Position numbers and translations under genes: made by a program. Shown here piece after piece: positions 1-32,627 of a stretch of DNA of 32,627 nt (the stretch's first letter is position 1; each line of letters begins with the position of its first letter). The notes beneath the pieces were generated by a model that saw only the letters and a program-made list of their open reading frames with translations, ran no database searches and was not told the origin of the DNA. This DNA is from a virus. Location: IMG/VR virus record IMGVR_UViG_3300042563_000864, positions 1-32,627 of that record. The stretch is one strand, 5' to 3'.

Positions 1-127
1 GATGTAAGTGTGCTAATAATTGTTGAGGCAATTGCCAATGCTTTCCCCGCTTTTGTATTTTCGCCTAATAATTTAGATAAAGCCATGAATGATTGACCAA
101 CCGCATTTATGGCCTCGATTCTTGCTT
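1..127. repeat. Terminal direct repeat, copy 1 (contig circularity)
   Basis: These 127 bases are identical to 32501-32627. The tape measure reading frame passes through the repeat without interruption when the two ends are joined. This is what an assembler gives for a circular or circularly permuted molecule, where the overlap equals its k-mer length. It is more likely an assembly overlap than a physical terminal repeat, because it lies inside a gene. Confidence 0.95.
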
Positions 128-1877
128 GTGCAGTTGCTTTCTCAATTGCAACAATGGCTGCATTGTTTTTAGCAATTTCAAGTTTCTTTTGCTCTTCAGT
201 TTTGGTTGTATCTGCTAAAATTAAAGCGTTTTTATTTTGAATGATTGCAATTTCGGCTGCGTTTTGTTGCTCTAAGGTTGTTGCCTCAACTTGCGCCAAT
301 TCCAATTCAAATTGTAATTTTTGCTCATCTAATTGCTTTTGCTTATTATCATTTTCAATCTTATTGTCAGTAACCAAATTTTGATTAGCAATTTGTAGCG
401 CAGTGATTTGGTCATCATATGCTCCAGTAATTCCATTAAATTCCTCAAGTCGTGCAATTTCCTCATTGTTTCTATCTATCTGCGATTGTTTTAAAGCGTC
501 ATCATATTGCTTTCTGGTTAATAATCCATTTGCAAATTGTTGTTTTAAATTAGCCTCAAATTGCGCTCTGTTTAAATCGTTAATTACTTTATCGTTATTA
601 AATGCGTCAACTCTCAATTTCTGCTCTTCAGATAATTGCGCTCTAATTTTAGCAGTAAATTTTTCTAATTCTTTTGCCCTATCTTCTAAATTCTTTTTTT
701 CCTTTTCTTTTTGCTTTTCTCGAATAGTTGCTTCGCCCTCAATTAAGCCATTTATACGACCTTGATTTTTTTCTGTCTGAACGCCCGCAGCTTGTTGTAC
801 TTCAAATCGCTTTTGTTGCGCATCTGCCAATCTTTGCTCTGCGGTGTCTCTGTCTTGCCCAGTTTTAATTGCGTTTGATAATGCTTTTGCTGCAATTGCA
901 ACTCTTCTGTTTGCTAATGCCTCATCCTTTTTTAACTGCTCCTCTTCTAATCTGTTTGCTTCTTGTAAAATACCAATTCTCTCTCGCTCTGTCTTAGTCC
1001 TATCTTTTGATTGTGCAATTAAGATAGCCACATCCCTATTTGTTTGCGCCAGTGTCGCTTGATTTGCACGCTCTGCGTCTTCTAAGTCGTCTAATGCTTG
1101 CACTAAGTTGTAACCCTCTGCGGCTGCACTTGCAATGTTAGAACCTAAATTCCCGAATGCACTTGAAAACGAATCGAATATGCCCCCGCCAGAACTTACC
1201 AAATCAAAAAAGTTTTTAACCGATGACGAAATGGTTGTAATTGTTGCACTTAGTCCCTCAAAAACTCCGCTAATTGCGTTCGTTACTGGTTCTAATTTTA
1301 AGAATGATTGAATCAATGGCGTAACTGCCATCAATATTAAACTAAATGGATTGCCTGCGGCTAATGCTTTAAATCCATTGCCCACTCCAGTTAATCCATT
1401 TTGCAACGCAGGGAATTGACCGATTAATCCTTTAAATGAGTCTGAATAATTACCGACATTTCTGCGGTTGTCTCCGATTGCAGATTCCTGCGCCTTTAGT
1501 GTGTCTGTTAAACTCTTTAGCCTATCGGTCTGCTCTTTGGTTGGCTTTTGGATTCTAACATATTCCGCATTCAATTCCTTTAGCAACTCACGATTTTGTT
1601 TGATTGAGTTGTTGTTGAAATTGGTCGTGTCTGTGTTTGCTTTCTCGGCATTCGATAAATCGCCAATAGATTTCTCATTCAACTTGTATTGACCCTCTAA
1701 TGCTTTTAACTGGGCGTTGTTATCCCTAAAAGCCTTTTGATTCTCTTTAGTTGAAACGTCTAACTTCGATTGCTCCTCTCGCAAGTCAGAAATCCTTTTT
1801 TTAATCTCTTCTTGATTTTTCTGGAGTTCGCCGAACTGAATATCGACATTGTAAACTATTGACTTTTCGTCTGCCAT
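1..1877 (-). CDS. Tape measure protein, N-terminal part (runs off the contig end)
   Basis: N-terminal 625 or so residues of a 789-residue tape measure protein; the gene continues at 32500 and stops at 32008-32010. The start is the ATG at 1877 (MADEKSIVYN), just after AAAGGA. The protein opens with a heptad-rich, Lys/Glu-rich segment. A hydrophobic Gly/Ser/Ala-rich stretch follows (about residues 165-235), then a very long Gln/Glu/Lys/Ala-rich coiled coil (about 250-590). This layout is typical of siphovirus tape measures, which fill the tail tube and set its length. At about 0.15 nm per residue the tail would be near 120 nm (inference). It lies downstream of the tail fibre gene rather than upstream, which is unusual. 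The window cuts the gene only because the circle was opened here. Confidence 0.9.
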   Translation of the reverse strand, partial: MADEKSIVYNVDIQFGELQKNQEEIKKRISDLREEQSKLDVSTKENQKAFRDNNAQLKALEGQYKLNEKSIGDLSNAEKANTDTTNFNNNSIKQNRELLKELNAEYVRIQKPTKEQTDRLKSLTDTLKAQESAIGDNRRNVGNYSDSFKGLIGQFPALQNGLTGVGNGFKALAAGNPFSLILMAVTPLIQSFLKLEPVTNAISGVFEGLSATITTISSSVKNFFDLVSSGGGIFDSFSSAFGNLGSNIASAAAEGYNLVQALDDLEDAERANQATLAQTNRDVAILIAQSKDRTKTERERIGILQEANRLEEEQLKKDEALANRRVAIAAKALSNAIKTGQDRDTAEQRLADAQQKRFEVQQAAGVQTEKNQGRINGLIEGEATIREKQKEKEKKNLEDRAKELEKFTAKIRAQLSEEQKLRVDAFNNDKVINDLNRAQFEANLKQQFANGLLTRKQYDDALKQSQIDRNNEEIARLEEFNGITGAYDDQITALQIANQNLVTDNKIENDNKQKQLDEQKLQFELELAQVEATTLEQQNAAEIAIIQNKNALILADTTKTEEQKKLEIAKNNAAIVAIEKATAQARIEAINAVGQSFMALSKLLGENTKAGKALAIASTIISTLT

Positions 1878-1893
1878 TTCCTTTGTTTAAAAT

Positions 1894-1915
1894 GGCGGCC
1901 AGTTGCCCGACCGCC
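1894..1915 (-). promoter_or_regulatory. Hairpin before the tape measure gene
   Basis: On the minus strand GGCGGTC, an 8-nt loop and GGCCGCC form a 7-bp stem with one G-U pair, followed by ATTTTAAAC. It is by far the most GC-rich spot in this region and lies between the stop of the 54-residue gene and the tape measure start. It could be a weak terminator that tunes tape measure expression, or an mRNA-stabilising element. The T-run is too short for a confident terminator. Confidence 0.5.
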
Positions 1916-1921
1916 GTTAAA

Positions 1922-2086
1922 TTACTTTACCTTTTCAACCTCAATTTTTTCGGTTGGAATTAAAATTGATTTTAGTTGTAATAATGCTTGTTGAATCGTT
2001 GCTGACTCATCTAACACAAAACATCCTTTTTGATTTGCAATGTTTAGTCCTTGACTAACAATGCCATATATTTCCTCATTGTTCAT
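1922..2086 (-). CDS. Small hypothetical protein (54 aa) before the tape measure
   Basis: A 54-codon gene starting MNNEEIYGIV and ending EVEKVK. It contains a short predicted helical region (ESATIQQALLQLKSIL) and no recognisable motif. It sits between the tail fibre and tape measure genes, the slot where tail chaperones or small tail accessories may occur, but no frameshift signal is seen. A perfect Bacteroidota-type -7 box (TATATTTG) ends 4 nt before its ATG, so transcription of the tape measure may start again here. The good codon pattern and tight fit between neighbours make it likely real; function unknown. Confidence 0.65.
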   Translation of the reverse strand: MNNEEIYGIVSQGLNIANQKGCFVLDESATIQQALLQLKSILIPTEKIEVEKVK

Positions 2087-2090
2087 GTGT

Positions 2091-2098
2091 CAAATATA
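2091..2098 (-). promoter_or_regulatory. -7 promoter box TATATTTG before the 54-aa gene
   Basis: Minus-strand TATATTTG matches TAnnTTTG exactly and ends 4 nt before the ATG at 2086. A message starting a few bases downstream would have almost no leader. No good -33 TTG is seen at the usual 19-nt spacing. Confidence 0.45.
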
Positions 2099-2104
2099 CA
2101 AAAA

Positions 2105-3007
2105 TTACATATTACTCATTGAAAACTTTTTCCAATTTGAGCCATCATACATACACATATGCTTTTGGTCGGTGTTGTAAACTAACAATCCATTTGCAGG
2201 CAAATTAATATTATTGATTTGCGTTTCGGTCATTCTCGGAACTAAAACTCCTTGTGTTGTTGAGTCTATTGTTAATTTAGAAGATGCAACATCTGTGGTT
2301 GTGCCAAGTAAAACATTACCATTTGGAAATATAACCTTACCTGCTGAACCTGCGTTATTAACTGCTAATTGTAATAAAGGTAAACCTTCAACTTCTATTT
2401 CTAAACTTTTACCACCACTATAAAATGTATTTGAATAGTTTTGATAAAATTGTGTTGCTCCATAATCAAATTTAGATAAATTTAAAAGTAAATTTTTTGA
2501 TGCTGATTGTAATCCTCTAATTTCTAATTTACCTGTTGGGTCTGTACATCCTATACCTACTGACCCTGCTGATGTGATACGCATTCTTTCGGTTGCAGAA
2601 TTAGTATAAAACCCGATTGTTTCTCCCGAAATACCTAAAGGAATATCTCCACCAATATCCGAAAGAGCAAGAATATCCATACTATTTGTAAGATAAACAT
2701 TTGTTCCAATTCCTAATCTTTTTGCAGTTGTGCCTCCTATTACCTCAAATTTAAGATAGTTTGGATTCCCCCCAATTCCAATACCCGTAGCATTTTCATA
2801 AATTATTGAGTTTCCAATCGTTGACGTTGCCGTAAATTTTGCAAGTCTGTTAATCGTTCCAGACCCCTCAACGCCAGACGCATTTCCTAAATTTGCAATG
2901 TCCTGCGCAGTGATTCTTTTGGTTGTGCCAGTTTGCACGATAGGAACTAACTCAGTTCCATTCAGAGCGCCGCCCGCAGGCAGTTCGCTAATTTTTTTCT
3001 TTGCCAT
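2105..3007 (-). CDS. Tail fibre / receptor-binding-type structural protein
   Basis: A 300-residue protein beginning MAKKKISELPAGGALNGTEL. This KISELP-GTEL-VPIVQ opening followed by T-x-R-I-T-A-Q-D is a frequent N-terminal module of phage tail-fibre and collar-type proteins. The middle is rich in Gly, Asn, Ser and Thr with beta-type repeats (GIGIGG, SVGIG, NVLLGTTTD). The C-terminal part (about residues 230-295) has the pattern STTQGVLVPRMTETQ...GLLVYNTDQ...MYDGSNW, widespread in secreted and fibre proteins of Bacteroidota and their phages. No S74 peptidase (chaperone) domain is visible. It lies directly downstream of the 732-residue tail-tip gene, which fits a host-binding role. The receptor is unknown. 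Confidence 0.75.
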   Translation of the reverse strand: MAKKKISELPAGGALNGTELVPIVQTGTTKRITAQDIANLGNASGVEGSGTINRLAKFTATSTIGNSIIYENATGIGIGGNPNYLKFEVIGGTTAKRLGIGTNVYLTNSMDILALSDIGGDIPLGISGETIGFYTNSATERMRITSAGSVGIGCTDPTGKLEIRGLQSASKNLLLNLSKFDYGATQFYQNYSNTFYSGGKSLEIEVEGLPLLQLAVNNAGSAGKVIFPNGNVLLGTTTDVASSKLTIDSTTQGVLVPRMTETQINNINLPANGLLVYNTDQKHMCMYDGSNWKKFSMSNM

Positions 3008-3011
3008 TTTT

Positions 3012-5210
3012 TTATATAATTATGTCGTTATTATTTTCGGTTATTATGTCTTCTAAAATTTCTGTGTCTAAATATGTAAACTCTTTAACTGGTTCTATTA
3101 TTCCGAACTCATCTTCAACTCTGTCTAATACCCCAACGTTAATCAATTCAACCTTTGTTAAACCTAATGAGTTTGGATTATAGTCAATGATTCTGTTAAG
3201 CCTAAAAATTGCGCTAAAATACGAAATATACCAGAGTTCTGAAAAGTCAAGTTCTGTAATATCTTTACTACTCAATTTAAAATACGCCGTAACTTGCGCA
3301 GAGACCGAAAGCGAGTCAATTGCTGACTTGTAATATGTGTCAACTAAATTTTTAGGCATATTTAAAACCTCATTTGGTGTATTAAACGCCAGATTCAATT
3401 CAAATGCGTCAATGCCACCCTCATTATATTTTTTTTTCTGGAAATAGCATAATGGAACGCTTGCAGTAACGCCAAACCCCTCAACATTTAAAACAGAATA
3501 TAATCCATCGGATAAAATATCAATAGTTGTTAGACCGCCATTTATTAAAATTCTCGGCTCATGCTGAGTGTTTAAAATTGTTGGCTCTGCAATGTCAAGC
3601 ATTGTCGGCAAATAAATATAATCTGGGTCATTGCCATTCCATGACTTTTCAATAATAGTCGGAGAGAATCCAACCTCGCCAATTAACGTTGGCTCGCCTT
3701 GTTGTGTTAAATAATATTGGCCGTCCCCATATTTGTATGGTTGGTCAGTTGTTTGTTTTAAATCATATCTGCTTAACCAATAGTCCTTTTCGTCATGCTT
3801 ATATCTAAAATCATATTTGCGAGAAAAATTGGTCGGTTGGTAATTAATTATTGCATTTGGTGTCAAACTTAATTTTTGACTAAAGTCTTTTTGACCGCCA
3901 TTTTGATAAAATGAATCATAAGTGCTTATTTGAACTTGCCCTTTATTATCGTCAACAACAATAACCCAGTTAAACATTTTATAGCACCACTGAAATAAAT
4001 CTGACTGCTTTATGTTTGGCAAATTTGGAGACATTTGCACAATTTCCCCTTGCGCAATATTTAACTTAACGTCTTTTGGATAAATAGTGTAAACATTTGG
4101 ATAAATTAAAACCTCACTGCCAGTCGATTTAATTGCATATCTGGTTGCCACAAATCTTAACTTGTCGCCAGTAAACAATGCAATGCTTGTTTTAATTTGA
4201 AAAGGAACTGCATTTGCAATCTGTCCATAATCTTTAACAATTACGTCTGACCATGTAGCCGTCCCACTATTATAGTATTGGAGTTTAATGTCAAATACTT
4301 TTGGAACTCCATAAGTTCCCAACGTATCTAAAAAACCAGAAATATTAACGTCAACACTTTGATTTGTTACCGATGTAAACTCGTCTGAGGCAAATTGACT
4401 CAGTGGGTCATAAATTTCCTGCGTAATTGGAATTGTATATTGGATTAAACTCGATGGCAAAGCATAAGGAGACGATTCGGGTCTATTCCCAGAAAAGCCA
4501 TCTGTTTTAATTAGATATTTATCCGAATGAATAAATTGTTCGTTGCTAAATGGAATCAATAATTTGCTTGTATTATAGTCATCAAAGAAAGTTGTCTTTA
4601 ATGTATAGCCATTGTCAATGCAAATTTGATTAATTGCACGCTTTAAATATAATGCAGGATAAACGTCTGTTACAAAAACATCTGTTGTCTCTGGGTTGTT
4701 TGCAGGCGCTCGACCATTAAATTGTCCATAGTCAATGAATGGATAAAAATAATCCGCAGGAACGCCCGCAGGATAACTCCCATTCCATGTATCAAAGATT
4801 GTTGCGTCATAGGTATGGTCTAAGTCATCCAAATTCAAGTCATTTATAGACCTTGTTCCAAATACCTCTTTTAATTTGCTTAACTCAGCAAACGCATAAA
4901 ACGAAATGGTCTCATTTGTTACCTCTGTAAGTACGCAAAGGCCATTAAATAATACTTGACTATTCTTTTGGATGCGGATTTTTCTCTGAGTGTATTTATC
5001 AAACGCATTTTTAGCGTTTATATTAAAGGCAAACCCAAATATTTTGTCGTTTTGTTTTGTTCTGGGAATAGTAATTGTTTTCGTCTTAGAACCAGAACGT
5101 CTGTTTAAATCTTTAATGTCAATCAATTCATAAGTCATCGGAATCAAAATGGCTTTGTCGCCCAATTCCAATTGGTATAAATCGTCAATTATGATTTCAG
5201 TATATTCCAT
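3012..5210 (-). CDS. Large tail-tip / baseplate-like protein (732 aa)
   Basis: A 732-residue protein and the largest uninterrupted gene here after the tape measure. The N-terminal half (IIIDDLYQLELGDK, SGSKTKTITIPRTKQN) resembles a family found in tail clusters of Bacteroidota siphophages. It is mostly beta-strand-like with many Tyr, Asp and Asn and has no enzymatic motif I recognise. It follows the two smaller tail proteins at 5211 and 6018 with no gap (TAG then ATG) and precedes the fibre gene. That position suggests a hub or tip protein linking the tube to the fibre. The exact role is inferred from context only. Confidence 0.6.
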   Translation of the reverse strand: MEYTEIIIDDLYQLELGDKAILIPMTYELIDIKDLNRRSGSKTKTITIPRTKQNDKIFGFAFNINAKNAFDKYTQRKIRIQKNSQVLFNGLCVLTEVTNETISFYAFAELSKLKEVFGTRSINDLNLDDLDHTYDATIFDTWNGSYPAGVPADYFYPFIDYGQFNGRAPANNPETTDVFVTDVYPALYLKRAINQICIDNGYTLKTTFFDDYNTSKLLIPFSNEQFIHSDKYLIKTDGFSGNRPESSPYALPSSLIQYTIPITQEIYDPLSQFASDEFTSVTNQSVDVNISGFLDTLGTYGVPKVFDIKLQYYNSGTATWSDVIVKDYGQIANAVPFQIKTSIALFTGDKLRFVATRYAIKSTGSEVLIYPNVYTIYPKDVKLNIAQGEIVQMSPNLPNIKQSDLFQWCYKMFNWVIVVDDNKGQVQISTYDSFYQNGGQKDFSQKLSLTPNAIINYQPTNFSRKYDFRYKHDEKDYWLSRYDLKQTTDQPYKYGDGQYYLTQQGEPTLIGEVGFSPTIIEKSWNGNDPDYIYLPTMLDIAEPTILNTQHEPRILINGGLTTIDILSDGLYSVLNVEGFGVTASVPLCYFQKKKYNEGGIDAFELNLAFNTPNEVLNMPKNLVDTYYKSAIDSLSVSAQVTAYFKLSSKDITELDFSELWYISYFSAIFRLNRIIDYNPNSLGLTKVELINVGVLDRVEDEFGIIEPVKEFTYLDTEILEDIITENNNDIII

Positions 5211-6014
5211 CTATCGTGTTTGGATGTTAATTGGGAAAGCATACTCAAATTCAAACTTCACAATAAAATCTTTTGAAAATGTATCGTAAGCAACAGACGA
5301 ATTTTTCACATTCACTGGCACATAGGTTAAATCGTTAACAACGTAAACATCAATCGAGTCAATCAATTCTCTTTTTAACCAATTTGCCGTTTCTTTGGTG
5401 TTAACTCTGGTTGCTAAACTTAGCGACTCAACAGACGAATGCGAGCGATAGCCATTGATTCTGTTTGGAGACTCATAATTTGTCGCCATACTAAACTCAA
5501 TTGGATTCTCACGTCTCACATTGATGGTTGTTTCTTGACCCGCAGTAAACATAAAACTATCGTATCCGCCTAACTTGTTAAGCCAGTTGACTTGTTTCTC
5601 ATTGCAATAAAGATTCTGGTCTCTAAGATAAAAACGCTCCTCAGTAATTGAAACGCCACCCGCAGTTCTCACAATTCTCACTCTCATTTTAACCGCCGCA
5701 GGGTCTGCACCAACCCAATTAACTGGGATTGCATTGTGATAAAGTGTTAAACTTGGATATAATTGATTATTTGTTTGTGCTAATGTCCCGCCGTCAACAT
5801 CGTAATAAGTATATTGAGCAGATGCAATAAAGTTGCCATCGTTACAAAGGAAATAAAGCGCAGACAATTCATTCTCTGGCATTACCTTAGTCAATGGCGC
5901 TTCTGTTAAAAACTTCTTGCCAGTTACGCCAGTGTCGTTTAACATGTAGTCTGTTAAATCATTTGTTACGTTATATTGCAACGCTGCGTTTGATGTATAA
6001 TATTGAGTTGGCAT
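5211..6014 (-). CDS. Tail protein, probably distal tail region (267 aa)
   Basis: A 267-residue protein starting MPTQYYTSNAALQYNV. It is predicted to be beta-rich, with many aromatic residues and a C-terminal half (VESLSLATRVNTKETANWLKR followed by IDVYVVNDLTYVPVNVKN) like small tail-tip proteins of this phage group. No catalytic motif is visible. It is packed between the 221- and 732-residue tail genes with gaps of 0-3 bp, so the three are probably made together and assembled at the tail end. Confidence 0.5.
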   Translation of the reverse strand: MPTQYYTSNAALQYNVTNDLTDYMLNDTGVTGKKFLTEAPLTKVMPENELSALYFLCNDGNFIASAQYTYYDVDGGTLAQTNNQLYPSLTLYHNAIPVNWVGADPAAVKMRVRIVRTAGGVSITEERFYLRDQNLYCNEKQVNWLNKLGGYDSFMFTAGQETTINVRRENPIEFSMATNYESPNRINGYRSHSSVESLSLATRVNTKETANWLKRELIDSIDVYVVNDLTYVPVNVKNSSVAYDTFSKDFIVKFEFEYAFPINIQTR

Positions 6015-6017
6015 ATC

Positions 6018-6683
6018 TTATAAATCGTTTGGTGTTGTCTCTTCATACTGAGCCTCGTTTCCAACTGGATTGTCGAATCCCTCAGCATAAGAAATGTAAT
6101 ATCTAATATATGATTTTAAATTGTTCTGGATAATTGGCGGACTCACTAAAGGAAACAAATCGCCAGAAATTACATCTGTAACCACGTTGCACTCAGAGTT
6201 GTAATCCTTTAAGATGTCTGCAATATCAATAATGAAATAGCAATAACCCAAAACAAACGTTGGCTTTAAAGTAATTTTTGCAATTTCCTCAAAACCATTG
6301 TCGCAATAGTTAAATCCAAATACTCGAATCACTGCATTGTAGTTTCTTAGATATTTATAATACCAAATATTATTTCCATCGCCTGCACTAACATAAGGAG
6401 CATTGATTGTAAAGCTATCGCCAACGACAGACGTAACAAGCCAAACGCCATTGTATGCCTCAACGCCCGAATTTTGTGAAATCTTAATGAAATCGCCAAC
6501 TAATAAACCATGTGGTGCACTTAAATCAATTTGCACATAGCCATTGTTGTTTACAAAGCCATCACCCCCCTCAGTTTCTGCTCCGATTGTATAGTCAGAC
6601 GTAACGTCCGAGTTAAACTCGAAACGCACTGGATTATAAACGGCCGTATTTATTGACGGCTGAACTTCAATTGTTAAACTCAT
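6018..6683 (-). CDS. Tail-associated protein (221 aa)
   Basis: A 221-residue protein starting MSLTIEVQPSINTAVYNPVR. Residues about 45-90 (NNNGYVQIDLSAPHGLLVGD, then NGVWLVTSVVGDSFTI) look like a small beta-barrel. This G-L-x-x-G-D-x-I...Y-N-G-x-x-x-V pattern is common in phage structural and fibre domains. The start overlaps the end of the preceding gp10-like gene by 17 nt. It heads the three-gene tail-tip block 6018-5210-3012. Assignment rests on context and fold type. Confidence 0.5.
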   Translation of the reverse strand: MSLTIEVQPSINTAVYNPVRFEFNSDVTSDYTIGAETEGGDGFVNNNGYVQIDLSAPHGLLVGDFIKISQNSGVEAYNGVWLVTSVVGDSFTINAPYVSAGDGNNIWYYKYLRNYNAVIRVFGFNYCDNGFEEIAKITLKPTFVLGYCYFIIDIADILKDYNSECNVVTDVISGDLFPLVSPPIIQNNLKSYIRYYISYAEGFDNPVGNEAQYEETTPNDL

Positions 6684-7128
6684 TATTAAAATAGTTTTGT
6701 ATGTCCTCTAAAACTGCTTTGTTTATTGCGTCTTCAAAATTTGGGATTGTATTGTCAACGTAAAAATTCCCCTTGTATCCCTCTTTATGTATTTTCCTCG
6801 TAACCAAAAACGCTTGCTCTGCCTTTGTTAATTTCTTGCCTTTTGAGCCGTCTTTTTTATCTGGCGCATACCAATCTGGCAACTTGTTAACCCACTCGTC
6901 AATCTTTGGCCTAACCAATGCAGGATAGTTTCCCTCCTTTGTGATTCCTCTGCCTTTATTCTGCCAAAACCAATAATCATTTGCCATGATAGCAACTTGA
7001 CTTCTGGTGTTTTCTGTTGTCAAAACAACTTCATGCGAGTCAGCCAATGTCCCCGCCTTGTTTAATGCAGTTACAAGCGCCTCATTCAGCTTGTTAAATT
7101 CAGCCAGTGTGTTCGTTAAATCTATCAT
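6667..7128 (-). CDS. HK97 gp10-like head-tail / tail completion protein
   Basis: A 153-residue protein with the segment MANDYWFWQNKGRGI...YPALVRPKIDEWV, which matches the (D)YW-x-x-x-x-x-GR...P...I-x-x-W pattern of HK97 gp10-type connector proteins in Bacteroidota phages. The rest is helical, with a Lys-rich linker (DKKDGSKGKKLTK). It overlaps the 147-residue gene by 4 nt (ATGA) and the following tail gene by 17 nt. In the family this protein sits at the head-tail or tail-terminator interface, which fits a place between the terminase and the tail-tip genes. Confidence 0.6.
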   Translation of the reverse strand: MIDLTNTLAEFNKLNEALVTALNKAGTLADSHEVVLTTENTRSQVAIMANDYWFWQNKGRGITKEGNYPALVRPKIDEWVNKLPDWYAPDKKDGSKGKKLTKAEQAFLVTRKIHKEGYKGNFYVDNTIPNFEDAINKAVLEDIQNYFNNEFNN

Positions 7129-7568
7129 GCGAATAAATCACAACATAAACTTGAATCAATTGGCAATGTTACCGATACCGCAACCGACCAACCATAATGA
7201 ACATTGTCCTGCTTTTTGTTAATCATTGTTGCTTGCCCAAATGTCATTACATCCCTCTCCAAATCTTCGTTTTCTATTTGCATTGACTGAATATATCCAA
7301 CCATGATTTTATTTAATTGGTCAAAATGGTTATTCATTTGGGATTGCTTATCTGTAAGCGACCCCGATGTGATAAATTGTAAGTTAAACGAATAAGTCTG
7401 CGACACAATAATGTTATTTGTCGAGTTGTTTGTTACACTCAAAGGGAATAGCATCCAGATTAGCGGATATTTTATATTCGACTGGGCGTTCAATTCATTA
7501 AACGTTCCATTGCCGAACGTGTATGTCTGCTCGGCTTTAGTCTTGAATATTTCGATTAATTTGTTCAC
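7125..7568 (-). CDS. Probable tail terminator / minor tail protein, GTG start
   Basis: A 147-residue protein. The reading frame starts with GTG at 7568 (MNKLIEIFKT); the first ATG is only at residue 39, which would remove the likely N-terminal helix. The sequence alternates strand-like segments (NNIIVSQTYSFNLQFI, HYGWSVAVSVTLPI) with one helix (DQLNKIMVGYIQSM), compatible with the alpha/beta fold of tail terminator proteins. A short Cys pair (CC) lies near the C-terminus. It overlaps the upstream gene by 32 nt and the gp10-like gene by 4 nt, so the genes are probably translationally coupled. Function inferred from position. Confidence 0.5.
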   Translation of the reverse strand: MNKLIEIFKTKAEQTYTFGNGTFNELNAQSNIKYPLIWMLFPLSVTNNSTNNIIVSQTYSFNLQFITSGSLTDKQSQMNNHFDQLNKIMVGYIQSMQIENEDLERDVMTFGQATMINKKQDNVHYGWSVAVSVTLPIDSSLCCDLFA

Positions 7569-8271
7569 GTCTCAATTTTTCTAAGTTCTGCAAATATATT
7601 CTTTCAATCTTCTTGTAAGTTAAAAATGTGTATGCTTCCGCAACGCTCGTTTTGCTTACTGCTTCAATGTCTTTGTAAATCCCATCGGCCAATTGCACCA
7701 ATGTGCCATAACCGCCAAACTGACTTAAACTTTGAACGCCTGCTTCTAATTGAATATCCTCTAACTCGCTCTCAAACAAAGGTAAGAATTTATTGTGAAC
7801 ATCTGCAAATTGCTCATTCACTTTGTTTTGGTAAAAAAGTGCAACAGATGCGGGCAAGTTTAGATATTCCAAATATCGTTTGTTTGTTCTGGTGTCGTAG
7901 TTATATTCGCCAGTCTCCAATAAGCATAAAAATGGCAATGCTTTCCATTCGCATTCTTTGAACTCTGCAATCGTTGCTTTCCAATCTTCGAATTGACCAA
8001 TCGGGCAAGCCATGATTTCGTATAAATCTAATCGCTCGCCAACCATAAGAATTTCGCCATTGACTAACATCTGAGCCAATCCAGTTAACTCCAATTTTCC
8101 CTCTAAACTGATTTTATCGTAAATGTCTGGAGTGATTCCAGATATAAGCATAACCGCTTCGTTGTATTTTTCCTCATGCAATAAGTTTTGCAAGTCAATG
8201 AAATGTCTCAATGTGATTTCGTCCAACTGAGTTGGGAATTGGTATTCTTTGTCGATGTTAACTAAAACCAT
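7537..8271 (-). CDS. Hypothetical protein after terminase, possible tail assembly chaperone
   Basis: A 244-residue, mostly helical acidic protein starting MVLVNIDKEYQFPTQLDEIT. The C-terminal SVAEAYTFLTYKKIERIYLQ resembles the end of many tail-assembly chaperone-like proteins (a helix containing Y-x-x-L-x-x-K). The central EDWKATIAEFKECEWKALP is also helical. No slippery heptamer near the end clearly points to a programmed frameshift. It overlaps terminase by 10 nt. A portal would normally sit here, but the portal is at 22679-24112. The chaperone idea is a weak inference. Confidence 0.4.
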   Translation of the reverse strand: MVLVNIDKEYQFPTQLDEITLRHFIDLQNLLHEEKYNEAVMLISGITPDIYDKISLEGKLELTGLAQMLVNGEILMVGERLDLYEIMACPIGQFEDWKATIAEFKECEWKALPFLCLLETGEYNYDTRTNKRYLEYLNLPASVALFYQNKVNEQFADVHNKFLPLFESELEDIQLEAGVQSLSQFGGYGTLVQLADGIYKDIEAVSKTSVAEAYTFLTYKKIERIYLQNLEKLRREQINRNIQD

Positions 8272-9395
8272 GATATTTTTTTCGTGTGGGATTTTGTGCC
8301 ATTAAATATGCCGTATCTGGCAGCATCGCAAAAGTCATCATTGAACTTGACTGGCTCGTCAATTGCTTTGCCGTTCTTATCTGTTTTCCATTTATAGGTT
8401 TTGAACTCTTTAACTCCATTCGGAGAATCAACCAATATAATTGGCTTTGCCTTTAGTGTGTTAATTCCATCTTTGACCGATTTATCTGCACTAAAGACGT
8501 TAAATCCCGCCCGATAAAGTTCCTCGATTGTATCTGGTCTCGCAGCATCTGCAAATATTTCCTTTTGGCCAATGTTTAGTTTCTGCATTTTCTCGATTAA
8601 ATCGGCCGTTGTCAATCCGCTTTCATAGATGACCTCTTCTAAATAGAATTTGTTTTCGTCCCATCCACATTTAACCAGTGTCGTGGGATGGTTATATCCA
8701 AAGTCTAAGCCGTAAACATAGTCAACCTCTGGGAATGAATTTCCAATAGTCCAATTGCGATAAATAAGACCCTCAATGCGCCCAGTGATTCCCCTTGCAT
8801 AGACTTTCCACAATTCAATGTCGATGTCTTTAAGCGCCTCAATTTCGGCTCTATTCTCATTTGGCACAAAAGGATTGTTTCTGTGGTCGGAATAAATAAA
8901 CTTTGCGGTCGGATTATTCAAATAGTCTTCATGCACCCAAAATTCAGCGTCTGGGTTAAAGTCGATAAATGCTTTTTTCTTTGTTCTTAGCAATAGTTGC
9001 TTTGCAATCTGTCTGTCAATACCATTTGCCTCATTTAAAAACAAATAATCTCGCTTTCCAGACTTAGCATCCTGCGAATTGTCATAGGATTTAAACTCAA
9101 TCATTGACCCATTAACGAACTTGTAAATTCTATCGGATTTATTATAGTCGCTAATCTGAGCGTCAACAATTGGATTGTCTGAAATGATGTTTTGAAAGTC
9201 TCTAAGCGCTCCCGCTTTAAGATTTGGAATGTCTTGCCCAACGATTGTGATTAGTGAGTTTGGGTCTGTCAATGCAAAATAGGCAAGCGCCTGCAATATT
9301 GAATAAGTTTTGCCAGACCATGTCCCGCCTTGATTGACAATGATTTTAGTCTCTGCCGTTATATTGGCTTCAAATAACTCAGTTGTCTCAAACAT
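8262..9395 (-). CDS. terL: Terminase large subunit
   Basis: A 377-residue packaging motor. Its ATPase domain has Walker A GGTWSGKT (residues 23-30) and Walker B DYLFLNEAN (116-124, catalytic Glu122). The nuclease domain has the RNase H-like acidic triad in GLDFGYNHPT (Asp231), FADAARPD (Asp283) and NDDFCDAARYG (Asp353-Asp357). This matches the PBSX/Terminase_3-type large subunits that cut and pump DNA through the portal. It overlaps the small terminase by 8 nt. Length is slightly short but all motifs are present. Packaging type (cos or pac) cannot be judged from the protein alone. Confidence 0.95.
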   Translation of the reverse strand: MFETTELFEANITAETKIIVNQGGTWSGKTYSILQALAYFALTDPNSLITIVGQDIPNLKAGALRDFQNIISDNPIVDAQISDYNKSDRIYKFVNGSMIEFKSYDNSQDAKSGKRDYLFLNEANGIDRQIAKQLLLRTKKKAFIDFNPDAEFWVHEDYLNNPTAKFIYSDHRNNPFVPNENRAEIEALKDIDIELWKVYARGITGRIEGLIYRNWTIGNSFPEVDYVYGLDFGYNHPTTLVKCGWDENKFYLEEVIYESGLTTADLIEKMQKLNIGQKEIFADAARPDTIEELYRAGFNVFSADKSVKDGINTLKAKPIILVDSPNGVKEFKTYKWKTDKNGKAIDEPVKFNDDFCDAARYGIFNGTKSHTKKISWF

Positions 9396-9780
9396 CGTTC
9401 TCGGTTGACCTTATAGGAAACTCAGTTTTGACAATCTTTATTTCCAATGTATTGTCCATGCCCCCAGTGATTTGTTGCTCGACCTTTTCGACATATCCTC
9501 TGGCTTTGCCAATGGTTTTCAAGTATAATTCGATTGCTCGCATCTTTACGTTGTCATTGTCTGACTTCATAAGACTAAACAATCCATCTTCGGCCACATC
9601 AATGTTTTGCTCTCGGATGTCAATTAACTCCTCTGGGAATTTCAATGCTCTGTCTCTGACCGCTTGCCTTGTGTAATCAATTTTAAATTGCTTTTCAATA
9701 GCCTTTGCAGTCCTCGAAAATAGTCCTGCGTTCTCTCTCAGTATTGCTAAAAACTCTTTATCGCTTATTTTTATGTTCAT
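9388..9780 (-). CDS. terS: Terminase small subunit
   Basis: A 130-residue protein with an N-terminal helix-turn-helix-like region (NAGLFSRTAKAIEKQF...YTRQAVRDRALKFPE, residues about 18-50). It is followed by AEDGLFSLMKSDNDNVKMRA and ELYLKTIGKARGYVEK. The latter pattern, A-I-x-x-Y-L-K-x-x-G-K-x-R-G-Y, is typical of small terminases in Bacteroidota phages. It binds the packaging start site on the concatemer and stimulates the large subunit, whose gene overlaps its 3' end by 8 nt. A 49-bp gap separates it from RusA. Confidence 0.8.
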   Translation of the reverse strand: MNIKISDKEFLAILRENAGLFSRTAKAIEKQFKIDYTRQAVRDRALKFPEELIDIREQNIDVAEDGLFSLMKSDNDNVKMRAIELYLKTIGKARGYVEKVEQQITGGMDNTLEIKIVKTEFPIRSTENDV

Positions 9781-9829
9781 GACAAGTAATGTGAAAATTG
9801 AATGCTATAATTTACTTAAATTCAGCCGT

Positions 9830-10162
9830 TTAACTTAGTGTTTTTATTTCAAACTTTATAAACTCGCTCCCTTTGGCAACTATTGTTTTGACTATCACTA
9901 TTTTATAAACGTTTGCGTCATCAAAATTATACTTTTTTTGCAATATATCCAAAAATGGTTTCATGGGATTGTCTATGTCCGATGCTTTGTTGCTGAATCC
10001 AAACTCAAAGTCTATTTGATATGGCGGCTCTGGCAGTTGCATTGGCTTTAGTGTCAAAAGCATTTGTTTCTCATAGCTTTTATACTCTGGAGACTTAAAT
10101 CGTTTGCCTTGCCATGCTTTGTTTACGCTTAAAGGTTTGATGTATGCAATTCCAATAGCCAT
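9830..10162 (-). CDS. rusA: RusA-like Holliday junction resolvase
   Basis: A 110-residue endonuclease of the RusA family. Motifs are PLSVNKAWQGKRFKS near the N-terminus and the acidic SDIDNPMKPFLDILQKKYNFDD core. The Asp residues of D-I-D-N-P-x-K...D and the downstream D-D are the metal-binding positions in the family. I chose the ATG at 10162 (MAIGIAYIKPLS) because RusA proteins begin a few residues before P-L-S-x-N; the longer frame to 10210 adds a low-complexity Gln/Arg tail inside the HNH gene. It resolves branched DNA before or during packaging, which suits its place just before the terminases. Confidence 0.9.
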   Translation of the reverse strand: MAIGIAYIKPLSVNKAWQGKRFKSPEYKSYEKQMLLTLKPMQLPEPPYQIDFEFGFSNKASDIDNPMKPFLDILQKKYNFDDANVYKIVIVKTIVAKGSEFIKFEIKTLS

Positions 10163-10383
10163 TCTTTTGTCAGTTTGTTGTCGTGTGCTTTGTTGTGGCA
10201 TTCTCTGCATAGTGCAATTAAGTTTTCAATTGCGTCTTGTTGGTCTTTAATCTTCTTGCCGAACTTAGACCTAAACACAATGTGATGGATGTCCACTGCT
10301 TTAGCTTTGCATACTTCGCAGGCAATAAACGAATGCTCGTCTAAGCCGTAATGGTTAAAATAAACTTTGATGTGCTTTTGCAT
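10129..10383 (-). CDS. HNH endonuclease
   Basis: An 84-residue HNH nuclease. Zinc-knuckle pairs C22-x-x-C25 and C59-x-x-C62 flank the D-I-H-H motif (residues 31-34), Asn54 and C-H-N-K-A-H (62-67), giving the complete His-Asn-His arrangement. Small HNH proteins next to terminase genes are required for DNA packaging or maturation in several siphophages, and this one precedes rusA-terS-terL in the same direction. It could instead be a homing-type nuclease, but its conserved place favours packaging. Its start is preceded by the repeat-rich non-coding region 10384-10600. Confidence 0.9.
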   Translation of the reverse strand: MQKHIKVYFNHYGLDEHSFIACEVCKAKAVDIHHIVFRSKFGKKIKDQQDAIENLIALCRECHNKAHDNKLTKEWLLELHTSNL

Positions 10384-10600
10384 TGTTGTTTGTGGCTCAT
10401 TATTCGTATTAATTCGTATAAATGCGGCTCACTTTTGAGCCACAAATGTTAAATGTTATTTTAAGCCTTGTTAAATGTTTGCATGTTTTTTTAGTAAAGT
10501 TTCATGCACTTTGTCCAGTTAAATCGTTAAAAAACTGGACTTTATATCCTTTGCAATATTTATGCTTATTGGCTTTTGTTAAATTCACTTATGCAATTTG
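10384..10600. promoter_or_regulatory. Repeat-rich non-coding region (regulatory region or candidate origin)
   Basis: The largest non-coding stretch (217 bp), very AT-rich. It holds five copies of GTTAAAT on the plus strand (10448, 10470, 10518, 10578, 10600). Inverted repeats include TGTGGCTCA/TGAGCCACA (10391-10399, 10436-10444), an inner GGCTCA/TGAGCC hairpin (10426-10441), TGCATG/CATGCA (10480-10485, 10503-10508) and the 8-bp pair GTCCAGTT/AACTGGAC (10513-10540). ATTCGTAT repeats exactly one helical turn apart (10402, 10412). It lies between the middle genes and the packaging genes, so late-gene control, replication initiation, or terminase recognition are all possible. Confidence 0.65.
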
Positions 10601-10870
10601 TTAAATAGTTTTTTCGCCAATTGTGAAATTGTCTATTCGCTCCCTTGCAAATATTTTAAATTCATTCCCTTTGGCATCTTTAAAAATAATATTAGAATGT
10701 TTTTTATTGCTAATATGAATGGTTAAATTTTTTGTGCCTTTTTGTGGTATTGCCAATAAAACTGGCTCATCTTCATTAAATTGAAATACCCATTCGGCAT
10801 TATCATATTCTGGAATTTTAAATGTTTCCTTTTGTTGAGGTTTAAACAAATTTAATATTGCTTTTGTCAT
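10601..10870 (-). CDS. Hypothetical protein (89 aa)
   Basis: An 89-residue protein starting MTKAILNLFKPQQKETFKIP. It is beta-rich with alternating polar and hydrophobic residues (WVFQFNEDEPVLLAIPQKG, KNLTIHISNK) and has no motif I recognise. It overlaps the upstream gene by 4 nt (ATGA), so it belongs to the middle operon, and it is the last gene before the non-coding region 10384-10600. Function unknown. Confidence 0.65.
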   Translation of the reverse strand: MTKAILNLFKPQQKETFKIPEYDNAEWVFQFNEDEPVLLAIPQKGTKNLTIHISNKKHSNIIFKDAKGNEFKIFARERIDNFTIGEKTI

Positions 10871-11286
10871 AACTTTTCTATTTCTTGTTTAACTTTTATC
10901 CAATATACTGCAACTGATTCAAATAATTTATCGTCTGCAACTTCTTTAGCCACCTGCTCTATTTGCTTAACTGATTCCAGTGCAAGTTGTTTAGCTAAAT
11001 TTAAATCAATGTGTTGAGCATACCCAACCAAATCGCCAACCAATTCAATTGCTTTTTGTTCTGGTGTTTTAATTCCACTGGCCTTTTGTTTTATTTTAAA
11101 ATATGAGTTTTCCCAAGTTGTGGTTGTGCCTGCAAAAAATGCCTCTTTAATTAAATCGAGTTCCATTTCTTTGGCAACTTCAAGTATCATTTCAACTTTT
11201 GATTCATTCCCTTTTGGAATATAATCTTTTAATGCCGTTACTGCAAAAGTAACTCCAGTGTATTTTGTTTCGTCTTCTGGTATCAT
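10867..11286 (-). CDS. Hypothetical protein (139 aa)
   Basis: A 139-residue protein starting MIPEDETKYTGVTFAVTALK. The second half is strongly helical (PEQKAIELVGDLVGYAQHID...LNLAKQLALESVKQIEQVAKE) and ends in a Lys/Glu-rich helix. The AIELV and ALESV segments suggest a small helical bundle. I recognise no catalytic motif. It overlaps the next gene by 4 nt and is separated from the DUF3310 gene by 21 bp. Confidence 0.65.
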   Translation of the reverse strand: MIPEDETKYTGVTFAVTALKDYIPKGNESKVEMILEVAKEMELDLIKEAFFAGTTTTWENSYFKIKQKASGIKTPEQKAIELVGDLVGYAQHIDLNLAKQLALESVKQIEQVAKEVADDKLFESVAVYWIKVKQEIEKL

Positions 11287-11307
11287 AGTTTTATATTTAG
11301 TTTTAGT

Positions 11308-11574
11308 TTAAAAATCAAATGCTCCAAGTCTGTCAGTGATTGGATTCTCTTTTTTGTTCTCTGCTCTCAGCTTCTTAGCCATTGTTTCGTACCATTTAGC
11401 TTTGGCCAAATCCCTTTCAACTGGTTGGTCTGGTTTGTCGCCAAGTCTCATTCTGTATTTAAAGGCGTTCATTTCACAAAATGCAATGTATTTCTCAACG
11501 CCCCAGATATCAAGCATCATTTCAAATACTTGCTTATCGCCTTTTTTATAATAGTCTGGATTGATGTCGCTCAT
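11308..11574 (-). CDS. DUF3310-family protein
   Basis: An 88-residue protein with the DUF3310 pattern: NPDYY near the start, IAFCEMNAFKYRMRLGDKP in the middle, and ERDLAKAKWYETMAKKL. The motif C-x-x-x-x-x-K-Y-x-x-R followed by D-L-x-K-A-x-W-Y is the core of this phage family. T7 gp1.7, a nucleotide kinase, contains a related domain, so a role in nucleotide metabolism is possible but not shown here. It overlaps the membrane protein gene upstream by 4 nt. Confidence 0.8.
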   Translation of the reverse strand: MSDINPDYYKKGDKQVFEMMLDIWGVEKYIAFCEMNAFKYRMRLGDKPDQPVERDLAKAKWYETMAKKLRAENKKENPITDRLGAFDF

Positions 11575-11933
11575 GCTTTAAATAGTTTGTTGTAACTAAA
11601 CTCAAATGTAATTCCCCAGACAATGCAAAAGATGCAAGCGTCCAGAATGCCGTACATTGGAACGTACATGACAACGGCCAAAGATATAAAGCCGAGCATT
11701 AATCCTTTAGCCAAATGCCATCCATCTGTCAAAGCCGAAAGCATAGTGCTCGATAAAAAGAAACTTTCGCCGTTGCGAATGTCTCCATGTTTCCATTTGT
11801 TTTTCCAACTGATTCGCCAATCCCAGAATTGTTGGTTTTTAAAGTTTCTAAATATGGAAACATCGTATCTCGTTGACAATGTGTCCATCAAAGCGTTGCA
11901 CATTGCTGCTAAAATTATAAAAATTATACTCAT
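11571..11933 (-). CDS. Small integral membrane protein (120 aa)
   Basis: A 120-residue protein with an N-terminal hydrophobic helix (MSIIFIILAAMCNALMDTL), a polar Trp/Lys-rich loop (QQFWDWRISWKNKWKHGD), and two further hydrophobic segments (LAKGLMLGFISLAVVMYVPM and ILDACIFCIVWGITFEF). Three membrane segments are likely. It overlaps both neighbours by 4 nt in the middle operon, away from the lysis genes. A host-membrane function such as superinfection exclusion or metabolic takeover is possible, but nothing shows it directly. Confidence 0.65.
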   Translation of the reverse strand: MSIIFIILAAMCNALMDTLSTRYDVSIFRNFKNQQFWDWRISWKNKWKHGDIRNGESFFLSSTMLSALTDGWHLAKGLMLGFISLAVVMYVPMYGILDACIFCIVWGITFEFSYNKLFKA

Positions 11934-12121
11934 AGTCCTAAATTTTGGTTAATTATTTTGCTATTTAAAATTTTAAATGGAGTCTCTTTGCCCTTGCCAA
12001 ACAACTCTCGTTTGATTCGCCTATCGTATTGCTCCCAGTCATCGTGAGTGGCCATAATTTTAATATGCTTAATCACATGCCCCATCTGACAAATCAATTC
12101 GTAATATTTAGGATTCGCCAT
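11930..12121 (-). CDS. Small hypothetical protein (63 aa)
   Basis: A 63-residue basic protein starting MANPKYYELICQMGHVIKHI. It contains a THDDWEQYDRRIKREL helix and no recognised motif. The start overlaps the end of the preceding 245-residue gene by 14 nt and the stop overlaps the membrane protein start (ATGA). Its strict place in an overlapping gene chain supports it as real. Confidence 0.6.
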   Translation of the reverse strand: MANPKYYELICQMGHVIKHIKIMATHDDWEQYDRRIKRELFGKGKETPFKILNSKIINQNLGL

Positions 12122-12845
12122 TTTCTTTGTTTACTCTATAAACTAAATATTCAGACTGAGTCAATTTGCGCCCCTCTACGCTAATAACTCGCACCGCACC
12201 ACTACTTGGCTCACTTCGCCATAGTTCGTCAAACTCAGCAAGCAATTCACGTGTTCTCGACCATTCTTTTGGCTCTGGTGCTTTCTTATATTCTTTTTTC
12301 TCAATTATTTTTGTAGTTATTGCCTTAACTTGCTCAATTATTTCGTCCGATGGCTTATTATCCAGATAGCTTTGCTCCCACTTCTTATATTTTTCTTGAA
12401 TGGCCTCTGACTCAACTTGCTCCTTTGCCTTTTTTAAATCGTTTTCAAATCTATGCAAAATTTTAAAAATAGTGGTAATGTCAAAGGAATGAAACAACTC
12501 AATTTCTGGATATTTGCCCATTTTAAAGTTGTTAAACGCCATGACAATGTGCTGCACCGACCAATAGTAATATTCAGAATAAACCATTTGCGCTGCCTCA
12601 GCAATCTGGCTTTCGCTCATGTTCTTAGAAACGTTCAAAGAAACGATTAATCCATCGATTGTGCGTTCAATTACCTTTGAGACAAAGCCATCGCCCTGCT
12701 CTTTTCTAATCGATGCCAATGGAGTCGGACTGCTCGTTATCAATTCTTTGATGTTTCCCGAATACAACTTCGGCGATGTACTCGTCTGCTTGTCTAATGC
12801 GTTGCTCGACTGCATTTCTGTTCTTTTCAAATTCTGATTTTCCAT
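12108..12845 (-). CDS. Hypothetical replication-associated protein (possible helicase loader)
   Basis: A 245-residue protein. Residues 1-60 are polar and likely disordered. The centre (SESQIAEAAQMVYSEYYYWS, then VQHIVMAFNNFKMGKYPEIE) is helical and followed by a coiled coil (KILHRFENDLKKAKEQVESE). The pattern resembles a family that follows initiator-like genes in Bacteroidota phages, and its place directly after the initiator suggests a loader or accessory replication role, which is inference. It starts 140 nt inside the 3' end of the initiator gene in another frame. The next in-frame Met is at residue 11, so a shorter start would not remove the overlap. Confidence 0.6.
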   Translation of the reverse strand: MENQNLKRTEMQSSNALDKQTSTSPKLYSGNIKELITSSPTPLASIRKEQGDGFVSKVIERTIDGLIVSLNVSKNMSESQIAEAAQMVYSEYYYWSVQHIVMAFNNFKMGKYPEIELFHSFDITTIFKILHRFENDLKKAKEQVESEAIQEKYKKWEQSYLDNKPSDEIIEQVKAITTKIIEKKEYKKAPEPKEWSRTRELLAEFDELWRSEPSSGAVRVISVEGRKLTQSEYLVYRVNKENGES

Positions 12846-13491
12846 TTTTTATAGTTTGATTGTCTCTTTTTTCCCAATTTTTGATGGCTGCCGCCCAGTT
12901 TAGATATTTAACTCCTTTGGACTGCGAATATAGCAAAGCGCTTTCATAATACTTAGCGAGTTTTTCTCGTTCCCAATCTGGGAACGCCTCTTTAAATATT
13001 TTTTTTTCAAAATAAATAGAGTTTTCAAATGAATGTTTTTTAGTGGGCGTCAATTCGTTAGAATTGCTATACTCTTTTACTTTACTTCTATTTACTTTAC
13101 TTATCTTTACTTTAGATGCGTTTCGTACGTGTTCGAAATGCGTTTCATTTTCTGCAACATGCTGATTTTCACGCCAATGTTTCAAACGTTCTGCGCTTTT
13201 TTCTTTTTTTATCTTATAGTTTTCACTAAACTTTAGCAATTGTTTGTTGAAACTTTCGCCATTGTTTGACGATATTAGTCCAATACTTTCCATAAACGAC
13301 CAACATTTGTCCAACTTTTTACCGATGTTTAATTGCTTTTTTAGCACCGCAGTTTTGATTGGTTTTTCTTGTTGGGCGAACTTTTCTAATGCAGTATAAA
13401 ACAAGCCGAGACCCTCATAGCCAAAAGCCATGAATAGTTCTGTTACCTTTTCGTCATTAAAGGAGTTTGAATCGTGTAAAAAATACTTCAT
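12706..13491 (-). CDS. Replication initiator-like protein with DUF4373 (Lin1244/Lin1753) N-domain
   Basis: A 261-residue protein. Its N-terminal 90 residues (YFLHDSNSFNDEKVTELFMA, GYEGLGLFYTALEKFAQQEK) match the DUF4373/Lin1244-type winged-helix domain of phage replisome organisers: H-D-S...D-x-K...G-x-E-G-x-G. A basic linker follows, then a C-terminal helical region (FKEAFPDWEREKLAKYYESA, YLNWAAAIKNWEKRDN) like the DnaD-type end of such proteins. It probably binds the origin and recruits a loader/helicase. I start at the ATG at 13491. The frame is open further up, but those codons spell the upstream terminator hairpin (SRLVGFFF), so the extension is spurious. The terminator sits 7 nt upstream, so expression needs read-through or regulation. 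Confidence 0.75.
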   Translation of the reverse strand: MKYFLHDSNSFNDEKVTELFMAFGYEGLGLFYTALEKFAQQEKPIKTAVLKKQLNIGKKLDKCWSFMESIGLISSNNGESFNKQLLKFSENYKIKKEKSAERLKHWRENQHVAENETHFEHVRNASKVKISKVNRSKVKEYSNSNELTPTKKHSFENSIYFEKKIFKEAFPDWEREKLAKYYESALLYSQSKGVKYLNWAAAIKNWEKRDNQTIKNGKSEFEKNRNAVEQRIRQADEYIAEVVFGKHQRIDNEQSDSIGID

Positions 13492-13497
13492 AGATGT

Positions 13498-13529
13498 AAA
13501 AAAAAAACCCACCAGTCGAGAATGGTGGG
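13498..13529 (-). terminator. Intrinsic terminator before the replication initiator
   Basis: Perfect 7-bp stem CCCACCA/TGGTGGG with an 8-nt loop, followed by ten consecutive T on the minus strand. It ends 7 nt before the initiator ATG at 13491, so it separates the early genes from the replication genes unless it is read through. Confidence 0.85.
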
Positions 13530-13595
13530 CTAAGGTTAGTTGTGAATAACCTTTAAATAATTTCACTTGCTCTCGACTTCAAATGAAATTATATT
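13498..13595 (-). ncRNA. Candidate structured small RNA / leader with kissing loops
   Basis: On the minus strand a promoter-like box GATATTTG (13608-13601) is followed at the right distance by three consecutive hairpins. H1 is a 12-bp stem with one G-U pair (13591-13580 with 13569-13558) and a 10-nt loop AAGTCGAGAG. H2 is a 7-bp stem AAGGTTA/TAACCTT (13553-13532). H3 is the terminator CCCACCA/TGGTGGG (13529-13508) with loop TTCTCGAC and ten T. The H1 loop GTCGAGA is exactly complementary to TCTCGAC in the H3 loop, so a 7-bp kissing interaction is possible. The H1 pairing is a G-U on this strand but an A-C mismatch on the other. It could be a free RNA of about 100 nt or an attenuator for the replication gene. 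Confidence 0.6.
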
Positions 13596-13600
13596 GAACT

Positions 13601-13615
13601 CAAATATCGATATTT
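13601..13615 (-). promoter_or_regulatory. -7 box GATATTTG within a 14-bp palindrome
   Basis: Minus-strand GATATTTG (13608-13601) is a 7/8 match to TAnnTTTG. It is embedded in the perfect palindrome AAATATCGATATTT (13602-13615), an operator-like dyad. The nonamer CGATATTTG also occurs at the early promoter (18705-18697). The -33 region (TTTCG, 19 nt upstream) is weak. Transcription would start near 13595, just before hairpin H1. Confidence 0.55.
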
Positions 13616-13760
13616 ATTCCATTAAAACGAAATTAATGCCCGATATTTTTAAAACTTTTACTTTACCAGTCTTAGCCATGTGATATGTCCACTGAGTTGT
13701 TTTATTATTCTTTTTAGCATACTCGCTAAAGCTAATCAATTTGGAAATGTCTATTTTCAT
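13614..13760 (-). CDS. Small helix-turn-helix DNA-binding protein (48 aa)
   Basis: A 48-residue protein starting MKIDISKLISFSEYAKKNNK and ending in VKVLKISGINFVLME. The layout S-x-x-E-Y-A-K...T-x-W-T-Y-H-M-A-K-x-G-K-x-K-V-L-K-I-x-G-x-x-F-V is that of excisionase/AlpA/MerR-like winged-helix DNA binders. It lies just upstream of the structured RNA and replication gene and has its own TATATTTG box 3 nt before the ATG. It may control that region, possibly through the palindrome at 13602-13615 next to its stop codon. That link is inference. Confidence 0.7.
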   Translation of the reverse strand: MKIDISKLISFSEYAKKNNKTTQWTYHMAKTGKVKVLKISGINFVLME

Positions 13761-13763
13761 GCT

Positions 13764-13771
13764 CAAATATA
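13764..13771 (-). promoter_or_regulatory. -7 promoter box TATATTTG before the 48-aa regulator
   Basis: Exact TAnnTTTG match ending 3 nt before the ATG at 13760, in the gap after the 78-residue gene. This suggests a leaderless message for the regulator. Confidence 0.45.
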
Positions 13772-13780
13772 TTATAAATT

Positions 13781-14017
13781 TTACAAATTACAAATAACAA
13801 GGTTTCTGGCCTCGTATTTTTTTAAATAAACTGATTGGTCAACGTCATCGTATTTAACTGAGACAAGCGCCTTGTTGCCCATGCCATAATAGTACGCAGT
13901 CAAACGAATAACAAACGACCTTTGCACCTTAAATTTGGCCGCAGTTATTTTGACGCTATTATTCTCAGCAATCAAAAACTCAATTATCTTAGCGTTGCGC
14001 TCCATATTGCTTAACAT
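13781..14017 (-). CDS. Small predicted DNA-binding protein (78 aa)
   Basis: A 78-residue protein (74 if the internal ATG at 14005, MERNAKII, is used). Residues about 10-40 (IIEFLIAENNSVKITAAKFK, then VQRSFVIRLTAYYYG) look like a helix-turn-helix of the type A-x-x-F-x-V-x-R-S-x-V-x-R-x-x. The start overlaps the upstream gene by 29 nt. Position among recombination and regulatory genes fits a small regulator. Target unknown. Confidence 0.55.
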   Translation of the reverse strand: MLSNMERNAKIIEFLIAENNSVKITAAKFKVQRSFVIRLTAYYYGMGNKALVSVKYDDVDQSVYLKKYEARNLVICNL

Positions 14018-14360
14018 AAAAGGATGTTTGGTCTGCTATTACTTTAATTGCGTCAATGCGGTCATATAATGACTCTAAATATTTGTTGAGTTCGTCAATG
14101 TCTTCGGTTATTTTGTAGCCGTTAGACGATGCGATAATGTTCGGAGCGGTTGTGCGTCTCAAATAATTCATTATGACTCGAATTCTGGAGTCGGCCAAAT
14201 CAAACTCGGTGTCATTACCAGAGCGCTCAAAGATTAGTTTCCTTAATTGCTTATTAGTGTAAAATTTATTTGTTTTTCTTAATACTGCCTCAATGAATTT
14301 GGCGCATCGCTTCTCATTGTCTGTAATTTGATAGGTTAACTCCTCAAATAGTGCTATCAT
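13989..14360 (-). CDS. Hypothetical protein, possible winged-helix domain (123 aa)
   Basis: A 123-residue protein beginning MIALFEELTYQITDNEKRCA. I chose the ATG at 14360 because it overlaps the upstream stop as ATGA; the longer frame begins with a GTG inside the previous gene. The middle (FYTNKQLRKLIFER...FDLADSRIRVIMNYLRRTTA) and IIASSNGYKI look like a winged-helix domain: a helix pair followed by a beta wing with S-S-x-G-Y. The C-terminal helix is YLESLYDRIDAIKVIAD. It may bind DNA in replication or recombination; not assigned to a named family. Confidence 0.55.
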   Translation of the reverse strand: MIALFEELTYQITDNEKRCAKFIEAVLRKTNKFYTNKQLRKLIFERSGNDTEFDLADSRIRVIMNYLRRTTAPNIIASSNGYKITEDIDELNKYLESLYDRIDAIKVIADQTSFYVKQYGAQR

Positions 14361-14791
14361 AAATTTAGTTCTAAGTTTTCGTTTGGTTCTGGGATGTAAA
14401 CGTTTAAAAATTCGGTTGCCCACTGCTGCACCTCTGCAATAAAATCCATAAATTGACTGGTCGAAAGTTCACTGGTGCTTTTGATTCGCTCTATAAACTC
14501 GCCATCTGTATTGGATTCGTTAGTCTTTAGGAATCTAAACTTTAACAAGTCGTGAACTTGCTCATTGTTTCGATAGTTCTCAAAGCCTGCGTCAATCAAT
14601 CCCGCCTTAACAATAGGCAAAACAACGCCATGATAATACGAATTTTGATTGTTTGAACGCTTTTTGGTGTTCTTATCTAATATGATTGAAACCTCTTTGC
14701 CGTTTAACGATTCAATGTGAGCATCAAACATGCTTTTGTTTAAAATCCTTAGACGGCCGTCTTCAACTTTACCGATATATTTGGCTTTCAT
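14357..14791 (-). CDS. NinB-like recombination protein (putative)
   Basis: A 144-residue protein. The segment KRSNNQNSYYHGVVLPIVKA (residues about 43-63) resembles the R-S-x-x-Q-N-x-x-Y/W signature of NinB/YbcN-type proteins. The rest, with STSELSTSQFMDFIAEVQQW and IPEPNE at the end, has the length and helical pattern of that group. In lambda, NinB acts with the recombination system on single-stranded DNA. Here it sits in the same operon as ERF and the YqaJ-like exonuclease, which supports a recombination role. The similarity is short, so this is provisional. Confidence 0.5.
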   Translation of the reverse strand: MKAKYIGKVEDGRLRILNKSMFDAHIESLNGKEVSIILDKNTKKRSNNQNSYYHGVVLPIVKAGLIDAGFENYRNNEQVHDLLKFRFLKTNESNTDGEFIERIKSTSELSTSQFMDFIAEVQQWATEFLNVYIPEPNENLELNL

Positions 14792-14901
14792 GCTATTAAA
14801 CTAATAATAATACCTGCAATAATTGGCACAATGATAAATACAAATGCCAAAACCGAAATAAACCATAATAATTCTGCAAAAAATTCAATTGATTTTTTCA
14901 T
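14788..14901 (-). CDS. Single-span membrane peptide (37 aa)
   Basis: A 37-codon gene that overlaps both neighbours by ATGA. After MKKSIEFFAELLWF it is one uninterrupted hydrophobic segment (VLAFVFIIVPIIAGIIISLI), so a single membrane span is likely with a short cytoplasmic N-terminus. It lies between an XRE regulator and the NinB-like gene, far from the lysis genes, so a holin role is not favoured. Coupled stops and starts on both sides support translation. Confidence 0.55.
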   Translation of the reverse strand: MKKSIEFFAELLWFISVLAFVFIIVPIIAGIIISLIA

Positions 14902-15095
14902 AACAATTCTTTTATATCTATTTTTAAAGCCTGCGCAACCTTAACCAGTGTGCCAATAGTCATGTTTTTACCTTGCTCAACTCTCTGGTAAGTGCTGCGA
15001 TTTAATTTGTTCTCGAAAGCGAATTGCTCGGCTGAATTATAGCCGAGTTCAATTCGTCTGTTTCGAATTTTGATATTGATTTTATCTAATTGCAT
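14898..15095 (-). CDS. XRE-family (Cro/C1-type) transcriptional regulator
   Basis: A 65-residue HTH_3 protein: INIKIRNRRIELGYNSAEQF, ENKLNRSTYQRVEQGKNMTI, LVKVAQALKIDIKELL. All helices of the Cro/C1 fold are present, including the recognition helix (RSTYQRVEQGK). It has no extra domain, so it is Cro-sized. It may bind the duplicated TTTAAATAGTTAAAA sites at the early promoter or the palindrome at 13602-13615; that is inference. It is embedded in the early operon rather than divergently transcribed, which argues against a classic lysogeny switch. Confidence 0.85.
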   Translation of the reverse strand: MQLDKINIKIRNRRIELGYNSAEQFAFENKLNRSTYQRVEQGKNMTIGTLVKVAQALKIDIKELL

Positions 15096-15258
15096 CGGAT
15101 AATAAATTTATCATTTCTAATTGATTAGCTATTTGCTTTTTTTGGTTCTCAATTAATCTATCCCTAATTTCCTCAGACTCTTTATACTTTACAACCAATT
15201 TTCTATAATCTTCAATGGTTGCTTTTAAAATTTCAATTAACTTGTCTTTATCGTCCAT
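15082..15258 (-). CDS. Small coiled-coil protein (58 aa)
   Basis: A 58-residue protein starting MDDKDKLIEILKATIEDYRK and ending INLLSDAIR. It is almost entirely helical, with Leu/Ile at heptad positions (coiled coil). It overlaps the XRE start by 14 nt and is preceded by the exonuclease gene with a 5-bp gap. The clean codon pattern and fit in the operon support it. Function unknown; perhaps an oligomerisation or accessory protein. Confidence 0.6.
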   Translation of the reverse strand: MDDKDKLIEILKATIEDYRKLVVKYKESEEIRDRLIENQKKQIANQLEMINLLSDAIR

Positions 15259-15263
15259 GATTT

Positions 15264-15884
15264 TTAGTTTATTTTACCAATTGTTTTAGTTACTTGTTCG
15301 TGATATTGTGCCAGATATTCTCTGCACTGGATGACCTTAGCATAAATCTGCTCAATAATTTCGTCTGAATGCTCTATTGTATAGGCGAGCCAACGTTGGT
15401 TTGCAGGCAAATGGTCATAACTTACGGCCTTGCCATAGTTAACATCCTCTGGCGTGTTCATAAGCGCATAGAATAGAATAAATTGCTTGCGCCCAGTAAT
15501 TTGTAAGTAACCACGACCCTGCCAAACATAGTCTTCATTGATTCCAGATACATTGTCAAGAAATGTTTTGCGATTAAATGGGCATTTTATGTCCACGCAA
15601 ATGTCTTCTGTTGGCAAAACGTCTGGCTCTCCGATAATATATTCGTCAGAAAATATGTCGATGTTTTTTTCAGCAAAAGGAAAGCCAAGTTGCTCGGCCA
15701 TAAACTGGATGGCTTCTGCCTCAACGGCCTTGCCCTTTTCAGTGTACTTAGAATGAATTTCCTCATGGTCATCCGCATACCATTCATGCAAATAAGTTTT
15801 GCATGTCGCAGACAACTCGCCCTCCTTTTTTGCTTTGCCCATGATTTTGGAAATCTGTGAGCATCTTATTTTGAATGGTCTCAT
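15264..15884 (-). CDS. YqaJ-like / lambda-type recombination exonuclease
   Basis: A 206-residue PD-(D/E)XK nuclease. Key residues are Glu55 in KGKAVEAEAI, Asp88 in GEPDVL, and D98-x-K100 in VDIKCPFN, followed by YVWQGRGYLQITG (119-131), the Q-x-Q-x-Q-like motif of YqaJ viral recombinases. It would resect double-stranded ends so that the ERF protein, whose gene overlaps by 4 nt (ATGA), can anneal the single strands. It is the exonuclease half of a two-component recombination system. The N-terminal ...KIRCSQISKIMG is also typical of the family (substrate-end recognition). Confidence 0.85.
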   Translation of the reverse strand: MRPFKIRCSQISKIMGKAKKEGELSATCKTYLHEWYADDHEEIHSKYTEKGKAVEAEAIQFMAEQLGFPFAEKNIDIFSDEYIIGEPDVLPTEDICVDIKCPFNRKTFLDNVSGINEDYVWQGRGYLQITGRKQFILFYALMNTPEDVNYGKAVSYDHLPANQRWLAYTIEHSDEIIEQIYAKVIQCREYLAQYHEQVTKTIGKIN

Positions 15885-16432
15885 ATAGCCTCATCCATTA
15901 ACATTTCTCTTTGCTCTTCTGTGATGTCGCATTTAGCTTCAACGTCTGAAATTGTGATTTCGTTTTTAGCCAATTTTTCGACAATCTGTTTCCATGCTGC
16001 CGAACCTTTAACCAATGCAATTTTTTTAGGCTTTGTTTCTGGCGCTTTGCCATGTGTGTTTGTTGTATCACTATCTTTTGTATCGTCCAGAGCAAACATA
16101 CCCCCGAGCGCAAATTTTCGAGCGTAACTCGATGACGAACCAAACGACTGCGAAATGTCCATGCCCTTGCGGTTTGGGTCAATGCCTGCGCATCCAGTTG
16201 TCGTTACAACGATTCCATTTGGCAAAGTTAATTGCACGCTTGACTCGCAATAAATTAAGCCGCCTGCCTCTTTGATTTGGTCTGAAATGGTTAACATGCA
16301 ACCATATTTTAAAAGGTAAGGTTTCAACGCTTCAAGTATATCCTCGCAATTGCGATACTTGTATTTGCCAAAAGCATTAAACTGATTTTTCGGTGCTTTT
16401 AATTCCGATTGAATTTTGATAAGTTCTGTCAT
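15881..16432 (-). CDS. erf: ERF-family single-strand annealing protein
   Basis: A 183-residue protein with the ERF signature: LKAPKNQFNAFGKYKYRNCE near the start, then DILEALKPYLLKYGC, and MDISQSFGSSSSYARKFALGGMFALDDTKDSD. These match annealing proteins of P22 Erf type. I chose the ATG at 16432 (MTELIKIQ), as in relatives; the frame opens further to a TTG at 16486, but that extension is unlike the family. The C-terminal third (KGSAAWKQIVEKLAKNEITI, then SDVEAKCDITEEQRE) is a separate small helical domain. It acts with the exonuclease next door to anneal homologous strands and form concatemers. Confidence 0.9.
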   Translation of the reverse strand: MTELIKIQSELKAPKNQFNAFGKYKYRNCEDILEALKPYLLKYGCMLTISDQIKEAGGLIYCESSVQLTLPNGIVVTTTGCAGIDPNRKGMDISQSFGSSSSYARKFALGGMFALDDTKDSDTTNTHGKAPETKPKKIALVKGSAAWKQIVEKLAKNEITISDVEAKCDITEEQREMLMDEAI

Positions 16433-16491
16433 TTTTTTAGGTTTTTTAGTGATTTGTAAATTTAAACATTTAAAGTATTTAATCAAATTTT

Positions 16492-16713
16492 TTAACGAAT
16501 ATTTTTAAACAATTCGTAATTGTCTCGCAGTTCTAATTTAATGACTTTTTTCTCAGTCATTCCCAGTTGCGCCCGAATGTGTTTGCCCCAACGTTCTAAA
16601 CTGATATTTGCGTCCTCTGGTCTAATGCCAGTTGTGGATTGTACGAAAATGACTTCTGTCTTTGGACAGCCGTCCTCTTCTTGTCTGTGTGGATAGGTAT
16701 GAATAAGTTTCAT
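16492..16713 (-). CDS. Small hypothetical protein (73 aa)
   Basis: A 73-residue protein starting MKLIHTYPHRQEEDGCPKTE and ending KLELRDNYELFKNIR. A central helix (EDANISLERWGKHIRAQLGM) is predicted. I recognise no motif. It overlaps the upstream gene by 4 nt and is separated from the ERF start by a 59-bp AT-rich gap, without a clear promoter. Confidence 0.55.
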   Translation of the reverse strand: MKLIHTYPHRQEEDGCPKTEVIFVQSTTGIRPEDANISLERWGKHIRAQLGMTEKKVIKLELRDNYELFKNIR

Positions 16714-17036
16714 GATTTGATTATTTGATTGATTAAAGTTTGGTTAACTAATGAGCCACATTTTTCAATAAGATGCAATTTGTCCGCATCGCTTTTGTAA
16801 TTGATTGGCAGTTTGATAATGCCATGACATGCGAGCAGTGTCATTGCTTGGTCTGGCGAGTCTGGGTAATAAAGCGGAGCATAACAATTCGGCATTGTGA
16901 ATGTCTCCCAGTTTAATTTAATTTCGAACTCATCTTTAATAAAATGCGCCATGAATGGCTCTTCGATTCGTTCTATTAATACAAAACCTTGTTTGCTTAA
17001 TACTTGCGCAAATGCGTCAATGTTAGTTGCTATCAT
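16710..17036 (-). CDS. Hypothetical protein (108 aa)
   Basis: A 108-residue protein starting MIATNIDAFAQVLSKQGFVL. It has an alpha/beta pattern (QGFVLIERIEEPFMAHFIKD), a Tyr/Pro-rich segment (PNCYAPLYYPDSPDQAM) and a helical C-terminus. No known motif. It overlaps the neighbours by 4 nt on both sides (ATGA), so it is co-translated in the early operon. Confidence 0.6.
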   Translation of the reverse strand: MIATNIDAFAQVLSKQGFVLIERIEEPFMAHFIKDEFEIKLNWETFTMPNCYAPLYYPDSPDQAMTLLACHGIIKLPINYKSDADKLHLIEKCGSLVNQTLINQIIKS

Positions 17037-17413
17037 TTTATGCGTGTGATTTTAAAGTTTTTACCATTGTCATAATAGACCTCAAATTCAAAGTCTCTAT
17101 TCCTTGTTTTTCTGTAATAAGATACCAGAGAGCGTTGATTTTTTATTTCGTTTTCCTTTACCGAATAGTTTTCGCCCAGTTTCATTTTGCCAATGATTGT
17201 CTGGTTGTAAGTTCTCGAAATGTCTCCTGCTTTTTTTCTTGCATGCTCTCTGACATATTTCATGGCCTCTCGCAACTCAATAAAATTACTTTCCACGCAA
17301 AGTTCTTTGCCCTCAAAAGCATAGACCATAACTTCGTTGCCAAATTGCTTAATCATGTAATCGACTCCATTTTCTTTGGCTTCAATTTTCCCTTTTAGTC
17401 TAAAATTTACCAC
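17033..17413 (-). CDS. Hypothetical protein (126 aa), probable GTG start
   Basis: A 126-residue basic protein. The frame starts with GTG at 17413 (MVNFRLKGKIEAKENG); the first ATG is at residue 20 (17356). The GTG gives a 14-nt overlap with the upstream gene, as in other coupled pairs here, so I prefer it. The C-terminal half (IKNQRSLVSYYRKTRNRDFE, then YYDNGKNFKITRI) is Arg/Lys-rich and could be a small winged-helix DNA-binding region, as its beta wing follows a helix. Not recognised as a named family. Confidence 0.55.
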   Translation of the reverse strand: MVNFRLKGKIEAKENGVDYMIKQFGNEVMVYAFEGKELCVESNFIELREAMKYVREHARKKAGDISRTYNQTIIGKMKLGENYSVKENEIKNQRSLVSYYRKTRNRDFEFEVYYDNGKNFKITRIK

Positions 17414-17750
17414 TTTTTTCCTTAATTAAATTATAAAAAAATTCGTATTTGTTTTCGTCAATGAATTGGTCTAATGGAATGAATGTCGCATTCTCTCCCT
17501 CGCCATCTGTCATAATAATATATTTGCCAGTTCGTCTGTTGGTGTTTATTTCTTCAAGCATGTAATGTTCTGCCAAATATTTATCCAATTCGTTTTCTGT
17601 GATTACCAGATAGCTTTTATCCTCATCTTCGTCTTTGGTATAATAGCCACCAATAATGTATGACGAATCACTCTCAACAACGTCAATGATTTCGCACTCT
17701 GAATTCACTGGCAAACTTGCCAATGTTTTCGCTTGTTTGATTTCGCTCAT
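17400..17750 (-). CDS. Acidic hypothetical protein (116 aa)
   Basis: A 116-residue protein starting MSEIKQAKTLASLPVNSECE. It is very acidic (TKDEDEDKSYLV, TDGEGENATF) with alternating strands and a C-terminal helix. Small acidic early proteins of phages often bind host proteins or mimic DNA, but nothing specific is visible here. It overlaps the membrane peptide upstream by 4 nt. Confidence 0.55.
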   Translation of the reverse strand: MSEIKQAKTLASLPVNSECEIIDVVESDSSYIIGGYYTKDEDEDKSYLVITENELDKYLAEHYMLEEINTNRRTGKYIIMTDGEGENATFIPLDQFIDENKYEFFYNLIKEKSGKF

Positions 17751-17878
17751 CGTCCTAAATAGTAAAATAAAAATCCCATAAAAGAACCGAAAAAAAGAAT
17801 CAATGCTGCGAAACCCAACAAGGCTTCGTCTATTTCTGCAATCGATAAATGTTTGTTTTTTGTTTTTAGCTTATTCAT
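17747..17878 (-). CDS. Single-span membrane peptide (43 aa)
   Basis: A 43-codon gene starting MNKLKTKNKHLSIAEIDEAL and ending in the hydrophobic segment LGFAALILFFGSFMGFLFYY plus LGR. One membrane span with a basic N-terminus is likely (N-in). Its stop overlaps the next start as ATGA, which supports translation. Early membrane peptides of this size may act in host takeover or exclusion; function unknown. Confidence 0.55.
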   Translation of the reverse strand: MNKLKTKNKHLSIAEIDEALLGFAALILFFGSFMGFLFYYLGR

Positions 17879-17927
17879 ATTTTTTTGTTTTAAATTTTGC
17901 AGTTATGGATGCTGCGCCCCTTTTGGT

Positions 17928-18665
17928 TTAATTTATTATTTCAATATTTTTTACAATAACTTGATAAGATTCTGTTTTGTCCTCTATCAATTCAAGTTTA
18001 ATGTTTTTGCCTTTTATTTTTTTTGCCTTGCCATTTACTATTGGTAAGCCGTAAGCAAAACCATTATATCTATTTAAAGAAAATGTTTCTTGCTCAAACT
18101 TAAAAGTAATCCAAAAATCGCCTTTATTAAAAACGATATAAGCAAAACCATCATTTATTCTCAAATTGCTTTCAGCAACAAATTCAAAACAACCCGCATT
18201 TAATATCGATTTAAAAGCATCGTTTCGGTCATTAATTAATTTATTACTTGCATCTTCAATCGCTTTAAAATGCTCCTGCACTTTAGGCAAATTTTTAGCA
18301 TATTCGCCGTTACTTGTATAGCCTTTATTTTCGCAAATCCAAACTAAGTATTGAAAATCTTTTTCTAATAAATCATTAATATCAAAACCAATGTATTTTC
18401 CAAATTTCATAATTTGAGGGCACAAATCTTCTTTGTTTTCACTTGTCCATGAACTTGTTTTCCCTCTCAAATCTTCTTGCACTTCTAAATTTGGATGTAA
18501 AGTTTTGGCCTTTTCTAAATCAAAGGAAATATTTTTATGGTAAGTAAAGTGTGTGTTATAACCAGTAAGCCAATGCGTACCATTACAATCAGTTGTATAA
18601 ATTGGTTGTCTATCAATACTCCAAAGTGTGTAAAATTTGTTTGCAAATCCAATAGCTTGTTTCAT
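17928..18665 (-). CDS. First early gene: hypothetical protein with ExoX C-domain-like motif (245 aa)
   Basis: A 245-residue protein and the first gene after the early promoter, with a leader of about 27 nt. Residues 88-113 contain FGKYIG...DINDLLEKDFQYLVWICEN. This resembles the small G-K-Y/H-x-G...I...D-P-x-Y-L-x-W-x-x-x domain found at the C-terminus of exonuclease X-type proteins and in DUF3820 proteins. No exonuclease acidic triad (D-x-E...) is seen in the N-terminus, which is Trp/Tyr/Thr-rich, so it is not an ExoX enzyme. The C-terminal third is beta-rich and Lys-rich. Being first in the early operon suggests a host-takeover or anti-defence role (inference). Confidence 0.6.
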   Translation of the reverse strand: MKQAIGFANKFYTLWSIDRQPIYTTDCNGTHWLTGYNTHFTYHKNISFDLEKAKTLHPNLEVQEDLRGKTSSWTSENKEDLCPQIMKFGKYIGFDINDLLEKDFQYLVWICENKGYTSNGEYAKNLPKVQEHFKAIEDASNKLINDRNDAFKSILNAGCFEFVAESNLRINDGFAYIVFNKGDFWITFKFEQETFSLNRYNGFAYGLPIVNGKAKKIKGKNIKLELIEDKTESYQVIVKNIEIIN

Positions 18666-18696
18666 AGTTTTGGTGTCGTTGGTTTAAATCGACATT

Positions 18697-18728
18697 CAAA
18701 TATCGTTTTAACTATTTAAAAAACAAAA
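18697..18728 (-). promoter_or_regulatory. Early promoter (Bacteroidota-type)
   Basis: On the minus strand TTTTG (18728-18724), exactly 19 nt, then GATATTTG (18704-18697): a -33/-7 pair with the consensus spacing and 7/8 match to TAnnTTTG. Transcription would start about 27 nt before the ATG at 18665, after the late-region terminator. It drives the recombination/early gene chain. Confidence 0.7.
18706..18720 (-). repeat. Operator-like repeat TTTAAATAGTTAAAA, copy 1
   Basis: A 15-bp sequence lying inside the -33/-7 spacer of the early promoter. An identical copy is at 18770-18784. A protein bound here would block the polymerase. A shorter relative (AACTATTTAA on the minus strand) overlaps the gene end at 10600-10610. 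Confidence 0.6.
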
Positions 18729-18769
18729 GAATTTTTATTTTTTTTTAATCTTTTTTAGACAATCTGCGA

Positions 18770-18784
18770 TTTTAACTATTTAAA
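18770..18784 (-). repeat. Operator-like repeat TTTAAATAGTTAAAA, copy 2
   Basis: Exact second copy, 64 bp upstream of copy 1 relative to early transcription, between the late terminator and the promoter. The spacing is about six helical turns, so two bound proteins could face the same side and loop or cooperate. Confidence 0.6.
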
Positions 18785-18799
18785 GCCACATTTTAGGGC

Positions 18800-18828
18800 A
18801 AAAAAAAAGCCACACATTTCTGCGTGGC
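18800..18828 (-). terminator. Intrinsic terminator at the end of the late region
   Basis: On the minus strand a 7-bp stem GCCACGC/GTGTGGC with one G-U pair and a 6-nt loop, followed by nine T. It lies about 22 nt after the spanin stop and separates late from early transcription. It is preceded by GTTTGGAGAGGC, also found before the terminator at 28899. Confidence 0.85.
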
Positions 18829-18850
18829 CTCTCCAAACTATGAACCTAAA

Positions 18851-19282
18851 CTAAAAAACCCTTATTTTTGACATTATATACAACACGATGGCCACTAATA
18901 TAATTAAACCGAATAACCAGAGAGACCATGTCCCACTCTGCTTAACTACTTCCTTTGACTTCTGCTCGACTTTTTTTTGCTCAACTGCTAATTGTTTCGT
19001 CTTAACCTCTTCGTGTCTCACAACGGCTAATTTGCGCTTGTGAATAATCTGTCTGGTTAACTTCTTTGGCGCAGACTGAATTTGCCCCATCGTATCGATG
19101 TGAACTTCAAAGTCAATAGTCTCCAATATAACAACAACAGACGAATCATTGACAACCTCTGAGACCTTTGTTTGCGTCTCAATCTTAATCTCGCTCTTTG
19201 TCTCGGTCTCAACGCTTGTCGCTTGTTTCTTGACTCCACAACTGCTCAAAATTATTGCCAATATTAGTATGCTTAATCTCAT
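18851..19282 (-). CDS. Unimolecular spanin (u-spanin)
   Basis: A 143-residue lipoprotein with a C-terminal membrane anchor. The N-terminus MRLSILILAIILSSCGVKK has a lipobox L-S-S-C with the lipidated Cys at 15. The middle is a Lys/Glu/Gln-rich coiled coil with a beta-type insertion (VVVILETIDFEVHIDTMG). Residues about 119-138 (WSLWLFGLIILVAIVLYIMS) form a membrane span ending in K-I-R-V-F. Outer-membrane lipid plus inner-membrane anchor in one chain is the architecture of u-spanins such as phage T1 gp11, which fuse the two membranes at the last step of lysis. Holin and endolysin genes lie upstream in the same late unit, and a terminator follows. It also points to a Gram-negative host. Confidence 0.85.
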   Translation of the reverse strand: MRLSILILAIILSSCGVKKQATSVETETKSEIKIETQTKVSEVVNDSSVVVILETIDFEVHIDTMGQIQSAPKKLTRQIIHKRKLAVVRHEEVKTKQLAVEQKKVEQKSKEVVKQSGTWSLWLFGLIILVAIVLYIMSKIRVF

Positions 19283-19367
19283 TATATTTCTTTTTTCTTT
19301 TTTTTATTATTTCCTCTAATTGACTAATCTCTTTTTCTATGCTTTCTAAAATTTTATTCTTGCTCAT
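19209..19367 (-). CDS. Possible small overlapping gene (52 aa)
   Basis: An open frame starting MSKNKILESIEKEISQLEEI and ending SQETSDKR. The first half is a Lys/Glu-rich coiled-coil-like helix with good codons. The ATG overlaps the preceding gene by 14 nt and the last 74 nt overlap the spanin start in another frame. It fills the only gap in this gene chain. It could be a real small lysis accessory or simply a chance frame. Confidence 0.4.
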   Translation of the reverse strand: MSKNKILESIEKEISQLEEIIKKRKKKYNEIKHTNIGNNFEQLWSQETSDKR

Positions 19368-19581
19368 CTTCAAAATTCAACCACTTCAATCTCTGGTCTA
19401 TTAATTTAATTAACTCTGTTTGCCATTCAACCTTTTTGTTCGGGAAATATAGCAATGTATTCTCTTCTACCTCCCACAAAAACTCTTTTAAGAAATATAA
19501 TTCCTTATAGATGTCCTCGTCTGCCATGTCTTCGATTTCCTCTTCAATTGGATTCTCTGGTTTCTCTGGTTTGTCCCTCAT
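19354..19581 (-). CDS. Acidic hypothetical protein (75 aa)
   Basis: A 75-residue protein starting MRDKPEKPENPIEEEIEDMA and ending LKWLNFEDEQE. It is helical and very acidic with several Trp/Leu residues (YFLKEFLWEVEENTLLYF). It overlaps the phosphoesterase stop by 4 nt. No known motif; probably part of the lysis/late-accessory group by position. Confidence 0.55.
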   Translation of the reverse strand: MRDKPEKPENPIEEEIEDMADEDIYKELYFLKEFLWEVEENTLLYFPNKKVEWQTELIKLIDQRLKWLNFEDEQE

Positions 19582-20792
19582 TCTGCAAATATCGGAATTT
19601 TAACTGAAATACCTCTCTTTTCGTCTAATAATGTAAACGCTTGCGCAGGCTTTTCTGGCTTAAATCCCGCCTTGTGTCCATAAGGAGACAAGCCAATTAA
19701 TGACCCATTGACGCAGCAGCTTGTTGTCGGATAGAATAATTGATGGAAATGGCCTAAACATGTGAAATCTGCTTTTCTTTGCTCATCTTTTCTTAACAAA
19801 TATTTAATCAAAGGAATCGTCAACCCGCCAATGCCGCCCCCATATTTGACCGCCTCGCCATGAAAGAATCTAATCGTTTTGCCCAGAACTTTGACGTAAC
19901 AATCGTCTGACTCTGGCATGTGAAATGTCATTCGCTTCTCGTTTCTGAATAAGTCTTTTAAATCCGAATACATCATGAACTCGTAATTGGTTGCCGAACT
20001 CGTTGAAATGTGCATTTTCTTTGTATTCCTGCCATGATTACCAACCGAACATGGTATGATAAAATTGACTTTGGTATTTTTTAATAAAAACTCAAATCCA
20101 TTCATGATTAATTGCTTTGCCATTCGGATTGCCTGCAATGGCGAAAGGTTATTTGACTCAACCAATTCGTCATGAATGTAGCCAGATATAAAATCGCCAC
20201 CCAACCAAACAACAACGTCTTTAATGTGAACGTCTTTGCTCTCTTTGTCTATTAACTTGACAATGTTCTGGAATATAGCAATCGAGCGTTTCTCTGCAAT
20301 CTTCAAATTGTATTCATTGAATCCATTTACTTGCCCACGTCTCACATTCTCTTCAATATGCCAGTCCGACAATGAAATAATTGGCGTTCCCATGTTTTTT
20401 GAGCCACTCGATTTTTCAAATTTGATTTCCAGAGTGTCGCTCTTTTCTTTGATAGCTAACAAGTCATCATAAGCCTGCTCGGTTGCCTCTAATTTATTCA
20501 GCAAATATTCGTTTTTCTTTTTAACGTCATTTAATTGAGCCGCCAATGCTTTGTTTTTGCGGTCTTCTTGAATGACAACGCTAATGTCTTTAACCTTTTC
20601 AATTGGTTGCTCAATGTTTGGGAGTGGATTATCTCTGAAAAATGCTTTCACTCCCGCCCTTATTCCCTCCAGACCAGTTGTGCCAAGTTCTTTTGGATAG
20701 CTTTCCTTTAATAATTGCGCAAAATGCGTTTTGTTTCTGCCAAGTTGCTCGAATGAATCGAGGTTAGCAACAATAAATTTTTCGTATTTCAT
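19578..20792 (-). CDS. Calcineurin-like metallophosphoesterase
   Basis: A 404-residue protein. The start is the ATG at 20792 (MKYEKFIVANLD); the open frame extends to a TTG at 20825 with no better context. An N-terminal helical domain and a coiled coil (about 75-125) precede the phosphoesterase domain. Metal ligands are SLSDWHIEE (Asp143, His145), GGDFI (Asp200), GNHGR (Asn252-His253), FFHGE (His311) and GHFHQ (His348, His350), the complete di-metal centre. Phage members of this family include nucleases and phosphatases. It lies in the late region after the endolysin, so a role in host DNA degradation or anti-defence is possible. Confidence 0.85.
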   Translation of the reverse strand: MKYEKFIVANLDSFEQLGRNKTHFAQLLKESYPKELGTTGLEGIRAGVKAFFRDNPLPNIEQPIEKVKDISVVIQEDRKNKALAAQLNDVKKKNEYLLNKLEATEQAYDDLLAIKEKSDTLEIKFEKSSGSKNMGTPIISLSDWHIEENVRRGQVNGFNEYNLKIAEKRSIAIFQNIVKLIDKESKDVHIKDVVVWLGGDFISGYIHDELVESNNLSPLQAIRMAKQLIMNGFEFLLKNTKVNFIIPCSVGNHGRNTKKMHISTSSATNYEFMMYSDLKDLFRNEKRMTFHMPESDDCYVKVLGKTIRFFHGEAVKYGGGIGGLTIPLIKYLLRKDEQRKADFTCLGHFHQLFYPTTSCCVNGSLIGLSPYGHKAGFKPEKPAQAFTLLDEKRGISVKIPIFAE

Positions 20793-20844
20793 GTCTTTAG
20801 GTTCTAATTTTGTGCAAATTAGCAATTATTTTAATAACAACAAA

Positions 20845-21444
20845 TTAGCCAAGTAACGAATAGAACTCATTGAAATGCTGAATCCTATCTTCGAGACCAA
20901 TTGTGCCGCCATTAACACGCTTAGTGATTGATTTGACAACGGCATCGGTTGCGCCTTTGTCTGCAATTTCATTCAATCCATTTTTATTCCAGAACCATGC
21001 GGCCGATGCCAATGGATATTTGCTTGCGACCAATTCTGGATTAGCCATTATATCTTCGGGAACGCTTTTATCAAACTCTAAATAATTAGCCTTGCCAGTT
21101 AGCTGAATAAATCCTCTGCCTAAATATTTAAACCCATCTTTTGACGCTTCATTTCCATTGCCCATTCTATTGGCGTAAACCTTTGACGCAATTCGCTCTG
21201 GTTGCCTTGCATAATCTTTGGCAGACTCTAAAGTCGGAAAGTATTTTTTAAATGTTTTATTTAATCCCTCAGCCGAATAGTTTAAATTTTCTTTGACTGC
21301 TCTGAAATTGGCCGACTCATGGCCACACTGAGCCAAAAAATGCGAAAGCCTTAGCAATGTATTTACTTTGTAATTACTTTGAATAAATGGAATCTGAGCA
21401 ATAACCGAATCTGGCACGTGCCCTTTCAGTTTTGCTAAATTCAT
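20845..21444 (-). CDS. Endolysin, glycoside hydrolase family 19
   Basis: A 199-residue GH19 (chitinase-like) peptidoglycan hydrolase. Residues 35-58 contain the catalytic motif HFLAQCGHESANFRAVKENL with Glu43 as likely general acid and a conserved Glu52. KYLGRGFIQLTGKANY (107-121) is the substrate-groove signature, and AAWFWNKNGLNEIADKG and TKRVNGG are also conserved. No cell-wall binding domain or signal peptide is present, so it needs the holin gene directly upstream (stop/start overlap TAATG) for release. It cleaves glycan strands of the cell wall. Confidence 0.92.
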   Translation of the reverse strand: MNLAKLKGHVPDSVIAQIPFIQSNYKVNTLLRLSHFLAQCGHESANFRAVKENLNYSAEGLNKTFKKYFPTLESAKDYARQPERIASKVYANRMGNGNEASKDGFKYLGRGFIQLTGKANYLEFDKSVPEDIMANPELVASKYPLASAAWFWNKNGLNEIADKGATDAVVKSITKRVNGGTIGLEDRIQHFNEFYSLLG

Positions 21445-21818
21445 TATTTACCCTCTTTGAAAAATTGCTTGAATAGACTTTTGCCAGTCATGTCTTTTAG
21501 GTTTTCGTCCAAAGACTTTAACTCTATGAACGCAATTAGGCCAGAAACAATCTTCATGACCTCAATAGTTGGCAAAAAATGTCTTTGAAAAATATGTCCT
21601 GCTAAGATTGCAAACATGTATCCCATTCCTTTGGTAATGGTTGGCCTCATTTTACGGCTTGTAATGGCTTCGCCTCTTTTATGAGCGGCAACCATGCCAG
21701 TGATAAAATCAATTAGCACCAGAAAGCTAATACCCATCATGACAGAGAATGTCGGAGCAAAATAGGTAACTAAATAAATTAAAATAACATCTAAACTTTT
21801 AACCAACCAATTTCTCAT
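21444..21818 (-). CDS. Holin (phage_holin_4-type)
   Basis: A 124-residue membrane protein starting MRNWLVKSLDVILIYLVTYF. I chose the ATG at 21818, which overlaps the upstream stop as ATGA; the longer frame has an atypical Gln/Trp/Arg extension. Two or three membrane segments are seen (VILIYLVTYFAPTFSVMMG, ISFLVLIDFITGMVAAHKRG, MGYMFAILAGHIF, MKIVSGLIAFIELKSLDENL). The motif D-F-x-T-G-M...A...R-G-E-x-I-T-S-R-K-M-R is the family hallmark (D-x-x-T-G...S-x-x). It forms the membrane lesion releasing the GH19 endolysin encoded next. Confidence 0.85.
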   Translation of the reverse strand: MRNWLVKSLDVILIYLVTYFAPTFSVMMGISFLVLIDFITGMVAAHKRGEAITSRKMRPTITKGMGYMFAILAGHIFQRHFLPTIEVMKIVSGLIAFIELKSLDENLKDMTGKSLFKQFFKEGK

Positions 21819-22147
21819 GTTACTAAATACGTTGAATCTTCTGTAATAATAAAAGCACTGCCATTGCCGTTGCCAGTTACTCTGCAAATGTCTTCATAAA
21901 CAAACTCGGCATTCTCTGGGTTTAAATTAGAATAATCATTTTGGCCATAAACCTCCATGTTGAAAATTCCCTCTGGAATGTTCTCATTTAAAATAAACGT
22001 AAAAAAGCCACATTGAACAGATGTATAAACATTTCTGTAACTCTGGCAACCTCTGTTAAAAACAAATAAATAATAATCATAAACAACCTCAGTTTCGTCA
22101 ATAAACAAAACAACTTTCGTGTCAATGTTTGCTTCAATAACTACCAT
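21815..22147 (-). CDS. Hypothetical late protein (110 aa)
   Basis: A 110-residue beta-rich protein starting MVVIEANIDTKVVLFIDETE. It contains several strands with Tyr/Phe (VVYDYYLFVFNRGCQSYRNV, GIFNMEVYGQNDYSNLNPEN) and three Cys. It resembles small proteins found between head-tail adaptor and lysis genes in Bacteroidota siphophages, probably a minor virion protein. It is preceded by a 31-bp gap and coupled to the holin by ATGA. Function unknown. Confidence 0.55.
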   Translation of the reverse strand: MVVIEANIDTKVVLFIDETEVVYDYYLFVFNRGCQSYRNVYTSVQCGFFTFILNENIPEGIFNMEVYGQNDYSNLNPENAEFVYEDICRVTGNGNGSAFIITEDSTYLVT

Positions 22148-22178
22148 TGCGTGTCAATTATATCGTTACAATCAAACA

Positions 22179-22679
22179 TTATGATATGCCCCAGTTTTCT
22201 AAATTCTTAGTCTCATCGCAGTTATTGCACGATGTTTGGTCGTATAATGGATTCAAATTTTCGTTTAGCTTTAGCCATTCAAACATTTCTCTCGCATAGT
22301 TTTTGCCAATCTGTCTCCAATAATTTGCTTGCTTTTCGTTGGTGTCAAAATCAATAAATTCGCTCTCATCTGTAACCTTTCGCACAACGCTTTCCTTTGT
22401 AACTTGCACTGGATGGAAAAACATTAAGTCTCCAAACGCATAGCAAACATGCACTTTTCTTAAATAGCACATTAATTCCTCATTTGCGATAGTCAAAGTA
22501 TTTGTGTCAATCTGCTCACACAACTCATCGAATAAATCTTGACAAAGCAATTGATTAATATATGTAATCTGTGTATTTTTAATAGCAATTTCAATGTCTT
22601 CGCTCTCAACGTTTCTTGAAAGCGGCACAATGCCATAAAAATCTGTTTGTGTTATGAATTGACAACTGCAACAAGCCAT
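22179..22679 (-). CDS. Head-tail adaptor-like protein, Cys-rich (166 aa)
   Basis: A 166-residue helical protein starting MACCSCQFITQTDFYGIVPL. The layout F-I-T-x-x-D-F...V-x-S-E-D-I-E-I-A-I-K-N-T-Q...I-N-x-L-L-C-x-D-L-F-D-E-L resembles a family of connector proteins (DUF6712-like) in Bacteroidota phages. It directly follows the portal gene (1-nt overlap), the usual place of the first adaptor. Nine Cys residues, including CCSC at the N-terminus and CNNC near the C-terminus, are unusual and may bind metal or form disulphides. Confidence 0.6.
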   Translation of the reverse strand: MACCSCQFITQTDFYGIVPLSRNVESEDIEIAIKNTQITYINQLLCQDLFDELCEQIDTNTLTIANEELMCYLRKVHVCYAFGDLMFFHPVQVTKESVVRKVTDESEFIDFDTNEKQANYWRQIGKNYAREMFEWLKLNENLNPLYDQTSCNNCDETKNLENWGIS

Positions 22680-24112
22680 TATTTTACTGGATTAATAGGT
22701 GTAACAACTGGCGAAGACGTTGGCTTCGCACCAATCAATCCCGCTAAACTTCTTATCTCTGCCTCAGACATTGACTCCAATACTTTATTGGCAACCAATG
22801 GCGACAATGCGTTTATATTATCAATTATATTGTTTGCCGCAGTATTCAATTTGACTTCTTTAGCGCCATAACCAAACGCCTCTCTGATTTCCTCTTCTGT
22901 GAATGCGCTTGCAAATGATTCCGCAACAAATGCCAATGGAATTGAGTTGCTTACACTAATAGTTGTGCCATCATAGCCGTCCATTAATTTAGCCAATGCG
23001 TTCATTTCGTACATTAATAAATTTTGGTCATGTTTAATGACTGCGTTCTGGTAATATATTGACGAATCTGCTATTTCTTTTGCAGTTCCTAATTTGCCAG
23101 AAACTTGAATGCCTGCCAATATTGATGGAACTTGAAATGCAGTTGCAATGTGGTCTCTGATTAAATTAGAAAGTGTAATATACATTTCATGTGATGTGCT
23201 TTGGCTAAATGGAATAATTTGGATTGACCCCTCTTTTGATGAGCCATCTAAAATAGCAAATTTGCCTCCATTGTCTGCGCCAGTTAATCTGTCTGCAATG
23301 TATTCTCTCAACGATTCTTTCATGTCCTTACCATTCTCGTCCTCGCCAGTCAATTTGTATGGCACATAAACTATAAATGCAGGCGCAAACGAATTGTCAA
23401 CGTTGTTAGCATGGAAATTTTGAATCTGGCCATCCGCATAAATCCATTTCAAAGCAGACGCATATTTTGGCTGCGAATAATACACTTGGCCAGGCTTATA
23501 TCTGCGAATATACTTTAACGTTCCATTCCATTTACTGAAATCTTCGTATAAAGATTGCTCACTGAAATTTGAAATTTTAGCCTTTGTTTCGATGTCATTA
23601 TATAAGTCAATCGGAACGGCTTTATATCTTCTGTCTTTTGTTTCTTGTTGCCAGTTACTTGACAACTTTGCGAATGTTATTTCAAAATCTTTGTTTGGAA
23701 TACCTAAACGAATGGTCGAAAAATCCTGCGACTTAACACTTTTTAAATAGCCATTCAAATCCCATTTCATGATTAAGCCTAAAGATTCAAAATAAGCCAT
23801 GTCATAACAGATTCTCTGGTAAACTGACTCGTTGAAAATTTCTTTTAACCTTTTAGAGAAATCTGTTTCCTCTCCAGTGGGAGTTTCAAAATATAATCCA
23901 TCGCCATACAAAAATTTTGCGTGTGTTTCAACACAAGCATTTGCAATTGGAGACGATTGGACTGCTTTGATTAGTTCCTGCGGAAAGTTATTGTCTTTGC
24001 CATAGCGCACAATTTTGTTTGCAGTGTCATCGGTTTGATTAAAAACAGATAAATCCGCAGGCGCTTTGGCCGAAAACATGAAATAATTGTCTGATATTTG
24101 AGTAAGTTCCAT
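22679..24112 (-). CDS. Portal protein
   Basis: A 477-residue portal. Typical features are the N-terminal FPQELIKAVQSSPIANACVE stem-like helix, the central KPGQVYYSQPKYASALKWIY, and ESLREYIADRLTGADNGGKF. The crown/wing follows: IIPFSQSTSHEMYITLSNLI, RDHIATAFQVPSILAGI (the I-A-x-A-F-x-V-P motif conserved in portals), and a C-terminal acidic helical region. It forms the dodecameric ring through which the terminase pumps DNA. It is placed after the glycan cassette and before the adaptor, far from the terminase genes. A TAAATTTG box ends 5 nt upstream of its ATG. Confidence 0.88.
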   Translation of the reverse strand: MELTQISDNYFMFSAKAPADLSVFNQTDDTANKIVRYGKDNNFPQELIKAVQSSPIANACVETHAKFLYGDGLYFETPTGEETDFSKRLKEIFNESVYQRICYDMAYFESLGLIMKWDLNGYLKSVKSQDFSTIRLGIPNKDFEITFAKLSSNWQQETKDRRYKAVPIDLYNDIETKAKISNFSEQSLYEDFSKWNGTLKYIRRYKPGQVYYSQPKYASALKWIYADGQIQNFHANNVDNSFAPAFIVYVPYKLTGEDENGKDMKESLREYIADRLTGADNGGKFAILDGSSKEGSIQIIPFSQSTSHEMYITLSNLIRDHIATAFQVPSILAGIQVSGKLGTAKEIADSSIYYQNAVIKHDQNLLMYEMNALAKLMDGYDGTTISVSNSIPLAFVAESFASAFTEEEIREAFGYGAKEVKLNTAANNIIDNINALSPLVANKVLESMSEAEIRSLAGLIGAKPTSSPVVTPINPVK

Positions 24113-24117
24113 TTTTA

Positions 24118-24125
24118 CAAATTTA
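24118..24125 (-). promoter_or_regulatory. -7 promoter box TAAATTTG before the portal gene
   Basis: Exact TAnnTTTG match ending 5 nt before the portal ATG, in a 45-bp AT-rich gap after the glycosyltransferase. TTTGTAAA occurs twice in this gap (24153-24160 region and overlapping the box). This suggests a separate portal-lysis transcript. Confidence 0.45.
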
Positions 24126-24157
24126 CTTTTATTTTTAAATTAATATTTGCAATATAT

Positions 24158-24883
24158 TTACAAATCAAAATGGTTTGCCACGTCAATTGTCTTATAATCT
24201 TTGAAATGTATCATTTCGCCAGTCTCATCAAAACGTTTCCAAATGTCATATTGCCCATCGAATGCAGACGATGACGATGAGTTTCTCAGTTTACGTTCTA
24301 TATTTTCCCTCACAAACGAATAGTGGTGCATTCTAAGCCACTCAATTTGCTTATGTTTGGCGTAAGTATTGGTTCGCCTTGTTGGGTCTGCAAATGCAGG
24401 ATATTTTTTGTCGAAACACATGATTGTTTCTTTGTGAATCTTATGAATAAATGGAACGAAATAGTCTTCGTCTGGCGATAGTTGTTTAGTCGGATATTTA
24501 TAGTATGTTTTTAGCCTGCAATAACTTGCATCCAGTTGCTCAATATAAACTTGCTCCTTTGCTCGCTCAAAATCCTTACTAAAATACATCTCATCGCAGT
24601 CCATTTGAATAAAATGCGTACAACCAACGCTCTTTGCAGTTTGCAACCCTATATTTCGTTTGATAGTTTCATTCCATTGAGCAGTTTGCGTAAGCGCAGG
24701 AATATAAAAATTTGTTAAATCAATCAATTCATGTGGCAAAGTTGGCTCATATAATTCGCCAGAGTTGCTTACATTTTGGTAAACAACAATAACAACGTCC
24801 AAATGTGGTTTGATTAACTCAATCGAACGTCTCAGATGCTCATCGCCATCCCAAACATTCCAAATGCCTGCCAGTTTATTCAT
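24158..24883 (-). CDS. Glycosyltransferase (GT2-like), last gene of the glycan cassette
   Basis: A 241-residue protein starting MNKLAGIWNVWDGDEHLRRS. The N-terminus VVIVVYQNVSNSGE and the DxD-type motif MDCDEMYF (Asp95, Asp97) fit a GT-A nucleotide-sugar transferase, as does WNETIKRNIGLQTAKSVGCT (donor-binding helix with a nucleotide loop). The C-terminal half carries HKIHKETIMCFDKKYPAFAD and HHYSFVRENIERKL, typical of GT2 relatives that act on short glycans. It overlaps the membrane protein gene by 8 nt. Sugar and acceptor are unknown. Confidence 0.75.
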   Translation of the reverse strand: MNKLAGIWNVWDGDEHLRRSIELIKPHLDVVIVVYQNVSNSGELYEPTLPHELIDLTNFYIPALTQTAQWNETIKRNIGLQTAKSVGCTHFIQMDCDEMYFSKDFERAKEQVYIEQLDASYCRLKTYYKYPTKQLSPDEDYFVPFIHKIHKETIMCFDKKYPAFADPTRRTNTYAKHKQIEWLRMHHYSFVRENIERKLRNSSSSSAFDGQYDIWKRFDETGEMIHFKDYKTIDVANHFDL

Positions 24884-25151
24884 AATTAGAAACTATTAAG
24901 TCAATAAAATAATTGAATGAGGCCACAATCAATATTGTTGGAATAATGTCAACGCTTATCCCGAACAAAAGCGAATGCCAAACCAATGTATGCAGTGAGG
25001 CCATGCAAGTTAGACACAAGCAAATCGGCTTTCCAATTATCTTTGGTAATTTATCCGCAAATCTTTGGATAAAATATAAAATATTCCCATGTCTGGTTGA
25101 CCTATAAAAGCCAAAGCATAGCAAAGCAATTACAATAGAGTTGTATATCAT
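24876..25151 (-). CDS. Small membrane protein in the glycan cassette (91 aa)
   Basis: A 91-residue protein with an N-terminal membrane segment (IYNSIVIALLCFGFYRSTR), a middle segment with the Cys-rich KPICLCLTCMASLHTLVW, and a C-terminal hydrophobic stretch (VDIIPTILIVASFNYFIDLI). The C-L-C-L-T-C-M-A-S layout resembles small phage membrane proteins with a conserved C-x-x-C near a membrane helix (DUF1360-like). It overlaps both neighbours by 4-8 nt. It may anchor or partner the transferases at the membrane (inference). Confidence 0.6.
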   Translation of the reverse strand: MIYNSIVIALLCFGFYRSTRHGNILYFIQRFADKLPKIIGKPICLCLTCMASLHTLVWHSLLFGISVDIIPTILIVASFNYFIDLIVSNYE

Positions 25152-25759
25152 ACAAAAAGTGTTTTCATCTCATTTGGGACGTATTGTGGAAATATAAATT
25201 CATGTGGATGCTTTGACATCAAATAAATAATGTTTTTGCGTTGCTGCTCCCACTTCTTATTGTTGCCATAATTCTTTGTCCTATCAAAATCTGAATGTGG
25301 GATGTATCTCATTCGTCCAATAAAGTTCTTTTGAATCCCTTTTCTGGTTAATGAAATATACAAATCGGTGTCCTCGCCTCCATAACCTTTAATATTTTCG
25401 TCATAACCCATAAAATCTGAGCGCTTAACAATGCAATTGCCAGAACAATCTGGTTCGCCAGTGTAATAATTGCCGTCTTTTAAATCTAATTTATCAAAAA
25501 AAGTTGGGTCTAATAAAGTGTCCGCATCGCAAAAGAAAATCCATTCCTCGTTAGTTTCAGCAACCCCCAAGTTTCTGGCCTTTGATAAATGAAAGTCTTT
25601 TGCGGCCGTCAAGCATGAGCGGATTTTGTTTTCTCGGCAATATCTAAATGCCATTTCATCGCCGTAACATACAACGAATATCTTTGATTTGTCTTTGATA
25701 GTTGCAATGCACTTTTTTAAATGCAGCAACCTATCTTTGCAAGTTATAATTATATCCAT
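25148..25759 (-). CDS. Glycosyltransferase, GT2/GT7-type
   Basis: A 203-residue GT-A enzyme. N-terminal IIITCKDRLLHLKKCIATIK is the donor-binding strand, LSKARNLGVAETNEEWIFFC and DADT (Asp78, Asp80) form the DxD metal motif, and GYGGEDTDLYISLTRKG (125-141) is the G-G-E-D-x-D-L motif of galactosyl- and polypeptide-sugar transferases (GT7/GT2). The rest (FIGRMRYIPHSDFDRTKNYG) matches as well. It overlaps the methyltransferase by 10 nt and the small membrane gene by 4 nt, so the cassette is translated as a chain. Likely adds a hexose or HexNAc. Confidence 0.85.
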   Translation of the reverse strand: MDIIITCKDRLLHLKKCIATIKDKSKIFVVCYGDEMAFRYCRENKIRSCLTAAKDFHLSKARNLGVAETNEEWIFFCDADTLLDPTFFDKLDLKDGNYYTGEPDCSGNCIVKRSDFMGYDENIKGYGGEDTDLYISLTRKGIQKNFIGRMRYIPHSDFDRTKNYGNNKKWEQQRKNIIYLMSKHPHEFIFPQYVPNEMKTLFV

Positions 25760-26277
25760 AAAATTCCAATACCGCCCCAGTCAGAACCCTCAATAAATTC
25801 GTCATGCTCTTTGCCGTCTTTAATTTCATTCCAGAACTTATCCACTCGGCAGAATAATTCTCTGTGAATTGGCGTGTCTAAAATGTCATGAAATGCAATG
25901 ACCCCACCTTTGCGCACAAATTTAGAGTAAATTTCAAAATCTGCTTTAACTCCCTCATAAGTATGGTCGCCGTCAATCATAAGGAAATCAATCTTTGCAT
26001 TGCTATTTCCAAGCGCTTTAATTAACTCAGATTTTAGCTGCTTAGAGTCTCCGATTAAATAATCCACGCCGTCAATGTTTGAACGTTGAGACATATCAAT
26101 TGAAATGACTTTATCAAACAATTCTTTGTAAGCATGTAAGCATCCGCCGTCATAGCTGCCAACTTCGACTGCAATCTTTTTGCTCTTCATAGAGTTTAGC
26201 GCATGCAACAACTCTTCAAACTCTAAAGGCTTTTGTTGTGCCTTATTTTTTATCGCCAATTGGACTAATGTTTTCAT
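25750..26277 (-). CDS. SAM-dependent methyltransferase (Methyltransf_24-like)
   Basis: A 175-residue class I methyltransferase. The SAM-binding loop is AVEVGSYDGGC (36-46), the acidic strand end is ISIDMS (59-63), and IDFLMIDGDHTYEGVKADFE (96-115) with GGVIAFHDIL (124-133) is the hallmark of Methyltransf_24/CmcI-like proteins, many of which modify sugars. Within a glycan cassette it probably methylates a sugar hydroxyl, capping or tagging the glycan. The gene start overlaps the preceding 59-residue gene by 35 nt. Confidence 0.85.
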   Translation of the reverse strand: MKTLVQLAIKNKAQQKPLEFEELLHALNSMKSKKIAVEVGSYDGGCLHAYKELFDKVISIDMSQRSNIDGVDYLIGDSKQLKSELIKALGNSNAKIDFLMIDGDHTYEGVKADFEIYSKFVRKGGVIAFHDILDTPIHRELFCRVDKFWNEIKDGKEHDEFIEGSDWGGIGILWI

Positions 26278-26422
26278 ATTCTAATGTAATTTTTTTACCG
26301 ATTATTTTATTTAATTTTTCTGCTTGCTCAACGCTCACAATGTAGTCATTTAAATACATTTTTTTTGCAACCTCTAAATATAGGCCGTCATCGTCTTTTT
26401 TTAATACGCCTTTGATTTTCAT
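26243..26422 (-). CDS. Small hypothetical protein in the glycan cassette (59 aa)
   Basis: A 59-codon gene starting MKIKGVLKKDDDGLYLEVAK and ending ENISPIGDKK. It contains beta-strand-like and helical parts and no known motif. The start overlaps the upstream membrane peptide as ATGA; the end overlaps the methyltransferase by 35 nt. It lies wholly in the gap between larger genes and has good codons, so it is likely translated. Confidence 0.55.
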   Translation of the reverse strand: MKIKGVLKKDDDGLYLEVAKKMYLNDYIVSVEQAEKLNKIIGKKITLEYENISPIGDKK

Positions 26423-26592
26423 GCCATGTAAATAATTAAGAAAATAGCCAACTCAATTAGAATTGTTATAATCGTTTTTGTGTAATAAATGCGAGAGCCT
26501 CCATATTCCTTATAGAATCCCCAGTCTTTTTTATAAATCCTATTATAAGAAAGCAGCACAATTAATCCTAAAATGATTTTGTAAATGTTCAT
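26419..26592 (-). CDS. Small membrane peptide in the glycan cassette (57 aa)
   Basis: A 57-codon gene with two hydrophobic segments (MNIYKIILGLIVLLSY and TIITILIELAIFLIIYM) flanking a basic aromatic loop (RIYKKDWGFYKEYGGSRIYY). Two spans are likely. ATGA overlaps at both ends tie it to the upstream glycosyltransferase and the 59-residue gene. It could act as a membrane partner for the transferases, but no family is recognised. Confidence 0.6.
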   Translation of the reverse strand: MNIYKIILGLIVLLSYNRIYKKDWGFYKEYGGSRIYYTKTIITILIELAIFLIIYMA

Positions 26593-27242
26593 AATGTCCT
26601 ATGATGGTTAAAGTAAGCATTTGCCCCCATACCCCATTGGCATGGCGATGGCGTTAATTTAATATTGTATTTGACCGCTAAGTTTGTTAAAATACTTTGG
26701 TCGTGTCTGTGAGCCTTAAATCCGCTCAATTGATAATCTGGATTGCACTCATCATTAACAAGCATAAGATTTGAGCAAAGGTTAAAATATTCCTGCACAA
26801 ACGCTCTGGTCTCTGGTGTGTTTCTATAAATTTGGATTGCTGCATTCGCTTGCATTTGGTCTGGCATGCAAACAACGCCCATGTCGTAATATGTCTCAGA
26901 CTTGCACCAATCAATGTGCTTTTGTCCATTGTGAAATAGCTTTATATTTTCGCCCTCTTTGATTAAGTCATTTGGATTCTTTAAGCATTCAATTGTTGAG
27001 TCCAGATACATGACATATTCGCCCTCGTCAATGATGCTCAAAATGTAGTCAATCAAATAAGGTTTCCAAAGCCACCAACCATAACCTCGAGACGAATAAA
27101 GATGCTCGGGGTAAGCATCAAAAAGCATTTCAACACTCTTCTCGTTAAACGTTTTAGTGTACATAAATCTGCTCATGGATTTATGCAATTTATCGATAGC
27201 TTGTTGATAATCCTTAGTCCCGAAAGTTATGCAGATTGGCAT
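26589..27242 (-). CDS. Glycosyltransferase of the GWWLWKP type
   Basis: A 217-residue protein. The motif RGYGWWLWKPYLIDYIL (52-68) followed by VMYLDSTIE (77-85) is shared with polysaccharide-type glycosyltransferases: a G-x-W-x-W-K-P loop and a D-x-x metal strand. GMGANAYFNHHR at the C-terminus and RHDQSILTNLAVKYNIKLTP (residues about 174-193; the R-x-D-Q-S motif often seen near the acceptor site) also fit. It overlaps the GT10-like gene by 16 nt and the membrane peptide by 4 nt. Substrate unknown. Confidence 0.8.
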   Translation of the reverse strand: MPICITFGTKDYQQAIDKLHKSMSRFMYTKTFNEKSVEMLFDAYPEHLYSSRGYGWWLWKPYLIDYILSIIDEGEYVMYLDSTIECLKNPNDLIKEGENIKLFHNGQKHIDWCKSETYYDMGVVCMPDQMQANAAIQIYRNTPETRAFVQEYFNLCSNLMLVNDECNPDYQLSGFKAHRHDQSILTNLAVKYNIKLTPSPCQWGMGANAYFNHHRTL

Positions 27243-28006
27243 TTGGTTTTTATATAATTATATATATTTAAGTCGCTAAAGTAATATTCTTTTTGCTCTT
27301 CAACAAGTTTTTCTGAATCGCCCATGCTTGCAAGCGAAATAATAGCCTCTAAACGTTGCATTGTATTTTCAGCAATCGCCGAATAAGGTATCGGAAACGC
27401 ATTGCAAATCACAATATCCCAAAATTTCTCAGTTACGTAATAATCCTCAATTGAATTTTCAATGCAAATAGACGTGTGGTAATCAATTAAGCCGTCTTTT
27501 TTGTCTTTTAATTCGCCTTTGTATCTGGCATCTTTAATGTCCCAACCTTTGCCGTAAATATCCACGTCCAAATCCGATGCTAATATCTTTTCAACCAATT
27601 CGTTTCTGAATTGATACAACGTTCCCTCTCTCGGCTCTTGTTTGGCCACTATAAAACTGCACTTTTTAGTCTTTTCGGCTTTTAAATTCATTGCATCTTC
27701 ATAATCTAAGCCACTCCAATTAAACATCATTGGCAATTGGTTATTCACTGGCGCAATAAACTCAGCCACTTGCCCAGTCCAATCCTTATAATTTGCCGAC
27801 CAACTTGGCTCTTGCGCAAATGCAAAGGTTTTTGCAGGGTCTTTTATCTGTTCTGTGGTGTCATTGAATATAAATAACAAGTCATAATCATTTGAATTGG
27901 TAAACTTAAATGGTTTGACCTCTTTTTTTGGTGCAAATTGTCGCATGACCTCGCTTGCCAATACTTCAGACGTAGCATAGTTGCTTGTTAATTTTACTTT
28001 TAGCAT
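27227..28006 (-). CDS. Glycosyltransferase family 10 (fucosyltransferase-like)
   Basis: A 259-residue protein. The C-terminal half carries the GT10 signature: FRNELVEKILA (133-143), VDIYGKGWD (148-156), YKGELKDKKDGLIDYHTSIC and then IENS (182-185) with YYVTEKFWDIVI (189-200) and P-I-P-Y. In the alpha-1,3/4-fucosyltransferase family these form the GDP-fucose site (Arg, Glu-Asn-Ser, Y-x-T-E-K). The N-terminal part (YDLLFIFND) is the smaller acceptor domain. It would transfer fucose, or a related sugar, from a GDP donor of host origin; no donor-synthesis gene is in the window. GT10 is uncommon in phage genomes as far as I know. Confidence 0.82.
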   Translation of the reverse strand: MLKVKLTSNYATSEVLASEVMRQFAPKKEVKPFKFTNSNDYDLLFIFNDTTEQIKDPAKTFAFAQEPSWSANYKDWTGQVAEFIAPVNNQLPMMFNWSGLDYEDAMNLKAEKTKKCSFIVAKQEPREGTLYQFRNELVEKILASDLDVDIYGKGWDIKDARYKGELKDKKDGLIDYHTSICIENSIEDYYVTEKFWDIVICNAFPIPYSAIAENTMQRLEAIISLASMGDSEKLVEEQKEYYFSDLNIYNYIKTKCQSA

Positions 28007-28677
28007 AAATGTTTGATTTTAAAGTTTTTAGTTGCACAAAAGGTTGAAAAAAACCGCTCGCAAATGAATGTGTGCATCGGATAAAACTCAACGCCAGTGA
28101 TTGCCTTTATTTTTTCTTTTGAAAATCGACCCCATTTGTATTTAGTGTCTGTAAATAATCTATTTTGTAGCCATTTATCTTCGCTCTGCGACATTATATC
28201 CATTAAAGGGATTAACCATGTGCAAACAAACTCTTCGTAAATCTCAGAGCGTGTAACGTGGGCATTTTGATAAATGGTCGGAGTCTGCAATCGGTCTATT
28301 TTTAAGCCATTGAATTGGTTAAAAATATATTGAGCCGTCTCAATAATTCCAGAATGCCAATTCTCAGCCACTCGCCAGACATTTGGTTGCGTGTGCAAGC
28401 GATAAAACGTGTATATGTCAGCATCTTTAACGTCTGCCTCTAAGTTTTTAAGCCAATATGAGTTCTTTGATTCAAATTGCCACGAAAAAACGCCAAAGTA
28501 TTCGGCCTCTTTATGCTTTCCCTGCTCGATTAGTTCCCGAATGACGTGATTCTCAAATGCAGGCTGAAATGGTTTGCCCTCATAAATAGAATTATCATAT
28601 CCAATGGCGTTTGGACTGACATATTTCTTTGTTTTGTCATCAAAGTATATTTGATAAATTACTGATTTTGAAGCCAT
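28000..28677 (-). CDS. Hypothetical protein of the glycan cassette, possible glycosyltransferase
   Basis: A 225-residue protein starting MASKSVIYQIYFDDKTKKYV. It contains YFGVFSWQFESKNSYWLKNL, NAHVTRSEIYEEFVCTWLIP and FYPMHTFICERFFSTFCATK near the C-terminus. The layout (front loop, N-H/Y...T-x-x-Y...W-L-x-P, then an E-R-F/L-F-S ending) resembles proteins found with capsule and O-antigen transferases, but I cannot name a family. It overlaps the upstream gene by 19 nt and the GT10 gene by 7 nt, so it is part of the cassette. No metal motif is obvious. Confidence 0.55.
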   Translation of the reverse strand: MASKSVIYQIYFDDKTKKYVSPNAIGYDNSIYEGKPFQPAFENHVIRELIEQGKHKEAEYFGVFSWQFESKNSYWLKNLEADVKDADIYTFYRLHTQPNVWRVAENWHSGIIETAQYIFNQFNGLKIDRLQTPTIYQNAHVTRSEIYEEFVCTWLIPLMDIMSQSEDKWLQNRLFTDTKYKWGRFSKEKIKAITGVEFYPMHTFICERFFSTFCATKNFKIKHLC

Positions 28678-28835
28678 CTGTATGCTCTTTTATAACACGA
28701 CCCACATCCAGTGGATAAACGATTTCCAGTTGACCTTTTATACATATCAAATATTAAATGCCAAACAATGTCTTTTCTGTCCATTGCTTGTCCGCCATGC
28801 GAACTTACATGAATTTTTATTTCTGGTATTGTCAT
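28659..28835 (-). CDS. Small Cys-containing protein at the head of the glycan cassette (58 aa)
   Basis: A 58-residue protein starting MTIPEIKIHVSSHGGQAMDR and ending TGCGSCYKRAYRWLQNQ. The T-G-C-G-S-C-Y-K-R tail is a pattern seen in small phage proteins next to virion genes. I start at the ATG at 28835: the frame opens further upstream, but those codons (NHVASLFF) are the terminator read as protein. A TATATTTG box ends 4 nt before this ATG and a strong terminator lies just upstream, so the cassette probably has its own transcript starting here. Confidence 0.65.
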   Translation of the reverse strand: MTIPEIKIHVSSHGGQAMDRKDIVWHLIFDMYKRSTGNRLSTGCGSCYKRAYRWLQNQ

Positions 28836-28839
28836 AAGG

Positions 28840-28847
28840 CAAATATA
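28840..28847 (-). promoter_or_regulatory. -7 promoter box TATATTTG of the glycan cassette
   Basis: Exact TAnnTTTG match, 12 nt after the T-run of the terminator and 4 nt before the first cassette ATG. A terminator followed at once by a promoter marks a clean transcription boundary between capsid/tail tube genes and the glycan cassette. Confidence 0.55.
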
Positions 28848-28859
28848 GTAAAAAATCAC

Positions 28860-28899
28860 AAAAAAAAGAGAGGCGACATGGTTAACCACATCGCCTCTC
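28860..28899 (-). terminator. Strong intrinsic terminator after the tail tube gene
   Basis: On the minus strand a 14-bp stem (28899-28886 with 28881-28868) with two G-U pairs and a TTAA loop, followed by eight T. It lies about 22 nt after the stop at 28922. It ends the capsid-tail tube transcript. It is preceded by GTTTGGAGAGGC, also found at the terminator at 18828. Confidence 0.9.
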
Positions 28900-28921
28900 C
28901 AAACATTTTTGTTAAAACTAA

Positions 28922-29488
28922 TTAAGCAATTTTGCTTTCCAAATAAGCCTTTGTAGCTTGATAGCTTGTTACAAAGAAATCTGGTGCTAATTCTGACTCT
29001 CCGCCCATTGGTTGAGACAAGGTAATATTGAAAGCATTGTCATCGCCAATCAAAACTCCAGTCGCTTTTGTAAGCGCAGTGATTTCCAATCCCGCAGACA
29101 TGCCGTACAATTCAAATGTACCATTTGTCTTTTCAACTACAACGAATAAATCGTCAATCAATTTTAAATTATCCCAAACATTTTTCGCATCCTGCGTTTG
29201 TTGCTGAAATTTACCAGTAATCGTTTGTGTAAACGATTTGATATTGTTTTCGCCAGTAACCAATTCTTGACTTGCACCCGCACTTTTTGTTTTTGCGCAG
29301 AACTTGTAAAGATAGTTGTATGGTTGTAAACCTATTGCAGTAACAACGCCCTCAGAATCTGTGGTAAATCCACTATCGGTTAAATCCGATAGTGAACCCA
29401 CATAAATGTTTTTGGCTTTTATTCCGCCTACCGACTGCAAATCTTCGCAAGTCGCACAAGCTAATCCACTAACTATTCCACATGGCAT
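28922..29488 (-). CDS. Major tail tube protein (probable)
   Basis: A 188-residue protein starting MPCGIVSGLACATCEDLQSV. It is beta-rich with alternating segments (GGIKAKNIYVGSLSDL, NLKLIDDLFVVVEKTNGTFE, LYGMSAGLEITALTKATGVL) like tail tube subunits of Bacteroidota siphophages, and has four Cys, three in the first 14 residues. Tube status is inferred from fold type, high-expression context next to the capsid gene, and absence of another candidate. Its ATG has the clearest Shine-Dalgarno in the window (AAGGAGA, 29502-29496). A strong terminator follows. Confidence 0.65.
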   Translation of the reverse strand: MPCGIVSGLACATCEDLQSVGGIKAKNIYVGSLSDLTDSGFTTDSEGVVTAIGLQPYNYLYKFCAKTKSAGASQELVTGENNIKSFTQTITGKFQQQTQDAKNVWDNLKLIDDLFVVVEKTNGTFELYGMSAGLEITALTKATGVLIGDDNAFNITLSQPMGGESELAPDFFVTSYQATKAYLESKIA

Positions 29489-29495
29489 GATATTG

Positions 29496-29502
29496 TCTCC
29501 TT
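29496..29502 (-). promoter_or_regulatory. Strong Shine-Dalgarno AAGGAGA of the tail tube gene
   Basis: Minus-strand AAGGAGA lies 7 nt before the ATG at 29488, the optimal distance. Most other genes here lack any such site, so this gene seems tuned for very high translation. Confidence 0.75.
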
Positions 29503-29519
29503 TTTTTTAAGTTAAATAA

Positions 29520-30494
29520 TTATGATAATGCGATAACAGATAAATCGCCATAGATGTATTGAGTTCCCATTTTGAACTCAGCATCGATGTAATTCATTTT
29601 ATCTCTTTTATCATAAAAGAAATCTAAAGTATTTGTGTCAGAAATTGCATCTGTTCCAATTACTAAATTCTCTCTGTATGTGTAAACCGCTCTGTGTTTG
29701 CTATTCATGTTATTAGCATTGATTACTTGAGACCAACGTGATTTCTTGTAAACTGGAATGCCTCTGAACATTAACATTCTTGCACCTGCTTCAACCATGT
29801 CCCATGATTTATCGCCACAACAAGCATCTTCACGACAAGTCAAATAGTTGTCATATAACTCTCTGGTTAATGCAAAATATTTGTCGCCCTCTGGCATTTG
29901 GTCTAAGATGTCTGGAGCAATTTCGTACATTGAACGCAATGTGTCTAATGCAGTGCAATCAGCTAATGTACTTACAATTGATACTCTCTTAACATCATAA
30001 GCATTTGCGCCTGCAATTAAGCGAGCCCAGATACCAGTACATGAAGCTAATGTGTCATTTGTTGAGTTCTCATCGCCAAACCATGCAATATCGTAAACGT
30101 CTAAACGCACTGCGTTTGTAACTTTGTCGATAATGTAGTTTTCAACGATTGTGCCCTCTAAGTTTTGAGCCTCGTTACCAGTTCTCAAATACTCTTCCAT
30201 GAAAGTGTTTTTCAAGTTCTTAGCACACTGGTCTAAGTTAACTTTCAAATCACAAACCTCAATAAATTTCTCAGTGATGTCAACAACATCGCCTGCATTA
30301 TCACGACCGCAACCAACCGATGGACGTACTACGCCAGATAAAATTGTGTCTAATGCTAATTGTCTTTTAGACTTAATGTCCAAAATGATTCTGAATTCGT
30401 TTTGTAACTCTGGAGTTAAAAACGTTGGTTTTATTAAAACCTCGTTAGCTTGTTGCCCTGCCCAACTAACGTTAATGTCTAATACATCTGCCAT
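29520..30494 (-). CDS. Major capsid protein
   Basis: A 324-residue HK97-fold-type capsid protein. The N-terminus (MADVLDINVSWAGQQANEVL) is followed by LQNEFRIILDIKSKRQLALD, FMEEYLRTGNEAQNLEGTIV and DVYDIAWFGDENSTNDTLAS, and the C-terminal region has RGIPVYKKSRWSQVIN and LDFFYDKRDKMNYIDAEFKM, matching major capsid proteins of Bacteroidota siphophages. It sits just after the ClpP-type protease. Eight Cys residues (including ACC near residue 228) are unusual for a capsid protein and might form disulphides. The AT-rich leader has no SD sequence. Confidence 0.85.
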   Translation of the reverse strand: MADVLDINVSWAGQQANEVLIKPTFLTPELQNEFRIILDIKSKRQLALDTILSGVVRPSVGCGRDNAGDVVDITEKFIEVCDLKVNLDQCAKNLKNTFMEEYLRTGNEAQNLEGTIVENYIIDKVTNAVRLDVYDIAWFGDENSTNDTLASCTGIWARLIAGANAYDVKRVSIVSTLADCTALDTLRSMYEIAPDILDQMPEGDKYFALTRELYDNYLTCREDACCGDKSWDMVEAGARMLMFRGIPVYKKSRWSQVINANNMNSKHRAVYTYRENLVIGTDAISDTNTLDFFYDKRDKMNYIDAEFKMGTQYIYGDLSVIALS

Positions 30495-30521
30495 TTTCTT
30501 GTTGTTTTATTTTTTATTTAA

Positions 30522-31595
30522 TTAATATTGTTTTTTAATGTTTGCTGCTACAATGTCAAATGGCGAAACCTTAACTTCTGCCTTTGCTGCTGCTGCGTTT
30601 ACTACTTTAGTCTCAGCCGTTTCAACTAATGACTTTAATGCTTTGAACTCTTTGTCCATTTTTGCTTTGAATGCTGCGCTTGCAGTTTCAATCGTTGCTT
30701 TCTCTGCTTTTAAAGCAGTAATTTCAGCATTTAATAACTCAACTTGTGCCGTTAAAACTTCAGTTTGATTATCTTCGATTTCAACTTCAACCTCACGAAT
30801 CTCAACGATTACGCCTGCTGCGTCAACAATAATGATTTTGCCAGTTGCTAAAGCATGCTCGCCCTCTGGTGCAAAAGTTGTCATGGTTTCGTCTGTGTAA
30901 ACTGGTTTCCCAACTTCCAACTCGCCGTCTCCATAAAGAATTGTGATTCCGTCTGCCAATGGCTCAACGAAATTTGTTGGCTCTGTGCCAGTCAATGCCT
31001 CTTCAATAGCCTTGAAAGCAGAGGCAATTTTGTTTTTGAAATTTGTATCCATTTTTATTTTATCGTTAAATTTTCCGAATGCTGCAATTGGCATCCTTAC
31101 CGCATCCACGAATCCAAGTTCTTTTGCTTGTTGTGGTGTCATGTAAGTTGTTTTGTCCATCATTGCCATGATGTCCTCAATTGATTTGTTTGTTTTCTTA
31201 GCGTAATTCTGAGCAAGTATTGTGTCGATTTGCGACAATGCCTCAGCCGTTGACTTAATTTCGTTTGCAGTTCCTTGCGCTCCGCCACTTGCATTGTGTA
31301 TCATATACTGAGCAGTCTCAGACATTTCCACATAACTTGCAGCCGATGCAATTAGAGTTGCAATTGAGCCACAAAAACCATGAATGTATGCCGTAATTTT
31401 TAAACCTGCGTCCTGCAAGTCGTTGTAAATAGAAAAACCCTCGTAAACGCTGCCGCCTCGTGAGTTTATAATCAATTTAATTTCTTTTGACCCTTGTGAT
31501 TGTGCCTTTGAAATTTCAGACCTAACGTAATCGGCCGAAAGTTCGCCCTTATCAGTTCCAATGTCTTTATTGATTAGCAAATTATAAATTTCCAT
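30522..31595 (-). CDS. ClpP-type head maturation protease with scaffold-like C-terminus
   Basis: A 357-residue fusion. Residues 1-175 are an S14 (ClpP-like) serine protease: IINSRGGSVYEG, GFCGSIATLIAS with nucleophile Ser77, MIHNASGGAQG with His100, and KELGFVDAV with Asp164. Residues about 205-265 are a beta-rich segment (VGKPVYTDETMTTFAPEGEH, GKIIIVDAAGVIVEI) and 270-330 a coiled coil, which looks like a scaffold domain. Such proteases cleave the capsid delta domain and then themselves. No separate scaffold gene is visible, so the tail probably does that job. A TAACTTTG box ends 5 nt before its ATG. Confidence 0.88.
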   Translation of the reverse strand: MEIYNLLINKDIGTDKGELSADYVRSEISKAQSQGSKEIKLIINSRGGSVYEGFSIYNDLQDAGLKITAYIHGFCGSIATLIASAASYVEMSETAQYMIHNASGGAQGTANEIKSTAEALSQIDTILAQNYAKKTNKSIEDIMAMMDKTTYMTPQQAKELGFVDAVRMPIAAFGKFNDKIKMDTNFKNKIASAFKAIEEALTGTEPTNFVEPLADGITILYGDGELEVGKPVYTDETMTTFAPEGEHALATGKIIIVDAAGVIVEIREVEVEIEDNQTEVLTAQVELLNAEITALKAEKATIETASAAFKAKMDKEFKALKSLVETAETKVVNAAAAKAEVKVSPFDIVAANIKKQY

Positions 31596-31600
31596 ACTAA

Positions 31601-31608
31601 CAAAGTTA
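31601..31608 (-). promoter_or_regulatory. -7 promoter box TAACTTTG before the protease gene
   Basis: Exact TAnnTTTG match ending 5 nt before the ATG at 31595, inside CTAACTTTGTTAG, a short dyad. A 17-bp dyad lies just upstream (31630-31646). Likely start of the capsid transcript; no clear -33 at 19 nt. Confidence 0.5.
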
Positions 31609-31629
31609 GCTGAAATTGAAATATGCTTT

Positions 31630-31646
31630 TTGTAAAGTTTTTACAA
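31630..31646. promoter_or_regulatory. 17-bp dyad TTGTAAAAACTTTACAA (operator-like)
   Basis: Perfect 7-bp inverted repeat TTGTAAA/TTTACAA with a 3-nt centre, between the stop of the 81-residue gene and the -7 box of the protease gene. A dimeric regulator could bind here and control capsid expression. The stem lacks a T-run, so it is not a terminator. Confidence 0.5.
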
Positions 31647-31892
31647 TTAGATTTTCTTTACAATATAGATGACCGAATGAATCGACTTGCAATATTTTTC
31701 TGCTAAGTCAGCATAAATAATCATTTTGCTTTTTTTATTCTTAATGACTTGCTCTTCATATTCGCAACGAATCAAATATCGCTCCATGTCGCCAGTTGTT
31801 AGCGCACATTTCTCGGCTAAATGATAGGCCACATTATTGCAATCGCCAAAAGTGGTGTCAATTCTGGTGTAAAATTCCCTTTCAATGTTCAT
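31647..31892 (-). CDS. Small hypothetical protein (81 aa)
   Basis: An 81-residue protein starting MNIEREFYTRIDTTFGDCNN. It is helical (NVAYHLAEKCALTTGDMERY, IIYADLAEKYCKSIHSVIYI) with three Cys-containing turns; the A-E-K-C-A-L-T-x-G-D and L-A-E-K-Y-C-K-S pieces look like two helix-turn-helix-like pairs, so DNA binding is possible. It overlaps the basic 39-residue gene by 4 nt. Next to a candidate operator (31630-31646), it could be an autoregulator of the capsid genes, which is only an inference. Confidence 0.55.
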   Translation of the reverse strand: MNIEREFYTRIDTTFGDCNNVAYHLAEKCALTTGDMERYLIRCEYEEQVIKNKKSKMIIYADLAEKYCKSIHSVIYIVKKI

Positions 31893-32008
31893 TTGCCTTG
31901 TCCTTTATATTTTTTTGGTTGAAATTTTTTTGCTTTCGCTGCTCTTCCAGTCTTTCGTTTCCCGAAATTTACTTTTATTTTCTGCGCCGTTGCTTTTGCC
32001 TTTGCCAT
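31889..32008 (-). CDS. Small, very basic protein (39 aa) between tail and head genes
   Basis: A 39-codon gene: MAKAKATAQKIKVNFGKRKT then GRAAKAKKFQPKKYKGQGK. Fourteen Lys/Arg among 39 residues and a K-K-Y-x-G-Q-G-K ending, a pattern I associate with small proteins found next to head genes in Bacteroidota phages. It overlaps the tape measure stop (TAATG) and the next start (ATGA), so it is translationally coupled. It may bind DNA or RNA, e.g. packaged with DNA in the head. Function unknown. Confidence 0.65.
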   Translation of the reverse strand: MAKAKATAQKIKVNFGKRKTGRAAKAKKFQPKKYKGQGK

Positions 32009-32627
32009 TATAGTGAGGTTGTTGTTTCTATGACTCTAAGTCTGTTTTGAACTTCTGTTATTTCGGTTGCACTTACTACAAGTTGTAAGCCTCTCAATGC
32101 CTCTGCCATGTTTATGCTGCTATCAATCGCCGCATCTGGTGTAATCATTCCGCCGTTAGCAAATCCAGGTACTCCGATGCGCTTAAATGTATTTGAGCCA
32201 CCTAAAGCCGCTTGTTGTCTTTGATTTAATATAACCTCGCCAGTCTTAATAGTTGCTAATAAATTGTCGCCATTTTTTCTGCGAATAGGCATTCCCATTC
32301 CTGCGCCAATTCTGGTTCCAGATAAACCGCCATTTGCAAAGCCGTCAATCAATCCCCCCTCTGCGAATTGTGGGACTTCTACGGCTCTAATCTCTCGCAC
32401 TCTTTGGTAACCTTGCAACAAAGCAATACCCGCATTGATAGGCGCTAAAATTGAGCCAATAAATGGAATCTTTGACGTTGACTCGTAAATGTTTTGAGCA
32501 GATGTAAGTGTGCTAATAATTGTTGAGGCAATTGCCAATGCTTTCCCCGCTTTTGTATTTTCGCCTAATAATTTAGATAAAGCCATGAATGATTGACCAA
32601 CCGCATTTATGGCCTCGATTCTTGCTT
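32008..32627 (-). CDS. Tape measure protein, C-terminal part (continues from base 1)
   Basis: C-terminal part of the tape measure gene that starts at 1877; bases 32501-32627 duplicate 1-127. The ATG at 32586 is an internal Met (residue 598), not a separate start, because the same frame is open upstream all the way to 1877. The tail of the protein has a hydrophobic patch (SKIPFIGSILAPINAGIALL) and Gly-rich repeats of the form FAEGGLIDGFANGG and GFANGGM around a GEVILNQRQQ segment. This is a familiar C-terminus for tape measure and minor tail proteins. The stop overlaps the start of the next small gene (TAATG). Confidence 0.9.
   Translation of the reverse strand, partial: ARIEAINAVGQSFMALSKLLGENTKAGKALAIASTIISTLTSAQNIYESTSKIPFIGSILAPINAGIALLQGYQRVREIRAVEVPQFAEGGLIDGFANGGLSGTRIGAGMGMPIRRKNGDNLLATIKTGEVILNQRQQAALGGSNTFKRIGVPGFANGGMITPDAAIDSSINMAEALRGLQLVVSATEITEVQNRLRVIETTTSL
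32501..32627. repeat. Terminal direct repeat, copy 2 (contig circularity)
   Basis: Exact second copy of bases 1-127. Removing one copy gives a circular genome of 32,500 bp and restores a complete tape measure gene. Nothing at this place suggests cos or pac. Confidence 0.95.

Follow-up and report, generated by a model that had tools for sequence, protein, structure and literature searches.

Glycans on capsid and tail tube proteins have been described in the mycobacteriophages Che8, Corndog and Myrna (Freeman et al., 2023, as summarized in PMC12363180 and PMC12619734), and in Maravista, a relative of Che8, the genes concerned lie towards the genome's 3' end (PMC11256854). The combination of transferase and methyltransferase genes found in Rhodococcus phages has likewise been read as virion glycosylation (PMC13313380). 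Our search of the literature on glycosylated Bacteroidota phages found no report. The locus described here resembles those of Che8, Corndog and Myrna in that a tailed phage carries transferases of its own, which in the mycobacteriophages act on capsid or tail tube proteins; it differs in its arrangement as a single operon within the head module, strictly conserved, that comprises five transferases, a methyltransferase and a membrane protein. When all six enzymes were compared by tblastn with 50,697 phage records, neither Che8 gp110, Corndog gp38 or the Myrna enzyme nor any other mycobacteriophage protein appeared among the matches listed. Since no homology to the mycobacteriophage transferases was detected, any likeness would be convergent in function. 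The gtrABC and other lysogenic conversion cassettes (P22, SF6) also join phage-borne glycan-modifying genes to a small membrane protein, but here profile searches found the GtrA-type flippase and GtrB bactoprenol transferase families in none of the cassette proteins, no integrase was found, and the genes are conserved rather than swapped.

The window analysed is the whole stretch of 32,627 nucleotides, which overlaps itself by 127 bp at the contig ends and so represents a genome of about 32.5 kb; the host is a Bacteroidota-type bacterium. Every gene that a sequence-only reading had listed for the cassette was recovered at the coordinates given (Table 1), and the roughly 4.7 kb involved, 14% of the genome, form a single unbroken operon of overlapping genes (24158-28835, minus strand) inside the head module, between the capsid genes and the portal gene. 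It encodes five transferases (gA, gB, gC, gE and gF, gA being probable), one methyltransferase (gD) and small proteins; the six enzymes are all free of membrane segments. The 57-aa protein is missing from the L045, L046 and L049 groups. A weak Bacteroidota match to the small membrane protein was antisense to an rRNA-methyltransferase-type gene and was discarded as chance.

Table 1. Features of the glycan cassette and its flanks, in the order of transcription
Feature	Position	Strand	Remarks
Major capsid protein (MCP)	29520..30494	-	synteny and similarity to XkdG-annotated BS-TP3 protein; phrog_11320, phrog_1623
Conserved virion-module gene after MCP, left flank	28922..29488	-	phrog_19091, unknown function
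Intrinsic terminator, upstream cassette border	28867..28900	-	15-pair stem and T run; after gene following MCP
Bacteroidota -7 promoter box TATATTTG	28840..28847	-	4 nt before ATG 28835 of first cassette gene; conserved in relatives
58-aa CxxC protein, first gene of unit	28659..28835	-	GCGSCY motif
gA, probable glycosyltransferase or accessory domain	28000..28677	-	225 aa; core in clade
gB, GT10 (fucosyltransferase-like)	27227..28006	-	PF00852, E 1e-8
gC, GWWLWKP / HRHDQSIL transferase	26589..27242	-	invariant WKP, D81, HRHDQSIL
57-aa small protein, accessory	26419..26592	-	transmembrane segment, KD 2.16
59-aa small soluble protein, accessory	26243..26422	-	presence variable among relatives
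gD, class-I methyltransferase, CmcI/rhamnosyl O-methyltransferase-like group	25750..26277	-	PF13578, E 1.4e-12
gE, GT2/GT7-type transferase	25148..25759	-	DxD, GYGGEDxDLYI; motifs invariant
91-aa membrane protein, core gene	24876..25151	-	segments KD 2.21 and 1.51; invariant GKPICLCLTCM (alignment)
gF, GT-A-fold transferase, DCDE motif	24158..24883	-	predicted structure; best conserved enzyme of set
Second promoter box TAAATTTG	24118..24125	-	5 nt before portal ATG
Portal protein, right flank	22679..24112	-	phrog_11226, E 9e-33

The boundary that the cassette had been thought to possess was confirmed, as both the 15-pair terminator and the promoter box upstream of the first gene are conserved in relatives, the terminator with compensatory changes in L002, L014, L021, L045, L046 and L049. 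The TAnnTTTG promoter consensus is of the Bacteroidota type (PMC9723704). Counts of sigma-70 promoters and terminators over the region showed no excess over shuffled sequence, and the regulatory elements used were the conserved terminator and the TAnnTTTG boxes only. Despite its own host-type promoter and the terminator that separates it from the MCP gene, the cassette is likely co-expressed late with the MCP. The gene between MCP and terminator, with a product of 188 aa, had been labelled a tail tube gene, a name that no known family backs: its PHROG is without assigned function, and PDB profile searches with its product, gA, gC, gF and the MCP gave no matches. A syntenic homolog is present in prophage L182 (E 1e-12).

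The GT10-like nature of gB is borne out by a PF00852 match over residues 111-235 (35.5 bits, cut-off 23.9) and by the C-terminal donor motif IENSIEDYYVTEKFWD (pattern EN...YVxEKFWD), of which E183, N184, Y190, V191, E193 and K194 are invariant in nine sequences. The GWWLWKP-type protein gC lies outside the named families, but its homologs number about 80 in bacteria and 526 in viruses, and several of the bacterial relatives examined stand in polysaccharide clusters. For gD, the assignment as a sugar-type methyltransferase agrees with a PF13578 score of 48.8 bits (cut-off 26.3), an additional weak match to PF04989 and a conserved IDGDHxxxGVKxDF motif. gE had been taken as GT2/GT7-like, and both PF00535 (29.7 bits, cut-off 23.3) and PF10111 (29.4 bits) score above their cut-offs, with PF02709 just under its own (22.6 bits, E 8e-5, cut-off 23); its DAD and GGED motifs are invariant among relatives, and its positional counterpart in L263, an unrelated 128-kb phage contig, is a clear GT7. 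gF has no Pfam match, but the fold predicted for it is GT-A, with Z about 15 in alignments of 163-168 residues to ThuS (Z 15.1, rmsd 3.1 over 163) and WrtF (Z 14.6), the N-terminal part being confident and the acidic metal-binding motif DCDE invariant. Since the nearest folds comprise a peptide S-glycosyltransferase as well as polysaccharide enzymes, the fold favours neither kind of acceptor. Homologs of gF occur in Lak phages and in L263; none was found in 395 Bacteroidota genomes at E 0.001. Such an empty scan tells little when taken alone, but this draw of genomes did yield gA.

A further transferase had been suggested in gA, which is a probable glycosyltransferase or accessory domain. It is a core gene with two kinds of homolog (E 1e-12 to 1e-15), a domain that in Bacteroidota genomes follows GT41 (PF13844) on the C-terminal side and a protein whose gene is clustered with those of a GT2 and a methyltransferase, but no GT profile was found for it, and the structure search, useful for gF, gave no meaningful match for a gA model predicted from 14 sequences with a pLDDT of 65, too poor to use. 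An impression from the sequence that gA is DUF4422-like had no Pfam support.

Homologs of the GT10, GWWLWKP and GT2 enzymes stand in tandem, in the same order, in flavobacterial O-antigen or capsule clusters of Polaribacter (L134) and Confluentibacter (L154), which also hold a GDP-mannose dehydratase, a fucose-synthase-like epimerase and a flippase; the phage differs in having no genes for sugar-nucleotide synthesis, flippase or polymerase, and gC identity is only 22-28%. Because of the enzyme families, the invariant GT10 motif and this synteny with GDP-fucose genes, the earlier proposal that the cassette would build a glycan is well supported, this glycan being methylated and probably fucosylated. 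The same families, being those of polysaccharide synthesis, make it very improbable that phage DNA is the substrate, glycosylated on hypermodified bases as a protection against restriction, a role that transferases have in other phages (Pyle, 2024, as cited in PMC12619734): the gD methyltransferase is of the sugar or small-molecule type, and Pfam and PHROG scans, which covered all but some small ORFs, returned no hydroxymethylase, TET-like or thymidylate-synthase-like enzyme.

From the gene set we infer an assembly line in the cytosol, produced in the course of infection and probably late, in which five soluble transferases would draw on the nucleotide sugars of the host, gB probably taking GDP-fucose and gE probably a UDP-hexose or UDP-HexNAc. 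They would build a short oligosaccharide, which gD would then O-methylate. The acceptor would most likely be a virion protein from the neighbouring genes, either the MCP or the conserved protein encoded next to it, so that the particles themselves would be glycosylated. The leading candidate to make the initial link to the protein is gF, the best conserved of the transferases and a phage-borne one. Taken as the whole explanation, this scheme stands at about an even chance.

All eight core genes are present in 16/16 related contigs that span the interval, and the cassette is neither lost nor swapped among them, down to 76% MCP identity. With dN/dS values of 0.05-0.09, against 0.05 for the portal and 0.09 for the MCP, purifying selection on the cassette matches in strength that on the structural genes, a pattern unlike that of an antigen-switching cassette. 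Because of this retention and these ratios the cassette is more than a chance assembly. In five distant relatives the order is protease, MCP, next gene, CxxC protein and portal with nothing inserted, and the insertion point falls exactly between the CxxC gene and the portal, a junction empty in the five outgroup records; the cassette is therefore an insertion that became core. The CxxC motif and the gene position are common to BS-TP3 gp5, MT839511, L182, L183 and TCUEAP1 gp17, and the 58-aa protein, although its sequence homology to the outgroup CxxC proteins is weak (E 0.06), is probably a shortened form of the one that they carry between the MCP-next gene and the portal. L208, a 26% portal relative, is a different phage and uninformative on the junction.

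Two acceptors had been considered in the sequence-only reading, the virion and the host surface. The virion is the better supported and the most likely, with roughly half of our confidence, because of the late position of the cassette, the lack of export genes, its structural-gene-like conservation and the occurrence of the same families beside structural genes in L263. Pfam and PHROGs searches of the cassette and the scanned genome turned up no gene for a flippase, a polymerase or an initiating lipid-phosphate transferase and none of the GtrA/GtrB-like kind, and a cytosolic acceptor is therefore favoured. The GT41 family includes protein O-GlcNAc transferases, and the relationship of gA to a domain fused to GT41 speaks for a virion protein, but does not fix the acceptor. 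Against it speak the membrane protein, which is a core cassette gene, the promoter of the cassette and the terminator that parts it from the MCP gene, and the surface-polysaccharide clusters in which bacterial homologs of gB and gC occur.

In a clearly less probable, though substantial, alternative, the enzymes would extend or cap a host surface glycan (an LPS, O-antigen or capsule intermediate at the cytosolic face), which the flippase of the host would export, and would thereby keep infected cells or their debris from binding further phage; the membrane protein, present in every member, would anchor the complex at the inner membrane. The tandem flavobacterial homologs and the cassette's own promoter fit such a role, and conversion of the cell surface by phage genes has ample precedent (P22 gtrABC; PMC11436027), but no established conversion gene (GtrA flippase, GtrB, polymerase, acetylase) was found in the cassette, which shows none of the diversification or swapping of receptor arms-race cassettes; lysogenic conversion has no evident use where scans found no integrase, and five enzymes are many for receptor masking. 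It is unlikely that the product decorates a non-particle phage protein or that lysis sets it free as a glycolipid or exopolysaccharide. There is nothing specific in favour of either: secretion and polymerase genes are missing, and such a product would be costly at 14% of a small genome.

To our knowledge, the explanation of particle glycosylation that has been demonstrated to date, in actinobacteriophages, is antibody evasion, and this would hardly benefit a phage that infects free-living bacteria. With the present cassette the purpose of such glycosylation becomes testable, since retention of the whole pathway is as strict as that of the portal gene, and genomes with and without it clearly show where it was inserted. 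We tentatively propose, at somewhat less than even confidence, that a small Bacteroidota phage builds a methylated, fucosylated multi-sugar oligosaccharide on its capsid, obligate in assembly and independent of the mycobacteriophages, by means of a transferable module recurring in unrelated large phages. In L263 the gB, gC, gD, gE-like and gF families are clustered, adjoining a virion structural gene, a tail chaperone and an endolysin, and the set forms a recurrent phage glycan module. The gB, gD-like and gE-like families are shared with LR756501 (735 kb), and that of gC with the marine virus AG-345-E08; the clusters of these three are longer, reordered and without gA and the CxxC membrane protein, and those of L263 and LR756501 sit in much larger genomes. 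Synteny ties the phage glycan clusters to flavobacterial surface-polysaccharide genes.

The window is a viral contig and most likely represents a complete circular assembly of approximately 32.5 kb, since its ends overlap by 127 identical bases; a tape-measure-like gene crosses the circular joint and continues into an ORF at the opposite end. The main genes all lie on the minus strand, transcribed in the order head maturation protease (phrog_94), major capsid protein (MCP), 188-aa gene, glycan cassette, portal (phrog_11226), holin, endolysin and exonuclease. The label of tail tube, given to the conserved 188-aa gene in the sequence-only reading, is not accepted, because every PHROG family that it matches is of unknown function, and a search of solved structures gave no match. 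The window has a single gene ahead of the holin, where many close relatives, L002, L008 and L010 among them, have two copies in tandem that have diverged (~36% and 51% identity).

Coordinates of the features in the window
Feature	Position	Strand
Identical ends	1-127 and 32501-32627	
ORF continuing the tape-measure-like gene	3-1877	
Tape-measure-like gene	32008	
Probable tail/receptor-binding gene	6018-6683	
Gene ahead of holin	21815-22147	
Cassette	24158-28835	-
gF	24158..24883	-
gE	25148..25759	-
gD	25750..26277	-
gC	26589..27242	-
gB	27227..28006	-
gA	28000..28677	-
58-aa CxxC gene	28659..28835	-
188-aa gene	28922..29488	-
MCP	29520..30494	-

The cassette encodes four transferases with good support, a probable fifth and one methyltransferase. 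The GT10-like assignment of gB holds, with a PF00852 score of 35.5 bits (cut-off 23.9) and an invariant EN...YVxEK motif, as does the GT2/GT7-like assignment of gE, which belongs to this superfamily, has invariant DAD and GGED, and has an unmistakable GT7 as counterpart in the 128-kb viral contig L263 (IMGVR_UViG_3300008262_000014). The GWWLWKP-type protein, gC, was also borne out as a transferase. No Pfam, PHROG or NCBIfam model recognises the copy in the window, but three features persist across phages and bacteria: WKP, HRHDQSIL and an Asp where the metal-binding motif would stand. The family is very common among environmental viral contigs (526 loci), with 80 loci in bacterial genomes. For gF, proposed as GT2-like, no sequence family was matched, but its model has a GT-A fold. 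The structural matches are to ThuS (Z 15.1, rmsd 3.1 over 163 residues), the fucosyltransferase WrtF (Z 14.6) and TarP (Z 13.9), and the C-terminal fifth of the model is poor. The proposed fifth transferase, gA, stays probable and is the weakest case. Its profile matches Bacteroidota genomes at 1e-12 to 1e-15; in three of them (L172, L173, L174) the homolog is a domain without Pfam family fused behind GT41 (checked in two), and in another it is a free protein adjoining GT2 and an FkbM methyltransferase. The GT41 domain in the fusions is of the protein O-GlcNAc-transferase type. The sugar-type methyltransferase is gD (Methyltransf_24, 48.8 bits; weak CmcI/rhamnosyl O-methyltransferase score). 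The expected small membrane or accessory proteins are likewise present: a 91-aa protein in which two segments are hydrophobic and the motif GKPICLCLTCM is invariant, and accessory 57-aa and 59-aa proteins whose presence varies among relatives.

The cassette is an operon in which the genes from 28677 to 24158 all overlap, by 4 to 35 bases. The claimed terminator/promoter boundary was recovered as a 15-pair terminator upstream of the cassette, kept in relatives with compensatory stem changes, followed just ahead of the first ATG by a TAnnTTTG box, found in close relatives and L049. In flavobacteria, TAnnTTTG serves the main sigma factor as its -7 box (PMC9723704). The portal gene has its own, second box. 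In this genome the box lies 4-5 bases ahead of the ATG in four genes (~0.16 expected for a 3-6 base range), which suggests leaderless transcripts. In more distant relatives (L045, 11700-11890; L046; L021) the promoter between the 188-aa and CxxC genes is followed by a ~60-100-base leader, possibly regulatory, that contains a GC-rich inverted repeat (GCTGCGG...CCGCAGC); the window's group lacks this leader.

Five outgroups, namely Bacteroides phage BS-TP3, Elizabethkingia phage TCUEAP1, gut fragment MT839511 and two Bacteroidota prophages (L182, L183), have the order protease, MCP, 188-aa-type gene, CxxC-motif protein, portal, with an extra gap at the 188-aa-type gene in L182 and no gene between CxxC protein and portal in any. 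The cassette enzymes entered at this junction, because the CxxC gene directly adjoins the portal in the outgroups and the 58-aa first cassette gene shares its motif and position, with weak sequence similarity. Within the window's clade no core gene is lost: all eight occur in 16/16 distinct contigs spanning the interval, within 4.70-4.81 kb and down to 76% MCP identity, and gF lies upstream of the portal in 26/26 contigs with sequence there. Moreover, dN/dS is 0.05-0.09 for each core gene tested (portal 0.05, MCP 0.09).

Contig L263, with no recognisable relative of the window's MCP, carries at 5272-13320 a longer, reordered form of the module: gF (39%), a GT7 replacing gE, gD (37%), gC (36%), gB (31%) and further transferases and methyltransferases, closely following a virion structural gene (phrog_1645), a tail-assembly-chaperone-family match and an endolysin. 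Furthermore, gF is found in Lak phages and in none of 395 Bacteroidota genomes. The enzymes thus make up a set that recurs among phages and is compact in the window's clade. Polaribacter (L134) and Confluentibacter (L154) loci hold GT10, a gC homolog and GT2 adjacent and in the cassette's order, inside clusters with GDP-mannose dehydratase, a fucose-synthase-like epimerase and a polysaccharide flippase (Pfam run on L134).

The set can build a short O-methylated chain, whose sugars probably include fucose and one of galactose or GalNAc type. A cytosolic acceptor seems likeliest, since no genes for sugar-nucleotide synthesis, lipid-carrier initiation, flipping or polymerisation are recognisable in it. 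Where the cassette lies, how strictly it is conserved, what adjoins the L263 cluster and the actinobacteriophage precedent point, with moderate confidence, to virion proteins as putative acceptors. The core membrane protein, separate promoter and O-antigen-like origin of the enzymes would also suit modification of the host surface, a more doubtful reading, while glycosylation of DNA is very improbable given that the Pfam and PHROG scans showed no base-modifying gene. Phage-coded virion glycosylation and phage glycan clusters are already known; the searchable literature gave no such report from Bacteroidota phages. No mycobacteriophage protein is detectably related to any cassette enzyme. What is new is that a 32-kb phage has the whole pathway fixed within its head module, and that relatives document the empty site. 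Elsewhere in the window, the probable tail/receptor-binding gene has a weak, below-cut-off match (E 3e-4) to PF12195, a phage endosialidase beta-barrel domain.
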